Origin: Peptococcaceae bacterium BICA1-7
Lineage (GTDB): Bacteria > Bacillota > Desulfotomaculia > Desulfotomaculales > Desulfocucumaceae
Direction: 5' to 3'
Assembly: GCA_000802095.1 (NCBI GenBank)
Contig: JUEB01000001.1
Location: 124,001 to 188,000 of the forward strand
DNA length: 64,000 nt
Made by a program: the position numbers and the translations under genes. The notes under the pieces are model-generated. The model saw only the letters and a list, made by a program, of their open reading frames with translations. It ran no database searches and was not told the DNA's origin. This document shows positions 1 to 64,000 of this stretch, one piece after another (within the stretch, counting starts at the first letter, position 1; every line of letters begins with the position of its first letter).

Positions 1-815
1 ATGCCCGGTATTTCTACAGTAAAAAGAGTTCCCCCGACAGTTCGGGCGAAGAGGGGGATAACACACCAAAGGGAGATGAGTTAAAGCTCATCAAATACCT
101 GTCCGGCCCATCTCCCGATACCTGCATTATTTTTGACGCCGGCGAGGCAGTTGACAGGAGAAAAAAGATTTTTCGGGAGATCTCCAGGGTAGGCAAGGCT
201 ATTGAATTTTCACTGTTGAAAAATGAAGATCTGTCCGCCTGGCTGGATAAGCAGGCAAGAAGAGCAGGAAAATCACTGGCGCCAGGCACTGCAGCCGGGA
301 TAATAGCAAGGGCGGGCAACACACTGCAATCCCTTTCGATGGAGATAAACAAACTCATCTGCTATATCGGGGAGAATAAGGTTATAACTGAAAGAGACGT
401 GGAGGCGGTAACCCCTCCGAACCCTGAGGAAGATATTTTCGCGGTGGTGGACGCCATCGGTGAGCGAAACGCCGCCAGGGCCATGTCTGGAATTAACAGG
501 CTGGTCCTGCAAAAGCAGCCGCCCCCGGTAATACTTGGCATGGTGGCCAGGCAGATAAGGCTGATACTAAGGGCCGGGGAGGCACTAAAGTCTGGAAAGA
601 CAGCCGCCGAGCTGGGGACTGTGCTCGGAATTCACCCTTATGTGGCCAGAAAGATGGCCTCCCAGCAAAAAAATTTCAACCGCCGGCAGCTTGTGGGAGC
701 GGTTATTGAGCTGCACAGGCTGGACCGGCTGGTAAAATCAGGAAGACGGGATTTTCTACCGGGCATGGAGGCTCTTATTCTCGGCATGTGCATCAAAAAA
801 AATGATGTGGGATAA
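1..815 (+). CDS. holA: DNA polymerase III delta subunit, 3' part
   Basis: The delta subunit is the wrench of the replicative clamp loader: it binds and opens the beta sliding clamp. The frame is open from the left edge (frame starting at base 3) and ends at 815, so the N-terminal part lies outside the window. Visible family features are the end of the AAA-like domain (a run CIIFDAGEAVDRRKKIF, then the linker before the lid) and the C-terminal collar domain, including RQIRLILRAGEAL and the conserved LGIHPYVARKMASQQKNF segment. A TTG at 216 could be mistaken for a start but the family homology continues upstream of it. It is the only plus-strand gene in the first 22 kb and is closed by a hairpin shared with the convergent receiver gene. 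Confidence 0.93.
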   Translation, partial: ARYFYSKKSSPDSSGEEGDNTPKGDELKLIKYLSGPSPDTCIIFDAGEAVDRRKKIFREISRVGKAIEFSLLKNEDLSAWLDKQARRAGKSLAPGTAAGIIARAGNTLQSLSMEINKLICYIGENKVITERDVEAVTPPNPEEDIFAVVDAIGERNAARAMSGINRLVLQKQPPPVILGMVARQIRLILRAGEALKSGKTAAELGTVLGIHPYVARKMASQQKNFNRRQLVGAVIELHRLDRLVKSGRRDFLPGMEALILGMCIKKNDVG

Positions 816-830
816 TAATAACGAAAAGCA

Positions 831-866
831 ATGGGCAGGGCCAATTTGTAGCCCTGCCCATTTTTC
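831..866. terminator. Bidirectional intrinsic terminator
   Basis: A 9-bp perfect inverted repeat (GGGCAGGGC at 833-841, GCCCTGCCC at 851-859) is followed by ATTTTTC on the plus strand. It lies between the convergent ends of holA and the receiver gene and probably serves both. Confidence 0.75.
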
Positions 867-1281
867 ACCCAACTACCGCAGGCATTTTTCTTCTTTGACC
901 CGATAACTTTACGCTAAAATCAATAATAAAAGATTTTATGCCATCAACATCAAAGGGTTTGGTGAGACAGCATAGCGCTCCTTTTTTCAGGGCCATCTGT
1001 ACGGTTTCGTCTGAAACATAGGCTGTCATAAGAACAACTTCTGTTTCCGGTGAGATTATTTTGATCTTCCCCAGTGCCTCTATTCCTCCCATCTGCGGCA
1101 TGCGCACATCCATAATGACAAGGTCAGGCTTTGCTGACTTTACCGCCTCCACCGCCTCAATGCCGTTCCTGGCCAGCCTGACCCGGTGACCCTCCTCGGC
1201 AATTATCACATCCAGCAGATAGCGGACCCCTGGCTGATCATCAACCACCAACACGTCTAATTTTTTTCTCTTTGTCTCCAT
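865..1281 (-). CDS. Single-domain response regulator (CheY/Spo0F-like)
   Basis: The 138-residue product is almost only a receiver domain: acidic pair VVDDQ near residue 12, phospho-acceptor in LVIMDVRMP, the TAY switch threonine/tyrosine region and the KPFD lysine. There is no output domain, so it would pass phosphate on in a relay or act by protein contact, as Spo0F and CheY do. The start at 1281 is chosen because GGGAGG sits 7 bases upstream; the longer frame to 1311 would place the ribosome site inside the gene. A partner kinase is not adjacent. It could be a Spo0F homologue in a sporulation phosphorelay, but nothing in the immediate context proves that. Confidence 0.85.
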   Translation of the reverse strand: METKRKKLDVLVVDDQPGVRYLLDVIIAEEGHRVRLARNGIEAVEAVKSAKPDLVIMDVRMPQMGGIEALGKIKIISPETEVVLMTAYVSDETVQMALKKGALCCLTKPFDVDGIKSFIIDFSVKLSGQRRKMPAVVG

Positions 1282-1490
1282 CTCCAAGCCTCCCGACAGC
1301 ATTAAGCACAACTTAAAAGATAAAACAACACTTTTCTATAAAAGTTCTACATTACAACTAAATATCCTTCCAAAATGATTTTATCCATGAAAAAATTTAT
1401 AAATAAGAGCAAAATGCCATTTACTTAGACGATATGCTATCTTCTCCAAAATTTCGACTTTACTTTACCTATTATAATATTATCAAATTA

Positions 1491-2666
1491 CTACAACGAA
1501 CAACAATAATCGCCATTATCATACACAATATGACCCGAGACAATGACATTAATTACCCGGGATCTCACATCAAAAGGGTGACCGTCAAACACCACCACGT
1601 CGGCGTCCTTTCCGGGCACAAGGCTGCCAAGCCGGTGACCCAGGCCGATAATTTCTGCAGCGCCAGCCGTTATAGCCCGCAGCGCCCTTGCCTCATCCAG
1701 CCCTCCCCTGACGGAAAGCCCAGCTGAGATAGCCAGATATTGTATAGGAACCACCGGGTGGTCAGTCATAATGGCAAACTCCACCCCTGCCCCCGCCAGT
1801 ATTTTGCCAGTCTCCAGGGAAATGCCGGCCAGCTCAACCTTGGCCCGGTTTCCTATAACCGGGCCTATAACCGCCCTGATACCGTTTTTAGCCAATTCTC
1901 CGGCAATTTTATAGCCTTCGGTGCAGTGCTCAATAACCAGATTGATGTTGAATTCCCTGGCAATCCGTATGGCCGTGAGTATGTCATCGGCCCTGTGACA
2001 GTGTACCCGTAAAGGTATCTGTCTTTTCAACACCCTGGCCACAGATTCTTTTTTAAGATCCCTGTCGGGATAATCCGCACCTTTCGAAGCCTTTTCGCAC
2101 TTACTTATATAATCAGCCGCACCAGCAAGGGCTTCCCTCAAAAGGCCGGCTGAGGCCATCCTTGTCAAAGGGGTTTTCTGTCTGCCGCCATAACTCCGCT
2201 TTGGGTTTTCACCCAGAGCAGCCTTGAGCCCTACAGGAGATTTAAGTATCATCTCATCAAGTGAAGGCCCCCAGGTTTTTAAGGCCACCATCTCACCACC
2301 AATTACATTGGCGCTTCCCGGCCCTGTTACCACTGTGGTAACCCCTCCGGAAAGGGCGTCTTTAAACCCCAGGTCCCAGGGATGCACCGCATCCACAGCC
2401 CTTAAGTGGGGAGTGACAGGGTCAGTGCTCTCATTGGCATCATCCCCTTCAACCCTGTATATCTCCTCAACTATGCCAACATGGCAATGACAGTCTATCA
2501 GCCCGGGCAATACTATTTTCCCCCGGGCGTCTATCACAGTATAGCCCTCAGGCTCCACCACCCCGTCAACCACTTCCTGAATTTTTCCACCCCTGACCAG
2601 CACCGTCCCCTGCTCAAGAACCTTTCCGGCCATGGTTAAAATTCTGCCCCCCGCTATAGCAATCAT
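1491..2666 (-). CDS. Metal-dependent amidohydrolase (imidazolonepropionase-like)
   Basis: This 391-residue protein has the amidohydrolase-superfamily layout: a small beta-sandwich start, the metal-binding HxH in GLIDCHCHVG, a later HCHRADD histidine, EHCTEGYK, and the catalytic aspartate in MTDHP, ending with the composite-domain motif LGSLVPGKDADVVVFDGHPF. Such enzymes hydrolyse C-N bonds in cyclic amides or dipeptides; the substrate cannot be told from sequence. The start at 2666 follows GGGAGGTG by 7 bases; an ATG 30 bases further upstream has no ribosome site. It is followed at 1312-1490 by an AT-rich gap with no recognisable gene, and preceded by the hydrolase gene at 2731. Confidence 0.85.
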   Translation of the reverse strand: MIAIAGGRILTMAGKVLEQGTVLVRGGKIQEVVDGVVEPEGYTVIDARGKIVLPGLIDCHCHVGIVEEIYRVEGDDANESTDPVTPHLRAVDAVHPWDLGFKDALSGGVTTVVTGPGSANVIGGEMVALKTWGPSLDEMILKSPVGLKAALGENPKRSYGGRQKTPLTRMASAGLLREALAGAADYISKCEKASKGADYPDRDLKKESVARVLKRQIPLRVHCHRADDILTAIRIAREFNINLVIEHCTEGYKIAGELAKNGIRAVIGPVIGNRAKVELAGISLETGKILAGAGVEFAIMTDHPVVPIQYLAISAGLSVRGGLDEARALRAITAGAAEIIGLGHRLGSLVPGKDADVVVFDGHPFDVRSRVINVIVSGHIVYDNGDYCCSL

Positions 2667-2730
2667 TCTACGCACCTCCCGATAGCAATAAAACAAGTAT
2701 GGATGATTTTTTTTATATTAAACCAACCGG

Positions 2731-3453
2731 TTAATTAATTGCAAACCGCATTCTGGCGGACTGGGAAAGCCTTTCAAAAAGGGTCAGAAACGCCGGTTCC
2801 CTTTTCCATAAGGTCTCCGGATGACACTGAACACCCAGGGTAAAGCTGGAATCCCTTGACTCTATAGCCTCGGCAACCCCGTCCGGGGACCTGGCCGATA
2901 TGATAAACCCCGGCGCGGGGTTCCTGACAGCCTGGTGGTGAAAGCTGTTCACCCTGATCACTCCGGGTCGTAAAATTGATGACAGCAAGGTTTCTCCGGC
3001 CACCGTTATTTCATGAGTGGGGTGCCAGCGGGGGGCCATTTGGGAATGCTTGATTAACCGCTCCCCCAGCTGATTGGCGATGTCCTGGTAAATATCCCCT
3101 CCGGCCGCTATATTCAACACCTGCATGCCCCTGCATATGCCCAGAATCGGGATATTGGCGGCCAGGGCCTGCCTGGCCAGGCTTATTTCAAATTTATCCC
3201 TGCCGGGGCAGATCTCACCTACTGCGGAGATGGGCTCCTCTCCAAAAAAATGGGGATCAACATCTCCCCCCCCTGACAAAACCAGCCCGTTAAGAGAAGC
3301 ACATATTCTTTTCAGATCATCCTCACATTGACTGTACGCAAGGGGAATTGGTATGCCTCCCCCTGCCTCCACCGCCTCGACATACATGCCGCCGAGAAAA
3401 TATTGCCCCTTTTCTTCATCCCAGGAGCAGGTGATACCTATAAAAGGTTTCAT
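2731..3453 (-). CDS. Gamma-glutamyl-gamma-aminobutyrate hydrolase-like class-I amidotransferase (peptidase C26)
   Basis: The 240-residue product belongs to the PuuD-type class-I glutamine amidotransferase fold. It shows the oxyanion segment LSGGGDVDP, the nucleophile elbow GICRGMQ with the catalytic cysteine, and the HPE histidine/glutamate pair in VQCHPETLW. Family members cut gamma-glutamyl bonds, for example in polyamine breakdown or peptidoglycan-derived peptides. The start at 3453 follows GGAGG by 8 bases, better than the in-frame ATG at 3492. No puu genes are nearby; the neighbour amidohydrolase may act on a related substrate, which is only an inference. Confidence 0.85.
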   Translation of the reverse strand: MKPFIGITCSWDEEKGQYFLGGMYVEAVEAGGGIPIPLAYSQCEDDLKRICASLNGLVLSGGGDVDPHFFGEEPISAVGEICPGRDKFEISLARQALAANIPILGICRGMQVLNIAAGGDIYQDIANQLGERLIKHSQMAPRWHPTHEITVAGETLLSSILRPGVIRVNSFHHQAVRNPAPGFIISARSPDGVAEAIESRDSSFTLGVQCHPETLWKREPAFLTLFERLSQSARMRFAIN

Positions 3454-3536
3454 AATAGCCGCCTCCTGTTTATTTAAAATTGGCAGATACATTTATAAAG
3501 GCACCCCCGTCCGGGGTGCCTGTCTATACATGCATG

Positions 3537-3887
3537 CTATATTTCAACCAGCCCCAGGCTTATCTCAACGGCCTGGTTAACCTTTTTCATCATATCATCG
3601 CTTAAGGTGGCCACTTTTTCCATCAGCCTGCTTTTGTCTATAGTCCTTATCTGCTCCAGAAGAATTACCGAGTCCCTTTCCAGGCCCCCAAACTCCTTGA
3701 GCATCTCCACATGGGTAGGCAGCTTGGCCTTGGAAATCTGGGAAGTGATGGCCGCCACAATGGTAGTGGGGCTGTACTGGTTGCCTATATCGTTTTGCAA
3801 AATCAAAACCGGCCTGGTGCCGCCCTGCTCCGATCCAATAACCGGGCTCAATTCAGCAAAAAAGACATCGCCTCGTCGGACAAGCAT
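3537..3887 (-). CDS. mazF: MazF/EndoA endoribonuclease toxin
   Basis: This 116-residue protein is a near-standard Firmicute EndoA/Maz[21 protein letters not shown] at the start, RPVLILQND, then the helix with [13 protein letters not shown]. The family cleaves single-stranded mRNA at short motifs in the cytoplasm and is held inactive by the cognate antitoxin. It lies 2 bases downstream of the antitoxin stop codon with its own GGAGG site inside the antitoxin gene, so the pair is one operon. The product length and all family motifs look intact. Confidence 0.95.
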
Positions 3888-3889
3888 TT

Positions 3890-4162
3890 TTATTTTGCCT
3901 CCACCATCGGCTCAAAGGGAGATGTTACCTCATCCTCCAGCTGGTATTGCTCCATGGCCAGCGAAAGATTAATACCGGCCATCTCCATATACCCGGCCTT
4001 CATCTGTTCACGAAGCATGCGGCGCTTGCGCTCGGAAATATACAGCTTCATGGCCTCCCTGATGAACTCACTGCGGTTTAGCCTCTCGGCTGCAGCAATC
4101 CCGTCCACCTCGGCCAATAGGCTGTCGGGAAGGCTTATCATTATCCTTTTCACCTGAGTCAA
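3890..4162 (-). CDS. mazE: MazE/EndoAI-type ribbon-helix-helix antitoxin
   Basis: A 90-residue CopG-type protein with the DNA-binding strand [16 protein letters not shown], the helix [18 protein letters not shown], and the [14 protein letters not shown] segment that in EndoAI wraps around the toxin. It should repress its own operon and neutralise MazF. The start is placed at the TTG at 4160-4162, which follows AGGGGGTG by 6 bases and gives an N-terminus of the length seen in Bacillus EndoAI; the ATG at 4192 lacks a ribosome site and the internal ATG at MISLP is too far downstream. This pair is usually chromosomal and next to alr in Bacillus; alr is not here. Confidence 0.92.
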
Positions 4163-4425
4163 TAAATACACCCCCTGGCTTTGCCTGCCCAATGACGTCC
4201 CCTAAAAGCTTCCCGGTTCCAGCCTCCGTCGAGGTAATATCAGCAGCCCGTATATATATTATAAACCTTTAACTCAATATTTATGTCCATATCAGTAAGC
4301 AATAATATTGTATTTATGGACAGCCGAAGATTATATTTCTCCGGCTGCCGGTTGAATTCCTCCAGTCAAAAACAGGAAAAACAGAACAGGCTGGCCCGGC
4401 GCTGCGGACCTAAGCAAGTTAAAAG

Positions 4426-4926
4426 CTATTCAATACGGTGCTTTATGGCCACCGGGTTTCTGGAAAGAGCTATTTTTCCGGTACGCACCATTTCCACTAT
4501 ACCATGTTCTTCTAGAACGGCGCATAGGGCATTTATTTTTTGCTCGTCGCCGGTTAATTCGATAACCATGGTTTCACGGTTAACATCAACTATATTGGCC
4601 CTGAAAATATTGACTATGTCCACTATGTCATGCCGTCGGTCGGTGCAGGCCTTTACCTTGATCAGGCATAGCTCCCTGTCAATGGAATCCCGCCCCTCAA
4701 GCTCCTGAATCTTTATAACATCCACCAGCTTGGAGAGTTGCTTGATAACCTGATCCAGTATATGATCATCACCCTGAACCACTATAGTTATCCGGGTTAT
4801 ATCAGTCTCCTCTGTGTAGCTGGCCGCGATGCTTTCGATATTGAAGACACGCCTGCTTAGAAGGCCCGAAATCCTGGCCAGAACTCCCGGCTTGTTAAGA
4901 ACAAGAACGGCAAGAGTATGTCTCAT
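4426..4926 (-). CDS. ilvN: Acetolactate synthase small (regulatory) subunit
   Basis: The 166-residue product carries the N-terminal ACT domain (HTLAVLVLNKPGVLARISGLLSRR, then NIESI) and the conserved second domain with ELCLIKV and a closing GKIALSR motif. It binds valine and stimulates and feedback-controls the catalytic IlvB subunit in branched-chain amino-acid synthesis. GGGGGT lies 8 bases before the ATG. The catalytic subunit and ilvC, normally adjacent, are not in this window, so the gene is detached from its pathway. The 230-bp gap downstream (4193-4425) shows no gene. Confidence 0.93.
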   Translation of the reverse strand: MRHTLAVLVLNKPGVLARISGLLSRRVFNIESIAASYTEETDITRITIVVQGDDHILDQVIKQLSKLVDVIKIQELEGRDSIDRELCLIKVKACTDRRHDIVDIVNIFRANIVDVNRETMVIELTGDEQKINALCAVLEEHGIVEMVRTGKIALSRNPVAIKHRIE

Positions 4927-5038
4927 TTAATATACCCCCGTTTAGAAGTTTGTCATATGAAACATTTTACCACACCGCTTCCCCAAATAACATTAAAAAA
5001 ACTGTCACCGGTGTCTCCACTCACTGCCGAAAAGGGCA

Positions 5039-5269
5039 TCACTCCTCTATTATACAGATGGTTTCTCCAACAATAACCTCATCCCCCTCACTGGCCAGTA
5101 TCCTGGCAACAGTGCCGGAAACCGGGGAAGGAACATTAAATGAGGCCTTGCTGGTCAGCATTTCCACCAGATCATCATCTTCCTCCACATGGTCTCCCAC
5201 GTCAACCTGCCAGAAAGATACGGTGCAGCTGTCCACTCCCTCTGCCAGAAAAGGCAGTTTAACATCCAT
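5039..5269 (-). CDS. Stand-alone lipoyl (biotinyl-lipoyl) domain protein
   Basis: Seventy-six residues that form only one biotinyl/lipoyl domain: KLPFLAEGVDSCTV, a hairpin DDLVEMLTSKASFNVPSP with the modifiable lysine, and the symmetrical second half ending IVGETICIIEE. The SKA context and NVPSPVSG sequence resemble E2-type lipoyl domains more than biotin carriers, which have MKM. No E2 catalytic domain, E1 or E3 is encoded here. The adjacent lipB gene in the same direction supports lipoylation as the modification, by inference. GAAGGTG precedes the ATG by 7 bases. It may be a substrate or carrier for lipoate assembly, or the carrier of a dehydrogenase complex encoded elsewhere. Confidence 0.85.
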   Translation of the reverse strand: MDVKLPFLAEGVDSCTVSFWQVDVGDHVEEDDDLVEMLTSKASFNVPSPVSGTVARILASEGDEVIVGETICIIEE

Positions 5270-5351
5270 AGAATTACACCTTCTTTATTTTTATTGAGGA
5301 ATTAACTAAAAATACTTATACTGAAAATATTGTGCGGTTGGAATTCAGAAG

Positions 5352-6017
5352 TCAGAATGGTGTAAAAAATTTGCCGGTGTCCAGCCGGAAGACCTCTCCA
5401 AAAGCACGGGCAAGCCTTTCTTCAAAGTCTTTTTCATCCACTTCCCTGCCCAGTGCCCTTGAGAGGGAAGTAATTCCCCTGTCCCTTATGCCGCAGGGGT
5501 AAATATAGCTAAATGGCTCCAGGTCCGTGTTTATATTTATGGAGAAGCCGTGATAGGTTACCCAGTTGCTTATCCCTATGCCCACAGAGGATATCTTTTC
5601 ACTGCCCACCCATACCCCCGGGCAGCCCGGGATTCTCTGCCCCTCAATGCCGTAGCCCGCCAGAAGCCTTATGATCACTTCCTCATACATACTGATCACC
5701 AAAAGTATATCCCTGCCGTGCTGGCCGAGGTCCAATATGGGATAGGCCACCAGCTGTCCAGGCCCGTGATAGGTTATATCTCCCCCGCGGTCTGCCTGGT
5801 GTACGGCAATACCCTTACAGCACAGCTCCTCGGGGCCGACCAGCAGATTGTCCATGCTTCCCTTTCTGCCCAGGGTGAATACCGGAGTATGCTGCAGTAG
5901 AACCAGGGTGTCCGGTATGCTTTTACTGATTCGCCTGCGCAGCAGATCTTTCTGCAAACTGTAAGCCTCCTGGTAATCACACAGCCCCAGCCGGATTACA
6001 CAGCACTCTCTCAGCAC
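5352..6017 (-). CDS. lipB: Octanoyl-[acyl carrier protein]:protein N-octanoyltransferase
   Basis: LipB moves octanoate from acyl carrier protein to the lysine of lipoyl domains, the first step of endogenous lipoate synthesis. All family signatures are present in the 221 residues: LQHTPVFTLGRKG, RGGDITYHGPGQLVAYPI, the lysine in KISSVGIGI and the active-site cysteine in YPCGI. The start is a GTG at 6017 with GAGGTG 5 bases upstream. lipA, which usually accompanies lipB, is not in view. The next gene downstream encodes a possible acceptor domain. Confidence 0.95.
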   Translation of the reverse strand: MLRECCVIRLGLCDYQEAYSLQKDLLRRRISKSIPDTLVLLQHTPVFTLGRKGSMDNLLVGPEELCCKGIAVHQADRGGDITYHGPGQLVAYPILDLGQHGRDILLVISMYEEVIIRLLAGYGIEGQRIPGCPGVWVGSEKISSVGIGISNWVTYHGFSININTDLEPFSYIYPCGIRDRGITSLSRALGREVDEKDFEERLARAFGEVFRLDTGKFFTPF

Positions 6018-6186
6018 GGGATCACCTCACACGGGAATCATTTAGGAGCCGCCTGGCCGCCCCCGTCACAGTTATTACTAATGCTACTATATGTCATAAG
6101 CCTTTATTCGGCCCGCCCGGCGGGAATTTTGCAAAATGTCTTCCGGAGGGCTGATAACTGATGGCTGATGTCTGAAAGCTAATCAT

Positions 6187-6232
6187 AAAAAAGCCCACCG
6201 CATATCACAATGAACTGCGGTGGGCTTTTTTA
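6187..6232 (-). terminator. Terminator after first glnA
   Basis: Near-perfect palindrome: AAAAAAGCCCACCGCA at 6187-6202 mirrored by TGCGGTGGGCTTTTTT at 6216-6231. On the minus strand it directly follows the glnA stop at 6241 and ends in a T run. Confidence 0.85.
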
Positions 6233-6240
6233 TTATCAAT

Positions 6241-7572
6241 TTAAAACTTGGTCAGATACTCCTCAGTCTCCCACTGGTGAACCTGAACGCGATACCTGTC
6301 CCACTCTATCCTCTTGGCCTCCAGGTACCTCTCACGGACATGGGGCCCCAGAGCCTCCAGAATAACCTTGTCACTGCTTAATTCTGCAATTGCCTCCTCA
6401 AGGCTTCCGGGGAGGTTGCCCACCCCCAGCTCCATCCGCTCCTGGTGGGTCATTTCGTAAATGTTGCGGTCACAGGGCGGCGGGGGAACAATCTTTCTTT
6501 TAATCCCGTCCAGCCCGGCCTTAAGACAAACCGCCAGGGCCAGGTAGGGGTTGCAGGAGGGATCGGGGCTACGCAGCTCAATGCGGGTGGACAGCCCTCT
6601 CTTGGCCGGAACCCTGATCAGGGGGCTCCTGTTCCTATAGGACCAGGCTATGTAGACCGGGGCCTCATAGCCCGCCACTAGCCTTTTATATGAGTTTACA
6701 TTGGGATTGGTAACGGCAGTGATGGCCTTTACGTGGTCCATCAGCCCTCCGATATAGTGCATGGCCACATCGCTGAGCTGGTGGGGAGTGGCCGGATCGT
6801 AAAAAGCATTGCTTCCATTTTGCATCAATGACTGGTTTAGGTGCATCCCGGACCCGGCAATGCCAAAAACAGGCTTGGGCATAAAGGTGGCATGGAGCCC
6901 GTGCCGCTGGGCAATGGTGCGGACCACAAACTTGAAGGTGACCACCTTGTCGGCAATATCAACCGCGTCTGAGTATTTAAAATCAATTTCATGCTGGCCC
7001 GGGGCCACCTCATGGTGTGAGGCCTCTATTTCAAAGCCCATCTGACCCAGGGTCATGACCATATCCCTGCGGGCGTCCTCACCCAGGTCGACCGGAGTGA
7101 GATCAAAATAACCCGCGCTGTCATGGGTCACGGTAGTGGGCCTGCCCTCACTGTCTACATGAAAGAGGAAAAACTCGGCCTCGGGTCCCACATTCATTGT
7201 ATAGCCCAGATCTTTGGCCTCAGCAACTGCCTTTTTCAGCACATAGCGAGGATCTCCGTTAAAGGGGGTGCCATCGGAATTGTATACATCGCATATAAGC
7301 CTGGCTACCGAACCCTCCCGGGGCCTCCAGGGAAACACCACAAAGGTGGAAGGATCAGGCCGCAGATACATGTCCGACTCTTCGATACGGACAAAACCTT
7401 CTATTGATGAACCGTCAAACATCAGCTCACCATCCAGTGCTTTGTCCAACTGCTCCACAGTGATTGACACATTTTTAAGGACGCCAAAGATGTCGGTAAA
7501 CTGAAGCCTGACAAACTTCACTCCCATTTCCTTGGCCAAACTGCGCACATCGTCGTTCGTCAATTGAGCCAC
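6241..7572 (-). CDS. glnA: Glutamine synthetase, type I (first copy)
   Basis: GlnA joins ammonia to glutamate using ATP. The 443-residue product is a short GSI-alpha type enzyme with every hallmark: [33 protein letters not shown], the metal/glutamate motif [18 protein letters not shown] and [16 protein letters not shown]. The adenylylation loop of GSI-beta enzymes is absent. The start is set at GTG 7572, which follows AGAGGTG by 8 bases and gives the same length as the second copy; the ATG at 7593 overlaps the ribosome site. The gene has its own leader with an ANTAR-type hairpin and terminator, so it can be controlled separately from the second copy. Confidence 0.95.
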
Positions 7573-7614
7573 CGTATTCACACCTCTTCGCATTTATTTA
7601 TGAAAAATATCAAA

Positions 7615-7704
7615 AAAAGGCCCCTCAGGCAGGATTAAATAAAGACTTTTAAGTCCTGCTCACGGCCTCGTCGCCCTTACCCTCGTGGCACCACGCTGTA
7701 CCAC
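7615..7704 (-). promoter_or_regulatory. ANTAR-type antiterminator leader of first glnA
   Basis: Minus-strand RNA in order: hairpin P1 (7685-7704) with a 7-bp stem GTGGTAC/GTGCCAC and hexaloop AGCGTG; hairpin P2 (7664-7675), GGC-GACGAG-GCC; then an intrinsic terminator (about 7614-7667) whose 5' strand starts with the GCC of P2 and which ends GGGGCCTTTTTTT. Hexaloops with purine at 1 and G at 4 match the known two-hairpin target of ANTAR proteins. P2 has only a 3-bp stem here. A TATACT box lies just upstream at about 7726-7731. Confidence 0.72.
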
Positions 7705-7860
7705 AGTATTAAACTATAGGAATAAGTATAGCACAACTTTTTGAAAATAAAAGTTTTTTTTCAAAAATTCGCCCTGCGGGCGGCCACTAGAGAAAATGAA
7801 ACCGATAGAATAGTATCCTCATTAATGTTTTTATAGAAGGCTGATGGCTGACAGCTATTC

Positions 7861-7890
7861 AAAAAAAAGCCCCGGTTTTTAGCCGGGGGG
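7861..7890 (-). terminator. Terminator after second glnA
   Basis: On the minus strand CCCCGGC-TAAAAA-CCGGGG is followed by CTTTTTTTT, about 100 bases past the stop of the second glnA. Confidence 0.8.
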
Positions 7891-7993
7891 AGGATGGTTA
7901 ACAGATGAGGCACTGTCCCTTCCCTGTTGGGAAAAGGCCTTTGGCCGAAGGACCGTCTCAACTGACCATATAACTGTATTTTACTAAAGTCCA

Positions 7994-9325
7994 CTAGAAC
8001 TTGGAAAGATATTCTTCCACTTCCCAGGAGTGCACCTGTACCCGGAAGGAATCCCACTCCTTGGACTTGGCCTCCACGAACTTATGGAAGATATGCGGTC
8101 CCAGAGCAGATTTAACAACCTCATCGGCGGCCATTTCCTGCAGGGCCTCCTGAAGGCTGGAGGGCAGGCTATCGATCCCCAGCTCCTTTCTTTCAGACGC
8201 GGTCATGTGATAGATATTGCGCTCACAGGGCTCCGGGGGCTGTATCTTATTCTTGATGCCATCCAGTCCTGCCTTCAGCATGGCAGCGATGGCCAGGTAC
8301 GGGTTGCAGGATGGATCGGGGTTTCTCAGCTCGACCCTGGTGGACATACCCCGCTTGGCCGGAACCCTGATCAGAGGACTTCTGTTGCGTCCGGACCAGG
8401 CGATGTAAACCGGAGCCTCATAGCCGGGAACCAGGCGCTTGTATGAGTTGACCGTGGGGTTTGTAATGGCCGCGAAAGCCCTGGCGTGCTTCATCAGCCC
8501 ACCGATGTAGTATTTGGCGATTTCACTCAGCCCATCGGGGCTGCTCTGGTCAAAAAAGACATTCCTGGGACCCTCAAAAAGAGACTGGTTGCAGTGCATG
8601 CCGCTGCCATTGATGCCGAAAACAGGCTTGGGCATAAAGGTGGCATGCAGACCGTGCCTCTGGGCTATAGTTCTGACCACATACTTGAAGGTGACAATTT
8701 TGTCGGCCACATCCAGAGCGTCGGAATACTTGAAGTCAATTTCATGCTGGCCCGGGGCCACCTCGTGGTGGGAAGCCTCAATTTCAAAACCCATTTCCTC
8801 CAGGGTGAGCACCATGGACCGGCGGGCATTTTCACCCATATCCACCGGGGTAAGGTCGAAGTAGCCTGCCTTGTCGTGGGTTTTCAGTGATGGCTGCCCG
8901 TTCTCATCAACCTGGAACAGAAAGAATTCGGCCTCGGGCCCCACATTCATGGTGTAGCCCATTTCCGCCGCCTCGGCCAGCGCCTTTTTCAGAGCATTGC
9001 GGGGGCAGCCTTCAAAGGGTGTGCCGTCGGGATTGTATACGTCACACATGAGGCGGGCCACCGCTCCCTCCCGGGGCCTCCAGGGAAATACCTCGAAGGT
9101 CTTGGGATCCGGGCGGAGATACATGTCAGATTCCTCAATTCTTACGAAGCCCTCAATGGAGGAACCGTCAAACATTAATTCACCATCCAGTGCCTTTTCC
9201 AGTTGCTCCACCGTGATAGCCAGATTCTTCAGCACACCCAGAATATCGGTGAACTGAAGGCGAATGAACTTAACCTGGGCCTCCCTGGCCTTGGCCAGAA
9301 TCTCATTTTTCATAGCTGCTTCCAT
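7994..9325 (-). CDS. glnA: Glutamine synthetase, type I (second copy)
   Basis: A second complete GSI-alpha enzyme of 443 residues, very close in sequence to the first copy (same [51 protein letters not shown] motifs). It assimilates ammonia to glutamine. GAAGGTGG lies 9 bases upstream of the ATG. It follows the first ANTAR regulator gene on the same strand with an ANTAR-type leader in between and no clear promoter, so it may be read through from the regulator gene when the terminator is opened. Two near-identical glutamine synthetases with separate leaders suggests dosage or condition-specific use rather than different chemistry. Confidence 0.95.
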
Positions 9326-9367
9326 CTTGAAATACCACCTTCCGTATTTTTGTATGCCTTTTTATAT

Positions 9368-9461
9368 AAAAACAAAATGCCTTCAAAAGGGGGTAACTCA
9401 TTAAAAGTCATACTCCCCAAGAAGGCATCTTCGCCCATTTTACCGGCACCCCATCATGCCG
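9368..9461 (-). promoter_or_regulatory. ANTAR-type antiterminator leader of second glnA
   Basis: P1 (9444-9461): CGGCAT-GATGGG-GTGCCG; P2 (9424-9435): GGC-GAAGAT-GCC; the terminator (9368-9428) pairs GATGCCTTC with GAAGGCAT and ends TTTTGTTTTT. The 3' arm of P2 is the 5' arm of the terminator, the mutually exclusive arrangement expected for ANTAR antitermination. Both loops have G at position 4 but G rather than A at position 1, unlike most other leaders here. Confidence 0.75.
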
Positions 9462-9488
9462 TCTATGCAGTTTTTGGTTATGATGATA

Positions 9489-10070
9489 TTACTCCTTCAG
9501 GTTCTGGGCCAGAATGACTGCCTCGGCCACCTGCCGCATGGAAACCCTCTTATTCATGCTCTGCTTTTGCATCCTGCGGAAGGCCTCGGCCTCGGAAAGC
9601 CCCATGCTCTCCATAAGAATCCCCTTGGCCTTCTCTAATATTTTTCTTGTTTCCAATACTTCTTTCAGGTCATTTAGCTTGCTCTCCAGCTTTATTATTT
9701 CCCCGTAGCTGGCCAGGGCCAGCTCAATGGCCGGCAGTATGCTTATCTCATCCACAGGCTTGGGCAGAAGGGCTGACACACGGGCCTCCCTGGCCCTTTC
9801 CACCATACCCTGGGAATAGGTCGAGGTCAGTACTACCACCGGGGCCAGTTTATCCTCATGTATAATCTTGGCCACTTCAAAGCCATCCATCCCGGGAATA
9901 GCAGAGTCAAGTATAACCAGCTCAGGCTGGCGGGTCCTCACCATTTTCAGTGCGCTGAGCCCGTCTCCGGACTCTCCCACTACCCAGTAGCCCAATTTGG
10001 TGAGCATAGACTTTAAATTCTTTCTGGCAACAGGATCACTGTCCACCAGTACAATTCTCTGTTCAGCCAT
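9489..10070 (-). CDS. ANTAR-domain response regulator (AmiR/NasT type), first
   Basis: The 193-residue protein has a receiver domain (LVDSDPVARKNL, phospho-acceptor in LVILDSAIPGMDGF, KPVDE) followed by a coiled segment and a C-terminal ANTAR domain with the family helices TRKILEKAKGILMESMGLSEAEAFRRMQKQSMNKRVSMRQVAEAVI. ANTAR proteins dimerise and bind RNA with two hexaloop hairpins, blocking a downstream terminator. This gene itself sits behind such a leader, so positive autoregulation is likely. GGAGG lies 8 bases before the ATG. The first acidic pair is DSD rather than DD, which may weaken metal binding. The most likely signal source is the PAS kinase at 20.7 kb, by proximity only. Confidence 0.92.
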   Translation of the reverse strand: MAEQRIVLVDSDPVARKNLKSMLTKLGYWVVGESGDGLSALKMVRTRQPELVILDSAIPGMDGFEVAKIIHEDKLAPVVVLTSTYSQGMVERAREARVSALLPKPVDEISILPAIELALASYGEIIKLESKLNDLKEVLETRKILEKAKGILMESMGLSEAEAFRRMQKQSMNKRVSMRQVAEAVILAQNLKE

Positions 10071-10148
10071 GGAGTTTGCCTCCGTAATTCTATATTAGAG
10101 CCATCTTTTAAGATATATCATCATATATACACTATATACTGTAATAAT

Positions 10149-10233
10149 TAAAAATGCCCTCCTGAAGGTGTCAAAATGACATATCCTTAGAGGGCAGCTT
10201 TGCCTTGTTTAATAGATACACCCTTGTACCTAT
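10149..10233 (-). promoter_or_regulatory. ANTAR-type antiterminator leader of the regulator gene
   Basis: P1 (10212-10233): 8-bp stem ATAGGTAC/GTATCTAT with hexaloop AAGGGT; P2 (10193-10204): GGC-AAAGCT-GCC; terminator (10149-10197) with the stem TGCCCTC/GAGGGCA followed by TTTTT. A1 and G4 are present in both loops and the 3' arm of P2 is shared with the terminator. Confidence 0.82.
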
Positions 10234-10257
10234 ATTATTATCCTTTTGTATGTATCA

Positions 10258-10286
10258 ATTATAACCTCCCCGCACCCTCATGACAA
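10258..10286 (-). promoter_or_regulatory. Sigma-A promoter of ANTAR regulator gene
   Basis: On the minus strand TTGTCA (10286-10281) and TATAAT (10263-10258) are separated by 17 bases, upstream of the P1 hairpin. This and the hairpins explain the 300-bp gap 10071-10367, which holds no gene. Confidence 0.75.
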
Positions 10287-10367
10287 TAGTTATTTGCCCG
10301 AAAGGCCATTATTATTTGTCATGCCGCCCGCTCTGGAGGCCTGCGGGCACTGATAGTCCGGCCCGGA

Positions 10368-11795
10368 TCAATGCCCGTTTAGGTATTTATCTATTTCTGA
10401 GGCGGTGCGCCTTCCCTCTGAAACAGCCCAGACAATAAGGGACTGCCCCCTCCTCATATCACCGGCCGTAAATACCCTGTCCACTGCCGTCCTCCCGTCC
10501 GGGCCGGCCTTGACATTGCCCCTCTGATCAAATTCAATTTTCAGGTCGGCCAAAAGCCTGTCATGCACCGGGTGCAGGAACCCCAGGGCCAGCACCACTA
10601 TATCGGCCTCAATACTAAAATCCGTGCCCGGCACCTCTTTCATAAGCGGGTTCCCTCTGTCATCCTTTACGGAGAAATCCACAGTAACACAATCCAGCCT
10701 TTTTACCATACCGTTTTCCCCGGTAAACCGTCTGGTAAGAACAGACCACAGCCTTTCCCCGCCCTCCTCGTGGCTGGAGGTGGTCTTTAGAATCATGGGG
10801 TATTTGGGCCATGGGAAGGCCTCTGTCCTTCCTGCCGGAGGCTTTGGCAGCAGCTCAATCTGCACAACGCCTGCCGCCCCCTGCCTGTGTGCCGTGCCCA
10901 CGCAGTCGGACCCGGTGTCGCCCCCGCCTATAACCACCACCCGTCTGCCCTTGACGTCGATAAGGCTGTCCCCGGGATACTGGGCGCCCTCCAGTCTTCT
11001 GGTGGCCTGGGTGAGGTAGTCCATGGCAAAATAAATGCCCTTCAGATCCCTTCCCTCCACCTTCATGTCCCTGGGCTCCCTGGAGCCTCCGGCCAGGCAG
11101 ATGGCGTCAAAGTCATTCACCAGACTGTCTGCCGGATAATCTACGCCGGCATAGACACCGGGCCTGAATATAACTCCCTCTTCCCGCATCAGGTCCACCC
11201 TTCTGTCTATGACCCATTTCTCCAGCTTGAAATTGGGTATTCCATAGCGAAGTATACCGCCTATTTTATCGTCCTTTTCAAATACGGTGACCTGGTGGCC
11301 CGCTTTATTGAGCTGGTCGGCACAGGCCAGGCCGGCCGGGCCGGAGCCTATCACCGCCACCTTTTTGCCTGTTCTGCTCTCAGGAGGCCTGGGTTTTATA
11401 TAGCCTGTTTGAAAGGCATGCTCAATAATGGCCAGCTCATTTTCCCTGGTGGTAACCGCATCATCATTTATACCCAGCACGCAGGCGGCCTCGCACAGCG
11501 CCGGGCAGAGCCTTCCGGTAAACTCGGGAAAGCTGTTGCAGGAGTGCAGCAGATCCAGTGCCTTTTCCCAGCGCCCCTGGTACAGCAGGTCGTTCCATTC
11601 AGGTATTAAATTGCCCACAGGGCACCCCGAGTGGCAGAAGGGGGTGCCGCAGTCCATGCAGCGGGAGGCCTGCTCCCTTGATTTGGCCTCATCCCGGGCC
11701 AGCGCCACATCGCTGAAATCCTTTATCCTGTCAGATACCGGCCTGTATTTTGTCTTTCTTCTGATTACTTTGAGAAACCCATGAGCATCAGCCAT
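10368..11795 (-). CDS. gltD: Glutamate synthase small subunit (beta)
   Basis: The roughly 475-residue product has the N-terminal iron-sulfur region (CMDCGTPFCHSGCPVGN and CPALCEAACVLGI), an FAD-binding GSGPAGLACADQL motif, and the NADPH-binding GGGDTGSDCVGTAHRQGA motif, ending with the TAGDMRRGQSLIVWA segment. It feeds electrons from NADPH to the large subunit, which converts glutamine and 2-oxoglutarate to two glutamates. The GGAGG site lies in the last codons of gltB; of two adjacent ATGs, the second (11795) has the better spacing. gltB and gltD overlap by a few bases, so translation is probably coupled. Confidence 0.95.
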   Translation of the reverse strand: MADAHGFLKVIRRKTKYRPVSDRIKDFSDVALARDEAKSREQASRCMDCGTPFCHSGCPVGNLIPEWNDLLYQGRWEKALDLLHSCNSFPEFTGRLCPALCEAACVLGINDDAVTTRENELAIIEHAFQTGYIKPRPPESRTGKKVAVIGSGPAGLACADQLNKAGHQVTVFEKDDKIGGILRYGIPNFKLEKWVIDRRVDLMREEGVIFRPGVYAGVDYPADSLVNDFDAICLAGGSREPRDMKVEGRDLKGIYFAMDYLTQATRRLEGAQYPGDSLIDVKGRRVVVIGGGDTGSDCVGTAHRQGAAGVVQIELLPKPPAGRTEAFPWPKYPMILKTTSSHEEGGERLWSVLTRRFTGENGMVKRLDCVTVDFSVKDDRGNPLMKEVPGTDFSIEADIVVLALGFLHPVHDRLLADLKIEFDQRGNVKAGPDGRTAVDRVFTAGDMRRGQSLIVWAVSEGRRTASEIDKYLNGH

Positions 11796-14700
11796 CATAA
11801 TCCTCCGTCAAATTGAGATTTTTTTGCACCTGGATGGTCTCCAGTATCTTTTTATATTCCAAAGGCATTACTTTGACAAACTTACATTTCTCATCGGCAA
11901 AGTGTTCAAGAATAAATTCTGCCTTATCACTGCCGGTACTGTTGTAATGATTGTGCAGCAGTGTTCTTATAGTAAACAGATCTTCTTCGGTCAGATTTTT
12001 ATCCAGCTCCACCATTTCCAGGTTGCACCTGTCTTTAAAATCACCCGCCGTGTCATAAACATAGGCTATCCCGCCGGACATCCCGGCGGCAAAGTTTCTT
12101 CCTGTTTTACCTATAACCACTATTCTTCCGCCGGTCATATACTCGCAGCCATGGTCGCCTACCCCTTCCACCACGGCATTTAGACCTGAGTTCCTGATGC
12201 CGAAGCGCTCGCCGGCCATGCCCCGAACATAGGCCTCCCCACTTATGGCTCCATAGAAGGTGGTATTTCCTATAATAATGTTTTCTTCCGGCGCAAAGGT
12301 GCTTCTTTTATCAGGGTAGATAATTATTTTCCCGCCGGAAATACCCTTGCCCACATAGTCATTGGCCATTCCTTCCAGCTCAAAGGTCACCCCCCTGGCC
12401 AGCCAGGCCCCGAAGCTCTGCCCGGCAACTCCCTTCAATTTAAAGGCTATGGTGTCCTCCAGAAGGCCTTCCTCGCCGTATATCCGGCAGACCTCTCCGG
12501 AAAGCATGGCCCCGGTGGTTCTATTGACATTTTTTATGGGCATTTCAGCCTTGACAGACTGCTTGCCCGACAGTGCCGGCCCGGCTATTCTGATCAGTTC
12601 CCTGTCCAGCACCTGATCAATGCCATGGTCCTGACTCCTGGTGCAGCGAATTCCCACAGACTCCGGGGCCTGAGGCCGGTGCAATATTTTAGAGTAATCT
12701 ATATCCTTCCTCTTCCAGTCCAGCATGGCCGGGTTTACCTCCAGAAGATCTGTCCTGCCGATCAAATCATCCACCTTCCTTACCCCGATGGAAGCCATTA
12801 CCTCACGCAGGTCCCGGGCTACAAAGCGGAAATAGTTGACCAGGTGGTCGGGATTACCCCGGAAGCGCTTTTCCAGGATATCATTCTGGGTGGCAATACC
12901 CACCGAGCAGTTATTCAGATTGCAGTGCCTGAGCATTACGCAGCCCAGCACAATCAGGGCGGCGGTGGCGAAGCCGTATTCTTCAGCCCCCAGAATGGAA
13001 GCGATGGCTAAATCCCGGCCGGTTCTCAGCTGACCGTCAGTCTGCAGGCGCACACGGCTCCTCAGGTCATTGAGCACCAGTGTTTGATGGGTTTCCGCAA
13101 GGCCCAGCTCCCAGGGCAGCCCGGCATTTCGTATGGAGCTTATGGGTGAGGCCCCTGTTCCGCCATCACCGCCCGAGATAAGAATCATGTCGGCATGCCC
13201 TTTGGCCACACCTGCCGCCACTGTGCCCACCCCCATCTCCGACACCAGCTTGACGCTGACCCGGGCCCTGGGATTGACGTTTTTAAGGTCGAATATAAGT
13301 TGGGCCAGGTCCTCTATAGAATAAATGTCGTGGTGCGGCGGCGGTGATATAAGAGTTACTCCCGGTGTGGTATACCTGGTCCTGGCAATTATGGAGCTGA
13401 CCTTGTGGCCGGGCAGCTGTCCGCCTTCCCCGGGCTTCGCGCCCTGGCATATTTTTATCTGTATTTCATCCGCGTTGGTCAGATAGTTGTTGGTAACCCC
13501 AAACCGGCCCGAGGCTATCTGCTTGATGGCGCTCCTGGCCAGGTCTCCATTGGGCAGGGGGTGGAACCTGGCCGGGTCCTCCCCGCCCTCACCGGTGTTT
13601 GACTTTCCACCCAGCCTGTTCATGGCTATAGCCATGGCCTCGTGAGCCCCCCTGCTGATGGATCCAAAGCTCATGGCTCCGGTGACAAACCGCTTTACTA
13701 TTTCTTCTTGAGGCTCCACCTCATCTAATGAAACAGACTGTGCCGGCCTAAACTTCAGAAGGCCTCTCAGTGTGGTGGGATTGTTGGACTGGTCATTTAT
13801 CAATTCAGCAAACTGCTTGTATTTTCCATAGTCATTGTTTCTTGCGGCATCCTGTAAAGACGATATGCTGCCCGGATTCCAGAGGTGGAATTCACCATCG
13901 CGCTTCCACTGGAAAAGGCCGCCGGTATTCAAATGCCTGGTAAAGTATTCCTTCCTATCAGGGTAGGCGTCCCGGTGCCTCAGCAGGGTCTCTTTACGGA
14001 TAACCTCAAAACCTATGCCGCCTATCCTGGACACTGTTCCTGTGAAACAGCGGCCGATAACCTCGTCTCCCAGTCCCAGGGCCTCGTATATCTGGGCGCC
14101 CCGGTAGCTCTGCAGGGTGGAAATACCCATCTTGGAGAGAACTTTTTTAATGCCTTTATCCAATGATTTTATATAATTGTAAATGGCCAGATCAGGGTCC
14201 ATGTTCAGGTCTTTTTCCTTAACCATATGCTCAATAATCTCAAAGGAAAGATAGGGATTGATCACACCCACCCCAAAGGCGAACAGCAGGGCAAAGTGGT
14301 TTACCTCCCTTGGCTCGGCGCTTTCCAGTATAAGGGCGGTCTGTGAGCGCCTGCCGTTCTTCACCAGGTGCTGGTGCACCGCGCCAACTGCCAGTAAAGC
14401 CGGCACCGCCGCCAGGTCCCTGCTCACACCCCGGTCGCTTAATACTATCAGGGTATTTCCGTCGTCAATGGCCTTATCTGCCTCCATGCAGATACGGTCC
14501 AGTGTATCCATAAAATCTTTTTCATTATTTACCCCAAATAATGTGGATATTTTCCTGGCCTTGAAGCCGGGCTCTTTTATGGCCATAATCCTGGCCAGCT
14601 CCTTATTCTTTATGACAGGTGATTTAACATGCAGCTTTTTGCAGAGGTCAGGAGTCTCCTCCAGTATATTTTTCCTGCACCCCATATAGCTGTCCATGCT

Positions 14701-16323
14701 CATTACCAGCTCCTCACGGATGGGATCAATGGCCGGGTTGGTAACCTGGGCGAAAAGCTGTTTAAAATAGTTAAATAATAGCTGCGGCTGATTAGACAAA
14801 ATGGCATGGGGGGTATCGTTCCCCATGGCCCCCACTGGCTCCTTGCCGGTTTCACACATGGGCTTTAAAATGACCTTTATATCTTCCCTGGTGTAGCCAA
14901 AGGCCTTCATGTCTCTCAGCAGATCGGGGGACCTGGGAGGCTCCTCAACCACCGACCAGTCAATCACATTTTCCGGAAGCCGGTCCAGCTCCAGCATATT
15001 TTCCTTAAGCCATTTTCCGTAAGGCTTTCTGGAGGCCATGGCCTCTTTTAGATCGGAGTCATCAATTACCTTCCCGGCCACGGTATCGATAAAAAACATC
15101 TTGCCGGGCTCCAGGCGTCCGCTTTTTAAAATGTTCTGGGGATCAATATCCAGCACTCCCATTTCCGAGGCCATAACCACCAGGTCATCCCTGGTGATTA
15201 TATAGCGGGCCGGCCGCAGTCCATTCCTGTCCAGCACGGCTCCAATCTGGCTGCCGTTGGTAAAGGCCATGGCCGCCGGGCCGTCCCAGGGCTCCATCAG
15301 GCAGGCATGGTATTTATGGAAATCACGGTGCTTTAAGCTCATCAGGTGGTTGTGCTCCCAGGCCGGAGGTATAAGCATGGTCATCACCAGATCCAGCGGC
15401 CTGCCGCTAAGAACCAGCAACTCCAGAACATTATCCATCATGGCCGAGTCACTGCCTCCGGAAATAATTGTGGGCAGCATGCGCTTAAAATCATCACCAA
15501 ATAGGCTGCTCTCCAAAAGACCCTCCTTTGAGCTCATCCAGTTTCTGTTGCCCCGCAGGGTATTGATCTCCCCATTATGGGCCAGAAAGCGGAAGGGCTG
15601 GGCCAGGTCCCAGGTGGGAAAGGTATTGGTGCTATAGCGTGAATGCACAAGAGTGATCGAGCTTTCTATGGAGCTGTCTCCTAAATCGACAAAGAATTTC
15701 TCCACCTGTTCCGGAGTAAGGAGACCTTTATAGCAAAATGTCCTGGACGAAATATTTGGTATATAAAAATATGATTTTTGCTCAATATCTAAAGAACGAA
15801 CTTTATTCTCAACAAGCTTTCTAATGACATAAAGCTTTCTCTCAAACTGAAGCTGATCTTTAATATCTTTAGAGCGCCCTATAAAAATCTGCTCAATTTC
15901 CGGCTCTGTGGCCCGGGCGGTTTTTCCGATACCGGTATCATCCACCGGCACTTTTCTCCAGCCCAATAAATACTGACCCTGGTCTTTAATAATTTCCTCA
16001 AATATCTTTTTACAGGTTTCCCTATCCTTTATAGACCTGGGCAAAAAAACCAGTCCGCTGCCGTACTCTCCTTCCAGAGGGACAGAAATACCGGCCTCTT
16101 TGGCTACTTTAACAAAAAAGTTATGGGGAAACTGAATCAGTATACCCGCACCATCACCGGTTTCAGGGTCGGCTCCGGTGGCCCCCCGGTGAGACAGCCT
16201 GACCAGTACCTCCAGGCCCTGGCGGACAATCTGATTGGACTTTTTACCTTTTATGTTACAAACAAAACCAACCCCGCAGGCATCATGTTCAAAAGCCGGA
16301 TCATAAAGTCCCTGTTTAATCAT
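11788..16323 (-). CDS. gltB: Glutamate synthase large subunit (alpha)
   Basis: GltB makes glutamate from glutamine and 2-oxoglutarate. The 1511-residue product starts MIKQGLYDPAFEHDACGVGF: the propeptide must be removed to expose the cysteine that acts as the N-terminal nucleophile of the amidotransferase domain. The central and FMN domains follow (for example GAMSFGSISRGAHEAMAIAMNRLGGKSNTGEGGE and the loop ISGGDGGTGASP), with the beta-helix repeats at the end (GGRIVVIGKTGRNFAAGMSGGIAYVYD). The start at 16323 follows AGAGGGGAC; the longer open frame to 16452 only reads through the leader terminator. It is expressed from its own promoter through an ANTAR-type leader and is co-transcribed with gltD. 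Confidence 0.96.
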   Translation of the reverse strand: MIKQGLYDPAFEHDACGVGFVCNIKGKKSNQIVRQGLEVLVRLSHRGATGADPETGDGAGILIQFPHNFFVKVAKEAGISVPLEGEYGSGLVFLPRSIKDRETCKKIFEEIIKDQGQYLLGWRKVPVDDTGIGKTARATEPEIEQIFIGRSKDIKDQLQFERKLYVIRKLVENKVRSLDIEQKSYFYIPNISSRTFCYKGLLTPEQVEKFFVDLGDSSIESSITLVHSRYSTNTFPTWDLAQPFRFLAHNGEINTLRGNRNWMSSKEGLLESSLFGDDFKRMLPTIISGGSDSAMMDNVLELLVLSGRPLDLVMTMLIPPAWEHNHLMSLKHRDFHKYHACLMEPWDGPAAMAFTNGSQIGAVLDRNGLRPARYIITRDDLVVMASEMGVLDIDPQNILKSGRLEPGKMFFIDTVAGKVIDDSDLKEAMASRKPYGKWLKENMLELDRLPENVIDWSVVEEPPRSPDLLRDMKAFGYTREDIKVILKPMCETGKEPVGAMGNDTPHAILSNQPQLLFNYFKQLFAQVTNPAIDPIREELVMSMDSYMGCRKNILEETPDLCKKLHVKSPVIKNKELARIMAIKEPGFKARKISTLFGVNNEKDFMDTLDRICMEADKAIDDGNTLIVLSDRGVSRDLAAVPALLAVGAVHQHLVKNGRRSQTALILESAEPREVNHFALLFAFGVGVINPYLSFEIIEHMVKEKDLNMDPDLAIYNYIKSLDKGIKKVLSKMGISTLQSYRGAQIYEALGLGDEVIGRCFTGTVSRIGGIGFEVIRKETLLRHRDAYPDRKEYFTRHLNTGGLFQWKRDGEFHLWNPGSISSLQDAARNNDYGKYKQFAELINDQSNNPTTLRGLLKFRPAQSVSLDEVEPQEEIVKRFVTGAMSFGSISRGAHEAMAIAMNRLGGKSNTGEGGEDPARFHPLPNGDLARSAIKQIASGRFGVTNNYLTNADEIQIKICQGAKPGEGGQLPGHKVSSIIARTRYTTPGVTLISPPPHHDIYSIEDLAQLIFDLKNVNPRARVSVKLVSEMGVGTVAAGVAKGHADMILISGGDGGTGASPISSIRNAGLPWELGLAETHQTLVLNDLRSRVRLQTDGQLRTGRDLAIASILGAEEYGFATAALIVLGCVMLRHCNLNNCSVGIATQNDILEKRFRGNPDHLVNYFRFVARDLREVMASIGVRKVDDLIGRTDLLEVNPAMLDWKRKDIDYSKILHRPQAPESVGIRCTRSQDHGIDQVLDRELIRIAGPALSGKQSVKAEMPIKNVNRTTGAMLSGEVCRIYGEEGLLEDTIAFKLKGVAGQSFGAWLARGVTFELEGMANDYVGKGISGGKIIIYPDKRSTFAPEENIIIGNTTFYGAISGEAYVRGMAGERFGIRNSGLNAVVEGVGDHGCEYMTGGRIVVIGKTGRNFAAGMSGGIAYVYDTAGDFKDRCNLEMVELDKNLTEEDLFTIRTLLHNHYNSTGSDKAEFILEHFADEKCKFVKVMPLEYKKILETIQVQKNLNLTEDYDG

Positions 16324-16403
16324 ATTGCTGTCCCCTCTTTGTACCAATAGTTTTATAATGGCAGCAGTACCATCTGCTATGAAAAGATCCCCCAAATATA
16401 ACT

Positions 16404-16484
16404 TAAAAAAGAAAATGCCCCCCCAAGGTTCTAAAACCATGAGAAAGGGCATCTTTGCCTTAATACATGATACTTCATTGTATC
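16404..16484 (-). promoter_or_regulatory. ANTAR-type antiterminator leader of gltBD
   Basis: P1 (16469-16484): GATAC-AATGAA-GTATC, a perfect 5-bp stem and hexaloop with A1 and G4; P2 (16448-16459): GGC-AAAGAT-GCC; terminator (16404-16454) with ATGCCC pairing GGGCAT and a TTTTCTTTTTT tail. This is the cleanest of the leaders in the block. Confidence 0.85.
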
Positions 16485-16508
16485 TGATATATAATTTTTA
16501 GTTTATAC

Positions 16509-16538
16509 ATTATAAACCCTGTAGTTGCACAATGACAA
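16509..16538 (-). promoter_or_regulatory. Sigma-A promoter of gltBD
   Basis: Minus-strand TTGTCA (16538-16533), 18-base spacer, TATAAT (16514-16509), placed just upstream of the P1 hairpin and just past the stop codon of the preceding FMN-binding gene. Confidence 0.75.
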
Positions 16539-16552
16539 TATATTTTTATATA

Positions 16553-18133
16553 TCAGCCTAAAATTTGTTCTACTTCGTCGGCATCGGCATCCATAACATA
16601 TTTTATGCCGGTTATCTCGGCAGCCTCTCTGGTCAGAGTTACCAGATCGTCCCGGGTGATGTGCTGCAGGCCGAACTTGCGGGCGCCGCACATGAACTGG
16701 CGCAGTCCCTGGGCCAGGCGCTCGAAGTAGGAATAAACACCGATTGCGCCCACGGGCAGCTTGGCGAAGGCATCCGGGCCAATTTTTTCCCTCAGCTCGC
16801 TGGCTGCAACAAAAACCTGATCCACGGTTTCCCCGTACTTTTTGTATTCGTTGGGAACCTTTCCGGTTTTGATAGCCTCGCCCACGGTCTTGCCCACCAT
16901 GGCTGCGGACAGGGCCGAGCGGGCCATTCCGATAGCTTTGATGTAGGGGGCGCCCAAGGCTATTCCCTTGAACATATGGTCCTCCAGGGCAAAGCCCCCG
17001 GCGATGGCCACAGGAGGAATGTAGGCGCCTTTGGCTGCCAGTTTGTCAAGGTATTTGACCAGCAGAGCCTGAATGTAGACGGTGGGAACGCCCCACTCAT
17101 TCATCATTCTCCAGGGGCTCATTCCGGTGCCGCCGCCTGCGCCGTCAACGGTAAGCAGGTCCAGCCTGGCATCCGAGGCGTATTTGACTGCCCTGGCCAG
17201 GTCGGCCGGGCGGTATGCGCCGGTTTTCAGGAATATCTGCTTGGCGCCGCACTTACGCAGAACCTCCACCCTATTCATGAAGGACTCGTATTCCACCATG
17301 CCGATGCGGGAGTGACGCTCAAACTCACTGAAAGCTCCAGCCTTGTATGCTTCCTGAACCTTCGGATCTTCGGGGTTGGGCAGAACTATATAGCCCCTTG
17401 ATTTGAGCTGGAGGGCTCTCTCCAGGGTGTTCAGCTTAACCTCTCCGCCTATGTCCTTGGCGCCCTGGCCCCACTTAAGCTCTACAGCATCAACGCCCAG
17501 TTTTTCCAGGGCGTATTCCTGCACACCCAGGGTAGTGTCTTCCACGTTGGCCTGTACGGCTATAAAGCCCTTGCCGTTGTACCACTTCTGGAAGTCCTTC
17601 ACCCGGCGCTCAAGGTTGGGAGAGTGGACAACCTTGCCGTTCTTTATTTCAACATTGGGGTCCATGGCGCAAACATTCTCGCCTATGGCTATGCCGCAGC
17701 CGGAAATGGCCACGCCTGCAGCCAGGTGGTCCCAGTTATCAGCGGCCACGTTGGTGGACCCCATGGCGGCCACCACTATGGGCAGGTCCAGCTTAACCTC
17801 TCCTTTTGAGCCCACTGCTGTGGTAAGGTCCACGGCGGGGAAAATGGCCTTGTCGGGATTGGGCTCAATGCCTATAGCGCCTACTGCGGTGCCCATTATG
17901 TTAAAGTGCGAGTAGTCAACCGGGTAGTCCTTTTCCGAGGCAGCGGTAATTTTTCCAAAGGGCTGGGGATAAAGCACTTCTTTTGCGCGAACAGCTGATT
18001 TTCCAACCTCACACATCCCCGGGCACCCGTCAAGGCAGGTTACGCACATTCCGCTGTAGGGGCATCTGCTTTCTCCCGTGCGGGTGCGGGTAAGGGTAGC
18101 TGCAGTTGCGTTGATACCTTTGCTAAAACTCAT
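16553..18133 (-). CDS. FMN-binding glutamate synthase family protein (stand-alone GltB core)
   Basis: The 526-residue protein matches the FMN-binding (alpha/beta barrel) core of glutamate synthase without the amidotransferase domain: AGGGTGMSPWRMMNEWG corresponds to the GGDGGTG phosphate loop, followed by IAGGFALEDHMFKGIALGA. An N-terminal cysteine cluster (CPYSGMCVTCLDGCPGMC) probably binds an iron-sulfur centre. Proteins of this architecture occur in archaea and anaerobes; they may form a ferredoxin-linked glutamate synthase with separate amidotransferase and ferredoxin-like subunits, but those partners are not adjacent here. AGGAGG lies 10 bases before the ATG. It stands between the divergent glutamine synthetase and gltB on the same strand. 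Confidence 0.88.
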   Translation of the reverse strand: MSFSKGINATAATLTRTRTGESRCPYSGMCVTCLDGCPGMCEVGKSAVRAKEVLYPQPFGKITAASEKDYPVDYSHFNIMGTAVGAIGIEPNPDKAIFPAVDLTTAVGSKGEVKLDLPIVVAAMGSTNVAADNWDHLAAGVAISGCGIAIGENVCAMDPNVEIKNGKVVHSPNLERRVKDFQKWYNGKGFIAVQANVEDTTLGVQEYALEKLGVDAVELKWGQGAKDIGGEVKLNTLERALQLKSRGYIVLPNPEDPKVQEAYKAGAFSEFERHSRIGMVEYESFMNRVEVLRKCGAKQIFLKTGAYRPADLARAVKYASDARLDLLTVDGAGGGTGMSPWRMMNEWGVPTVYIQALLVKYLDKLAAKGAYIPPVAIAGGFALEDHMFKGIALGAPYIKAIGMARSALSAAMVGKTVGEAIKTGKVPNEYKKYGETVDQVFVAASELREKIGPDAFAKLPVGAIGVYSYFERLAQGLRQFMCGARKFGLQHITRDDLVTLTREAAEITGIKYVMDADADEVEQILG

Positions 18134-18174
18134 TATAAACCATCCTCCTAAATAAATTGTTGCCGGGCGAAATT

Positions 18175-18215
18175 TACGCCCGCCGCCCCTTTCTTTTTTT
18201 ACGGGGCTTTTTTCT
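18175..18215 (+). other. Terminator-like hairpin facing against the genes
   Basis: In the leader between the divergent glnA homologue and the FMN-binding gene, GCCCC-(13 bases)-GGGGC is followed by TTTTTT on the plus strand only. No plus-strand gene lies upstream. A second hairpin, GGGCG/CGCCC, abuts it. The plus-strand T run could end an antisense RNA. Confidence 0.35.
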
Positions 18216-18293
18216 GCTCTTTTTTAAAAACGCTTATTAAATATCCTCTGTTTATCTTTTTTAAGCCCTCCCCCCGAATCATTTATAATTTAT

Positions 18294-19625
18294 TTAATAA
18301 TTGGTTAGGTACTCATCAATTTCCCAGCTGTGGACCGTAGACTGGTACCTCTCCCACTCATCCTCCTTGGTAGCGGTAAACCTCCTGTAAATCCTCTCCC
18401 CCAGGGCTCCCCTCACCACCGAATCCCGGGAAAGAGCTATGAGCGCCCCCTCAAGGTTGCGGGGAAGGCCCTCCCTTCTGATCAGTTCCCTCAGCTCACC
18501 GTTCCCGGGTGGCATGTCATCGAGGGGCTCCGGGGCCGAAAGGCCGCGGCTGATACCGTCCAGGCCCGCGCAAAGGCAGGCCGCCAGGGCAAGGTACGGG
18601 TTACTGGAGGGATCCGGGCTCCTGATCACTATTCTGGTGCCCTCCCCCCTCTCGGCGGGAACCCTGATCATGGTGCTCCTGTTTTGCCGGGACCAGGCCG
18701 CCAGGACCGGGGCAGTGCCTCCTGCCATAAGCCTCTTGTAGCTGTTGACAGTGGGATTGGCCACCGCGGTAATGGCTGCGGCGTGATCCAGTATCCCCCC
18801 CATATAGCTGTGGGCAAGGCCGCTCAGCTGATACTGATCCCCTGCTCCGTCAAAGGCGTTTTGCCCTTTTTGGTAAATAGAAAGGTGGAGGTTTATACCT
18901 GACCCATTGCAGCCCCCCAGGGGGCGGGGCATAAAGGAGGCATGCAGTCCGTGCCTCTGGGCTATTGTCCTGACTACAAATTTAAAGGTGGTGATACTGT
19001 CGGCCATGGAAAGTACCGCATCTTCCTTGAGATATATTTCATGCTGGCCCGGCCCTATCTCGTGAAACGAGGTGGCCACATCAAAACCCATCTCCTGCAG
19101 TGTCAAAACCATGTCGCGCCGGGCGTTCTCCCCCCTGTCCACCGGGGTAAGGTCGCAGTAGCCGGCCTGGTCCTGGGTACTGGAGGTGGGCCGTCCCTGC
19201 TGGTCAACATGGAAAAGATAAAACTCTATTTCGGCCCCTGCCTTTACCTCCAGATCTCTGGCCGAATACTCCTCCAGAACCCTTTTCAGCGCTACCCTGG
19301 GGCAGCCCTCAAAGGAATTCCCATCGGGGTTGGCTATGTCGCAGATAAGCCTGGCCACGGCACCCTCTCTGGGCCGCCAGGGGAACACTACAAAAGTGGA
19401 AGGGTCGGGCACCAGATATATGTCTGACTCCCTGCTGCCCACAAACCCCTCGATGGCAGAGCTGTCAAACATAATCCTGCCTTCCAGAGCATTATGCAGT
19501 TCTTCCACCGTTACCGCTATGTTTTTTAAAAAGCCGGGTATACTGGTAAACTGAAGCCTTATGAACTTAACATTCTGATCCCTGACCCGGTCAAGAACGT
19601 CTTCCCTGCTGAAGGTTTTAATCAT
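18294..19625 (-). CDS. Divergent glutamine synthetase homologue
   Basis: The 443-residue frame aligns end to end with the two normal copies, but several active-site motifs differ: FDSSAIEGF for [19 protein letters not shown] for [21 protein letters not shown] for [12 protein letters not shown], and GSGINLHLS for GSGMHLNQS, which replaces the conserved metal-ligand histidine by asparagine. The arginine motif NRSTMIRVP and the C-terminal RSPDPSSNPYLA are kept. It may ligate another substrate, act as a regulatory or decoy subunit, or be a weak enzyme. GGAGGTG lies 3 bases before the ATG. It sits at the head of the glutamate-synthase block and has its own terminator leader. Confidence 0.85.
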   Translation of the reverse strand: MIKTFSREDVLDRVRDQNVKFIRLQFTSIPGFLKNIAVTVEELHNALEGRIMFDSSAIEGFVGSRESDIYLVPDPSTFVVFPWRPREGAVARLICDIANPDGNSFEGCPRVALKRVLEEYSARDLEVKAGAEIEFYLFHVDQQGRPTSSTQDQAGYCDLTPVDRGENARRDMVLTLQEMGFDVATSFHEIGPGQHEIYLKEDAVLSMADSITTFKFVVRTIAQRHGLHASFMPRPLGGCNGSGINLHLSIYQKGQNAFDGAGDQYQLSGLAHSYMGGILDHAAAITAVANPTVNSYKRLMAGGTAPVLAAWSRQNRSTMIRVPAERGEGTRIVIRSPDPSSNPYLALAACLCAGLDGISRGLSAPEPLDDMPPGNGELRELIRREGLPRNLEGALIALSRDSVVRGALGERIYRRFTATKEDEWERYQSTVHSWEIDEYLTNY

Positions 19626-19640
19626 TTACACCTCCAAAAC

Positions 19641-19722
19641 AAAAAAAGCCCCACACAGGCCTTTTTTTAAAAAAGCCTGCGCAGGACTCCATTGCCCTGA
19701 GATATTATACAAGAAAGAGTAT
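19641..19722 (-). promoter_or_regulatory. Leader of divergent glnA homologue: ANTAR-like hairpin and terminator
   Basis: A 6-bp stem with a hexaloop (CAGGGC-AATGGA-GTCCTG, 19682-19699) carries A1 and G4, and its 3' arm opens a long terminator (19641-19687) ending CTTTTTTT. The expected P1 is not clear: upstream there is only TATAC-(8 bases)-GTATA at 19705-19722, overlapping a TATAAT box at 19704-19709. The leader is thus a partial match to the two-hairpin motif. Confidence 0.55.
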
Positions 19723-19884
19723 ACACCTGTGGCTGCCCGAAATCAATATTATATCTGTAAAAATACTGTATACATGAAAACTTGCAGGCGTGCTGTCTAA
19801 AAAAGGCGAAAGCCAGAATTCAGAAGCCGGAATGCCTGAACAATTCTGGCTTTATGCCTTTGCAGCAACTTTTTTAAGGTTCTG

Positions 19885-20478
19885 TCAGCGTGTTCTTCCC
19901 GGCAGAGGCTGGCATCTTTTTATATAATCCATGGCCACCCTGTAAAGAGGCACGCACTGGTCCATGCTTATTTTCTGAAGGTATTTGTAGGCCTCCTTCT
20001 CGGACATCTTTTTTCTTTCCATCAGAAGTCCCTTGGCCTTTTCTATAATCTTCCTGTTCTCCAACTCCCGGCGCACTTCTACCAGTTCCTTTTCCAATTT
20101 AAGGGCACGCTCGAAATTGGCCAGGGCTGTTTCTATAACCGGAAGCACAATGCCCTCCTGGAGAGGTTTGAGGAAAACCCCGTATACTCCCGGCAGGCGG
20201 ACATACTCTTCTATATCTCCCTCGGTCTGTGGAACAATTACCACCACCGGAGCCACCCGGTGCTCGTAAATTATGCCGGTTAGCCCTATACCCTCGCTCC
20301 CGGGGATGTAGGGGTCCATAACGATCACCTGGGGATCGGACTGAAATATGATCTGCAGCGCTCCCCTGGCATCGGAAGCCTCCCCTACCACATGGTAATC
20401 GGCGTGGCGAAAAGCTTCTTTTAAACAGCGGCGATAGGCAGCGTCAGCATCAACAATGACTATTCGGGTTCCGAACAT
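19885..20478 (-). CDS. ANTAR-domain response regulator, second
   Basis: A 197-residue paralogue of the regulator at 9.5 kb: receiver domain (IVIVDADAAYRRCL, phospho-acceptor in VIVMDPYIPG, KPLQE) and C-terminal ANTAR domain (ENRKIIEKAKGLLMERKKMSEKEAYKYLQKISMDQCVPLYRVAMDYI). The receiver signature is again DAD rather than DD. It would bind two-hairpin RNA leaders like those upstream of the glutamine and glutamate synthase genes. AGGGGTG lies 7 bases before the ATG. Two ANTAR proteins with slightly different receivers, and leaders with either A or G at loop position 1, leave room for some target preference, which is speculation. Confidence 0.9.
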   Translation of the reverse strand: MFGTRIVIVDADAAYRRCLKEAFRHADYHVVGEASDARGALQIIFQSDPQVIVMDPYIPGSEGIGLTGIIYEHRVAPVVVIVPQTEGDIEEYVRLPGVYGVFLKPLQEGIVLPVIETALANFERALKLEKELVEVRRELENRKIIEKAKGLLMERKKMSEKEAYKYLQKISMDQCVPLYRVAMDYIKRCQPLPGRTR

Positions 20479-20672
20479 CCCGCCGCACCCCTGACAAAGT
20501 TGTATTTTACACGAATAATTTTAACACGGCAGGACCTGTTATCCTACCCTAAAATACGCTTATACTGCTATTCCTATACGGCCGGAATACAGAATTCGGA
20601 AGCCAGAAGTCAGAATGGTTTGGGCATTCCTTACATTTTGTTTCTCTGATGGTGTCTATACCGTATAAATAT

Positions 20673-21839
20673 TCAGGCCTTGAGGGGAAGGGTGACGGTA
20701 AATTCGCTGCCCGCACCGGGCTGGCTCCTGACACTAACACTTCCGCCGTGCCTCTCAATAATCTTTTTAACGATGGAAAGGCCTATGCCGGCCCCCCCCA
20801 CGTTAAGGGACAAATAGTTGTCCACCCGGTAAAACTGATCAAAAATACGCTCCTGCTCCTCCACCGGAATACCTATGCCGGTGTCCCGGACCACAACTAC
20901 GGCACGGCTGTCAGATATCCCGGCGGCAATATCCACAGTTCCTTTTTCTGTATATTTAAGGGCATTGCTCATCAGATTGGCAAAGGCCTGGTGGAGCCTG
21001 TGCCCATCGCCGAAAACAAGAATACCGCCGGGTATGCTGGCGCTTACGGCAAGCTGCTTCCTTGACGCCTCGGCGCTGCAGCTTCCAGCCACCTGCAGAA
21101 GCAGTGACGACAGGTCGACATCCCTGAGGACAAAAGAATACTCGGTGGCCTCATAGCGGGCAAAATCGAGGAGGTCATCCAGTATTCTTTTAAAGCGATC
21201 CCCTTCCTCCAGGGCGCTGTCCAGGAACTCCCTCTGAAGCTGGTTTATTTCACCGGTGTCCCCTGAAAGAACCAGCTCAATGAAGCCCTGCATGATGGTA
21301 AGCGGGTTTTTCAGCTCATGGGTTACTCCTGAAAGGAAGCGTGACTTTATCTCCGCCAGCTTCTGTTTTTCAGTGATATCACGGAAAACCTCCACCCCTC
21401 CTATAACCACCCCGTCATCCCCGAACAGGGGCGCTACGCTGACCTCAGCGGCCACCCTGGTGCCATCACTGCGCCTGGCTCTCACCACTACGGGACTTTC
21501 CCCCGGAACTCCTTTTTCCATTGACTGGTGAAGGGGGCAGAGGCTGCTGTCGCACAAAGAATTACCGTTCATGTCCACATGGTTCAATATATCATCGGAG
21601 CACTTTCTACCCAGCACCTCACCGGCGGTGTAGCCGGTTATTCTCTCACAGGCAGGATTCCAGAACACAATCCGTCTTTCCCTGTCCGTCATATATACAC
21701 CGTCATATACACTTAAAAGGGTTCGTTTGAAATTTTCCGAGTGGCTTAAAAAACTGTCTTCCAGAAAGCCGCTGCCAGACACCTTTATCAGCACCTCCTG
21801 CCCCCCGTCACACCCCGGAATTATATGTCGGATGTCCAC
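20673..21839 (-). CDS. PAS-domain sensor histidine kinase
   Basis: A cytoplasmic kinase of about 388 residues: an N-terminal PAS domain (VYDGVYMTDRERRIVFWNPACERITGYTAGEVLGRKC, with a C-terminal FRDITEKQKL), the phospho-acceptor H box SGVTHELKNPLTIM, and the ATP-binding N, G1 and G2 boxes (NLMSNALKYT, VRDTGIGIP, GGAGIGLSIVKKIIERHGG). No membrane segment is visible. The PAS domain contains CSDDIL and CDSSLCPLHQS, a cysteine pattern that could bind a metal or sense redox state. The GTG at 21839 has AAAGGA 8 bases upstream; the ATG at 21848 overlaps that site. It is the nearest kinase to both ANTAR regulators and is transcribed in the same direction, so it is a reasonable partner. Confidence 0.88.
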   Translation of the reverse strand: MDIRHIIPGCDGGQEVLIKVSGSGFLEDSFLSHSENFKRTLLSVYDGVYMTDRERRIVFWNPACERITGYTAGEVLGRKCSDDILNHVDMNGNSLCDSSLCPLHQSMEKGVPGESPVVVRARRSDGTRVAAEVSVAPLFGDDGVVIGGVEVFRDITEKQKLAEIKSRFLSGVTHELKNPLTIMQGFIELVLSGDTGEINQLQREFLDSALEEGDRFKRILDDLLDFARYEATEYSFVLRDVDLSSLLLQVAGSCSAEASRKQLAVSASIPGGILVFGDGHRLHQAFANLMSNALKYTEKGTVDIAAGISDSRAVVVVRDTGIGIPVEEQERIFDQFYRVDNYLSLNVGGAGIGLSIVKKIIERHGGSVSVRSQPGAGSEFTVTLPLKA

Positions 21840-22047
21840 AATAAACATCCTTTGATGCTAAACGGTAACACAATATTACTTTTTTGTCACTAGTTTTTTA
21901 ACCGGTTAAACCGACCCCCATAGCCTTCAGCTAAAGTATGTCAATACGAAGGCGACCGGCATATATTGATAGGACCTGAGCTGCTATAAAGCTTAAAACC
22001 AAAGGGCGCCTGGAGCAGGCTGCCCTATTTAAGGGGGTTATGGACTG

Positions 22048-22325
22048 ATGGGCATGGGAAGGCTGAAGAAGGTTTTCCCCGGGGGAAACACCAGTAAGGG
22101 CTTTCATTCCTTTTACGACTACATTATCGAGCCGGATGCCACCAGGATATTTGTAATCAAGGGGGGTCCGGGGGTAGGCAAGTCAACTTTTATGAGAAAA
22201 ATTGGGGAAACTATGCTTAGCAGGGGCTACGATGTTGAATTCCACTGCTGCTCCTCGGACAACGGGTCACTGGACGGGGTGATGATTCCGGCCATCAGGG
22301 TAGCACTCCTGGACGGAACCGCCCC
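22048..22325 (+). pseudogene. P-loop ATPase gene split by insertion (5' part)
   Basis: The first 92 or so codons encode an ATPase of the PRK06851 type: MGRLKKVFPGGNTSKGFHSFYDYII, a Walker A loop GGPGVGKST, and FHCCSSDNGSLDGV followed by VALLDGTAP, after which the family sequence stops abruptly. From there the frame runs for another 70 codons antisense to the recombinase gene and is meaningless. AGGGGGT precedes the ATG. The rest of this gene is not found elsewhere in the window. Excision of the element would be expected to restore the frame. Confidence 0.8.
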
Positions 22326-23961
22326 CCAGAGTGCGGTTCCCATTGTCAAATTGATAAACGCTGTTCACAGGGCCGCTGATACCGGGAAATATACCGGGAA
22401 TCCGGCCCTTGATAATAATGTTCCGGCCCTCCACAATAACCTTGTCCACCAGCAAGCGTATCACATATTGCTTCTCCTCGAAAGTCAATTCTTCCAGCCG
22501 GCCTGCAAATTCATCCACCGCTTCCCGTAAAGCCTGCTGCTCTTCTTCCATAAGCTGCTGGCGGCGGGACTCTCCGTTTAATTCCTCCAGACGTTTTTCC
22601 ATCCTGCCAATTCTATCTTTAATTCCAAGCAGTATCCTGTCGGCTTCTTCTTCCGGTATGGTGCCTTTCTGGTAACCTCTAATAATCCTGGCCCGTTCTG
22701 TGCTGGCTTCTTCCATCAATCGCCCCACTGTCATGATTTCATCATTTATTGATTTCAAATTATCACCCAGGCCCTGGTCCTTCAGCTCCTCCGCAAGCAC
22801 CTTCGGGTCGGCCAGCCATCCGGCAACTTTATCCCAGACAATATTTTCTACCCGCTCAGCCGGCACATTAGAGGATGCGCATCGGTCAACGCCAGTAATG
22901 CCGGGACTTTTGGCCGTGCAGACATAGTACCTGTAATACTCCAAATGATCCTTAACTTTACCTTTTTTCCTTATCCTGTTGCCATGCATGGTATGCCCGC
23001 AGCCAGGAACACCGCACTGCACCATTCCGCTTAACATGTATTGCTCAATCGCCTTGCCCGGCCTCACCCGCCTGGCATCCCTCAGACGGTATTGAACTTC
23101 ATCCCAGGTCTGACGATCGATTATCGGCGGCACCTGAGTGGAGCACCAATCTTCCCGGGGACGTTTCTTTCGGGAAATCTTTTCTTCCTGGGGACGGTAA
23201 CGGTTATTTTTAACTCCAGTAGAGTCCTCCACCCGCAGGTGCAGGACACCGGTATAGGTTTCATTAGTGAGTATACGCCGCACTGTAGCCCTGTGCCACA
23301 GGGCTTCTTTATCTTTGTTCTTAGGCTCTCGCGGGGGCGGTATGCCCATGTCGTTCAGCCTGCGGGCCACCGCATAAGGTCCCACATATTGGCCAGGCCC
23401 GGCCTCCAGCACCCAGGAATACATCATGCGTAACACCCGGGCATCTTCTTCATTTATTATAAGAATATCCTTCTCTTTATCAAAACTGTATCCATAAAGT
23501 CTGGGGTTGTGGGTTAACAGACCCTTTTCGGCTTTTTTCCTTTTACCGTCATTAGTCCTCATCAGTATCTTAGCCTTTTCAAACTCGGCAATGGACCCTC
23601 TGAGCTGATAAAAAAGCTTACCGTCCGGTGTGTTTTTCCACTCAAAATTAATAAAATCTATTTTAACCTTTGCCTTCTCTACCTTTTCTGTAATGACCAG
23701 CTGATTCATTAGAGAACGGGCCAGCCGGTCAGGATCATAACATATGAAATAATCCACACCCCCCTGTTTTAGCCGATCCAGAACCATCATAAGCTCCGGC
23801 CGGTTAAGAATTTCGCCCGTAACGTCATCATGATAAACTTCCACTCTGCCACAGCCCAGCTCCCTGGCCCGCTGACGGCATTTTTCCTCCTGAACTTCGA
23901 GGCTGTATCCTTCCCGGGCCTGGTCCTCCGTGCTGACACGTATATAAATAACGGCAAGCAA
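22267..23961 (-). CDS. Large serine recombinase (resolvase/invertase family integrase)
   Basis: A 564-residue site-specific recombinase: N-terminal catalytic domain with the serine nucleophile in YIRVSTEDQ (residue 10) and the YDPDRLARS arginine motif, a recombinase domain (GYSFDKE...VARRLNDMGIPPP), a zinc-ribbon (CGVPGCGHTMHGN, later VCTAKSP and RCASSNVPAERVE), and a long coiled coil (about 420-500). It integrates and excises the element. TTG start with GGGGGTG 5 bases upstream. The last 20 or so codons are antisense host ATPase sequence across the junction, so the C-terminus differs between the integrated and excised states. Confidence 0.9.
   Translation of the reverse strand: MLAVIYIRVSTEDQAREGYSLEVQEEKCRQRARELGCGRVEVYHDDVTGEILNRPELMMVLDRLKQGGVDYFICYDPDRLARSLMNQLVITEKVEKAKVKIDFINFEWKNTPDGKLFYQLRGSIAEFEKAKILMRTNDGKRKKAEKGLLTHNPRLYGYSFDKEKDILIINEEDARVLRMMYSWVLEAGPGQYVGPYAVARRLNDMGIPPPREPKNKDKEALWHRATVRRILTNETYTGVLHLRVEDSTGVKNNRYRPQEEKISRKKRPREDWCSTQVPPIIDRQTWDEVQYRLRDARRVRPGKAIEQYMLSGMVQCGVPGCGHTMHGNRIRKKGKVKDHLEYYRYYVCTAKSPGITGVDRCASSNVPAERVENIVWDKVAGWLADPKVLAEELKDQGLGDNLKSINDEIMTVGRLMEEASTERARIIRGYQKGTIPEEEADRILLGIKDRIGRMEKRLEELNGESRRQQLMEEEQQALREAVDEFAGRLEELTFEEKQYVIRLLVDKVIVEGRNIIIKGRIPGIFPGISGPVNSVYQFDNGNRTLGGGSVQECYPDGRNHHPVQ
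22310..22345. other. Putative attachment site (attL) of the serine-recombinase element
   Basis: The host ATPase homology ends at about 22325 and the recombinase's own family sequence ends near the same place. Around the junction lies an imperfect dyad, GGAACCGC (22315-22322) and GCGGTTCC (22333-22340), as expected for a serine-recombinase half-site pair. Confidence 0.5.
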
Positions 23962-23980
23962 GAAAACACCCCCTGCCTGA

Positions 23981-24151
23981 TTAACAGTTTATTTTTCCAG
24001 ATGGTGGGGTATTTTTCCTTCCGGCCAGACATGAGAGAACATACTTGGCAGCCTGCCTCAAGGCCCTTTCCTGCTGACCTGGTGTACCAACGCTTTCAAC
24101 AGTTACCCGCCAGCTTTCTTTCTTGTTTCGGTCTTTTACGCGCTTTTTCAA
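23981..24151 (-). CDS. 56-residue basic protein upstream of the recombinase
   Basis: A short frame beginning with TTG at 24151 and ending TAA at 23981, with GGGGGTG 5 bases upstream of the start, exactly the same start signal as the recombinase 20 bases further on. The product begins LKKRVKDRNKKESWRVTVES and ends SGKINC; it is strongly basic at the N-terminus and has a helix VGTPGQQERALRQAAKYVLSCL. Family unknown. Position suggests a recombination directionality factor or a small partner of the integrase, which is inference. Confidence 0.6.
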   Translation of the reverse strand: MKKRVKDRNKKESWRVTVESVGTPGQQERALRQAAKYVLSCLAGRKNTPPSGKINC

Positions 24152-24211
24152 GGCGTCACCCCCCTAATAGCCTATGCAGCCGCAGCTTTGTCCTATAGGT
24201 AAAATGGCAAA

Positions 24212-24247
24212 CAAAAAGCCCTGGGTATTTAACCCAAGACTTCCAAC
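24212..24247 (-). terminator. Weak terminator after the 4-TM protein gene
   Basis: Minus-strand CTTGGGT-TAAAT-ACCCAGG followed by GCTTTTTG, just downstream of the stop at 24276. Confidence 0.55.
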
Positions 24248-24275
24248 GCTCCCTCATAAGATATTAAATTGATTG

Positions 24276-24713
24276 TTATTTTTCCTTATCAAAACAAGAT
24301 AGTAGCACGTAACCGGCTACAACCCCGCAAATAATTTGCGGAGTCCACGACTGAGTAAGAAGTTGAGTCTTAATGGGTAAAAATTTTGAGATTGGCGAGA
24401 AAAATAATACAGGGATTATTGCCGTATATAGTGTTGGCGCGCCGATAGCGGCAAGCATTACCCAGTCCAGCTTCCACGAACCTGGTTTTCTTGTTTTATT
24501 GAGGACGCCGGGCAGAGCAAGAAGAGACCCCATGACCACAGGGAAAAATGATTGAAATATCATTAGAGGGTAGGAATTATAATCATTTAATATAAATAGC
24601 TTAAAATATCTTTCCCAATCCATGGCCTTAACCAAAATTGTAATGAAAACTACTATGTATAGAAAATAACCAATTAACCGCTTAATATTTTTGCTTGCCA
24701 CAAAAACCTCCAT
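24276..24713 (-). CDS. Hypothetical membrane protein with about four transmembrane segments
   Basis: The 145-residue product has four hydrophobic stretches (IGYFLYIVVFITILV, YPLMIFQSFFPVVMGSLLALPG, WVMLAAIGAPTLYTAIIPVLFF, IICGVVAGYVLLS) separated by short charged loops, and ends in a soluble CFDKEK tail. I do not recognise the family. The DNA is more AT-rich than the flanking operons. It is monocistronic between the recombinase unit and the amidoligase operon. Real start may be at the second ATG-like codon; the ribosome site is weak. Confidence 0.6.
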   Translation of the reverse strand: MEVFVASKNIKRLIGYFLYIVVFITILVKAMDWERYFKLFILNDYNSYPLMIFQSFFPVVMGSLLALPGVLNKTRKPGSWKLDWVMLAAIGAPTLYTAIIPVLFFSPISKFLPIKTQLLTQSWTPQIICGVVAGYVLLSCFDKEK

Positions 24714-24783
24714 TTTCCGTTTATTTTCTTTATACTAACATGTTTACCTATTTATGTCAGTTAAATTTTACATCATATCTTTC

Positions 24784-25485
24784 TTATATAAGTCTTTTGC
24801 AAACCCACCACTGTTCCACAATCTTTTCTTCCCGGAGGTTTATGTACCTTATCCTTATCCTTTTGCTTTTGCCCGGGCTAACTCCCAAGAATCCTTCAGT
24901 CACCGGAGCGAAGGCGGCGCACCGCCTACCTTCACCGGATTCGCGGCCTTCCAGACGGTATGGAGAGCAGAAAAGCTCTTTGCTGTCATACTGCCTGCAC
25001 AGCCCGCACTGCTGGCTTTCACCGCCGCTTTGCCCGATTTCTTCCCAGGCCGGGTGCAGCCTGAAGGCATGGCTGTCTTCCCGCTCGTACAGCGTTATAA
25101 CGCCAGCCTCATGAAGCGACAGGAGAAACACCCTGTCGTCGCTGGCCCAAAGTGTCACCGGAGGGACATCATTAAACCAGTCTTCGGGAACCTCCTCTTC
25201 CCCTTCTTCCGTGGGTGTGGCGGTATTATCAAATATTATGTTTGCATCATCCCTGACCATTGCTTTCTTGCCTTCCATGGCCAGCACCAGGGCCTGCGCC
25301 CGGAGATATTGCACCCGCATGTGCCAGGCTGTTCTTTCATCGTCCACATCTATATAGTCAAGTCCCAGCAGCAGGGCTGCCGCCCCGGGGATGGAGTCGG
25401 CTTCCCCCAGCCTGCCGTCAGGCAATTGCGCCAGTAGCGGCATAACAGGCTTTTCGTCCACATCGAGATATTTGCATTGCATCAT
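24784..25485 (-). CDS. Hypothetical protein, last gene of amidoligase operon
   Basis: A 233-residue soluble protein of unknown family. The N-terminal part is acidic (DVDEKPVMPLLAQLPDGRLGEADSIPGAAALLLGLDYIDVDDERTA), and the C-terminal third has a cysteine cluster (QCGLCRQYDSKELFCSPYRL, then RRCAAFAPV) that could bind zinc or a cluster. It overlaps the preceding small helix-turn-helix gene by 4 bases (ATGA), with GGAGG 9 bases before the start, so it is translated from the same mRNA as the amidoligase genes. Its role is likely tied to that operon. Confidence 0.7.
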   Translation of the reverse strand: MMQCKYLDVDEKPVMPLLAQLPDGRLGEADSIPGAAALLLGLDYIDVDDERTAWHMRVQYLRAQALVLAMEGKKAMVRDDANIIFDNTATPTEEGEEEVPEDWFNDVPPVTLWASDDRVFLLSLHEAGVITLYEREDSHAFRLHPAWEEIGQSGGESQQCGLCRQYDSKELFCSPYRLEGRESGEGRRCAAFAPVTEGFLGVSPGKSKRIRIRYINLREEKIVEQWWVCKRLI

Positions 25486-25691
25486 TTATGGTTTCCTCCT
25501 TCCGGCTCCGGGCCGAAGACCCTTTCCATGCCGTCAAGGCTTATCAGCCATATACTTCCGGACTTTCTTATTTCATGAGTCTTGAACCTTTTCCGCTCTA
25601 TAGCCTTCCTGACTGTCGCCCCGTCAGCCAGCTTCCACCTGGCCGCAGCTTCATTCAGGGTTAAAACCCTTCTTAAATCAATCTCTGTCAT
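25482..25691 (-). CDS. Small helix-turn-helix (excisionase-like) protein
   Basis: Sixty-nine residues: LTLNEAAARWKLADGATVRKAIERKRFKTHEIRKSGSIWLISLDGMERVFG. The layout (helix-turn-helix, then a basic wing and a tryptophan strand) resembles MerR/excisionase-type winged helix domains. It could be a regulator of the operon in which it lies or a DNA-binding accessory factor. It sits between the amidoligase gene and the cysteine-rich gene, overlapping the latter by 4 bases. A 64-bp spacer with the direct motif TGTCACGACATAGTGTC separates it from the amidoligase gene. Confidence 0.65.
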   Translation of the reverse strand: MTEIDLRRVLTLNEAAARWKLADGATVRKAIERKRFKTHEIRKSGSIWLISLDGMERVFGPEPEGGNHK

Positions 25692-25755
25692 TTGTCCCGA
25701 CCTCGTGACATATATTTTACTGTATTATACTTATGTCACGACATAGTGTCAAGAT

Positions 25756-27324
25756 TTATCTTGTCTGCCACCGGCTGGTGGCATAAAGCCAGAGGGCTGC
25801 CGCCTTATCCCGGGAATTGTTGAATATTGCGTCAACGAAGCTCCTGACCTGGCTGTGTCCTTCGTCACCGCCGGACCTGGTGGTTTCCCCCAGTCTATTC
25901 GGATTCCCCGGTATGAACTGCGCCCTCTCCCTGGTGCTGTCGCGGTTTCGCCTGAGGTTTTCGGCAGCGTGAACAACAGCATTGGCTATTTTAACATTGG
26001 CCTGGATTTGTTTTGGGTCCAGCGTTCCATTAAAGTGCCGGAATTCAACGGTATTTTTTTGCCCCGGGCCCACGTTCCTGAGATTTAAGCCATAATACCT
26101 TGAGGGGGAGACTTCGGAAATAAGGCTGCTCTGGGGAACTCTGCGGTCCCTAAAAAATCTGTCCACCCCCCTGGGAGCAGGCGCGGAATAATTAAATCCT
26201 CCGCCCTCCCCCCGGTGCCGCCCCTGGCTCTCCCCGCCGGCCGCCATCCGGTATATAACATCCTCAAATCCGGCTGCAATTCTCGCCAGGCGTATCCACC
26301 GCCAGGTGCTCTCATCCAGCGGATCAGCTCCCACATGGACATGGCCGCCGCAGCGCATGTTCACCCGGCCCCCATTCCGCTTTACAATCTCGCAAACCTC
26401 CTCCAACTGCCGCCAGGTCTCCGGTGTATCCCGGAGGATGGGTGATATTACCTCGCCCCCTATATCTCCGTCAGAGACACTCCCGTCCCTTTCAACCGCC
26501 CACATTCCAGGAGTCCTGGCTGCGTGGTACCCGCTGCGCCTGGGGGTGGACACCAGGCCGGCCGCATGCAGGTCCCTGGCCACAGAGTTTATGTCAGCCC
26601 CTACAAATTCTATTTCAATGCCGAAGGTGTTCTCGGAGCCCCCAAGAACATTTTCGTACTCATACTCAATGTTGCTCCCGTCTCTGGCCAGCTCGTAAAG
26701 GGACTCAAAGGCATTTTCATCCCTGGAAAGGTATATGCCGTCATCGTGCTGCCTCTGGTACTCCTCCCACCTTGCCAGCCTCTCCCGGCGATGCTGCTCT
26801 TCAGCAGCATCCAGTTCCTGAAGATTACTGTACTCCTCGTTTTGCATACTGGTTTGTTCAGGGGCGGACACCCCTCCGGCCGGAGTATGGCTGCCGGTAC
26901 TTCCTTCACCCCGCATACCAACAGCCCTGTTGAGAGCCTCCATGTGGCGGCAGGTACCTCTCCTGTATATATAGTCGGGGCAGCTGCACCGGTCTGTACT
27001 TGTTCTGTAGACCCTTCCACTGTTGCTTAATACATCAGCCTCGTCAGCCGATACAAAAGTAACGGTTAACCTATCGGTATCTCCCCGGGTTCTTGACGGG
27101 ACTTCTACCTCAAATGGTCCGGTGACCAGTTGGTTAGCAGCTGCCGCATCCGTATCCGCCGTAGCAGCTATTTGATTCATGCTTTCCAGTATATCGTTAA
27201 TTACTGAAGCATCACCGGAACCACTGCCTCCAGCACCTCCAGTACCACCTATACTTCCGGAACCCCCGGCCACTCTCCCGGGGCCAGCCTGCCCGCCGCC
27301 CCTTCCCGTTCTGCCCTTAGGCAT
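25756..27324 (-). CDS. SWIM zinc-finger plus amidoligase (COOH-NH2 ligase) protein
   Basis: A 522-residue protein with three parts: a glycine-rich low-complexity start (1-40); a SWIM zinc finger CSCPDYIYRRGTCRHMEAL (about 113-131), which usually contacts DNA or protein; and a putative amidoligase domain (about 235-450) with GIEIEFVG, MRCGGHVHVGAD and EFRHFNGTLD, the acid, histidine and arginine motifs of the glutamine-synthetase-like COOH-NH2 ligase family. Such enzymes form amide bonds on peptides, proteins or small metabolites with ATP. It overlaps the DUF4417-like gene by 8 bases and has GAGGTG 7 bases before its ATG. The substrate is unknown. Confidence 0.75.
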   Translation of the reverse strand: MPKGRTGRGGGQAGPGRVAGGSGSIGGTGGAGGSGSGDASVINDILESMNQIAATADTDAAAANQLVTGPFEVEVPSRTRGDTDRLTVTFVSADEADVLSNSGRVYRTSTDRCSCPDYIYRRGTCRHMEALNRAVGMRGEGSTGSHTPAGGVSAPEQTSMQNEEYSNLQELDAAEEQHRRERLARWEEYQRQHDDGIYLSRDENAFESLYELARDGSNIEYEYENVLGGSENTFGIEIEFVGADINSVARDLHAAGLVSTPRRSGYHAARTPGMWAVERDGSVSDGDIGGEVISPILRDTPETWRQLEEVCEIVKRNGGRVNMRCGGHVHVGADPLDESTWRWIRLARIAAGFEDVIYRMAAGGESQGRHRGEGGGFNYSAPAPRGVDRFFRDRRVPQSSLISEVSPSRYYGLNLRNVGPGQKNTVEFRHFNGTLDPKQIQANVKIANAVVHAAENLRRNRDSTRERAQFIPGNPNRLGETTRSGGDEGHSQVRSFVDAIFNNSRDKAAALWLYATSRWQTR

Positions 27325-28372
27325 CCTCTGTCACCTCGCCTTTGATGTCCATATAACACTTGGTAAATTCAGAGACGTTCAATAAAAAAAAGGCATCAAA
27401 ATCAATGCCTTCAACAAATTCCTTTCTCCCGTCTGCCCTGAAGGTTTTTCCCTTCCTGGCCTTCATGAAAGCCTGGCTGTTCATAAAGCTTATATCCCTG
27501 CCGCCACTGCCTATCTCCCGCAGAACAACTCTGGCCTTTTTCGGCGAGCTCACCCCTACAATAATTATCCGGACATCACCGGGTATCCGCTCGGCCAGGT
27601 ACCGTATCCCGGCCAGGTAACCCTTCCAGGACCCCAGTGTGTGCAGCCCGGTGCCAACCGTCTGGGTGGAGGCCGCCACCACCTGGATTGAGTTTTTAGT
27701 TATATAGTCAGCCCACCAGTCAAGGTCTTTTCGCTGATACCATGCCACGTCTGGAATTGCTTTTATTCCGAACTCCAGCATTTCCTCGTATAATCTTATG
27801 CACCGCCGAATGTTGATCAGGTGCTCATACCGGGGAGAGTCTTCATAAACGCTGAAGTTTGGACTGAAAACAATATCGAATTGTTTTAGATACTTATAAG
27901 AGCAAGCTCTGTTTTTCCATAATCCCTCAAGGAACCTATCCTGAACATAAAAATGTATCCCAACCCTCGTTTCCGGAAGAGTGTTTAACCACCGCTTTAT
28001 ATCTCCCACAACCGCCAGTGCGCTCGGCCTCAATCCGGAACCCGTGGAACTGAAGAACCTGGCTCCGTTCACCACCACCCAGGGCAGGGCGCCGGCGTCA
28101 GGCGTTTTTTTGAATCGATCCCCCGCGGCCGGTAAATAAATAGGTAATCCATCTATCCCTGCCGGCACGATGCTCCTCCCCTCTTTAAAGGAACTGCCGG
28201 CCAGGCCAACCTTCATAAATGCTTTTGTCCCGGGACGACGCGGGCAAATGTATCCACACGTACTGCAGTCACAACTGACTTTCCGCAATACAACACCGCA
28301 CCCAGGACAACCGTCACAGTATACACCTAATTCCTGGCATTGGCCACAGTCAAACCTACATGCCGATATCAT
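27317..28372 (-). CDS. DUF4417-like protein with N-terminal cysteine cluster
   Basis: The 351-residue product begins with a dense cysteine region (CRFDCGQCQELGVYCDGCPG, then CDCSTCGYICPRR), probably one or two metal or iron-sulfur sites. The second half has SPNFSVYEDSPRYEHLINIRRCIRLYEEMLEFGIKAIPDVAWY, which matches the DUF4417 pattern, and a barrel-like run VRIIIVGVSSPKKARVVLREIG. The function of DUF4417 is unknown; it is common on phages and mobile elements. The gene overlaps both neighbours (17 bases with the small gene upstream, 8 with the amidoligase gene), so the three products are probably made together. Confidence 0.7.
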   Translation of the reverse strand: MISACRFDCGQCQELGVYCDGCPGCGVVLRKVSCDCSTCGYICPRRPGTKAFMKVGLAGSSFKEGRSIVPAGIDGLPIYLPAAGDRFKKTPDAGALPWVVVNGARFFSSTGSGLRPSALAVVGDIKRWLNTLPETRVGIHFYVQDRFLEGLWKNRACSYKYLKQFDIVFSPNFSVYEDSPRYEHLINIRRCIRLYEEMLEFGIKAIPDVAWYQRKDLDWWADYITKNSIQVVAASTQTVGTGLHTLGSWKGYLAGIRYLAERIPGDVRIIIVGVSSPKKARVVLREIGSGGRDISFMNSQAFMKARKGKTFRADGRKEFVEGIDFDAFFLLNVSEFTKCYMDIKGEVTEDA

Positions 28373-28613
28373 TGGAAAATACTCCGGATCTGTATTTTAA
28401 TGCCCTGTCAGTCAGGTAGATCAAATACTCCTTTTCTTCCTTTTCAATGTTGGAATTCAATACTATGGGCAGTTGGCGTTCCACCAATCGAAGAACATCA
28501 ACAAGTTGGACTACACCTATATGCCGGGCTTTTCTTTGTTTCTCTTGCTTCCCACTTATGGGATTGGCCATAAGTAATGCTGCCAATTCAGATTTGGTCA
28601 TTGATTCTGTCAT
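28356..28613 (-). CDS. Hypothetical 85-residue protein, first gene of amidoligase operon
   Basis: A small, charged, mostly helical protein (MTKSELAALLMANPISGKQEKQRKARHIGVVQLVDVLRLVERQLP, then EKEEKEYLIYLTDRALKYRS). The ATG at 28613 has GGAGG 6 bases upstream, the best start signal of the operon. It overlaps the DUF4417-like gene by 17 bases. No family recognised; the helix pattern could be a small DNA-binding or adaptor protein. Confidence 0.6.
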   Translation of the reverse strand: MTESMTKSELAALLMANPISGKQEKQRKARHIGVVQLVDVLRLVERQLPIVLNSNIEKEEKEYLIYLTDRALKYRSGVFSNDIGM

Positions 28614-28764
28614 GAAGCCCCTCCAAATAATAATTCTTTTAATATCTTAAGTACCCGGTACCGCTAAATTTCTGGTAGTTTCATACATCTTAAAAATGCT
28701 TTCGCACATAAATTTTACAGCTCAATCAAACTGGAATGGTACGCTTATTAATTTATAAACAAGT

Positions 28765-28803
28765 TATGCTATAATAATAGTGAGGGGTTTAAAACCCCTC
28801 ACT
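28765..28803 (+). promoter_or_regulatory. Promoter box with perfect palindrome (operator or hairpin)
   Basis: A TATAAT box (about 28770-28775) is followed at once by a perfect palindrome with 11-bp arms, GTGAGGGGTTT and AAACCCCTCAC around one central A (28780-28802). The gene for the small membrane protein starts 24 bases later. The site may be a repressor operator at the transcription start or a 5' hairpin. Confidence 0.5.
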
Positions 28804-28826
28804 TAATTATATGGAGGACATACAAA

Positions 28827-29195
28827 ATGCATACTATATATTATACAATTGGTTTAATAATATGCCTACCTTATATATTTTATATTACAATTAAGAATAA
28901 TGGTGATTTAATAAAAACTATTGATCATTTAACAACCACCTGGAAGAACACAACAAAAGAAAATATTGACGACAATCAGGACATTCAATACAAAATAAGA
29001 TTTGCATTATTTTTTCTATTTATTGCATTAGCACTGGTGGGAATTAAATATATTAAAGTGTTTTACATTGTCCTAGCGACTATATTCATATTATTTATTA
29101 TATACTACATAATAAACCCCAAAGGCGTAGTAATGCATATTATATTTCAAATTAAACAATTATATCCACTTCAAAACAAAGTTAATAAAAAATAA
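28827..29195 (+). CDS. Hypothetical small membrane protein
   Basis: A 122-residue, AT-rich gene product with an N-terminal membrane segment (YYTIGLIICLPYIFYITI), a polar middle (KTIDHLTTTWKNTTKENIDDNQD), and two close hydrophobic stretches (FALFFLFIALALVGI and YIVLATIFILFIIYYII), ending in a basic cytoplasmic tail. GGAG precedes the ATG by about 11 bases. No family recognised. It is alone and divergent from the amidoligase operon, with a palindrome in its 5' region. Confidence 0.65.
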   Translation: MHTIYYTIGLIICLPYIFYITIKNNGDLIKTIDHLTTTWKNTTKENIDDNQDIQYKIRFALFFLFIALALVGIKYIKVFYIVLATIFILFIIYYIINPKGVVMHIIFQIKQLYPLQNKVNKK

Positions 29196-29248
29196 TGGTT
29201 ATTTACTGTTCTTTTCATAAATATGGTTCATATATATCATATCATTCA

Positions 29249-29341
29249 TCACCCTCTTAAAAAATCAACACTGTAAAACGGGTTAAACAATATGTTTAAT
29301 TCATTATCTGATAATCTTATTCCGCTCTTATCAATCCACAT
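29249..29341 (-). pseudogene. Truncated relative of the 31.7-kb gene
   Basis: A 30-codon frame with GAGGAGGT about 7 bases before its ATG at 29341 encodes LNILFNPFYSVDFLRG at its end. The same LFNPFYSxDF motif opens the 157-residue protein at 31703-32176 (RLFNPFYSIDFIYSHG), but here a stop follows. It looks like the 5' stub of a second copy. Confidence 0.5.
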
Positions 29342-29387
29342 CTAATTTGACCTCCTCATATCGCATGATCAGCAAAATGCTGTAGCC

Positions 29388-30227
29388 CTAACCTTTAAGT
29401 CTAGCAAGCATCCGCTGAGCTTCTAAAACAAACTCCTCCATTTCCCTTATCACCGACTGGCGCTCTGCAAGCCCCATCTTTCTGTACTCCTTCTGAAAGG
29501 AGTCAAACCCTTTTTTCCACCGCCCGGCTAATTTAGTCAGTGTAGACTGGGCTGGGAGATTGGCCAGGTACCGGCTGGCCCACTCGGTGGCCTGCTGCCC
29601 GGTCAGATTCTCGCCGGAGATTTTATTGAACAGCTCCTTTTGCCCCTGGGGGTGGTTTTTGAGGGACATCAGCGCCCGGGCGTGCATCTCGTTGAAGTCT
29701 TCCCTGCCGCAGAATATCTCCAGCATGTCCCCAGGCAGCTTGAGGATGTTCAGCAGCTGGTGGACCCGGACCTTTGAGAAGCCCAGGAGCTTCCCGGCCT
29801 CCTCCATGGTCATCTTTTTCCCCGTCTTTTGAGACTCCTCCATGATGTCCTTTATGGCCATGGCGGTCTCCAGGGGGGTGAGCCCTTCCCTCTGGACATT
29901 CTCCACCAGCGACTGCACCTTGACCTGTATGACCGATAGGTTTTCTTCCTTTATAACAGCCGGTATTGTTTTGTTGCCCAGCAGCCTGGAGGCCCTCCAC
30001 CTGCGTTCCCCCGCGATCAGCTCGAAGGTCCCCCCGGGGACCGGCCTCACTATGACCGGCTCTATCACCCCGTGCTCTCTAATGGAGTCGGCAAGCTCCT
30101 GTATTTTCTTGTCGTTGAATACCCACCTGGGCTGCTTTGACCGGGGCTTTATCAGGTCCAGGTCTATATCCATATGACCGGTTTTTTTGGTCAGATGGTC
30201 AAGCAGCATTTCCTCCCGGCTACCCAA
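29388..30227 (-). CDS. parB: ParB/Spo0J-family partition protein
   Basis: The 279-residue protein has the ParB N-terminal CTPase domain (IKPRSKQPRWVFNDKKIQELADSIREHG, VIVRPVPGGTFELIAGERRWRASRL with the GERRxRA box), the helix-turn-helix KLLGFSKVRVHQLLNILKLP, and a C-terminal helical tail. It binds a parS-like site near the locus and works with ParA to segregate the replicon or element; no parS was recognised by eye. The frame overlaps parA by 8 bases and the TTG at 30227 has AGGT 8 bases upstream; the internal ATG at 30209 is the alternative. Its sequence is distinct from chromosomal Spo0J types in length and C-terminus, consistent with an element-borne copy. Confidence 0.88.
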   Translation of the reverse strand: MGSREEMLLDHLTKKTGHMDIDLDLIKPRSKQPRWVFNDKKIQELADSIREHGVIEPVIVRPVPGGTFELIAGERRWRASRLLGNKTIPAVIKEENLSVIQVKVQSLVENVQREGLTPLETAMAIKDIMEESQKTGKKMTMEEAGKLLGFSKVRVHQLLNILKLPGDMLEIFCGREDFNEMHARALMSLKNHPQGQKELFNKISGENLTGQQATEWASRYLANLPAQSTLTKLAGRWKKGFDSFQKEYRKMGLAERQSVIREMEEFVLEAQRMLARLKG

Positions 30228-31002
30228 CGGACTTACCTGCCTTTATCCACTCGGCCATCTCCAGCGCAAAGCTGCGGTACTGCTTTGCTCCGACGCCATG
30301 CTTGTCAAAGAGCACCACCGGCTTCCCGGCCTCCTGGGACTCAATAACTGACGAGTTAACATGTATCTGGCTTTTGAATACCTTGTCCCCCAGCTGCTCC
30401 CGGAGTCTGTTCACCTTTTCCTCATCCCTGCGCCGGTAGTCCACCATGGTGGGCAGCACCATCCAGTCTTTTAGATCCGGATTAAGCCTTTTCTGCACCA
30501 GGTCAAAAAAGGTTATTATCCGGTCCAGGCCCTTCCTGGCAAACCGGAAAACCTGCACCGGTATAATCACATAATCTGCGGCGGCAAGGGAATTGATCAC
30601 TATCACCCCCAGGCTGGGGGGGTTGTCCAGTATAATATAGTCGTACTTGTCCAGCGATCCAGCCAGGGCATGCCTCAACTGCTGCTCCCGGCCGATCAGC
30701 CCCATCAGCTCCGACTCGGCGGCGCTAAGATCTATGGTGGCGGGCACAAAATACAGGTTTTCAATAGCCGACTCCCTGACCACCTCCTCCAGCCTGGCCC
30801 TCCCCATCAGCAGCTCATATGTCCCGGCAGCCTCCTCCTCCACAAAGCCCATGGCCTCGGTAAGATTCCCCTGGTGGTCCTTGTCTATCAACAGCACCCT
30901 GGCCCCTGAAGCCGCCAGGCAGGCCCCGGTCTCTATTGCAGTGGTAGTCTTGGCGCAGCCGCCCTTCTGGTTGCATATAGCGATTATCAATGCTTTACTC
31001 AT
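30220..31002 (-). CDS. parA: ParA/Soj-family ATPase
   Basis: The 260-residue ATPase has the deviant Walker A loop KGGCAKTT, Walker A' LLIDKDHQGN, and Walker B YIILDNPP. ParA proteins use ATP-driven DNA binding to position ParB-bound DNA. The third Walker A position is cysteine where glycine or valine is more usual. GGAGGTAGATT precedes the ATG. parA and parB are one operon. Together they suggest that the island was, or can be, an autonomous plasmid or circular intermediate, though no replication initiator was identified. Confidence 0.92.
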   Translation of the reverse strand: MSKALIIAICNQKGGCAKTTTAIETGACLAASGARVLLIDKDHQGNLTEAMGFVEEEAAGTYELLMGRARLEEVVRESAIENLYFVPATIDLSAAESELMGLIGREQQLRHALAGSLDKYDYIILDNPPSLGVIVINSLAAADYVIIPVQVFRFARKGLDRIITFFDLVQKRLNPDLKDWMVLPTMVDYRRRDEEKVNRLREQLGDKVFKSQIHVNSSVIESQEAGKPVVLFDKHGVGAKQYRSFALEMAEWIKAGKSVG

Positions 31003-31028
31003 AATCTACCTCCATTCATTTTGGGTAA

Positions 31029-31056
31029 TAAAAAAAGAGCTCATTATATGCTCTCT
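31029..31056 (-). promoter_or_regulatory. Terminator-like hairpin in the parA leader
   Basis: On the minus strand AGAGC-(9 bases)-GCTCT is followed by TTTTTT, about 25 bases before the parA ribosome site. It could end an upstream transcript or attenuate parAB. Confidence 0.5.
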
Positions 31057-31210
31057 TAATGATACGCAACAAAATTATTTTACAACTAACGCACCCCGTT
31101 AGCTTAATAACTTCAACAAAAAAGCACTCCACCATAATGCTGATAACATTTATCAGGTAAAAAGGAATATCCTGTTTGTTTTTGTAAATAATAAAAGTCG
31201 GAGGTGCGAC

Positions 31211-31540
31211 ATGGATAACAAGAAAGAAAGAAGAAAAATTAGCATTGATGAAAATGGCGATTATATTGTTCCAAAAGAAAGAATGGAAGAATTGTTAAAA
31301 AATATTGATGAACTTGCAGAAAAAACTGGAGAAGCTGGTTTATCAGGAAAAAAGAATTTCTGTTGTTATACTACTGAGCCTTATGCACCAACGTCGATAT
31401 TAGACTATCATAACTATAGGGAACATGCAGAATGGATTGCTGAAATGAAATGTGAAGCAAAATTCGGCATAAATAGTAGCGTCAAAAAAGGGCATTGTGA
31501 TGATGTTTTATGCCACGACCATACAAGATTATGCGATTGA
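31211..31540 (+). CDS. Hypothetical 109-residue protein
   Basis: GGAGGTGCGAC precedes the ATG, a strong start. The N-terminal half is charged and helical (KERMEELLKNIDELAEKTGEAG); the C-terminal half has several cysteines and histidines (NFCCYTTEPYAPTS, MKCEAKFGIN, KKGHCDDVLCHDHTRLCD) that could bind a metal. Family not recognised. It is divergent from parAB and followed by a strong hairpin. Confidence 0.6.
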   Translation: MDNKKERRKISIDENGDYIVPKERMEELLKNIDELAEKTGEAGLSGKKNFCCYTTEPYAPTSILDYHNYREHAEWIAEMKCEAKFGINSSVKKGHCDDVLCHDHTRLCD

Positions 31541-31600
31541 CCCAAAAAGCAACCTTTGATTATTTATCTTTAGGTTGAATGAGGCAAACGCATGAAGATA

Positions 31601-31645
31601 AAAGGGTCATACATATTGGATATGTCTAGTATGTATGACCCTTAT
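31601..31645. terminator. Bidirectional terminator hairpin
   Basis: AAGGGTCATACATA at 31602-31615 is mirrored by TATGTATGACCCTT at 31629-31642, followed by ATTTTG. It lies between the convergent genes at 31211 and 31703. Confidence 0.65.
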
Positions 31646-31702
31646 TTTGTTTCTTGTTGAGCTAAACTACCCGTTAGTTTAAGAAGTTACACAGTATTAC
31701 CA

Positions 31703-32176
31703 TTACATACCGTTAAACACTTTTGCTAGAGCAGGAATTTTCCCGGACAAACCCCAGCGATACGCCTGGGCCACCAGGGAAACTAACTGTAGCGTTGATC
31801 CCATGCTGAAGCCTTCTGATGTAATGTCTACCTTCGGGACTTTATTGCCTTCTTCATCTTCCCAACCACCCCAGCTGCGCCCACCCCAAAGTCCAAAGGA
31901 CCAATATATTGCTGTGCGGTGGCCATGACCAAAATCTGTAGAAAGAATGCCGTCCCAATTAATCTCACGATTAACGGAATTAATATGGGGAGCCGCCTTA
32001 CTCCGCAATTCAATGTCTGCCGTCAGCATATAGACAGTGGAGGCCCACTCTTTATCATCACGGCGCTTTACAGGGGTAAACACCTCATAAGCCTTGAGGT
32101 GGTCTTGGTCAAGGAATATAAGCCCGTGGCTGTAGATAAAATCTATGCTATAAAAAGGGTTAAATAATCGGTCCAT
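31703..32176 (-). CDS. Hypothetical protein, possibly DUF6075-like
   Basis: The 157-residue product opens with RLFNPFYSIDFIYSHGLIFLDQDHLKAYEVF, then EWASTVYMLTADIELRSKAAPHI, a tryptophan/glycine-rich middle (FGHGHRTAIYWSFGLWGGRSWGGWEDEEG) and a C-terminal helix. The LTADIEL and final AQAYRWGLSGK pattern recalls DUF6075 proteins, with low certainty. It follows the acidic protein gene at 32180 by 3 bases, so the two form an operon. A truncated relative is at 29249-29341. Confidence 0.55.
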   Translation of the reverse strand: MDRLFNPFYSIDFIYSHGLIFLDQDHLKAYEVFTPVKRRDDKEWASTVYMLTADIELRSKAAPHINSVNREINWDGILSTDFGHGHRTAIYWSFGLWGGRSWGGWEDEEGNKVPKVDITSEGFSMGSTLQLVSLVAQAYRWGLSGKIPALAKVFNGM

Positions 32177-32179
32177 TTT

Positions 32180-32497
32180 TTAATAATCCTCGCAGGCAAA
32201 ATAACTGGGCACTTCGGATTCATCCTCCAAAAACTCCCTAATCGTTTTCCTCTCTTTTGTTCCATCATCATTATGGAGGGTAAACTCCCTGTCCATTTCT
32301 TCCTCTTTCACGTAATAATCCATAAAATCCTCAAAACTGTTGCCTGGATTTTCTCTCAAGTATCGCTTGTAATCTTCATCTACACTGTTTTCACCCACAT
32401 ATTCCCTATAAAACTCAAAAGCCTGCTCTCTGCTCTCAGCCACAACCCACTCGGAAACGCCGTTCTCATTAATACGGAACATTTTTTTATTAGGCAT
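32180..32497 (-). CDS. Hypothetical acidic protein
   Basis: The 105-residue product starting MPNKKMFRINENGVSEWVVAESREQAFEFYREYVGE is highly acidic (many E and D), with a tail YVKEEEMDREFTLHNDDGTKERKTIREFLEDESEVPSYFACEDY. It might be an antitoxin or immunity-type partner of the next gene, but no family is recognised. The start at 32497 is chosen because AAGGATGG precedes it; the longer frame to 32551 has no ribosome site. A T-rich hairpin, AAAGTCC/GGGACTTT, lies upstream at 32598-32624. Confidence 0.55.
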   Translation of the reverse strand: MPNKKMFRINENGVSEWVVAESREQAFEFYREYVGENSVDEDYKRYLRENPGNSFEDFMDYYVKEEEMDREFTLHNDDGTKERKTIREFLEDESEVPSYFACEDY

Positions 32498-32597
32498 TAA
32501 TGACCATCCTTTCTTAGTGTATTTTTTACATTCTCCATTATTATTGGCCAAGTGGAATATTTGATGACGTAGTTGTTACAGTAAAACACTGTTATAA

Positions 32598-32626
32598 TAA
32601 AAAAAAGTCCCTATAGGACTTTCTAC
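32598..32626 (-). terminator. Terminator hairpin
   Basis: Minus-strand AAAGTCC-TATA-GGGACTTT followed by a T run. It lies upstream of the acidic protein gene, where no minus-strand gene precedes it, so it may act as a leader or belong to a lost gene. Confidence 0.5.
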
Positions 32627-32751
32627 CGAAACAGTAATCATATTTTCAAGATAATATTTGGCTTATCCATAGCAGAACTTATTTATAGTAGGTGCTTACC
32701 TGAAGTAATAGAATAGACAGTAATCCAACCACAAGGAGAAGAGAAATACTT

Positions 32752-33306
32752 ATGGTAGTCATTCCATCTTCTGAAGAGCAGCGTGAGACTAAGTTTAACT
32801 CATTTCCATTCCCTTTAAAATTATTTGTCATCTCTATGGCTTTGTCCTCTTCAATCTCTGGGATATACGATATCTTTACCAAATATGGACAATTACCTTC
32901 ATTTCTTTTTTTATTTTCTTTACTAGCCATCCTTAAAATAACCACCATTCTTCATGAAAATATTCATAAAAAAACATATAATCTATGCACCGGAAACAGC
33001 GGGAAAATTTATTATAGTTGGACAAAGCACTCATATTTTATGCCTGATAAAGATTGTCCGGCATCCTTATACAAGATAGATTTATTATCGCCATTAGCCC
33101 TAACCTTTTTGCATGGGGTGCTTGCGTGTTTACTAATTTATCTATTTCCGTCTGTCTTTGTAAGGGATTTAATGCTTTGCTCATTGGCACTAAATTTTTT
33201 GGGCTCGATGAGTGATTTATATGCCTTTTACAAACTTAAAGGATTTGATAACTCCTGGATGGTCACATATAATATTGAGCATATCATTATATACAAGAAG
33301 GCTTAA
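32752..33306 (+). CDS. DUF3267-like membrane protein with HExxH motif
   Basis: The 184-residue product has about four hydrophobic segments (LFVISMALSSSISGIYDIF, LPSFLFLFSLLAILKITTI, LLSPLALTFLHGVLACLLIYLF, LMLCSLALNFLGS) and a HENIH motif after the second, as in DUF3267 putative membrane zinc metalloproteases. GSMSDLYAFYKLKG near the end matches the conserved aspartate region of that family. The ribosome site is weak (AAGGAG about 14 bases before the ATG), so the real start may be slightly different. It converges on the duplicated fragment at 33467 across a strong hairpin. Confidence 0.6.
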   Translation: MVVIPSSEEQRETKFNSFPFPLKLFVISMALSSSISGIYDIFTKYGQLPSFLFLFSLLAILKITTILHENIHKKTYNLCTGNSGKIYYSWTKHSYFMPDKDCPASLYKIDLLSPLALTFLHGVLACLLIYLFPSVFVRDLMLCSLALNFLGSMSDLYAFYKLKGFDNSWMVTYNIEHIIIYKKA

Positions 33307-33427
33307 TTACAGTCTTTCATGAAATCAAATTAAATACTATCTGGTCAAAGTAATAAATGTATCCAACATTACTCTCATTTAATTATGATGACTTTTTACC
33401 CACCATCGGAGACTTTATCCTTCAATA

Positions 33428-33457
33428 GATAAGCCCGCTATAAAAGGCGGGCTTATC
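33428..33457. terminator. Bidirectional terminator hairpin
   Basis: GATAAGCCCGC and GCGGGCTTATC form an 11-bp stem between the convergent ends of the DUF3267-like gene and the duplicated fragment. Confidence 0.65.
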
Positions 33458-33466
33458 TGCTTTGCT

Positions 33467-33784
33467 TTACCGTAAAACCCCCGAGCGGATTTCAGTGTCC
33501 AGGTCAAAGACCTCATTTTCCACAGTAATCGTTATCCTGTCCCTGTTGTCCGGAGGGTAAATGTCCTCCGCCCCTTCCGGCCAGGCCTCTGCGTCGATGT
33601 GGTACGTCCCCGGCCTGGCCGGGTACCCGTATTCAACCTTCCCGCTTTCACCGGGGCCCAGCTTTAAGTCTATGGGGAAGCCGTCCTTGATGGACCCGGT
33701 AACGTCAATCATCCATCCTTTCTTTTTTAAAGCACTTTTTTTGCACTTTTGACCGGCTTTACTGTACAATATCAATATCGCCAT
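33467..33784 (-). pseudogene. Duplicated 3' fragment of the beta-propeller protein gene
   Basis: The last 80 codons (DVTGSIKDGFPIDLKLGPGE to VENEVFDLDTEIRSGVLR) are almost identical to the end of the protein encoded at 34635-36812; only a few residues differ (for example SYP/GYP, YNI/YHI). Upstream of the shared part the frame is unrelated junk (AGQKCKKSALKKKGW) with no ribosome site or signal peptide. It is a partial duplication, about 240 bp, in the same orientation as the parent copy. Confidence 0.75.
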
Positions 33785-33816
33785 GGCTCTAATATTTTAA
33801 TAAAGAGGTGCTGAAG

Positions 33817-34098
33817 ATGCTTACCCATATTGTCCTATTTAAATTGTCTGACCGTTCCAACGTTCAAAAAGCCAAAGAAACTCTTTTAAGTATGAACGGT
33901 AAAATTCCCCAACTGCGTCACCTTGAAGTAGGTGTTGATATCCTGCAGTCCGAACGGTCCTACGATTTAGCCTTAATAACAAAATTTGATTCGATGGACG
34001 ACATGAAGGCATATCAGGTTCATCCGGTTCACAAAGCTGTTTCTGATTATATGACATCTATAAGAGAATATGCTATTACGGTAGATTTCGAATCATAA
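33817..34098 (+). CDS. Dabb-domain (stress-responsive alpha/beta barrel) protein
   Basis: The 93-residue product MLTHIVLFKLSDRSNVQKAKETLLSMNGKIPQL... is a single Dabb ferredoxin-fold domain with the hallmark HIVLFKL strand and closing VHPVHKAVSDYM segment. Family members form dimeric barrels; functions range from polyketide cyclisation to unknown stress roles. GAGGTG lies 6 bases before the ATG at 33817; the GTG at 33808 is part of the ribosome site. It sits between the two copies of the duplicated fragment. Confidence 0.85.
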   Translation: MLTHIVLFKLSDRSNVQKAKETLLSMNGKIPQLRHLEVGVDILQSERSYDLALITKFDSMDDMKAYQVHPVHKAVSDYMTSIREYAITVDFES

Positions 34099-34250
34099 AG
34101 TTAAATAGCATTAATCACAGGAAGCGCATTAGCCCACAGCGGGTATATTGCGCTTTTTCTTTGTTATACGACATACTTAAAGTACTTGTATGGGTTCTTC
34201 AAAGAATGTAAAATATTAATATACCAAGATTACTCTAAAGAGGTGTTTTC

Positions 34251-34508
34251 TTGATTTACTTAAAGCTTATCTTTGTTATTTTAATAATTATACCTATAGC
34301 TTTTTTTGTCGGATATAAATTAAGAACAGTCATCCCTAAGAAAAAAAGGTTAGCCACAGGATTTATCGTAGCTTTTACTATCCTAACAATATTGTTGGGG
34401 ATAGACTTATTAGTGCCAACAATAAATATTTCTCAAACCGGTATTGGAACTGCTATTGCTATAAGTTTTCCCCTCGGTTTAGCTGGGCCACCTTTTAAAA
34501 AAAATTAG
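34251..34508 (+). CDS. Small membrane protein, two or three transmembrane segments
   Basis: An 85-residue product with hydrophobic stretches LKLIFVILIIIPIAFFVGY, TGFIVAFTILTILLGIDLLV and TGIGTAIAISFPLGLAG, and a basic loop PKKKR between the first two. TTG start with AGAGGTG 6 bases upstream. No family recognised. It is AT-rich and lies in the segment bracketed by the duplicated fragments. Confidence 0.6.
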   Translation: MIYLKLIFVILIIIPIAFFVGYKLRTVIPKKKRLATGFIVAFTILTILLGIDLLVPTINISQTGIGTAIAISFPLGLAGPPFKKN

Positions 34509-34594
34509 TCCATTTTTAAATGCATAGTATTACCATAGAGTTCAATTAAACTATTTTGGTTTTTTAAAAAATGAAAGCAAAACAATAAACGGCT

Positions 34595-34625
34595 TAAAGC
34601 GCCGGGGCTCATATCCGGCGCTTTA
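34595..34625. terminator. Terminator of the beta-propeller gene
   Basis: AAAGCGCCGG and CCGGCGCTTT form a 10-bp stem with a 9-base loop just past the stop at 34635. Confidence 0.7.
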
Positions 34626-34634
34626 TCTATTGAT

Positions 34635-36812
34635 TTACCGTAAAACCCCCGAGCGGATTTCAGTGTCCAGGTCAAAGACCTCATTTTCCACCGTGACGGT
34701 TATCCTGTCCCTGTTGTCCGGAGGGTAAATGTCCTCCGACCCTTCCGGCCAGGCTTCGGCGTCGATGTTGTACGTCCCCGGCCTTGCCGGGTAACTGTAT
34801 TCAACCTTCCCGCTTTCACCGGGGCCCAGCTTTAAGTCTATGGGGAATCCGTCCTTTATGGCCCCGGTAACGTCAATCACCCCCGGAATGTCGTCTTTCC
34901 TTGTTACCGTGGCCGTTAGCTGCACCGGGGTGGGGTCACCGTCTATGGAGGTATATGTGGCCTCGCCGGACTGCAGCTTTATTTTTATGTCATAGCCCAG
35001 CTCTTCCACTGTCTTTTCCATTTTGTTGTTGTCATAGGTGTTTTCATCCCACATCACCTTTACATTGCCCAGGGCCAGGTTGGTAAAGGCGGTTAGAACC
35101 GTTCTCCCCCCGGCCGCCGTGTAGTCGAATTCCACCAGGTATTCTTTGCCGTCTTCGACTCCTGTTAGGACAGGGAATTTTGTCCCCCTGTAGTCAATTG
35201 CCGGGAGTGGCTGGCCGTTCATGGCCAGGTTCTGGACCGGTGCGCCGTTCACCAGTACCCCGATGCCAGCAGCCGACAGTTTAAGGGGTGTGTCGGTTTT
35301 TATTTTGCCGTTGAATTTGATCTTAAATTTCCCGTGGTAGGTCTTGCCCGGCTCGGCCTTTCCTGTGACCCCGGTGTCCAGGTCCTCCACCGACAGGTCC
35401 AGGGTGTGCAGCAGCCTCCAGATGTAAATGCCTACGTCGGTGGCGGCCACCATGGTGTCCCTGTTGGCCGCCAGTTCTCCGGACACCCCGGAGGCGTACT
35501 GGGTCCCGCCGGTGGGGCTGGTAAAGGCTATCTCCTGGGCGCAGGCCGTGGTCCCGTCAGCCGGGTCCAGCATGGCCAGGTAGGCGCTCTCATTGCCGTA
35601 TCTGCTGGTGCCCTCCAGTATCCCGGCCCCTCCGTCAGAGCTTCTTATAACCACCGGGGCGGTCTGGGCGTTGGTCTGAAACTGCTTTATCCATTCCGTT
35701 TTGCCGGTGCTACGGTTTATGGCAATGAGGGAGCCCTGCTCCCCCTTCCGGCCCACCGCCGGGAAGTATACCCGGGAGGAAGTCAGGGCCGGGGAGCGGT
35801 TGGAAAAGGTTCCTTTAAGGTCTCCGTTATATAATACATGCTTGTTCCTAACCACATCATAGCCATACACCTGGCTGCGGCAGTCACCAAAGTACAGCAC
35901 GTTCTTTTCCACCGCGAAACTGCCCACAAGGCCGCCTGATAACGGAATGGCTGTCTCGGCATCCTGGCTTATCTGCTCCACCTGGCCGTTTTTATCTATC
36001 CCCAGTATATTGTTGAGGTTATATATACGGAGTTCTCCCCTGCTGGTCCCCTGGTCCAGGCCCACGGCGAAGGACTCATATTTGCCGTCTCCGTCCAGGT
36101 CCAGGGGGGCCGGTGAGGAAGATGTTCTTCCAGAGCCTGTGTCTATATATGCTGTACCGCTTTCCCCACCTTCTTTCAGGGGATCAACCAGCAGCACCAC
36201 CTTGGCGGTGTTCCCGCTGGTGGCCACCACCACCTGGTGGCCCTCCCACTCCATGACCAGGGGGGCCGAGGTTACGTCGGTGGTGTGCAGCAGGTCTTTG
36301 CTCTTATACAGCCTGGCCTTCTTAATGTCGGTAATATCCACAATGTCCAGGTACGGCCCGTAGGCGCCGATAAAAATGTACTTCTTCCCGTCAGGCGTTT
36401 CATAAAAGGTGGGATGGCTCTTGGTGGGCGCCGTTCCGGAAAGGGGTATGCTCCAGTCCGGGTCAATGGTCTTCATATTTTGGTCCAGCAGCTCCCCGGA
36501 GAGAAGGCCGCACATCACATACCCGTTCAGCCTGTTGTTTTCCACAGTTATGACCAGCTGCTGGCCGGCCATGTCAAATTCCCCCTCCCAGTGCCGTCCG
36601 GCGTCCAGTATGAGGGGCTGGGAGAAGGAGGCCCCGCCGGCCTCGTGTATGTACATAAGGTACAGCACCCTGCCCTCCACGGAATTGTCCCGGTTCCTCT
36701 CATCGGTGGAGCCGAAAGTCCTGACCTCATCAGATGTGGCCGCCAGGGCAGGGATACAGGTAAACATTATAAGAAAGGCCATAAGAATTAGCAGCAGTAA
36801 ATGCTTTTTCAT
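34635..36812 (-). CDS. Secreted beta-propeller (PQQ/FG-GAP-like) protein
   Basis: A 725-residue exported protein: signal peptide MKKHLLLLILMAFLIMFTCIPALA, then about 450 residues of repeated blades resembling a PQQ-type propeller (LLVDPLKEGGESG, LDLDGDGKYESFAVGLD with a calcium-loop-like DxDxDG, LIAINRSTGKTEWIKQF, LAMLDPADGTTACAQ), followed by immunoglobulin-like strands (TYHGKFKIKFNGKI, LTATVTRKDDIPG) and a final CARDB-like domain. It is likely a cell-surface or extracellular binding protein. It follows a copper-amine-oxidase-N protein gene with a terminator hairpin between. Its last 240 bp are duplicated at 33467. Confidence 0.8.
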   Translation of the reverse strand: MKKHLLLLILMAFLIMFTCIPALAATSDEVRTFGSTDERNRDNSVEGRVLYLMYIHEAGGASFSQPLILDAGRHWEGEFDMAGQQLVITVENNRLNGYVMCGLLSGELLDQNMKTIDPDWSIPLSGTAPTKSHPTFYETPDGKKYIFIGAYGPYLDIVDITDIKKARLYKSKDLLHTTDVTSAPLVMEWEGHQVVVATSGNTAKVVLLVDPLKEGGESGTAYIDTGSGRTSSSPAPLDLDGDGKYESFAVGLDQGTSRGELRIYNLNNILGIDKNGQVEQISQDAETAIPLSGGLVGSFAVEKNVLYFGDCRSQVYGYDVVRNKHVLYNGDLKGTFSNRSPALTSSRVYFPAVGRKGEQGSLIAINRSTGKTEWIKQFQTNAQTAPVVIRSSDGGAGILEGTSRYGNESAYLAMLDPADGTTACAQEIAFTSPTGGTQYASGVSGELAANRDTMVAATDVGIYIWRLLHTLDLSVEDLDTGVTGKAEPGKTYHGKFKIKFNGKIKTDTPLKLSAAGIGVLVNGAPVQNLAMNGQPLPAIDYRGTKFPVLTGVEDGKEYLVEFDYTAAGGRTVLTAFTNLALGNVKVMWDENTYDNNKMEKTVEELGYDIKIKLQSGEATYTSIDGDPTPVQLTATVTRKDDIPGVIDVTGAIKDGFPIDLKLGPGESGKVEYSYPARPGTYNIDAEAWPEGSEDIYPPDNRDRITVTVENEVFDLDTEIRSGVLR

Positions 36813-36839
36813 ACTTTCCTCCTGTTTCTTTCCCCATTG

Positions 36840-36868
36840 AAAAAGAGAGCCTCTAAAGACTCTCTTTA
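36840..36868 (-). terminator. Terminator between the two secreted-protein genes
   Basis: Minus-strand AGAGAG-TCTTTAGAGG-CTCTCT followed by TTTTC, between the stop of the upstream gene (36886) and the beta-propeller gene. Confidence 0.6.
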
Positions 36869-36885
36869 AGGATCTTTTCTACTGT

Positions 36886-37587
36886 TTAGTGTACTACAGT
36901 GTCTGGACCGAGGGGCGGTCCTGTAGGCTTTGTGGTATCCAGTCCTCCACCAAGATCCCTTGGCACATCAACCACGTTATTGTTAACTGGCGATGCTGTT
37001 GGAGTTTTATCCCCAAAATAATACTCGTAAATAAAGTTGTCGTTTGGAGCCCTGTCCCCCGGCCAGTAGACCAGCACCATCTCTGTTTCGCCCACCCATT
37101 CCACCTTAAAGCCCAGGGCCTCGGCCACGAACCTAGCCGGGAGGTAAACCCGGTCCTTCCTCATCAGCGGGGCCACGTCGGTGGGTGTGACCTGGCCGTT
37201 GACATCCATTTCCCTTTGCCCCACCGTCAATTTTACCTTCAGGTCAGGAGTCGCCAGTGTAACCGCCTGGGCGGCGTCATCCCACTTAATGTGCCCGTCA
37301 GCTATACCAAGGGCATTGGCCAGGAACCTCACCGGAACGTATGTCCTGTCATTTTCCATAAAGGTGGCTGCGTCCATCTTTACTCCGGGGGTCTGGTCGT
37401 TCAGAAAATACTCGCTTCTATCCAGCGGGAAGACCACCCGGTTTTTACTATCCTGCCCCGCCAGGACCGCCCCGGTAGGCAGGGGGGCCATATACATATC
37501 GGCCGCCTGCGACACTGCGGGCTTAAGGTTAATTGTTAGGAGCACAAGGGCAAACAATAAGCCAAAAAACATAAAAAGCCTTTTCAT
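36886..37587 (-). CDS. Secreted copper amine oxidase N-terminal-domain protein
   Basis: The 233-residue product begins with a signal peptide (MKRLFMFFGLLFALVLLTINLKPAVSQA) and carries two copies of the CAO-N module typical of Firmicute surface proteins: DAATFMENDRTYVPVRFLANALG and DVAPLMRKDRVYLPARFVAEALGF. These modules occur as repeats on many exported enzymes and stalk proteins and do not imply amine oxidase activity. AGGAGGTG precedes the ATG at 37587 by 9 bases; the frame is open to 37728 but that part is repeat sequence. It is probably part of a surface-protein unit with the beta-propeller gene. Confidence 0.82.
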   Translation of the reverse strand: MKRLFMFFGLLFALVLLTINLKPAVSQAADMYMAPLPTGAVLAGQDSKNRVVFPLDRSEYFLNDQTPGVKMDAATFMENDRTYVPVRFLANALGIADGHIKWDDAAQAVTLATPDLKVKLTVGQREMDVNGQVTPTDVAPLMRKDRVYLPARFVAEALGFKVEWVGETEMVLVYWPGDRAPNDNFIYEYYFGDKTPTASPVNNNVVDVPRDLGGGLDTTKPTGPPLGPDTVVH

Positions 37588-37619
37588 AAAATCAAACACC
37601 TCCTGAAAATCACCCGGGT

Positions 37620-37790
37620 CTTTATTAGCCACAGAGGACACAGAGATCACAGAGAATTCACTCTTAGGCATTACTCTCAGGTCTGAAACAGAGTCAGCCC
37701 TTGCCAATCTATTTAATAAAAACCTCATATATCATTCAAGCAGACCTTAAAAAACTCTGTGTCCTCTGTGTTCTCTGTGGCTTAAAAAGG
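37620..37790. repeat. Inverted copies of a CTCTGTGTCCTCTGTG-type repeat
   Basis: AGCCACAGAGGACACAGAGA (37628-37647) continues as TCACAGAGAATT; its reverse complement in degenerate form (CTCTGTGTCCTCTGTGTTCT, 37755-37774, then CTGTGGCTT) lies about 110 bases away. The rest of the 380-bp stretch upstream of the secreted-protein gene, 37588-37965, holds only this repeat and two hairpins. Confidence 0.6.
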
Positions 37791-37897
37791 ACCGCATTTT
37801 CATTCTGATTACCAGCATAAGCCCTTCTTGACACTTTTGTTTCGATGAAGGATAATACAAATATATGGGAATACTTTTAGCTAACATAACGGCTCGT

Positions 37898-37922
37898 GTG
37901 CCTCGACCTGTCGGGGTTTTTA
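37898..37922 (+). terminator. Terminator hairpin, plus strand
   Basis: CCTCGA-CCTG-TCGGGG followed by TTTTTAT. Together with the neighbouring hairpin it faces the toxin gene and may end an antisense RNA. Confidence 0.5.
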
Positions 37923-37927
37923 TCTAA

Positions 37928-37963
37928 GGCCCTTGAACTGTTTGCGTCAGTTCAAGGGTTCTT
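37928..37963 (-). terminator. Terminator of the small toxin mRNA
   Basis: A 10-bp perfect stem, CCCTTGAACT with AGTTCAAGGG (37930-37939, 37949-37958 approximately), just past the stop of the 29-residue gene. Confidence 0.5.
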
Positions 37964-37965
37964 GA

Positions 37966-38055
37966 TTACTTGCCGCGATTAGTCAAATGAACAACGAGGG
38001 TTAGAAGGAGTAGTACCGCTATTACGATTTGTATTGAATCGCCAATAGTGACCAT
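37966..38055 (-). CDS. 29-residue holin-like toxin peptide (type I toxin candidate)
   Basis: A 30-codon frame, ATG at 38055, TAA at 37966, with AAGGGGTGG just upstream. The peptide has a start MVTIGDSIQ, one hydrophobic segment IVIAVLLLLTLVVHLT and a basic tail NRGK. This is the design of the 'putative holin-like toxin' peptides of Firmicutes, which insert in the membrane and are silenced by an antisense RNA. Two strong hairpins lie directly downstream in opposite orientations, as expected for convergent toxin and antitoxin RNAs. The antisense promoter was not identified. Confidence 0.6.
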   Translation of the reverse strand: MVTIGDSIQIVIAVLLLLTLVVHLTNRGK

Positions 38056-38174
38056 CCGCCCCACCCCTTTTCTGTGGATGTTTCCATCCCCGGCAGGTGA
38101 GGCCCGTCAGTTAGTTATTATGTATTCCCATTTTCCATTTTATCACATTTTTCTTATTCTATCACATATTGCTT

Positions 38175-39119
38175 TCACTGCAGCCTGGCATACCCCAGCC
38201 TCCTCCGGCCCCTGGCCGTGCCTTCGGCCAGGGAGGGGGGCGAGGCCGGGAAAAAGGACGGCCTTGGCTCGGCGTTGGTAAGCTGAACCTTCTCCCGGGG
38301 ATACCGCCTGGGCAGGTCCCCCGGGGCCGAGCACCCGTATGGAAGCTGCAATATCCCCTTGCTGTCGTAGTGCTGCATGCACCAGTGGGCCAGCCCGGTT
38401 CTGCTTATGGAGGCCGGCCTTTTCTTTAGCTTTCTCTGGCTCTTAGGGCTGCCCGGCTTTATGGTGCTTATCCTGCGCCCTTCTGAGGCCGGGGGCCTGT
38501 ATGCCCCGGCAACCCGCACCACTCGGGGCAGGGCTTTTTTAACATCCTTCTGGGCCATGCCCAGCCTGCGGGCAATTTCAGCTAACCCTATACTTTTCCT
38601 GAACATCTCCCTGGCCAGGTCCTCCATACTGCAGCCCCGGGTCCCCTCTATGACAGCCCTTACCTCCAGTTTTCTCAAACCTGTAATCCTGGCTATCTCC
38701 GCCACCCCGCAGCCCCCTTTGAACATCCTCCCGGCCACATGATACCTGAAAATGTCTGTTATCAGCTTCCATCTGGCTTTATTATTAATTGTTTGAGATA
38801 TTATTTTAAAAAGCATTTCTTCCTCAGCATTACTCAAGCCAGGCAGCGCCAATCCCGAGCCTTCTTTATCCTTCAGCTTTTTGATTGCCGTTTCAACACT
38901 CCGCACGCTTATTCTCAGGTCAGAGGATATGTTATTCTTATCAATCTTACCTTGACTTAATATGCACTGTGCTACAGCCAGCACTGCCCCTCCCAGCTTA
39001 CCCCTTTTCTTATCCGGTTTGCATTTTTGGTAATTAATGTCATTTATTCTTCGCATTGCATCATTTTTTTGTATGTTTTCGTTGTGATCATAGGATGGCC
39101 ATAGGGACTGCCGTGTCAT
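38175..39119 (-). CDS. Hypothetical protein with several helix-turn-helix segments
   Basis: The 314-residue product has a basic N-terminus (NYQKCKPDKKRGKLGG), a helix-turn-helix-like region (ISSDLRISVRSVETAIKKLKDK), and two repeated short helix-turn-helix units, KGGCGVAEIARITGLRKLEVRAVIEG and RKSIGLAEIARRLGMAQKDVKKALP, followed by a basic, arginine- and proline-rich tail. AGGGGGGTG lies 7 bases before the ATG. It could be a DNA-binding regulator or replication-type protein of the element. Family not recognised. The last 40 residues look low-complexity and may be non-native sequence. Confidence 0.6.
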   Translation of the reverse strand: MTRQSLWPSYDHNENIQKNDAMRRINDINYQKCKPDKKRGKLGGAVLAVAQCILSQGKIDKNNISSDLRISVRSVETAIKKLKDKEGSGLALPGLSNAEEEMLFKIISQTINNKARWKLITDIFRYHVAGRMFKGGCGVAEIARITGLRKLEVRAVIEGTRGCSMEDLAREMFRKSIGLAEIARRLGMAQKDVKKALPRVVRVAGAYRPPASEGRRISTIKPGSPKSQRKLKKRPASISRTGLAHWCMQHYDSKGILQLPYGCSAPGDLPRRYPREKVQLTNAEPRPSFFPASPPSLAEGTARGRRRLGYARLQ

Positions 39120-39266
39120 TTAAAAACACCCCCCTGGTTCAATATTAAGATTTGGGCTTCCCGCGACCACATCAATATGGTTTCGCCCGGTGGCCACCCG
39201 GGCTCGTCAGGCGGGACTTGGTATAATATGGAGGATTTTTACCTTCTCTGGAGAATTATATAAATT

Positions 39267-40004
39267 ATGCAAACAGGTATTTCCAGCACTTTTAGCGTAG
39301 GAGTGATTAAAATAAGCGAGATAACTAAACAAACATTAGACAATATTCTCCAGTCACAGAGCTCAATTGGATACTTTAAAAAGATGCATGGTATAAGAAT
39401 TGAGTTTCCAAAAATCAAATTATATCCCTGGCTCAGTTACGCTGAGTGGTATGAAAGGTTGATAAAATCAGCAGAAAGGAAAATTAGTGAATGGGAACGG
39501 CTTCATAATATAAAAACTTCTTGTCAGGCTGGATGCTATTATTGTTGCAAACAGCCCGTTGTAATTACCGGCATTGAGGCTAAATTAATTGCAACATGGA
39601 TTATTGAGTACAAACCATATCTCAAAAATGTTTTATCCGAATGGATGACTAGCTTTGATAAATCTCTGTTAAACACGCCCCAATCAGACCAAAATCTTAT
39701 AGCCTCATACCGTAAAAAGTATTTTCAAAATCAATATTACTGTCCGTTCCTTGAGCAAAACGAATGTTCAATCTATCCTGTTCGCCCGATTAGTTGCATA
39801 TCCTATCTTTCGTACAGTGATCCACAAAAGTGTTCAATAATAAACGACCCAGATACATGCTTATCATTAGATAGTATGGATTATTGGATGTTCATGCAAA
39901 TGAAACTATGCTACATGGTAAATCAATCTAAGTTGACAACCATTCCAGGAGAAAGAGAAATTAGTCTGCTTCCTGTCCGGTTACATGCTCTTTTATGTCC
40001 GTAA
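39267..40004 (+). CDS. YkgJ-family cysteine-cluster protein
   Basis: The 245-residue protein carries the CxxGCxxCC cluster CQAGCYYCCKQPV and the downstream CPFLEQNECSIYPVRPISCISY motif that define the YkgJ/CxxCxxCC family of putative zinc- or iron-sulfur-binding proteins of unknown role. The flanking N-terminal 80 residues are not part of the motif. The ribosome site is weak, so the start could be internal. The 3' end overlaps the small convergent gene at 39961. Confidence 0.75.
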   Translation: MQTGISSTFSVGVIKISEITKQTLDNILQSQSSIGYFKKMHGIRIEFPKIKLYPWLSYAEWYERLIKSAERKISEWERLHNIKTSCQAGCYYCCKQPVVITGIEAKLIATWIIEYKPYLKNVLSEWMTSFDKSLLNTPQSDQNLIASYRKKYFQNQYYCPFLEQNECSIYPVRPISCISYLSYSDPQKCSIINDPDTCLSLDSMDYWMFMQMKLCYMVNQSKLTTIPGEREISLLPVRLHALLCP

Positions 40005-40152
40005 TAGCCATTACTATTTTAAAAAAGTTACTCCAGCTCATACCAGCCCCGGTAGTACCAGAAATCCAGCCCGCCCCCGCTTTTGTTACTACACAAAACT
40101 GGTTTTTATTAAGGAAAGGGCAGCCTTTAGCTTCTTTTGGCTTTTCACTCAT
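39961..40152 (-). CDS. Hypothetical 63-residue protein
   Basis: Begins MSEKPKEAKGCPFLNKNQFCVVTKAG with AGGGGGTG 6 bases before the ATG at 40152, so it is a credible gene despite its size. It follows the phosphoesterase gene by a few bases on the same strand and overlaps the 3' end of the convergent cysteine-cluster gene. Two cysteines and a helical C-terminus (SNFFKIVMAITDIKEHV). No family recognised. Confidence 0.5.
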   Translation of the reverse strand: MSEKPKEAKGCPFLNKNQFCVVTKAGAGWISGTTGAGMSWSNFFKIVMAITDIKEHVTGQEAD

Positions 40153-40157
40153 ACACT

Positions 40158-40859
40158 TCACCCCCTTTCTTTTCCGCTCCCCACCAACACTGGCTCGAAA
40201 ATCTTGCAGTCAGTGTAGTACACAGCCAGCTGGCCGAAAATCTTTTCGAAACAGACCAGCTCTATCCCGTAAACCCCTTTAACCAGTGTATTGCCGTGCA
40301 TATAACTGTACGTTTTATGCAGGTGGCCGTGGAATACCGCCTTGGGGCTATGCCTGTCCAGGAACCTGCCCAGTTCTATAAAGCCCCTGTGAGGATCGGG
40401 GTACTGGCATCCCTCATCGTGGCAGGCATTATATCCCTTCCCCCCGCCGATCCTCCGGGTCGGTGGCGAGTGGCTGATAATAAAATCTGCCCCGGACACC
40501 TTTCCCAGTACCCCGGCCGCCTCTTCCTCAGTCAGCAGCCACCTGCTGTCAGTCCCTTTATAGCGTATGCACCCGCCAATCCCGCCAAAAGTCATTCCTT
40601 TTACCTTTACCCTCTGGCCGTGTATATCGAGGGCGCGGCTATTTCCATATGTATTGTCATAGTCATGATTACCGGCCACCCCGTAGGCCGGGATACCCGG
40701 CAGAGCCTCTAATACCTGGTTGACCGCCGCCTCTCCGTTATCTCCCAAAAAGAAAATCACATCAATGGGAAACCGGAAATAGTAATTGTTTTCGGGGATA
40801 TCGCCATGCATATCCGAGACAAACAAGACATTGGTTTTATTTTTGCCACCAAAAAACAC
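40158..40859 (-). CDS. Metallophosphoesterase
   Basis: A 233-residue calcineurin-type phosphoesterase with the five family motifs: SDMHGD, FFLGDNGEA, GNHDYD, ISHSPP and FHGHLHKTY, binding two metal ions. Substrates range from nucleotides to DNA ends and proteins and are not predictable here. GTG start with GGGGTGG 4 bases upstream. It is followed by the small 63-residue gene in an apparent operon. Phage- and element-borne phosphoesterases are common. Confidence 0.9.
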   Translation of the reverse strand: MFFGGKNKTNVLFVSDMHGDIPENNYYFRFPIDVIFFLGDNGEAAVNQVLEALPGIPAYGVAGNHDYDNTYGNSRALDIHGQRVKVKGMTFGGIGGCIRYKGTDSRWLLTEEEAAGVLGKVSGADFIISHSPPTRRIGGGKGYNACHDEGCQYPDPHRGFIELGRFLDRHSPKAVFHGHLHKTYSYMHGNTLVKGVYGIELVCFEKIFGQLAVYYTDCKIFEPVLVGSGKERG

Positions 40860-40997
40860 TTTTCCACCCCTGATAACATGTTGCTCCTATGTTTCGGAAT
40901 TGAAGGTAATTTTTGCATTTATGTAGAATTTATTTAATTTTATGGATTGCTGTGCTCTTGATATTTTTAAATCCCTTGAATAATGCCGATGAGGGAA

Positions 40998-41204
40998 TTA
41001 GTCTTCGTTCAACCTACACCTTTTATATGCTTTTAGCACGTCATCCATGGTTACCCCGTATACTTTGCTTAGTTTCTCAGCAATATCTAATGACATTCTT
41101 CTTCTGCCGTTTTCAAGCAATGAAAGATAACTTTTTGATATACCAACCAACTGAGCAACTGATTTCTGAGACTTATCGCCTCTAAGGTTTTCTAACGTAG
41201 CCAT
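40998..41204 (-). CDS. XRE-family helix-turn-helix regulator (small)
   Basis: Sixty-eight residues forming one Cro/CI-type DNA-binding domain (KSQKSVAQLVGISKSYLSLLENGRRRMSLDIAEKLSKVYGVTMDDVL). No sensor domain. It is divergent from a second XRE gene across a 160-bp region with three matching operators, the arrangement of a phage-like cI/cro switch. GGGGGAAT lies upstream of the ATG. Confidence 0.85.
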   Translation of the reverse strand: MATLENLRGDKSQKSVAQLVGISKSYLSLLENGRRRMSLDIAEKLSKVYGVTMDDVLKAYKRCRLNED

Positions 41205-41367
41205 TTATGGCATTCCCCCATTATTTGCACTGTGTAAACTTTAAAAAAATTATAGTTTGCATATTGTAAATTGTCAAGGTGTCTTCTCATAATTTTTACA
41301 TTCTTTTCCGAGTGCATTATTGTGTTTACATATGGTAAACTTTATAATGTATGTGAGGTGCCAATAT
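41205..41367. promoter_or_regulatory. Divergent control region with three 15-bp operators
   Basis: Three near-palindromes share the form TTTRCA-N4-GTAAA with small variation: TTTGCACTGTGTAAA (41224-41238), TTTGCATATTGTAAA (41256-41270) and TTTACATATGGTAAA (41325-41339). A plus-strand promoter, TTTACA (41295-41300), 17 bases, TATTGT (41318-41323), is overlapped at its -10 end by the third operator. Confidence 0.75.
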
Positions 41368-41763
41368 ATGACTGATTTCTCCAAGAGACTCAAAGGTTTA
41401 AGAAAAAGAAAGAATATTTCCCAGGAAGAACTAGGCAACTCTATTAACCTTAGTAAATCAACAATCTCATTATACGAATCAGGGAAAAGACAACCTGATT
41501 ATGGCACTCTTAAAGAAATAGCAGTTTTTTTTGATTGTAGTATTGACTATCTTTTAGGTAAGACCGAAATACAGGACCCACCTGAGACAATAATAGATAA
41601 CGCCCTTCAAGATGACCCGGAACTTATGGAATTCTGGTTGGAAATGAAAAAGCGGGAAGACTTGCAACTACTATTTAAGCAGGTGAAGCCCATGACTCCG
41701 GAAGGGGTTAAAAAGGTTATCAGGGTCATAAAGGCCATGGAAGAGGAAACACAAGAAGGCTGA
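41368..41763 (+). CDS. XRE-family regulator with C-terminal domain
   Basis: A 131-residue repressor: SinR/Xre-type domain FSKRLKGLRKRKNISQEELGNSINLSKSTISLYESGKRQPDYGTLKEIAVFFDCSIDYLLGKTE, then an acidic linker and a helical tail that may dimerise. GAGGTGCCAATAT precedes the ATG at 41368; the frame upstream to 41320 includes the promoter and operator and is not coding. It likely controls itself and the divergent gene. A hairpin GAGAGCTGC/GCAGCTCTC follows the stop (41762-41797). The 300 bases after it (41800-42070) show nothing further. Confidence 0.85.
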   Translation: MTDFSKRLKGLRKRKNISQEELGNSINLSKSTISLYESGKRQPDYGTLKEIAVFFDCSIDYLLGKTEIQDPPETIIDNALQDDPELMEFWLEMKKREDLQLLFKQVKPMTPEGVKKVIRVIKAMEEETQEG

Positions 41764-42072
41764 GAGCTGCCGCCCAAACAGGGTAGCAGCTCTCAGTCTT
41801 CTTAAGTCATATGACATTATTCGACATTTTTATACATATGTTGCACAAGAACAGCTATCTTCAATTTGTGAGGTGTTAGTGAGAGAAAACTAATAATACC
41901 CGAACCATAATGGCAGTTTTCAGACATGATTTTAACCCTTTCAGACATCATATACCATTATTTAGACATTCTGGCAAATATGGAAGGATTAATTCTGTCG
42001 ATTAAAGAAGAACATTGTTAGGGCCTAAAGTCCTAAAGACCGACAGCTGCCTTTGTGGGGGTACCTATACCT

Positions 42073-42294
42073 ATGGATTCTAAAACTATGACAGCATGGC
42101 CAAGGCACAATCTGCTCCAGGCCCTTTCCAGCGGAGAACTGAAACCCGAAGAAGTAATAACCACCCTAAACATACACACCAAAGTAGCCGACATCGGCCC
42201 CGAGGCCCTGGGCTTCGTCTACCGGCGCACCGATGGAGTAATAGTAATCGTCACCAGTGACGCCCTCCCCCCCACCAACGGCAGCAGGTCATAA
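42073..42294 (+). CDS. Hypothetical 73-residue protein of a coupled two-gene module
   Basis: MDSKTMTAWPRHNLLQALSSGELKPEEVITTLNIHTKVADIGPEALGFVYRRTDGVIVIVTSDALPP reads as a small alpha/beta protein. GGGGGT lies 10 bases before the ATG at 42073. Its stop overlaps the ATG of the next tiny gene (TAATG), which implies coupled translation. Degraded copies of both genes lie at 44040-44290 and 46245-46310. Family not recognised; the repeated occurrence suggests an element-associated module. Confidence 0.5.
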   Translation: MDSKTMTAWPRHNLLQALSSGELKPEEVITTLNIHTKVADIGPEALGFVYRRTDGVIVIVTSDALPPTNGSRS

Positions 42295-42416
42295 TGCACG
42301 AGCTGTACCACATCCTCAAGCACCTGCCCAATATGCCGCGTATAGTTGGTGTCAATATGATGGACGAGCAGTTTGAGGAGGAGGCGGATGGGTTTGGGGG
42401 TGGGGATATTCAGTAA
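42294..42416 (+). CDS. 40-residue protein coupled to the previous gene
   Basis: ATG at 42294 overlaps the preceding stop. The product starts MHELYHILKHLPNMPRIVGV and ends in an acidic, glycine-rich tail (FEEEADGFGGGDIQ). It is too short to classify, but the codon-level decay of its copy at 44.2 kb shows that it existed as a unit with the gene before it. Confidence 0.4.
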   Translation: MHELYHILKHLPNMPRIVGVNMMDEQFEEEADGFGGGDIQ

Positions 42417-42525
42417 TGAGATATTTTTTCTTGGATCAATGCTTTAAGATTTTAGGTTTTAAAAAGCAATTAAGTCTATTTGATGTTTCACAAACAGCAG
42501 ATAAAGGATAATTTGGAGGTATAAT

Positions 42526-43404
42526 ATGTCGGTAAGTGATTATTTCCAAACTTTTTGCACCAATTTACGAATGAGCAGTGAAACCATAAGCAAAATTCAA
42601 AATAGGTATCGCCAAATAACAAAGAGAATTAATTTAGATTACTACAACAGCAGCTCTGAAACAAATAATAGTTTATATGTAGGGTCATACGGCAGGGGAA
42701 CAGAGATTTTTACAAGTGATATTGATATAATCGTTCAATTACCATATGAAACTTATGTTAAATTCAATAATTACACAAGCAATGGCCAATCAGCCTTATT
42801 GCAAGAAGTAAAAAGTGTTCTACAAAAAACATATAGCACATCACATCTAAAGGGTGATGGACAAGTAATTGGAATCAACTTTACAGATGGAATTAACTTC
42901 GAAATAGTTCCGGCTTTCGTTAATACTAACGGCAGTTATACTTATCCAAACTCAAACAATGGGGGAAGCTGGGAAGTGACTGACCCCAAAAGTGAAATTG
43001 GTGCCATTAATTCAATGAATAATGAAACTAATAAAAATTTAAAAAGATTATGCAGAATGGCACGTGCTTGGAAAGATAAAAATAGTGTCTCTATGAACGG
43101 CATACTTATCGACACATTAGCCTATAAATTTATAAAAAACTGGCAATATAAGGATAAATCATATTTGTACTACGATTTCATGAGTCGGGATTTTTTTGAG
43201 TATTTGAAAGATTTGAGCACTGAGCAAAATTATTGGCTAGCACCAGGAAGTAATCGTTATGTTTATAAAAATGGTAATTTCCAAAATAAAGCAAAGAATG
43301 CATTTGAAGATGCTAAAGAGGCAATTTCTTATGAGACAAATAAACACTCTTATTCATCCAAACAAAAATGGAGGGGAATATATGGAACGAAATTCCCTGA
43401 ATAA
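42526..43404 (+). CDS. CD-NTase (cGAS/DncV-like) nucleotidyltransferase of CBASS
   Basis: A 292-residue enzyme with the GS motif and first acidic pair in GSYGRGTEIFTSDIDI (G53-S54, D65, D67), a third acidic residue in NFEIVPAF, and a helical C-terminal half with the family segment NKNLKRLCRMARAWKD. On phage infection such enzymes make cyclic di- or trinucleotides that activate an effector. The next gene, overlapping by 23 bases, encodes a SLATT membrane effector, so this is a minimal type I CBASS operon. Nucleotide product cannot be predicted. Confidence 0.9.
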   Translation: MSVSDYFQTFCTNLRMSSETISKIQNRYRQITKRINLDYYNSSSETNNSLYVGSYGRGTEIFTSDIDIIVQLPYETYVKFNNYTSNGQSALLQEVKSVLQKTYSTSHLKGDGQVIGINFTDGINFEIVPAFVNTNGSYTYPNSNNGGSWEVTDPKSEIGAINSMNNETNKNLKRLCRMARAWKDKNSVSMNGILIDTLAYKFIKNWQYKDKSYLYYDFMSRDFFEYLKDLSTEQNYWLAPGSNRYVYKNGNFQNKAKNAFEDAKEAISYETNKHSYSSKQKWRGIYGTKFPE

Positions 43405-43960
43405 CCAGGGATACAAATTGGAGTCACAAATTCGTGAGGCTTTCGGAAGAGTAACTTATACACAAACTTGCCACGAAAAAAAAATACAGAGACTGCTTAA
43501 AATAAATAATAACATAAAAGTCTGGCAGATAATATTGTCTGCCGTTACTACAGGTAGTTTTCTGGCATCATTAATAACATCTGAAAAAATTTCAGGAATA
43601 ATAGGAGCATTATTTTCTTTAACTTTACTAATTCTAAATACTTATAATAAAAACTTTATTCTGGCCGAGACTGCCCAAAAGCACCAGCAAGCATCCGATT
43701 TGCTATGGAAAATTAGAGAAGAGTATGTTTCTTTACTGACTGATTTTGAAATATTAGAGCCAGAGAAAATCATGGGTAAAAGAGATGAACTACAAGAACG
43801 GACTGCCGAGGTATATTCAAATTTCCCTAGAACAGATCCAAAGAGCTATGCTGAGGCTCAAAAAGCTTTAAAAACAGAAGAAGAGCAAACTTTTTCAGAA
43901 AAAGAAATAGATATTATGTTACCCAATTCAATAAGAAGATGCATTAGAGATATTACATGA
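43382..43960 (+). CDS. SLATT-domain two-transmembrane effector of CBASS
   Basis: The 192-residue protein beginning MERNSLNNQGYKLESQIRE has two adjacent membrane helices (VWQIILSAVTTGSFLASLIT and ISGIIGALFSLTLLILNTY) followed by a long cytosolic helical region (ETAQKHQQASDLLWKIREEYVSLLTDFEIL) and an acidic tail, as in the SLATT effector family that pairs with SMODS/CD-NTase enzymes. It is thought to form pores on sensing the nucleotide signal, killing the infected cell. The start at 43382 follows GAGGGG and lies inside the cyclase gene. Confidence 0.85.
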   Translation: MERNSLNNQGYKLESQIREAFGRVTYTQTCHEKKIQRLLKINNNIKVWQIILSAVTTGSFLASLITSEKISGIIGALFSLTLLILNTYNKNFILAETAQKHQQASDLLWKIREEYVSLLTDFEILEPEKIMGKRDELQERTAEVYSNFPRTDPKSYAEAQKALKTEEEQTFSEKEIDIMLPNSIRRCIRDIT

Positions 43961-44364
43961 CTATTTGACTAAGAGTGTCAGTGGACAGTTCTCTGTTTTT
44001 TTCTCTGATTATAAGAAAGCCGGTAACAGGTTATCCCGGCAACCCATAGTTACCCATAGGTCGCCAAGCCGATAATGGACCCGCTGCCCTGATTAGAACC
44101 TACCGGCGCGCTTAAGTAACTTTTATCATGACCAGTCAGGCCCTCCCCTCATCCTCCGCCAGTAGGTTATTAGACATGAAATGTTTGGCATCCTGAAAAT
44201 CTGTCATAAATGCCCCGCATATTTGGCTCAATACATGAACGAGCAATGTTGATGGTTTGTTGGATGATTTTTTTGATTGGTGGGAATAAGGTTTATAGAT
44301 ACCTTAATCACTTGACTATATTAAATTATTAGCCAAAGATACGTTTTAAAGGAGATAGATAACC
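43961..44364. other. Gene-free stretch with decayed module copy
   Basis: Bases 44040-44290 resemble the two-gene module at 42.1-42.4 kb in order (the TACCGGCGCGC, CCAGTCAGGCCCTCCCC and CATCCTGAAAATCTGTC blocks) but with many indels and stops. At 43972-43996 a variant of the GTCAGGGGACGGTTCT hairpin repeat is present. Nothing here looks translatable. Confidence 0.6.
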
Positions 44365-44523
44365 GTGGCGGATCAATTAATGTCACTTTCCAAGATTTTT
44401 TCGGAAAAAATATTTAGAATACCAGACTACCAAAAGAGTCAGGGGACGGTTCTGCGACTCGTTGCCGAATTACATGATTACATGTTCCAACTTATTGCAG
44501 TCAAAAACTCCAACACCAAGTAA
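44365..44523 (+). pseudogene. N-terminal stub of a DUF262 (GmrSD-like) gene
   Basis: GTG at 44365 follows AAAGGAG and opens VADQLMSLSKIFSEKIFRIPDYQ, the diagnostic start of DUF262 proteins (type IV restriction family). After 23 codons the sequence becomes a GAGTC...GACTC hairpin repeat and the frame ends at 44523. The rest of the gene is gone. Confidence 0.7.
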
Positions 44524-44663
44524 CTCATATAATGGATGGAAACGACCTGGTCCGGACTTGCCGAAATCTAGTTCAGAGAGACGTTATAAAGGGCTAATCG
44601 GAAATAAAATTTAATTAGATAACGGCTGCAACGGTTGGTTTAGAATAAAAAAGAGGTGATTTT

Positions 44664-46160
44664 ATGAAAATAACAATGACTATCAACAATATTAAAAACA
44701 TTGATTATGGAGAAATAACCATACCAATAGAAAATGATATCTATGCTGTAGTTGGCAACAATGGAACCGGAAAGAGCACTATAATGTCTTGTTTAGCACA
44801 ATTGATTTCTAGACATAATTTGGGCCTTTTAAGAAAGGAAGATCATGGAGAAGGCTCATATATAAGCTTCGAAACTGATAAAAATAAGGATGTTTGGACT
44901 TGTACAAATAATTTTTGGAGAGCAGACACCTTCCCCCATACTAATCGATTCAACGGAACATATGAAGGAAGCTTATTTTATGGTATGCGATTTATTGATT
45001 CAAAAATCGTTGATGAATTGATGCAGAATGGCAAGATTGAAAAAACCGATATCGTTGACGCAGACATATATATTATTGATCACCTTGGAGAAATAGTATA
45101 TGGAGATAAAAATCGTTATTCTAATTTAAAAAGATTAAGAAATAAAATAATTAGAGATAGACTGGGCTTACGAAATACACCTTATTTTATTGAAGTAAAT
45201 TCACAACTCATTAGCCAATATCGCATGAGCTCTGGAGAATGTTTATTAGTATCATTATTGCATTTTATTTACAATTCTCTCGTTAGAAGGTCTTTACCTA
45301 CAAATGAGCCTATACTAATGTTAATTGATGAGATAGAATTAGCCTTGCATCCTACAGCCATAATGAATTTAATAAAGTTACTAGAAGAACTTGTAGAATC
45401 TTATGATAATTTAACTGTCATTTTGACTTCTCATTCACCAGAAGTTATTAGAAAAATCAAGCCGAGAAATATTTTTAAGCTTGAAACTGACAAGAGTGAA
45501 GCAAATAGTTTTATTGTTTCAAATCCATGCTATCCAAGTTATGCAATAAGAGACATTTATACTCATGATGGCTTTGATTATCTATTATTGGTAGAGGACG
45601 AATTGGCAAAAATAGTTGTCAAAAAAGCGCTAGAAATATTAGAGTTAGAAAATAGCCGGCTTGTAAATGTGCTACCCGTAGGAGGATGGAACAATGTATT
45701 AAAAATGCAATTTGAACTGCTAAATAACAATATATTGGGTGTCGGCAAAATGGTATTCAGCATATTAGATGGTGACGTTCAAAGTTTAATAAAAAAAGAA
45801 CATAAGAGCTTAAGAAAGCTATTTCTCCCTATAAATAGCATTGAAAAATACTTAAAGAAGGTTCTAATAGAGACAGTTGACACCAATATTAAGAAAAAAA
45901 TTAACGATATTTTTTTTAATGTTGAACCCATAGATAACTTAATAAGGGAATATCTAGATAACGAATCTTCAAATAAATCGAAACTGGGAAATAAGTACAA
46001 GAATGATGATGACGGAAAGCGTTTTTACGAGATATTCATCAAAAGGTTAAACAAAAAACAAATAACAGAGCAAGTCTTTATACTGAAGTTTTATGAGATA
46101 ATTGAAAAATATGTTGATTTTACTTCATTTTATGAAAGATTAACCGATGAATTGACTTGA
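44664..46160 (+). CDS. OLD-like AAA ATPase with C-terminal Toprim-like domain
   Basis: The 498-residue product has an ABC-type ATPase head: Walker A GNNGTGKST (31-39), signature MSSGECLLVSLLHF, Walker B ILMLIDEIELALHP and the TSHSPEVI histidine loop. The second half starts DYLLLVEDELAKIVVKKAL, continues VNVLPVGGWNNVLK and FSILDGDVQSL, a Toprim nuclease pattern (E, then DxD). This is the architecture of OLD-family anti-phage nucleases. No Gabija GajB helicase follows; the next gene, after a 485-bp repeat zone, encodes an FRG protein. AAGAGGTGATTTT precedes the ATG. Confidence 0.85.
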   Translation: MKITMTINNIKNIDYGEITIPIENDIYAVVGNNGTGKSTIMSCLAQLISRHNLGLLRKEDHGEGSYISFETDKNKDVWTCTNNFWRADTFPHTNRFNGTYEGSLFYGMRFIDSKIVDELMQNGKIEKTDIVDADIYIIDHLGEIVYGDKNRYSNLKRLRNKIIRDRLGLRNTPYFIEVNSQLISQYRMSSGECLLVSLLHFIYNSLVRRSLPTNEPILMLIDEIELALHPTAIMNLIKLLEELVESYDNLTVILTSHSPEVIRKIKPRNIFKLETDKSEANSFIVSNPCYPSYAIRDIYTHDGFDYLLLVEDELAKIVVKKALEILELENSRLVNVLPVGGWNNVLKMQFELLNNNILGVGKMVFSILDGDVQSLIKKEHKSLRKLFLPINSIEKYLKKVLIETVDTNIKKKINDIFFNVEPIDNLIREYLDNESSNKSKLGNKYKNDDDGKRFYEIFIKRLNKKQITEQVFILKFYEIIEKYVDFTSFYERLTDELT

Positions 46161-46183
46161 TTGCATATGGTGTTAGGGGGACA

Positions 46184-46249
46184 ATGGTGCCAGGCTCTTA
46201 ACTTTTTTAACTTATTGTTTGCCCTACCTGCTAGTCAGTGAACTATGAA
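46184..46249 (+). repeat. 66-bp intergenic repeat, copy 1
   Basis: ATGGTGCCAGGCTCTTAACT...CTGCTAGTCAGTGAACTATGA. About 94% like copy 2 at 46315. Between them lies a fragment of the 42.1-kb module (46245-46310, ACATACACGCCCATGTGGCC). The whole 46161-46645 stretch is repeats and fragments without a gene. Confidence 0.8.
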
Positions 46250-46314
46250 TCACGCCATAAACATACACGCCCATGTGGCCGACCTCGGACTCGAGACCTT
46301 GGACTTGGGTCCGG

Positions 46315-46380
46315 ATGGTGCCAGGCTCTTAACTTTTTTAACTTATTGTTTGCCCTGCCTGCTAGTCAGTGGACTATGAC
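46315..46380 (+). repeat. 66-bp intergenic repeat, copy 2
   Basis: Same sequence as copy 1 with two or three substitutions, preceded by TCCGG. Downstream at 46441-46469 is a GAGTC...GACTC hairpin repeat related to the one in the DUF262 stub. Confidence 0.8.
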
Positions 46381-46645
46381 TCACATCACAGAGAATAAGG
46401 AAGGTTGTTGACATTTCAGGCTCTATGTGTCAGGGGACAAGAGTCAGGGAGGGGATGGTTCTTCGACTCATTGCCAAATCAGCAAAGGGCTGTACCAGGT
46501 GCTCAGATTTTTTAGTTACTGTAGCATGGAAATTCAGCCAGGACCTTGTATATCAATGAACATGGGATATTATCGGTACCCTTGGTGGCCTGCTGATCAC
46601 TTTCATTTCCATCATAGGCTAATCGTCACATAAGGTGGTGTACCT

Positions 46646-47539
46646 ATGGAACCTCATGTAATTCATTCGTTACTGGAGTTTCTTGATGTGCTTGATAAAT
46701 TGAAATTTCAGTTTTCCCATTCCGCTAAAGCGATGGATTTCTCCTATCGCGGCGTATGTAACAGTTCTTATCCATTGCTACCCGGAATATACCGAGAGAT
46801 CGAACTGAAAGAAAATGGTATTTCAGGCAAGGAAAAAGTGTATCTAGCTCGCGAATATGAAATTTTAAGTCACTTTATCAAAGAAGCGAGCGGCTATATT
46901 TCAAATATACTTAAGGATGACTATTTGTTATGGATGGAATATGCCCAGCATTTTGGTGTCCCAACACGGCTATTGGATTTTTCGTCCAATCCTTTGGTGG
47001 CTCTGTACTTTTGCTGTAAGTATAAGCCAGAAACAGAGGGTTCAGTTTGGGTTCTGAACGAAATAAACTTTTATAATTGGTGCTGCCATTCCGATTTTGT
47101 TATACATAACGAACCCATCACCAAACAGCAAATAATCAATTCTATTATCGCTGAGATGAAAGGGTCTTTTGATTATGATCCCGAGAAAATCGAGATGAAA
47201 AGACCAATTTCATATATTCCCTACTATATTGATCAGCGTATGATAGCTCAAAGTAGCCGTTTTCTGATCTGGGGAACAGAAAACCGCCCATTAGAAGAGA
47301 TGGTCAATGAAAGCCAATATATGATTTTATCTCCAGAAGGCATGAGATATGGTATAGTAGGCGATACACGTTGTCTGTTTCAATTCAAAATACCATCGTG
47401 CTGTAAATACAGCATATTAAAACAATTGAATATTTGCGGAATCAATGAAAAGGCTTTGTTCCCCGGCCTTGATGGTATTGGCAGATATATTGCTGATATA
47501 TATCGAACAAACGTAGATGACTTGATTGAAATGATGTGA
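46646..47539 (+). CDS. FRG-domain protein
   Basis: The 297-residue protein has the FRG signature in FSYRGVCNSSYPLLPGIYRE and the second conserved block LLWMEYAQHFGVPTRLLDFSSNPLVALYFCC. FRG domains are found in phage-defence and toxin contexts, and are thought to be ligand-binding or enzymatic, with unclear chemistry. AAGGTGGTG precedes the ATG. It is a single-gene unit between repeat-rich gaps, in the same direction as the ATPase gene; the two could be one system or separate cassettes. Confidence 0.85.
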   Translation: MEPHVIHSLLEFLDVLDKLKFQFSHSAKAMDFSYRGVCNSSYPLLPGIYREIELKENGISGKEKVYLAREYEILSHFIKEASGYISNILKDDYLLWMEYAQHFGVPTRLLDFSSNPLVALYFCCKYKPETEGSVWVLNEINFYNWCCHSDFVIHNEPITKQQIINSIIAEMKGSFDYDPEKIEMKRPISYIPYYIDQRMIAQSSRFLIWGTENRPLEEMVNESQYMILSPEGMRYGIVGDTRCLFQFKIPSCCKYSILKQLNICGINEKALFPGLDGIGRYIADIYRTNVDDLIEMM

Positions 47540-47807
47540 CTAATGAAATGTCAGGGACCTGGAAATTATGCTACTGTAGGCGAGCCGGGGCGGTTCTAGC
47601 TTGCCCCTATGGGCATAACCGTACCAGGCCTCACTGTAAGAAAGCAGATCTGGCCACCGTCCAGCAGGAGTTCATTGAAGAGAGTAAATATTGGGAGCCA
47701 GAGCCTTAACGTGATGAGGAACTGAAATGATTAGGGCAGCACTACACAGGAAATTACAGTATCTATATAACTTTGTTATAACGAATATTTATTAAGGGAG
47801 GCAAATT
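47540..47807. other. Relic zone between FRG and kinase genes
   Basis: No full gene. One frame, near 47627-47709, reads RPHCKKADLATVQQEFIEESKYWEPEP then stop, with coding-like character but no start, and looks like a 3' gene fragment of unknown origin. Confidence 0.4.
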
Positions 47808-49001
47808 ATGAGTGATGATAAGACTATATTTGAAAATGATATATTGCCTTTTGTAAGAAAAAAGAATTATCTCTTTAAAAAATGGCTTACTCCAGGAGGC
47901 ACAGGCGATACAGTATTGATATATGATGAATCCATCGATGAGTATTTTGTCTGTAAAAAATTTGCGCCTAAACAAAGAGAATACACAGATGAACTTTTTT
48001 CCAATTTTGTTCAGGAAGTTAAAATTCTTTACAAAGTCTTCCATAAAAATATTGTTAGAGTATATAACCACTTTCTCTATATCAATGAAAAAAGCGGTTT
48101 TATTATCATGGAATACATAGATGGCGAAGATATAGATAAATACTTGGGGGCTAATCCTGATAAGATAAACGAGGTTTTTCTTCAAGTTGTGGATGGTTTT
48201 TGGCACTTGGAACAGATACAAGTATTGCATAGAGATATTAGAACAGGCAATATTCTGGTTTCCACAAAAGATAACACAGTAAAAATTATCGATTTTGGTT
48301 TCGGAAAAAAGATAGAAAATAATGAGGATTTTAAAACTAAATTACTTTTAAACTGGACGCAATCCGAACTTCCTTCCGAAATTAGCGACGATACATATTG
48401 TGTAGCAACGGATTTATACTTTATAGGAAAACTGTTTTATAAGATTATCAATCAAACTTCCAATAGTTATTTTAAGTTTTCCGATATAATTGAAAAAATG
48501 ATTAAAATTGATTTTTCTGAGAGAATACAATCATTCCATACTATTAAGCAATTGATGAATACAGATTTGATAATCCCAGTAAAAAAAGATGAAAAAGAAA
48601 TCTATAATAGCCTGGCGAATTACTTGGCCGAATCCATATCAAAGTTATATCAAAAACCCATTTTTGATTTTGATGATGAAAGTGTTATAGCTAAATTAAA
48701 TGACTTACTGAAGAAGGTAAGATGGGAAGATTGTATAAGCAGTATTGATTTATTTGTAAAGTGCTTTTTTGTCGAAATAAATTGCGAATATGAATCATAT
48801 GTCTACAATTATTATGGTGAACGTGATGAAGCATTCACGATAGACATAGATGTGGTCCAGAACTTTTTCACCATGTTTAAATCATTGTCAGCTGATGAGA
48901 GAAAAAACCTGCTAGAAAACTTATATTTTAATAGGATAGCAAATATGCAAATTGCAAAGGAAACGATTGAAGCAATTGATGGTGACGAGTTCCCGTTTTA
49001 A
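47808..49001 (+). CDS. Serine/threonine protein kinase-like protein
   Basis: The 397-residue product has a eukaryotic-type kinase domain in the first 260 residues: LTPGGTGDTVLIYD glycine loop, VCKKFAPK lysine, VQEVKILYKV glutamate, catalytic loop HRDIRTGNIL and DFGFG metal motif. The C-terminal 130 residues are acidic and helical, of unknown family. Protein kinases are a frequent part of defence islands, where phosphorylation of host proteins stops growth. GGGAGGCAAATT precedes the ATG. It has no obvious partner gene; repeat copies flank it on the right. Confidence 0.88.
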   Translation: MSDDKTIFENDILPFVRKKNYLFKKWLTPGGTGDTVLIYDESIDEYFVCKKFAPKQREYTDELFSNFVQEVKILYKVFHKNIVRVYNHFLYINEKSGFIIMEYIDGEDIDKYLGANPDKINEVFLQVVDGFWHLEQIQVLHRDIRTGNILVSTKDNTVKIIDFGFGKKIENNEDFKTKLLLNWTQSELPSEISDDTYCVATDLYFIGKLFYKIINQTSNSYFKFSDIIEKMIKIDFSERIQSFHTIKQLMNTDLIIPVKKDEKEIYNSLANYLAESISKLYQKPIFDFDDESVIAKLNDLLKKVRWEDCISSIDLFVKCFFVEINCEYESYVYNYYGERDEAFTIDIDVVQNFFTMFKSLSADERKNLLENLYFNRIANMQIAKETIEAIDGDEFPF

Positions 49002-49082
49002 AGGAAAGTAAGCTTAATTTTATATCGTGGGACCCATGGGGGGTCAGACCTGAAAACTTGACATTTTGGATGTCACGATCCG

Positions 49083-49142
49083 GATGGTGCCAGGCCCTTA
49101 ACTTTTTTAAATTGTCTGCCCTGCCTGCTAGTCAGCGGACTA
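49083..49142 (+). repeat. 66-bp intergenic repeat, copy 3 (shortened)
   Basis: ATGGTGCCAGGCCCTTAACT...CTGCTAGTCAGCGGACTAT, missing about six bases in the middle. Like copy 2 it is preceded by CCGG. It lies between the kinase gene and the nuclease cassette, so copies of this repeat bracket the 46.6-49.0 kb cassettes. Confidence 0.75.
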
Positions 49143-49199
49143 TTAAATTCACCGGCTATGACACTGCCAGATTGGCCATACAACCAAGGAAGTGAGTAA

Positions 49200-49763
49200 A
49201 TGGGACGTGAATATACGTTTGAGATTAAACAGGCGCTAATTCATTATGACCCGGATGAGCTGGAGAAATGGAAACAGGGTGATCCGGCCATCGTTCCTCC
49301 GCACGTACTTAAATGGAATGGCCCAGGCCGCCAAAACGGATACGGCTACGGTGAGCATGTAGTGAAAAGGCATTTAACCGGCCAGGGGTTTCAGGTAATA
49401 GTAAATGATTATAACTTTTTTCCCGTTAAGAAATCGAAATTCCATATCAATAATGCCATTATTCAAGAGGCAATTGGAAAAGAAAGATACGCCCGCCTGC
49501 AGAAGGCGTTTGGCACGGTCATAAATCAGGGGGTAAGGATAGAACACCCGGATATATGCATATTCCAGCCGGAGTTGATCTTCGCTGAAGTAAAAAGGGA
49601 CAGGGACCGGCTGCGCCAGCCCCAGGTTATGTTTGCCGCTGTAGTATCGGCCGTTCTTAATATTCCTTTCTTGTCATATAGGGTATTACCTGTCGGGGCC
49701 AACCCGGATATGTCTACACTTTTAATAAGGCAGGAACTTCCGGAAGAAGTGTTTATTGTATAA
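49200..49763 (+). CDS. Predicted PD-(D/E)XK nuclease (VRR-NUC-like)
   Basis: The 187-residue product has RIEHPDICIF (D118) followed by LIFAEVKRDRD (E130, K132), the catalytic core of PD-(D/E)XK nucleases. The N-terminal half (YEIKQALIHYDPDELEKWKQGD and GYGYGEHVVKRHLTGQGF) contains a family-typical helix. GGAAGTGAG precedes the ATG. It is the first of eight same-strand genes with small gaps (49200-55388), so it probably belongs to that cassette. Confidence 0.7.
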   Translation: MGREYTFEIKQALIHYDPDELEKWKQGDPAIVPPHVLKWNGPGRQNGYGYGEHVVKRHLTGQGFQVIVNDYNFFPVKKSKFHINNAIIQEAIGKERYARLQKAFGTVINQGVRIEHPDICIFQPELIFAEVKRDRDRLRQPQVMFAAVVSAVLNIPFLSYRVLPVGANPDMSTLLIRQELPEEVFIV

Positions 49764-49790
49764 GCAATAAAGAGAAAAGTAGGTGCGCAT

Positions 49791-50003
49791 ATGGCAACTA
49801 AGAGAATAACACCTAAAGATTTAGATTCTGACTTCTTGGGTAATAACGCTGCATTCACCTGTCCTTTATGTAATAAGGTGTTTATTGTAAGTGGTTTTCT
49901 ATCTGGAAAAAACCGCCCATGCCCTAACTGCGGCAAATCTATAGGCCATGTAAAAGGCGGTGCTAAATCCGGCGGGAGCGCTTATATAGAATATCTAGAC
50001 TAA
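49791..50003 (+). CDS. Small zinc-ribbon protein
   Basis: Seventy residues with a four-cysteine ribbon, CPLCNKVFIVSGFLSGKNRPCPNCGK. AGGTG lies 5 bases before the ATG and only 27 bases separate it from the nuclease gene. It could be a DNA- or RNA-binding accessory protein. Too short to classify further. Confidence 0.7.
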   Translation: MATKRITPKDLDSDFLGNNAAFTCPLCNKVFIVSGFLSGKNRPCPNCGKSIGHVKGGAKSGGSAYIEYLD

Positions 50004-50095
50004 TAGGTTCTTGTAAAGTAAAAGAATGTTCTCTTTATCAGATTTGAAAAAGTCATCCATTATCTTTATATCAAAATGAAATAGGAGTTGATTAA

Positions 50096-51085
50096 ATGAG
50101 TAATATGTGGTTAGTCCGGGCTGGTGAGGCAGGATATCTAATCGAGGACTTTCTAAAAGAAAAGATAGTGGCCGTCGGGTGGAATGAGATTGGAGATTTA
50201 ACCAAGATTAAATCGCTAGAAAACATAAAAAAGCTTTTACGAAAACATTTTCCCACTTATAAAGATGGCAAAATTAATATTACTGCCTCTCATCTTAATA
50301 GGTTCAAATTCAGCTTCAAAATAGGTGATTACATCGTTACATATGACACAGATGAACGTATATACTATATTGGAAAGATAATTTCAGATTATGAATATAA
50401 TGATTCTATAACAGAGATGTATCATATTCGGAGGGTCGAATGGACTGCTAGCTTATTAAGAGACAAATTATCCCCTTCATCAAGAAACACATTGGGCTCT
50501 GCTTTAGCCATTATCGGTATCCAACCTGAAGTTCAAAAAGAAATTTTAAAATCACTAAATAATAACAATACTATTGAGGAAGATATTGAAGAAGTTGAAG
50601 AAGAATTAGATGTTATAAAAGAAGATACCATTTCTAAAGCAAACGAGTTTATTAAGGATAAAATATCCGGTCTCAACTGGGAAGAAATGCAACAACTTGT
50701 CGCTGGCATTTTACGAGGAATGGGGTACAAGACTAAGATTTCGCAGAAAGGACCTGATAGAGGACGAGATATTCTCGCCTCCCCCGATGGCTTAGGCCTT
50801 GAAGAACCGAGGATAATTGTACAAGTTAAGCACCGAACAAATGAAAGAATGGGTGTAAATGAAGTTAGAGGTTTTGCCGGTCTTCTCCGTAGCGGAGATA
50901 AAGGTATATTTGTTTCCACCGGAGGTTTTACTAAGGAAGCAAATTACGAGGCTGAAAGGTCCAGTAATCCAATTGCATTTGTTGATGCAGATAACTTAGT
51001 AGAGCTAATAACACAACACTATGATAATTTTGACGTAGAAACAAAAACATTGATTCCCCTGAAGAAAATATATTGGCCGGTATGA
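50096..51085 (+). CDS. Mrr-type restriction endonuclease with N-terminal reader-like domain
   Basis: The 329-residue protein begins MWLVRAGEAGYLIEDFLKEKIVAVGWNEIGDL, a start shared by many predicted modification-dependent nucleases, and ends with an Mrr catalytic domain: GPDRGRDILAS (D225 or D221) and IIVQVKHR (Q243, K245), then EVRGFAGLL and GIFVSTGGFTKEA. A glutamate-rich coil (160-175) links them. Mrr enzymes cut modified DNA. AGGAGTTG precedes the ATG. The N-terminal domain may recognise a modified base or nucleotide ligand. Confidence 0.82.
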   Translation: MSNMWLVRAGEAGYLIEDFLKEKIVAVGWNEIGDLTKIKSLENIKKLLRKHFPTYKDGKINITASHLNRFKFSFKIGDYIVTYDTDERIYYIGKIISDYEYNDSITEMYHIRRVEWTASLLRDKLSPSSRNTLGSALAIIGIQPEVQKEILKSLNNNNTIEEDIEEVEEELDVIKEDTISKANEFIKDKISGLNWEEMQQLVAGILRGMGYKTKISQKGPDRGRDILASPDGLGLEEPRIIVQVKHRTNERMGVNEVRGFAGLLRSGDKGIFVSTGGFTKEANYEAERSSNPIAFVDADNLVELITQHYDNFDVETKTLIPLKKIYWPV

Positions 51086-51113
51086 ACTAAATAATAAGTT
51101 GTGGAGGCAAGAA

Positions 51114-51761
51114 ATGATATGGTACCTGCTAAAAGATTTTAAATACAGAGAAAAAGAAAAAATGAACTTCATAACTCTGCTCGGAATTAAATTTTGGGTT
51201 AGGCACATTGCAGTATTTGTTTTGATATGCTCTTTGAATATATTAGCTGTTCATAAAACTAATTTTGTTATGTCAGCTGTTGGGTATATAATTCTAATAA
51301 CCTATGCTATCTACTTCGTTAAAAATACTGAGCTGGTTATGGAAATAAAATTCGGTAACGCGCTTGGCAGATATAAAAAGAGACTTAGTGTCCTTAGAAA
51401 TGTTTTAAAAGATATGGATTTATATTCCGACAGCAAAATACACTATATTATAGAATTAGTAGATAAACAAAAAAATCAGCTCCAATATAGTAAAAATATA
51501 TTCAAACCCTTTACAATAGTAATGTCAACGATATTAATACCGTTAATTTTGGGTACATTGAATTGGATATATAAGTACATGAAAAATATTGACGAGATAG
51601 TTTTTTATACAGGCCTAATTATAGCTTTAATTCTAGCATTGCTAAGCATTGCATATATGGTGAAACCGATAATAGCTGATTTTATCGATAAAGAATATTA
51701 CTCATTTAATAGCTTACAAAGTATGCTACATGATATTTATCTTATGGATTTCGTTGAATAG
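51114..51761 (+). CDS. Membrane protein with paired transmembrane helices
   Basis: The 215-residue product has two hydrophobic pairs, WVRHIAVFVLICSLNILAV with FVMSAVGYIILITYAIYFV, and PFTIVMSTILIPLILGTLNWIY with EIVFYTGLIIALILALLSIAYMV, joined by a cytosolic helical region. The layout recalls membrane effector proteins in defence operons. GGAGGCAAGAA precedes the ATG at 51114; the TTG at 51099 would be inside the spacer. It lies 28 bases after the Mrr-type gene and 23 before the next. Confidence 0.6.
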   Translation: MIWYLLKDFKYREKEKMNFITLLGIKFWVRHIAVFVLICSLNILAVHKTNFVMSAVGYIILITYAIYFVKNTELVMEIKFGNALGRYKKRLSVLRNVLKDMDLYSDSKIHYIIELVDKQKNQLQYSKNIFKPFTIVMSTILIPLILGTLNWIYKYMKNIDEIVFYTGLIIALILALLSIAYMVKPIIADFIDKEYYSFNSLQSMLHDIYLMDFVE

Positions 51762-51784
51762 AAAAAAAGTTGGGAAGTGTTAAA

Positions 51785-52153
51785 ATGCCGGATACTGTTT
51801 ATAAGACCATTGGAAAGATTTTATCTATAGCAGAGCAGAAAAAGGATTTATCGGGGGGAAAAACTAAGCAAACAGAGACGCAGAGTATCATTGAAATTGA
51901 ATTTGATGATAAGTATAGGATTGAGTTCAAAAAGAATGACAGTGATAATGGACCTATAAAAGTTGGTTTTGGGCAATGTCTTAAAAAAGATGCTTTACTT
52001 GATTCGCATAAATTGATTGAAAATGATTTCGTTATAAGTTCTTCTTTACAAAGTTTTGCCATGTCGGCTATGGAGAAGAGCCGTCTTGTAGAACTGGAAT
52101 TCAAAATTAATAAGAGCAGTAAGAAAGAAGTCACTAAAATAAAGGTGAAATAA
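51785..52153 (+). CDS. Hypothetical 122-residue protein upstream of the SIR2-like gene
   Basis: A polar protein (SIIEIEFDDKYRIEFKKNDSDNGPIKVGFGQCLKKDALLDSHKLIENDFVISSS) that looks like a compact beta-rich domain with a lysine-rich C-terminus. GGGAAGTG precedes the ATG at 51785. Its stop abuts the ATG of the SIR2-like gene directly, so the two are co-translated. It may be a sensor, inhibitor or partner of the SIR2-like protein. Confidence 0.6.
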   Translation: MPDTVYKTIGKILSIAEQKKDLSGGKTKQTETQSIIEIEFDDKYRIEFKKNDSDNGPIKVGFGQCLKKDALLDSHKLIENDFVISSSLQSFAMSAMEKSRLVELEFKINKSSKKEVTKIKVK

Positions 52154-53722
52154 ATGAACAACGCATGGCCGGAGACTGTGCTACTCTGGGGAGCCGGGGC
52201 AACCAAGAGCGCTGGTCTACTTACCACCAATGACATTGCCTGTGCCTTAACACATATCCTGGAGCAGCCGTTCCCGAATTTCGATAAATTAAATTTCTCC
52301 AGGCTTTTTCCGGGAATTTCTGTCGATACCCAGCTCCAAAAAGGATTTAAAGAGCTTCTATCCCTATTATGCTGGGCAGATAGTTTAAGCATTTCATATG
52401 ACCTTGAGGCGCTAAAACATATATCAAGAATAAGCCCAAAATTCTTCGACGCCAGTACTGGCCGTAAAACTAATCTAGGACTGCAGGAATTATTCTCACT
52501 GATTGACCAGCTACTTGATAATAATCTTGGAATTGAAGTTATTGACGATAATGGTGAAAAGCTGTTTCTTGAGGTGCGCAGAATAAATGCTGCCCGGAAC
52601 TGCCTAAAGCTTTTAACAGAAGAGCTTCAGAGAGTGGCCATCCAAGGCGATACCCCTGGCAGAATGAGTAACGCTGCTTTCTACTACGATTTTGCAGAGA
52701 CCCTTTCGGAGCTTATGACCCAGGAGGCTGCTATATACGAGCAAAGAGGATATAAAAAGGACAGCCGTGATTTCTACCTTTATTCCTACGCTATAATATC
52801 ATTTAACTGGGACCCTTTAATAATGTGGGCACTATTTAACGCCCATAAGGCGAGAAACGACAAACCCCCGTATATGGACAAATGCCTTCCTTTACGCCTA
52901 TTCAAAGATTTGGGAACAACTATAGCGACTCGTAAGGTTGACTCCGACAGTAATGTAATCTGGTATTCAGCCAGTGAAACTCAGGTAATAAAAATAAATG
53001 ACTATGAATATCCGTCAAGGATTATGCGGGTAGGCAAACTTCTTTATCCCCACGGTATCTTTGGTTCGAGACTGTGCCCCCAATGCGGAAAACTTATCAT
53101 GTCTTTTGGAAATGTATGGGACAAGGCCTCTCCCCTTGCGTTTGGACCTTCATTGATACAGGATTTGCAGCAGAACTGGAAATACAACAATGATGAAGAG
53201 AATGAGCCTGGAGTTATAAAATGTCCATTCTGCGGTCAAAAGACCTATCCCCAAGATATGCCGCTCGAAATGCAGACTGTAATAAAAAAGAGACCCATCG
53301 CCCCGCTGGAGGAAATCAAAAAGGAAATGGGCCTCCTGATAAAACACGCTAAACATATTGTCTTCGCCGGTTACAGCTTACCCATGGACGACATCTCTGA
53401 AAAGGTTTTTATAGCCTCGTCACTTTCCGGGAAAAAAATCGAAGAAAAGAAATGCACCATAATCGAATTTGACCCGGGCTGGATGCCGGGACAAGGCTGG
53501 CTGGAGGGAAAAGACATCCTCTCTTATCTTCAGGAACGGAAGGGGTCCGGTGTTTGCAATACGGTAAACAGCATTCTGTCCATATTTGATATAAGCCAAA
53601 CCAGGCTAACATTAAAGGGCATCCCTGGAATTTTCGATAGCTATAGCAATATGGAACAGGCTGTAATTGATGTATTGTACCGGGGCGAGTTCCCACCAGT
53701 GAGGAATGAGATGAAAGGATGA
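52154..53722 (+). CDS. SIR2-like protein with zinc ribbon
   Basis: The 522-residue protein has the Rossmann NAD-binding GAGATKSAG motif (13-21), a central SFNWDP motif (216-221), a YPHGIFGS segment (299-305, catalytic histidine position), four cysteines CPQC and CPFC (308-311, 357-360) making a zinc ribbon, and FAGYSLPMDD (405-413). This order matches SIR2-family deacetylase or NADase domains. SIR2 proteins in defence deplete NAD during infection. AAGGTG lies upstream of the ATG; the gene overlaps the next by 4 bases. The middle region (30-200) is unlike canonical sirtuins. Confidence 0.82.
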   Translation: MNNAWPETVLLWGAGATKSAGLLTTNDIACALTHILEQPFPNFDKLNFSRLFPGISVDTQLQKGFKELLSLLCWADSLSISYDLEALKHISRISPKFFDASTGRKTNLGLQELFSLIDQLLDNNLGIEVIDDNGEKLFLEVRRINAARNCLKLLTEELQRVAIQGDTPGRMSNAAFYYDFAETLSELMTQEAAIYEQRGYKKDSRDFYLYSYAIISFNWDPLIMWALFNAHKARNDKPPYMDKCLPLRLFKDLGTTIATRKVDSDSNVIWYSASETQVIKINDYEYPSRIMRVGKLLYPHGIFGSRLCPQCGKLIMSFGNVWDKASPLAFGPSLIQDLQQNWKYNNDEENEPGVIKCPFCGQKTYPQDMPLEMQTVIKKRPIAPLEEIKKEMGLLIKHAKHIVFAGYSLPMDDISEKVFIASSLSGKKIEEKKCTIIEFDPGWMPGQGWLEGKDILSYLQERKGSGVCNTVNSILSIFDISQTRLTLKGIPGIFDSYSNMEQAVIDVLYRGEFPPVRNEMKG

Positions 53723-54402
53723 CGCTCATGACTGTAAAGGAACGAATACTGGCGACTGTTGAAAGGGCCAACGGTCCGGTGTGTGATGACTGTATGGTTA
53801 AATTGGCAGAACTGACCGCCCGGCAGGTGTCTTATCAGGTTTGCGAGAACCTGGCCGCCGAAGGAACCATTGGCCGTGGCAATCACAGATCGTGTATTAT
53901 TTGTGGTAAAATCAAAATTACCAACTGGAGTCCCAACGCTGGTAATGCTACCAGTCCAAAACCAGCAAAAGTTAAAAAAGAGGAGCCTGCCAGCAAAAGC
54001 GTCAACGGTACAAAGCCCTGGTACTGGGAGGGCAACGTGCAGGCTGCCCTGGCGGCCCACCTTTTGAGCGAAGGCTACAGCATCCGCAGCGTAGCAGACA
54101 CCGAATCACGGGCGCCGGGCAAAGACATTATCGCCATATCCCCGGAAGGCAGGGAGCTGTGGGTATCCGTTAAGGGCTTTCCGGAGAGCAGCCCCAATAC
54201 CCAGGCCCGGCACTGGTTCTCTGGAGCCATATTTGACCTGATCCTTTATCACGGGGAAAATCCAGATGTCACCCCTGCCCTGGGCCTGCCCGATGGGTTC
54301 CCTACCTATAAGGGCCTGGTCCCCCGCGTCAAGTGGCTTCAGGAATCTATGCCTTTTAAAATATACTGGGTGGAGGAGTCTGGAAGGGTTACTGTTGGGT
54401 AG
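53719..54402 (+). CDS. Zinc-finger plus PD-(D/E)XK nuclease-like protein
   Basis: The 227-residue product starts with a winged-helix-like region carrying CDDC (22-25) and CIIC (59-62), a probable zinc finger, then a linker (PAKVKKEEPASKSVNG) and a nuclease-like core with APGKDIIAIS (D136), LWVSVKGF (K152). The ATGA overlap with the SIR2-like gene indicates co-translation; the second ATG at 53728 is an alternative start. It may bind and cut DNA in the same system. Confidence 0.7.
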   Translation: MTLMTVKERILATVERANGPVCDDCMVKLAELTARQVSYQVCENLAAEGTIGRGNHRSCIICGKIKITNWSPNAGNATSPKPAKVKKEEPASKSVNGTKPWYWEGNVQAALAAHLLSEGYSIRSVADTESRAPGKDIIAISPEGRELWVSVKGFPESSPNTQARHWFSGAIFDLILYHGENPDVTPALGLPDGFPTYKGLVPRVKWLQESMPFKIYWVEESGRVTVG

Positions 54403-54428
54403 GCTGTTATGTCAGGAGGTCGAAAGAA

Positions 54429-55388
54429 ATGGGGCTTTACACATTGCGTATGTCAAATGGGGATACCAGTTCCGGAGTGCTTGAAGGGGTGAAAAATGAT
54501 TCTGTGAGCTATGAAAAGGACTTCGAGAACTGGCTTGAAAACAGCCCCAACGTTCTTCTGGACGAGAATGATGAAGAAACACTCTTCTGGATAGGCAGGC
54601 AGGCTGCGGCTTCAGTCGGTGATACTGATAAGTACCCTGATTTGATTGGAATTGATTCATCTGGGGATCTGGTGATAGTGGAGTTAAAAAAAGGGAGAAC
54701 CCCAAGAGATATAATTGCCCAGATTCTTGAATATACTACCTGGGCTTCCGGGTTAACTTACGAGGACCTTAATATTATTGCCCTGAATTATTATAAAAAA
54801 CAGGATTGCAATTTTGAAAAGAGCTTGCAGCAAATATATCAGGAAGTATTTTACCCGGACTCTGAAGATATGCCTGAAGTCCAATTCAATAAGAATCAAA
54901 AACTGTACATTGTTGCCGAGGAGATTTCGCCTGTTGTTCGCCAGGTTGCAAGCCACCTGCGGACAAAATACCGGATGAATATATCATGTCTTGAGTATCA
55001 TGTCTTGAAGTCCAAGCAGGGTGAATTTTTTATAAGCACTGAAAAAACAGTTGGATTCGATAACCTGGCACCCAAAACACCTGACGCTATCAGGGCATTT
55101 AAAGTTAAGGATGTTATAAGTGATGCAGTCAACCGGCTTACCCAAGGCAGCCGTACAATATTGTTCTCACCGGCAGATGTTTATATTGAGATAAAAAAGC
55201 AGTATCCTGACATAAACCGTAGCACCGTTGGCTGCCAGATAATTCAGGACTGCGTAAACCACTCTTCGAGAAAACATTACCCCTCCGGCCAAAGGGATTT
55301 GTACTATAAGGTTGACAAAGGAAAATTCCGGCTGTATGACCCGGTTGCCGATGGGCAATGGAATTTCAAGGGAGAAAGAATCTCTTAG
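54429..55388 (+). CDS. NucS/DUF91-like PD-(D/E)XK nuclease with C-terminal domain
   Basis: A 319-residue protein with the catalytic motif DKYPDLIGIDSSGDLVIVELKKG (D71, E85, K87) and the following PRDIIAQILEYTTWAS helix typical of NucS-type endonucleases. The second half, from about residue 235 (TILFSPADVYIEIKKQYPDINRSTVGCQ...RDLYYKVDKGKFRLYDP), is a small conserved winged domain often found at the end of restriction-type nucleases. AGGAGGTCGAAAGAA precedes the ATG. Last gene of the plus-strand run; it converges with vsr, overlapping its stop by 4 bases. Confidence 0.82.
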   Translation: MGLYTLRMSNGDTSSGVLEGVKNDSVSYEKDFENWLENSPNVLLDENDEETLFWIGRQAAASVGDTDKYPDLIGIDSSGDLVIVELKKGRTPRDIIAQILEYTTWASGLTYEDLNIIALNYYKKQDCNFEKSLQQIYQEVFYPDSEDMPEVQFNKNQKLYIVAEEISPVVRQVASHLRTKYRMNISCLEYHVLKSKQGEFFISTEKTVGFDNLAPKTPDAIRAFKVKDVISDAVNRLTQGSRTILFSPADVYIEIKKQYPDINRSTVGCQIIQDCVNHSSRKHYPSGQRDLYYKVDKGKFRLYDPVADGQWNFKGERIS

Positions 55389-55774
55389 TTCTCAAGAAAC
55401 TCTAATAACTGTTTCTTTAAATAATCCAGGTTCTTAAATTCGCACTCCCATACAATGAAAATATCCCAGCCAGCTGCTTTTAGCGTTTGTATTGATTGCC
55501 TGTCTTTTTCAATATTGCGCTGCCTTTTTGGCAGCCAATATTCCAAATTACTTTTGGGATTCCTGCTGCCTTCTTTACAAGTATGCCCATGCCAAAAACA
55601 TCCGTGCACGAATATCACTTTTTTTAGGCGCGCAAAAACAATATCCGGCTTCCCCGGTAAATCTTTCCGGTGGAGCCGGTAACGGTATCCCATAGACCAT
55701 ATAATTTTTCTAACAATAAGCTCCGGCTTTGTATTCTTACTTTTAATCCGGCGCATATTCTCACTGCGTGTCAT
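55385..55774 (-). CDS. vsr: Very short patch repair endonuclease
   Basis: The 129-residue product has all Vsr landmarks: MRRIKSKNTKPELIVRKIIWSMGYRYRLHRKDLPGKPDIVF (with the catalytic aspartate), VFVHGCFWHGHTC, and NIEKDRQSIQTLKAAGWDIFIVWECE. It nicks next to T:G mismatches arising from deamination of 5-methylcytosine. Here it accompanies a GCCGGC-type methyltransferase and restriction enzyme, completing a three-gene minus-strand unit. Confidence 0.95.
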   Translation of the reverse strand: MTRSENMRRIKSKNTKPELIVRKIIWSMGYRYRLHRKDLPGKPDIVFARLKKVIFVHGCFWHGHTCKEGSRNPKSNLEYWLPKRQRNIEKDRQSIQTLKAAGWDIFIVWECEFKNLDYLKKQLLEFLEN

Positions 55775-55790
55775 CCCATAAACTTCAGCC

Positions 55791-56654
55791 TCACACCGTT
55801 AAATCTAAAGGTAAGTCAGATATATCTTTTAATCGTTTGCCGTCAATCATTATGCGAAGCATCTCTAGCGAATCATCTTTTCCATATGCTTCAACTGATT
55901 TAAGCAATTCATCGAGAGCAAAATGATATACGCAATCAATGTCACCTGTTCCTAGCGCAATTGAAGCCAGCCTGCTTGGCAAAGGTTCTCCTGTAACAAC
56001 TACAATGTGCGGCAGATGGCCTTTACGGTTCCGGATCAGGTTCAGTGCCTCAGATCTGCTATTTTGGCTGCGGTCAGACCGGATTGTCCATTTTGACGAA
56101 ATACTGGCGTGTAATATTGGCATTCCGCCATTAACTTTCCTGATTGATGTCCTTCTTGCAACTGTTTTATCAACTATATAAGCGGGCTCGTTAATTACTT
56201 CATCCTCTAATAAATTTCTGACTATAATAACATCTGGTGTTATAGTATAATCGCTTCCCAGTGCTGCAGCTAATTCTGGGTCGTTACGGGCAGCCCGCTG
56301 CAACGCCACAAGATGGGCAAACTGTTCAAAACCGGCAATTGCCATTCTATTCCTGTTTCCGATTTTCCGGATTTCCCACTCACCAGGGCGGATATGGCCC
56401 AGGGCTAAAAAAGTTTCTCGTAAATAGTCAGCATTGCAAGTTTCAAAGGCGCTGCCGCTCGTTTGCCCTGCTAAACGCTCTCCAGTTTCAGACCTTAATA
56501 AATCTGCAATACCGCTAGCAATAGCTACCGAAGCTTTACTTGCGCTGTCTGCGTTACTGGGAATACCCTTTGCATCAATTGTAAGCAAATGCAATAGAGA
56601 CGAATGATATCTCTTCCTGGCTTCTGCTATAAGCGCTTCTTTCTTCTTTGTCAT
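55791..56654 (-). CDS. NgoMIV-family type II restriction endonuclease (predicted GCCGGC)
   Basis: The 287-residue protein matches NgoMIV closely: ALGSDYTITPDVIIVRN (catalytic aspartate), LHASISSKWTIRSDRSQNSRSEALNLIRNRKGHLPHIVVVTGEP, ALGTGDIDCVYHFAL and the ending DISDLPLDLTV. NgoMIV is a tetrameric enzyme cutting GCCGGC after the first G. The lysine in SSKWT and the aspartate in TPD are conserved, so it should be active. Its ATG overlaps the stop of the methyltransferase gene by 4 bases. Confidence 0.93.
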   Translation of the reverse strand: MTKKKEALIAEARKRYHSSLLHLLTIDAKGIPSNADSASKASVAIASGIADLLRSETGERLAGQTSGSAFETCNADYLRETFLALGHIRPGEWEIRKIGNRNRMAIAGFEQFAHLVALQRAARNDPELAAALGSDYTITPDVIIVRNLLEDEVINEPAYIVDKTVARRTSIRKVNGGMPILHASISSKWTIRSDRSQNSRSEALNLIRNRKGHLPHIVVVTGEPLPSRLASIALGTGDIDCVYHFALDELLKSVEAYGKDDSLEMLRIMIDGKRLKDISDLPLDLTV

Positions 56655-57607
56655 ATGGCAAATAACCGCTCCTTTGACACAGCTTTGAGATACTGGATTA
56701 TCTGCATTCCTACCGTTTTAGCAACTGGCGGCGGAAATGCATTGCCAACTTGACGGTAAGCAGCTGTCTTCCCTCCAAAGAATTCCCATTCATCGGGAAA
56801 GCCTTGAATCCGGGCGGTCATACGGACTGTCAATCGGGGCATCCCGGTAAAATCTGGGTCAGGAGCCTGGTCAGCCAGACCATGCCCGTCGACGCCCAAT
56901 GCTTCCCACGCTCTCTTTGCCCGTGTCGGCCCTAAATCTGGACCGCCATGTCTCTTGCTGCCGCCAACAAGAGTCGGTGCAATGTCGTTTGCTATTAAAC
57001 GCCAGCGGTCTGCGTTCTTCCAGCCCCGTTCAGACATTAAATCATATAGCAGTTCACCGACGGTTATCGGATTGTACGCAAAAGGCTGCGGCCAATCGAA
57101 ATGGTGAGCATACTCTTGCCGCACTGCTACGAATACAACCCTTGGTCTTAATTGAGAAACCCCAAAATCTGAAGCATTGAGTAATCGCCAGTCAGCCATA
57201 TAACCGAGTTTCCTCAAATCTTCCATAATCTTATGCCGGTAATCATCAAATATAGAATCAAGCAATCCGCGCACATTCTCAAGCATTACCGCACGGGGCC
57301 TGATCTCATCCACAAGCCTTATAGCTTCCGGGAAAAGGTCACGTTCATCACCAGATCCCATTTGTTTTCCAGCTTTCGAAAAGGGTGGACAGGGAACACC
57401 GCCAGCAAGCAAGTCAAGTCCACGTAAATGGGAACCATTAAACTGCCGGATATCTTGTTCAAGAACGTTCCACGAAGGGCGGTTTAGCCGCAAAGTACCG
57501 CAGGCATGCTTATCAATTTCTATCAGCCCTGCATGAGTAAAGCCAGCCTTTTCTAATCCGAGAGCTTGTCCGCCAGCACCTGCGCACATTTCAAAAGAAG
57601 TTATCAT
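56651..57607 (-). CDS. DNA (cytosine-5) methyltransferase (predicted GCCGGC)
   Basis: The 318-residue product shows the C5-methyltransferase motifs: SFEMCAGAGGQALGLEKAG (I, AdoMet), PCPPFSKAG (IV, catalytic cysteine), ENVRG (VI), QLRPRVVFVAV (VIII) and RQVGNAFPPPVAKTVG (X). It protects the host from the adjacent NgoMIV-type nuclease. GGTGGTGAC lies 6 bases before the ATG, and a TTATATA box is 20 bases upstream. The target-recognition region (about 195-265) should set the same site as the nuclease. Confidence 0.93.
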   Translation of the reverse strand: MITSFEMCAGAGGQALGLEKAGFTHAGLIEIDKHACGTLRLNRPSWNVLEQDIRQFNGSHLRGLDLLAGGVPCPPFSKAGKQMGSGDERDLFPEAIRLVDEIRPRAVMLENVRGLLDSIFDDYRHKIMEDLRKLGYMADWRLLNASDFGVSQLRPRVVFVAVRQEYAHHFDWPQPFAYNPITVGELLYDLMSERGWKNADRWRLIANDIAPTLVGGSKRHGGPDLGPTRAKRAWEALGVDGHGLADQAPDPDFTGMPRLTVRMTARIQGFPDEWEFFGGKTAAYRQVGNAFPPPVAKTVGMQIIQYLKAVSKERLFAI

Positions 57608-57773
57608 TCCAAAGTCACCACCGCTATATAATGTTTTTCTAATTCGACATTAGACATATCCGTTCCTTTAAAAAAAGGACTAGATTCCATTTTATGTGTT
57701 AATCAACTTCAATACTTTTCCAAACCGTGTCTTCATTAAAGTCTTCTTAGTATTGTACATGGTCTAAGGACTT

Positions 57774-58570
57774 TTAACTGGATTCGGCTAAAGTGCCTTC
57801 ATCTCCACTAAGAACAGCTTTCGAAGGCCAAACAGCCTCCCTCACCTTCCCCTCGATCTCCCCGGCCAGTTCCGGGTGATCCCTCAAAAACTGCCGCACA
57901 TTCTCCCGGCCCTGGCCAAGCCTGGTCTCGCCATATGAGTACCAGGCCCGGACTTCTCCAGTATGCGTACTGGTCACCCAGGTCCATCAAGCATACTTCC
58001 CTGGAAATCCCCTCGCCATAATAAAGCTCTACCTCGGCTGTTTTAAAGGGCGGGGCCACCTTGTTTTTGGTCACCTTTATCTTTACCCGGGTCCAGATAA
58101 TGTCCGTACCGTTAATTTTTATATCCTGAAACTTGGTTCTGTAAAAACTTGAGGGCCCGGCCGCCAGGCGTTACCTCCGGATTCCCGTACACCACCCCGA
58201 CCTTTTCCCAGCTGGTTGATAAATATAACCAGGGTCCTGGACTTGCTGGCCACTGCCGTCAGCTTCCTCATGGCCTGGGACATCAGCCGGGCCTGGAGGC
58301 CGACGTGAGCATCCCCCATCTCCCCGTCTATATCTGCCCGGGGCACCAGGGCGGCCACGCTGTCCACAACCACGACGCCGACAGCCCCGCTGCCGATAAG
58401 GGTGTCTGCAATCTCCAGGGACTGCTCTCCGGAGTCAGGCTGGGAAACAAGCTAGTCATCAATGTTTACGCCCAGCTTTCTGGCATAGAGCGGGTCCAGG
58501 GCATGCTCGGCGTCTATGAAGGCGGCAATCCCGCCGGCGTTCTGCACCGAGGCGATAACGTGCAATGAAA
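57774..58570 (-). pseudogene. recA: Broken second recA
   Basis: RecA sequence in several frames: [32 protein letters not shown], a stop inside NIDD, then [69 protein letters not shown] and [20 protein letters not shown]. There are at least two frameshifts, one in-frame stop and an internal deletion between the FINQL and KNKVAPPF blocks. The N-terminus including the Walker A loop is missing, cut just after it at about 58570. It must be a spare copy, as a genome needs an intact recA elsewhere. Confidence 0.88.
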
Positions 58571-58582
58571 TCCATAAACATA

Positions 58583-58614
58583 CGAAAGCCCCGGATCGAA
58601 ATCCAGGGCTTTTA
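58583..58614 (-). terminator. Terminator of the AbrB gene
   Basis: Minus-strand AAGCCCTGGAT and ATCCGGGGCTT form an 11-position stem followed by TC-rich sequence, right where the recA fragment is cut. Confidence 0.6.
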
Positions 58615-58652
58615 TATCCTTTTCGGCTGCAGCATAACTATTCTATACACTT

Positions 58653-58904
58653 CTATTCTCCTGCCCTTTTCACCATATCATAAGCGCACTCCTTGCAAAA
58701 CAGTTTGCCCTTGTAATTCTGCACTTCTTCAGTAGAACCGCAGAAGATGCATGCCGGCACGTACTTTCTCAGGATAATACTATCCCTGTCAACGTATATT
58801 TCCATGGGGTCCTTTTCATCAATCGTCATTGCGCGCCGTAGCCCTTTAGGAATAACTACCCGTCCGAGTTCGTCTACTCTTCTTACAATACCGGTAGCCT
58901 TCAT
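58653..58904 (-). CDS. AbrB/SpoVT-family transcription regulator with zinc finger
   Basis: The 83-residue product has the swapped-hairpin DNA-binding domain MKATGIVRRVDELGRVVIPKGLRRAM and a C-terminal CIFCGSTEEVQNYKGKLFCKECAYDMVK ribbon. AbrB-type proteins control stationary-phase and element genes. AAAGGGGT lies 9 bases before the ATG. It is monocistronic, ending in a terminator next to the recA remnant. Confidence 0.9.
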   Translation of the reverse strand: MKATGIVRRVDELGRVVIPKGLRRAMTIDEKDPMEIYVDRDSIILRKYVPACIFCGSTEEVQNYKGKLFCKECAYDMVKRAGE

Positions 58905-59073
58905 AGTAAAACCCCTTTCAGATTTCGGCTATACGGATTTACCATAAGTTTTAACAATAGCTGATTAGGACTATAAATAACAGTCAATTATACTTGCACT
59001 TATAGCCCGAAACAATACCCTGGCATTGCCAGGGTACAATTCTAATTAAAGCTCTTAATTATCAGTAAGCATA

Positions 59074-59379
59074 CTACAGTTTAACGTATAGAGCGTCTTC
59101 GTCAGGATTATATTCCGCCTCAAATTTACCTTTTTGGGTGATTCCGAATTTATTAAAAAAGCCTTTGCCAAACATTTTGGTTTTCTTTAATTCTATGCCG
59201 CCTTCGGTCGCACCTTTAATTCTAATTACATTGCTCTGCTTGTCATAAGCAAGCTCCACCCTGCTGGAGCCAAGCTTCTCCCTGGCAACGTTATTTAAGA
59301 CCACAGATGTTTTCGAAAGTGATACGACAGGCTTTTTCTCAGCCCTTTCCCCACGTGGCCTATATACTTCAAATGACAT
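59074..59379 (-). CDS. Hypothetical 101-residue protein
   Basis: MSFEVYRPRGERAEKKPVVSLSKTSVVLNNVAREKLGSSRVELAYDKQSNVIRIKGATEGGIELKKTKMFGKGFFNKFGI with GGGGAGG 8 bases before the ATG. The strand pattern and basic N-terminus suggest a small DNA-binding beta-rich protein (AbrB-like swapped hairpin is possible), with no firm family. It is monocistronic. Confidence 0.65.
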   Translation of the reverse strand: MSFEVYRPRGERAEKKPVVSLSKTSVVLNNVAREKLGSSRVELAYDKQSNVIRIKGATEGGIELKKTKMFGKGFFNKFGITQKGKFEAEYNPDEDALYVKL

Positions 59380-59530
59380 ATTGTAAAGCCTCCCCTAACC
59401 GAACCTATTTAAGCAATAAGATTTTAACCTGACGAATAATTTTTGTCAAACTACTATATTCTTAAACAATTTTCTATCACAAAAAAAATTGTTCTTAGGT
59501 AGTCCACATCCCGGAGACTAAACTTAGTAT

Positions 59531-59557
59531 CTCAACTTTCGCAGGTCGAAAGTTGAG
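59531..59557. repeat. Palindrome made of two back-to-back IS ends
   Basis: CTCAACTTTCG and CGAAAGTTGAG flank five bases. CTCAACTTTC is also the probable left end of the IS4-type element at 60555, so this may be a remnant of an excised or internally deleted copy. Confidence 0.45.
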
Positions 59558-59600
59558 TTAAAAGAATTTGTAGTACGAAAGCAAGCTAAAGGTGAGGGGT

Positions 59601-60296
59601 TTAATAATTTAAAAAAACCGAAAAATCATTTTTATAATTGGCGTTCTTTATATTGCTAAGATTAGATAGTTTATTTAATGTCGCTTCTAAATTGGATTCA
59701 TTGTAAAACGCTAAGTAAGTAACCTGTAGTTGAAAATAGTAATTATCAAAGCTAGTAGCTATCTTGTTTTTTGTTTCTGTATTTTTTGAATCCAAATTAT
59801 TAATCGTTTGATTAAGTAATATTATGTCCGATCTTAATTTTTCAAGTCCCCTAATATTGTTGTAATATGTCAAAATATTTTTATAGTCATCTGCTGTTAG
59901 AAAAGGTCTCAGTTCCGTTAGGTAGGTTGTATATGTGTTGTCAATGTTTGAGTAGGGGACTTGAGCGAAATAAATATGAAGTTTTTTTCTATCCCATCTG
60001 GAAATTGTTTTTTCTTTAATTAAGAAGTCGTAGTTTTCCTTACTTAGAACAATGAGCTCACTTTCTATTACACTTTTAGAGTAACACATATCAGTGTAGA
60101 GAATTGCTGCATTTTTTTCTTTATGCTGCTTTGTGTTATTATCAATAAAGTAGATATTAACTAATAAGGAGAGTGTTATGCTTAAAACTGAAACTAGTAT
60201 GGCATTTATTATGCCAGACTTAATGGTTGAATCGCTTAGTATTTTACCCTTGTTAAGTTTCTTTGTCTTTTTATTGTTATGTTGGTTTTTACCCAT
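59601..60296 (-). CDS. Hypothetical membrane-anchored protein
   Basis: The 231-residue product has a basic N-terminus (MGKNQHNNKKTKKLNKGK), one transmembrane helix (SGIINAILVSVLSITLSLLVNIYFI), and a long helical outside or inside domain of unknown family. GGGGAAG precedes the ATG. The DNA is very AT-rich compared with the chromosome genes, pointing to recent transfer. Confidence 0.6.
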   Translation of the reverse strand: MGKNQHNNKKTKKLNKGKILSDSTIKSGIINAILVSVLSITLSLLVNIYFIDNNTKQHKEKNAAILYTDMCYSKSVIESELIVLSKENYDFLIKEKTISRWDRKKLHIYFAQVPYSNIDNTYTTYLTELRPFLTADDYKNILTYYNNIRGLEKLRSDIILLNQTINNLDSKNTETKNKIATSFDNYYFQLQVTYLAFYNESNLEATLNKLSNLSNIKNANYKNDFSVFLNY

Positions 60297-60397
60297 TTAA
60301 CTTCCCCTAAGAAAATTATGTATTCTAATTAAGTAATTGTAAATATTACCATATGCTTTAAATTCTACTTATATTGATAACATCCTTTGTAAAAAAA

Positions 60398-60577
60398 TGT
60401 TTAAAGAAGGTGATTTTATAAATTTCGTCGAGCCGATCCGCCAGGCCAGTCTTGTACAGGACATCGCCAGTTATCTTAAAAGGAAAAATGAGCGGGATTA
60501 TATTATGTTTCTTATAGGAATATATTCCGGTTTGAGGATCTCAGATATTCTTAACTCAACTTTCTCACATGAATAAT
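60398..60577 (+). pseudogene. Tyrosine recombinase gene cut by IS insertion
   Basis: An ATG-led frame reads FVEPIRQASLVQDIASYLKRKNERDYIMFLIGIYSGLRISDIL, the core-binding end and first catalytic arginine region (GLRISDIL) of a phage-type tyrosine integrase. The frame then runs into the IS end (CTCAACTTTC at 60555) and stops. The catalytic C-terminus is missing. Confidence 0.75.
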
Positions 60578-61940
60578 TGACTTCAACCCTTGATATAACT
60601 GGGTTTGCTTCGACTATTTTTGAGTGAAAACAACAAAAACACCCCTAACTTTTGGTAAAATAGAATCACCACAAACCACTCCACCAAAAGGAAAGGGATG
60701 TTTTATGAAATCTATTTTACCAGAACGGTATGAAGTTGAAAAACAGTTTAATTCCCGGGTGGACACTTTTTTATCCAAACGCCAAATTGGTAAAATATTA
60801 CACGCCTCAAACTTCAGTAAACAAAAGGGGATTAGCTGCTTTGTCCTCTTCCGGTTCGTTTTTATGCTTGTCTTTACCGGAAAGAATTTATACCGGACTT
60901 TGCAATCCGGACCAGACACCGGAAATCCGGAAAAGGACGCTGTTTACCGCTTTCTAAATTCGTTCCGTCATAATTGGCGAAAATTTTTACTCACTCTTAG
61001 TTCATCTGTCATTAATGAAACCATTGAACCACTGACCTCCAGTAGCAGGAAGAATGTCCTTATCCTTGATGATTCCTTGTACAGCCGAAATAGGAGCAAG
61101 GCCGTTGAACTGCTGGCGAGAGTGAAGGATCACGTTGAAAACAGGTATGTCCGTGGATTTCGGATGCTAACTTTGGGATGGTCAGACGGCAACACTTTTC
61201 TGCCGGTTGCTTTTTCACTGCTCAGCTCCCAGAAGGAATGCAACCGGCTTTGCGAGATTGACCCACGGATTGACAAGCGTACTACCGGCTACAAAAGAAG
61301 CGTTGAAAGCATTCGAAAATCTACCGAAGTGATGTTCGACCTCATACGCCAGGCACAGGAATACCATATCCAGGCAAGGTATCTTCTTTTAGATAGCTGG
61401 TTTGCCTTTCCATCCATTATCTGTAGGGTTCGTAAGCATGGACTCCATGTGGTGTGCATGCTTAAATCAACGAAAAAGGTTCATTACATCTATAAAGATG
61501 GCAAGCTCACTCTTGAAGCCCTTTACAGGGAACTCCTTAAGAAACCCGGTAAAGCTAAGGTTTTAGCTAATGCCATCGTTCAACTCGGCAAGGACCCAGA
61601 GGGTAACCCTGTATCGGCTCGTATTCTTTTCGTCCGGGACAGGAATCGGTCAAAAAAATGGTTGGCCCTGCTCACAACTGATTTAGAGCTGACCGACAAA
61701 GAGATTATTCAGACTTATGGAAAACGCTGGGACATCGAGGTGTTTTTCAAAACCACCAAGTCCTTTTTGAACCTTGCCAAGGAGTTCCAGGGAAGGTCCT
61801 ATGACTCAATGGTTGCCCATACCACCATCGTTTTTTGCCGTTATATCATGCTGGCCATGGAAAACCGGGAAAGCAAAGACCCGAAAACTCTTGGTAATCT
61901 ATTCTATTTATGCTGTGACGAGCTTCAGGATATAAGCAGA
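60555..61940 (+). mobile_element. IS4-type insertion sequence, right end truncated
   Basis: The left end CTCAACTTTC lies at the break in the integrase gene, and the transposase gene follows. On the right the transposase loses family similarity near residue 410, and no inverted CTCAACTTTC end was found, so the element is broken there. Confidence 0.6.
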
Positions 61941-61982
61941 TTAAGTATAATATTTTTATTTACAAATATCCGGCCCATTTGA
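60705..61982 (+). CDS. IS4-family transposase
   Basis: The 425-residue product is a DDE transposase: VLILDDSLYSRNRSK (first D), YLLLDSWFAFPSIICRV (second D, in a YLLLDSWF-type motif) and DKEIIQTYGKRWDIEVFFKTTKSFLNL (the Y-(2)-R-(3)-E signature). The start at 60705 is chosen because the family begins near KSILPERYEVEKQF and GGAAAGGG lies upstream. The last 15 residues (DISRLSIIFLFTNIRPI) do not fit the family: the normal C-terminus has been replaced by flanking sequence, so activity is doubtful. Confidence 0.85.
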   Translation: MKSILPERYEVEKQFNSRVDTFLSKRQIGKILHASNFSKQKGISCFVLFRFVFMLVFTGKNLYRTLQSGPDTGNPEKDAVYRFLNSFRHNWRKFLLTLSSSVINETIEPLTSSSRKNVLILDDSLYSRNRSKAVELLARVKDHVENRYVRGFRMLTLGWSDGNTFLPVAFSLLSSQKECNRLCEIDPRIDKRTTGYKRSVESIRKSTEVMFDLIRQAQEYHIQARYLLLDSWFAFPSIICRVRKHGLHVVCMLKSTKKVHYIYKDGKLTLEALYRELLKKPGKAKVLANAIVQLGKDPEGNPVSARILFVRDRNRSKKWLALLTTDLELTDKEIIQTYGKRWDIEVFFKTTKSFLNLAKEFQGRSYDSMVAHTTIVFCRYIMLAMENRESKDPKTLGNLFYLCCDELQDISRLSIIFLFTNIRPI

Positions 61983-61998
61983 GGGCCGGGTGCTTTTT
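61970..61998. terminator. Terminator hairpin after the IS remnant
   Basis: CCGGCCC and GGGCCGG form a 7-bp stem, followed by TGCTTTTT. It is just past the transposase stop and also follows the 62004 fragment on the other strand. Confidence 0.6.
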
Positions 61999-62003
61999 GG
62001 CAC

Positions 62004-62204
62004 TTATTTTACTACTATTTTTATGTATTTGGATGTTTCGTCGCCCAGGGAAATCCTTAGTCTCCATTCCCCAGGGGAAAGGTCTTTTGCCCTGAGGTTG
62101 TATATGTACTGGTTGTCGGTGTTATCATACCTGAACAGATTGCCGTCATTTGTTTGGATAGATAAATGCCTATAACCTTTTTCCCGCCGGGGCTGGAAGG
62201 CCAT
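62004..62204 (-). pseudogene. 3' fragment of a surface-protein gene
   Basis: The 66-codon frame reads RREKGYRHLSIQTNDGNLFRYDNTDNQYIYNLRAKDLSPGEWRLRISLGDETSKYIKIVV, which resembles the C-terminal PxKF-type module of exported proteins (RYD..., QYIYNL, G-WRL). There is no ribosome site or signal peptide, and upstream lies a stop and then the cobalamin riboswitch. It is probably the tail of a lost larger gene. Confidence 0.55.
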
Positions 62205-62297
62205 GCCATACTGGAGGAGGGTTGATCCCCTGTTAAAAGGCCGGCAAGAACAATAAACTTTTCCAGTACAACTCAGATTTCGGATATTTTTACTATC

Positions 62298-62326
62298 TTG
62301 TCACAAAAATAATGGTATTGTATAAT
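62298..62326 (+). promoter_or_regulatory. Sigma-A promoter of the cobalamin-controlled operon
   Basis: TTGTCA (62298-62303), 17-base spacer, TATAAT (62321-62326), about 10-20 bases ahead of the riboswitch. Confidence 0.85.
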
Positions 62327-62334
62327 ACCCCTAA

Positions 62335-62520
62335 TTGAATGAAGGTTACTGGTGCCCCGAAGGGGGAGAATAGGGAACCGGGTGCAATTCCCGGACGGAC
62401 CCGCCACTGTAAAGAGGAGCCTCGACGCAAGTATGCCACTGGAACCGGGAAGGCGCGGAGAGGCGATGATTCGTAGTCAGGAGACCTGCCTGTAACCTGT
62501 GATACATGGGCAATGGTAAA
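62335..62520 (+). promoter_or_regulatory. Cobalamin riboswitch
   Basis: The conserved blocks of the AdoCbl aptamer occur in order: GGTGCC...GGGAACCGGGTG, CAATTCCCGGACGGACCC, GCCACTGTAA, the second CCACTGG with AACCGGGAAGG, and AGTCAGGAGACCTGCCTG (the B12 box). Downstream an imperfect hairpin CCCGGGCC/GGCCGGG (62541-62561) and a second stem before TTTTTT (62566-62589) could be the switching platform. High cobalamin would repress the following two genes. Confidence 0.95.
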
Positions 62521-62616
62521 GTTCATGGTCAATTTGTTTAACCCGGGCCTTTTGGCCGGGAAAAGCAAAGAGGCTTTGGACTTTTTTATTTTGCCTAGTA
62601 CAAGGAGAGTGATGAG

Positions 62617-63438
62617 ATGGGTTATCGTGGGCGCGATGTGGAAGTTACCTTTGCTAATGATGTAGGCCTGGTGGTAGCTTGTGACTCCTGCGGAGCCATA
62701 GGGGAAAAAGAGTTGGATGTGGTCAAAGTCCCCGCTGGGCTGACAGGGAGATTCGCAGCCCGGGTAGCTCTATTGGAAGTGCTGGCCACCGGAGCTAAGC
62801 CGCAGATAGTTACAGCAGCCATCTGCAACGAGCCGGAGCCTACCGGGGGCAAGCTGTTGGAGGGTGTTAAGGATGAGTTGGAGTCAGCCGGGCTGGGGAC
62901 ATTGCCAATTGCTATCAGTTGCGAGAAGAATATGTCAACCAGACAGACCGGCCTGGGAATCACCGTTGTTGGGTTGGTTGACGCAGCGGCCCTGCGTATT
63001 GCGGGCACTAGGGACGGGGACAGTCTGTACTGTTTGGGCATGCCCCAAGTTGGACCGGAGGTGCAAGATGCGGATGACCCGGAGGTTGTGCGGGCCGGTG
63101 ATGTTCGAAGGCTGTTGGAGGACCCGTCTGTCCACGACATCATTCCGGTGGGTTCACGGGGAATTCTGGGTGAAATCCGGCAGCTGGTAGAAGTAATGGA
63201 GCTTGCCTTTGCCGCAGGAGAGCAAAAATTGGCGGGAGAGTTTTCAGATAAGAATAAGATACCGGTGGGCTCCCCGGATATTCACAAATCGGGCGGCCCT
63301 GCTACCTGTTTAATTTTTTCGGCAGCACCGGCATTCGCGCCGGAAAGCTTTCTTGGCGGAAAACATAGCAGCAGTTCCGCTCCGCTGTTTTACCTGGGCC
63401 AGGTTTTTGCCCAGTCCGGCGTCGATGTTAATTCTTAA
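62617..63438 (+). CDS. cblS: AIR-synthase-like ATP-binding protein, probable alpha-ribazole kinase
   Basis: The 273-residue product belongs to the PurM/AIR-synthase-like fold: VVACDSCGAIGEKELDVVKV near the start, the RFAARVALLEVLATGAKPQIV segment, and the GLGITVVGLVD motif. In some Firmicutes alpha-ribazole kinase CblS has this fold and acts with the transporter CblT to salvage the lower ligand of cobalamin. The position directly under a cobalamin riboswitch and next to a small ECF-type membrane protein supports CblS; a different kinase of the same fold is possible. AAGGAG precedes the ATG. Confidence 0.8.
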   Translation: MGYRGRDVEVTFANDVGLVVACDSCGAIGEKELDVVKVPAGLTGRFAARVALLEVLATGAKPQIVTAAICNEPEPTGGKLLEGVKDELESAGLGTLPIAISCEKNMSTRQTGLGITVVGLVDAAALRIAGTRDGDSLYCLGMPQVGPEVQDADDPEVVRAGDVRRLLEDPSVHDIIPVGSRGILGEIRQLVEVMELAFAAGEQKLAGEFSDKNKIPVGSPDIHKSGGPATCLIFSAAPAFAPESFLGGKHSSSSAPLFYLGQVFAQSGVDVNS

Positions 63439-63468
63439 AAACACAAATTATATTGGAGGTTTTATTAA

Positions 63469-63984
63469 ATGAGTAAGGTCAGTCTCGAACAGGGAGATCT
63501 GAGGAAATCAGCATTGAGTGTAAAAAGAATCGCAATTATGGCCGTATTTATTGCGCTTAGCGCAGTGGGGGCCTTAATCAAGATTCCCAGTCCTGTTGGC
63601 ACCATCGGGTTGGACTCCGCCCCCGGTTACTTTAGCGCCATTGCCTTTGGCAGCGTGGAAGGGGCCGTCATCATCGCCTTGGGCCATATGATGACTGCGG
63701 CTGTAACTGGTTTTCCGCTTACTATCCCCATCCATATATTCATTTCAGTCCAAATGGCTTTATGGGCGTTGGTTTTTCGGTGGGTCAACAGAAAACTGGG
63801 TCTCATTGCGGCTGTTATTGCCGGCATAGTGTTAAACGGTGTGGTATCCTCCTTCACCATGATGCTAATGGGTGGTTTGGGCGCCGTATTAGGAGTCATG
63901 CCATTCTTGGTCGTTGGTTCCGCGATAAACGTAATCACAGCCGCAGTGGCGTACCGTATTATAAAGGCCGGCAAACTAATCTAG
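63469..63984 (+). CDS. cblT: ECF-type small membrane protein, probable alpha-ribazole transporter
   Basis: A 171-residue protein with about five hydrophobic segments (IAIMAVFIALSAVGALIKIP, ISAIAFGSVEGAVIIALGHMM-type region, IHIFISVQMALWALVF, LIAAVIAGIVLNGVVSSFTMM, FLVVGSAINVITAAVAY), like S-components of ECF transporters. Beside the cblS-like gene and under the cobalamin riboswitch, it is best read as CblT, importing alpha-ribazole. GGAGG lies 10 bases before the ATG. No ECF ATPase or T-component genes are in view, so it would share a general module or act alone. Confidence 0.8.
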   Translation: MSKVSLEQGDLRKSALSVKRIAIMAVFIALSAVGALIKIPSPVGTIGLDSAPGYFSAIAFGSVEGAVIIALGHMMTAAVTGFPLTIPIHIFISVQMALWALVFRWVNRKLGLIAAVIAGIVLNGVVSSFTMMLMGGLGAVLGVMPFLVVGSAINVITAAVAYRIIKAGKLI

Positions 63985-64000
63985 GAGAGTGTTGCAAAAC

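Follow-up and report, generated by a model that had tools for sequence, protein, structure and literature searches.

A conserved mobile-element module combining a SWIM-finger amidoligase, protein X and a DUF4417 protein with a predicted transglycosylase-type fold

Introduction

Ligases of the Amidoligase_2 family were reportedly predicted in 2009 to be modification enzymes, and gamma-glutamyl tagging of proteins or peptides is said to have been predicted earlier for the amidoligase family; no function of an Amidoligase_2-family ligase is recorded in the literature searched here. In phages, amidoligases are accompanied by a gamma-glutamyl cyclotransferase (GGCT) and a class II glutamine amidotransferase (GAT-II), e.g. 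Salgado gp97-99. The phage enzyme CmoY joins glycine to carboxymethylcytosine in DNA, and ParBc genes are frequent among its neighbours (PMC12783734). In the Dpd systems, the tRNA-guanine transglycosylase (TGT) homologue DpdA is paired with the ParB-like ATPase DpdB (PMC12839542), while fusion proteins of ParB and DUF4417 are described in phages (PMC12704722). The locus analysed here lies in a 64,000-nucleotide stretch of the genome of Peptococcaceae bacterium BICA1-7 (the window, to whose positions all coordinates refer unless stated otherwise). It brings together an Amidoligase_2 ligase, a DUF4417 protein and a nearby ParB, in a gene set that as a whole is not described in the literature searched.

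Results

The module consists of five minus-strand genes. The tight group starts with the gene of a small conserved protein of 85 aa (28356..28613, -), followed by that of the 351-aa DUF4417 protein (27317..28372, -; PF14386), in which an N-terminal cluster of ten cysteines precedes a domain with a predicted TGT fold. Next are a 522-aa protein with a SWIM zinc finger and a glutamine synthetase (GS)-like COOH-NH2 ligase domain (Amidoligase_2; 25756..27324, -; PF12224 and PF04434), a 69-aa HTH_59/excisionase-like DNA-binding protein (25482..25691, -; PF20038) and the 233-aa protein X (24784..25485, -), which shows conserved C-terminal cysteines in the alignment. The 85-aa and DUF4417 genes overlap by 17 nt, the DUF4417 and amidoligase genes by 8 nt and the 69-aa and X genes by 4 nt; a gap of 64 nt separates the amidoligase gene from the 69-aa gene. 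The ORF coordinates thus bear out the five genes and three overlaps of a preliminary description, and its reading of the genes as operon-like and mobile is also right: the module lies in the 103.4-kb integrative element described below.

The suggestion that one of the two smallest products is a precursor peptide was not upheld. The 69-aa protein is a DNA-binding protein (HTH_59, 67.6 bits, 9.7e-19 in Pfam; phrog_2655 excisionase). For the 85-aa protein, which is small and conserved, there is an 84-aa homologue in locus L037 (1e-26), and weak homologues occur in two other loci, L040 and L041 (8e-5). The precursor peptide and exporter of a RiPP cluster were not found: the 85-aa protein lacks an evident leader and variable core, and none of the five genes encodes a transporter. 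Neither the 85-aa nor the 233-aa protein matches a Pfam family above its cut-off, and PADLOC, which has no model for such a module, gave no match for DUF4417, the amidoligase or X among known anti-phage systems; a defence molecule, as raised in the preliminary description, is thereby neither favoured nor disfavoured.

The preliminary reading of an amidoligase with a SWIM finger stands in Pfam, where both domains are above their cut-offs. Whether the ligase motifs hold in a profile search had been set beforehand as a test, and Amidoligase_2 is matched with 83.3 bits (3e-23; cut-off 22), while SWIM (residues 108-134) is just above its cut-off of 19.6 with 21.1 bits. The finger residues C113, C115, C125 and H127 are invariant across the aligned amidoligase homologues, as are the GS-like motifs EIE (237-239), GGE (289-291), HVH (328-330) and EFR (427-429) in an alignment of seven sequences; the catalytic roles of the motif residues are those that we take to hold in the family. 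SWIM fingers can bind DNA. From its sequence, the 522-aa protein is a predicted ATP-dependent amide-bond-forming enzyme. Sequence searches of the PDB with the amidoligase and DUF4417 profiles yielded nothing convincing. Among viral contigs, the amidoligase query found one distant relative, and the DUF4417 query led to a contig that carries the whole module (L046).

The cysteine-rich partner is indeed a DUF4417 protein (57.5 bits, 1.5e-15; Pfam cut-off 28.9), and its cysteines at positions 5, 9, 12, 19, 22, 25, 34, 36, 39 and 43 are all invariant in six homologues. Its AlphaFold2 model, built on 25 sequences, has a mean pLDDT of 75.6, with most of residues 71-300 at about 80 or more; the cysteine cluster is below 50 and effectively unmodelled. 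All 50 matches listed by Foldseek for this model in the PDB are TGTs (best 1.4e-7, probability 1.00), and VIA superposes it on the archaeosine TGT 1iq8_A with Z 17.9 over 262 residues (rmsd 4.2 A). Within the top 20 matches in a viral library, three of the four that bear enzyme names are phage queuine/tRNA-guanine transglycosylases. The viral-library matches also include protein R9TGF0 of Vibrio phage nt-1, a phage reported to have DpdA2 (PMC6884629). The Pfam scan reported only PF14386 for this protein and no match to the TGT family PF01702. An hhalign comparison of DUF4417 with TGT was rejected as support (P 0.0018, against 0.002 for an unrelated GAT-II control). The nucleophilic Asp of TGTs aligns, in a weak alignment, with N297, where relatives have N, T, S or D; D145, S174, Y176, E183, W211, D216 and Q237 are invariant in the DUF4417 family. 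Judged from the model, DUF4417 likely has a TGT-type TIM-barrel fold, which provides a predicted fold for a domain that numerous streptococcal phages and linear plasmids of Streptomyces encode; that it carries out a transglycosylase reaction is uncertain.

Full-length amidoligases were collected from eleven loci, namely the window, contig C15 of the same genome, L037 (G002), L038 (Pelotomaculum), L039 and L041 (Desulfovirgula), L040 (a MAG labelled Armatimonadetes), L042 (Paenibacillus), L043 (a Bacilli MAG), L046 (the viral contig) and L094 (G208). Protein X is encoded no more than about 5 kb from the amidoligase at all eleven, and a DUF4417 protein with the cysteine cluster is near it at eight, which answers positively the preset question of whether DUF4417 and the amidoligase occur together elsewhere. 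No DUF4417 was found nearby at L042 and L043, and L038 ends at a contig edge. At L042 and L043, moreover, the N-terminus of the amidoligase has a DUF6011 finger, SWIM being absent from the Pfam report. GAT-II is present at five of the eleven loci and GGCT at two (C15 and Desulfovirgula L041). A search of 398 genomes from the phylum placed the full-length SWIM-amidoligase (E<1e-100) at three sites. X (E<1e-20) was found at these same sites and nowhere else, and the cysteine-cluster DUF4417 (E<1e-50) at all of them and at one more. Since the amidoligase and X share the same three places in 398 genomes, the co-occurrence of amidoligase, X and DUF4417 exceeds chance; the module is real and conserved. 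X itself has no fold match in the PDB (best VIA Z 2.2 among 28 chains). X-like proteins are also encoded without an amidoligase in L096 and L097, and exclusivity of X to amidoligases was rejected. An amidoligase locus of Desulfovirgula also encodes an ADP-ribosylglycohydrolase. Directly upstream of the amidoligase-X-DUF4417 operon of L094 lies the gene of a 647-aa RimK/R2K-like ATP-grasp protein (L094:3849-5792, -), whose N-terminus is of the same MPKRR, glycine-rich type.

The BICA1-7 genome holds a second version of the module and a remnant of it. The C15 amidoligase is 44% identical to that of the window, and its reading as recoded or as a pseudogene, based on reported stops, was rejected (the 471-aa ORF is intact). 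It belongs to a second, fuller element (L030; G000 contig C15, 175000-194900) with genes for a VirB4-like ATPase, an FtsK-like translocase, a topoisomerase, the amidoligase, GGCT, X, GAT-II, a DNA ligase-like protein, DUF4417 and a SprT-like protein. A degraded remnant of the module adjoins a serine recombinase on contig C17 (L033; about 76.6-77.0 kb) and preserves 30 residues that match the N-terminus of the amidoligase and 56 residues of the DUF4417 cysteine cluster.

The window module is carried by an integrative element whose left end is marked by a large serine recombinase (integrase; 22267..23961, -; PF00239/PF07508/PF13408; phrog_95 integrase, 6e-98). A search for 14-mer repeats did not reveal the attachment site, which was located via a split ATPase gene: the left 12-bp core, AACCGCCCCCCA (22317..22328), lies inside this gene, the other half of the gene is near contig position 250071, and a second copy of the core is at contig position 249743 (window position 125743), giving an element of 103.4 kb. 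The relative G002 keeps the ATPase gene intact. Upstream of the module and on the same strand, the element encodes ParB (ParB_N plus HTH_ParB; 29388..30227, -) and a ParA ATPase (30220..31002, -) whose gene overlaps parB by 8 nt. Its cargo includes RecA, a type IA topoisomerase, a TraG/HerA-type ATPase, type II/IV secretion ATPases, a TadE protein and an ORF read by eye as FtsK-like. By gene content, its anatomy is that of an integrative conjugative-like element, transfer being putative. Neither GAT-II nor GGCT was matched (profiles A4 and GGCT) in window positions 1-64000 plus contig positions 188001-247700, and among the element genes examined, none was noticed that would serve 7-deazaguanine synthesis.

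Elsewhere in the element there is a defence island (42526-57607), where G+C falls to about 0.38-0.40. It encodes a CBASS-like SMODS cyclase with a SLATT_4 effector (42526-43960), an ATPase-Toprim (44664-46160), a PDC-S15 protein (46646-47539), a PD-T4-6-like kinase (47808-49001), a PDC-S02 protein (50096-51085) and a DruM/type II-like cytosine methylase (56651-57607). Three copies of an intergenic direct repeat of ~70 nt, 86-96% identical, lie between defence genes (46184-46384 and 49079-49146). A direct repeat of 253 nt (33462-33714 and 34630-34882, 94% identical) spans the 3' end of a PQQ-like gene (725 aa) and an incomplete second copy.

Linear plasmids of the actinobacteria Streptomyces and Nonomuraea have related operons that encode ParB, then a cysteine-cluster DUF4417, between one and three amidoligases, and a protein of ~180 aa that resembles X. 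This last protein matches X weakly (hhalign P 1.5e-4 over 23 columns, control 0.049) and may be its counterpart, mainly on the strength of gene order. In plasmids of Streptomyces, Nonomuraea and Mycolicibacterium, the DUF4417 gene has parB as a near or direct upstream neighbour. GGCT was identified in both Streptomyces regions examined and not in the one Nonomuraea region examined; Streptomyces YIM 121038 was confirmed to encode a GATase_6 protein. Plasmids with DUF4417 and no amidoligase outnumber those with both (37 against 10 records), and where inspected they usually have ParB adjoining DUF4417, hence DUF4417 and the amidoligase are separable. Phages can encode DUF4417 as a fusion with ParB; the ParB beside the amidoligase of phage locus L047, considered as such a fusion, is fused to a DNA methylase. 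On a Streptomyces plasmid, a protein annotated as "toxin glutamine deamidase domain-containing" (NZ_CP109476.1, 455795-456736) overlaps an amidoligase-like region (hit H86/H153).

Discussion

The preliminary description judged rightly that modification chemistry is the likely theme of the locus. It overlooked X as the most constant partner of the amidoligase, GAT-II and GGCT in the fuller versions, ParB beside DUF4417 in plasmids and the predicted TGT fold of DUF4417. We tentatively favour, at somewhat less than an even chance, the view that the module is the core of a base-hypermodification system of mobile elements in which amide ligation is one step. What the analysis establishes is the set of genes and its conservation, their domains and the predicted fold; nucleic acid as the substrate, the order of the steps and their chemistry are what we infer from these. 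The TGT-fold DUF4417 protein would recognise or process a base in the DNA of the element (host tRNA is less likely), and the SWIM-amidoligase would then use ATP to form an amide bond between a carboxyl group and an amine or amino acid. X would act as an obligatory partner or adaptor, and the neighbouring ParB may link the system to the element DNA. In the fuller versions, GAT-II could provide ammonia from glutamine or reverse the bond, and the cyclotransferase could take off a gamma-glutamyl group.

Base hypermodification is suggested by the intact amidoligase motifs, the co-occurrence of the genes, the match of the DUF4417 model to TGTs, the ParB linkage and the ability of SWIM fingers to bind DNA, and also by the precedents of CmoY and Dpd, which supply comparable parts. 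It is weakened because (i) the nucleophilic Asp of TGTs appears replaced and the DUF4417 and TGT profiles align no better than a control; (ii) the DUF4417 model rests on 25 sequences and leaves the cysteine cluster unmodelled; (iii) the window ParB has the domains of a canonical partition protein and stands beside ParA, seemingly unlike DpdB; (iv) among the element genes examined, none for 7-deazaguanine synthesis stood out; and (v) DUF4417-ParB and the amidoligase are separable in plasmids. A more specific version, in which an altered-active-site TGT-fold protein and the amidoligase of plasmids and integrative elements in at least two phyla, guided by ParB, install an amide-linked base in the DNA of the element itself, to serve as a self mark or an anti-restriction shield, is more doubtful.

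The main rival is the tagging of a protein or peptide with gamma-glutamyl or another amino acid, which the amidoligase would conjugate and GAT-II or the cyclotransferase remove. The target, chosen by DUF4417 and X, might be ParB or a different protein of the element. That GAT-II and GGCT accompany the amidoligase family in relatives and phages (again Salgado gp97-99) speaks for such tagging, as do the ATP-grasp gene directly upstream in L094 and the ADP-ribosylglycohydrolase in an amidoligase locus of Desulfovirgula, R2K ligases near ADP-ribosylglycohydrolases having been interpreted as protein-modifying (PMC4431377). Tagging would, however, leave the TGT-fold partner and the ParB linkage without a role, and the five genes reveal neither a target nor a tag precursor nor a dedicated protease. 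We regard it as possible and rank it below base hypermodification, a preference that stays tentative because no computed result separates the two decisively.

The remaining readings are both unlikely. Were DUF4417 and X to act with ParB in the partition or maintenance of the element, with the amidoligase as an accessory regulator of ParB loading, it would be understandable that Streptomyces plasmids show ParB-DUF4417 adjacency more often than an association with the amidoligase; in Bacillota, however, X and the amidoligase stay together even at L042 and L043, with no DUF4417 found nearby. About as improbable is a small-molecule pathway or a change of the cell surface, e.g. superinfection exclusion via altered wall peptides, in which DUF4417 would serve as a binding protein. 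With reference to Iyer et al. 2009, it has been proposed that prophage amidoligases modify the surface (PMC11318856), but the operon has no transporter, glycosyltransferase or exported enzyme, and its SWIM and HTH parts, together with the link to ParB, suggest a place at the nucleoid.

The ties to ParB, to a TGT fold and to a strict partner narrow the likely target of the amidoligase from any peptide to something that is nucleic acid or nucleoid-bound, and a defined gene set is now available whose product could be traced by nucleoside mass spectrometry.

Among described systems, CmoX/CmoY hypermodification of phage DNA resembles the proposed module in that an ATP-dependent amide ligase with ParBc neighbours decorates a base (PMC12783734), but CmoY is AMP-forming and asparagine-synthetase-like, not GS-like, and a carboxymethyltransferase was not seen in the window module. 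Dpd modification by DpdA/DpdB shares with the window a TGT fold (here predicted) beside a ParB-family protein on a mobile element or plasmid; the window module differs in that the catalytic Asp seems not to be conserved, ParB resembles partition proteins, preQ0 genes were not noticed in the element and an amidoligase is added. The phage ParB-DUF4417 fusions (PMC12704722) have the same two domains, whereas in the window the genes are separate and DUF4417 has an additional N-terminal ten-cysteine cluster and a longer C-terminus. The phage Amidoligase_2 (PF12224) neighbourhoods contain the same ligase family, and their GAT-II and GGCT companions recur in the C15 element and in Desulfovirgula; the window ligase adds the N-terminal SWIM finger, and its element adds DUF4417 and X and is without GAT-II and GGCT. 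We do not assign the gene set to the Dpd or TGT systems and class it as a variant of the known amidoligase neighbourhoods with an added partner of predicted TGT fold.
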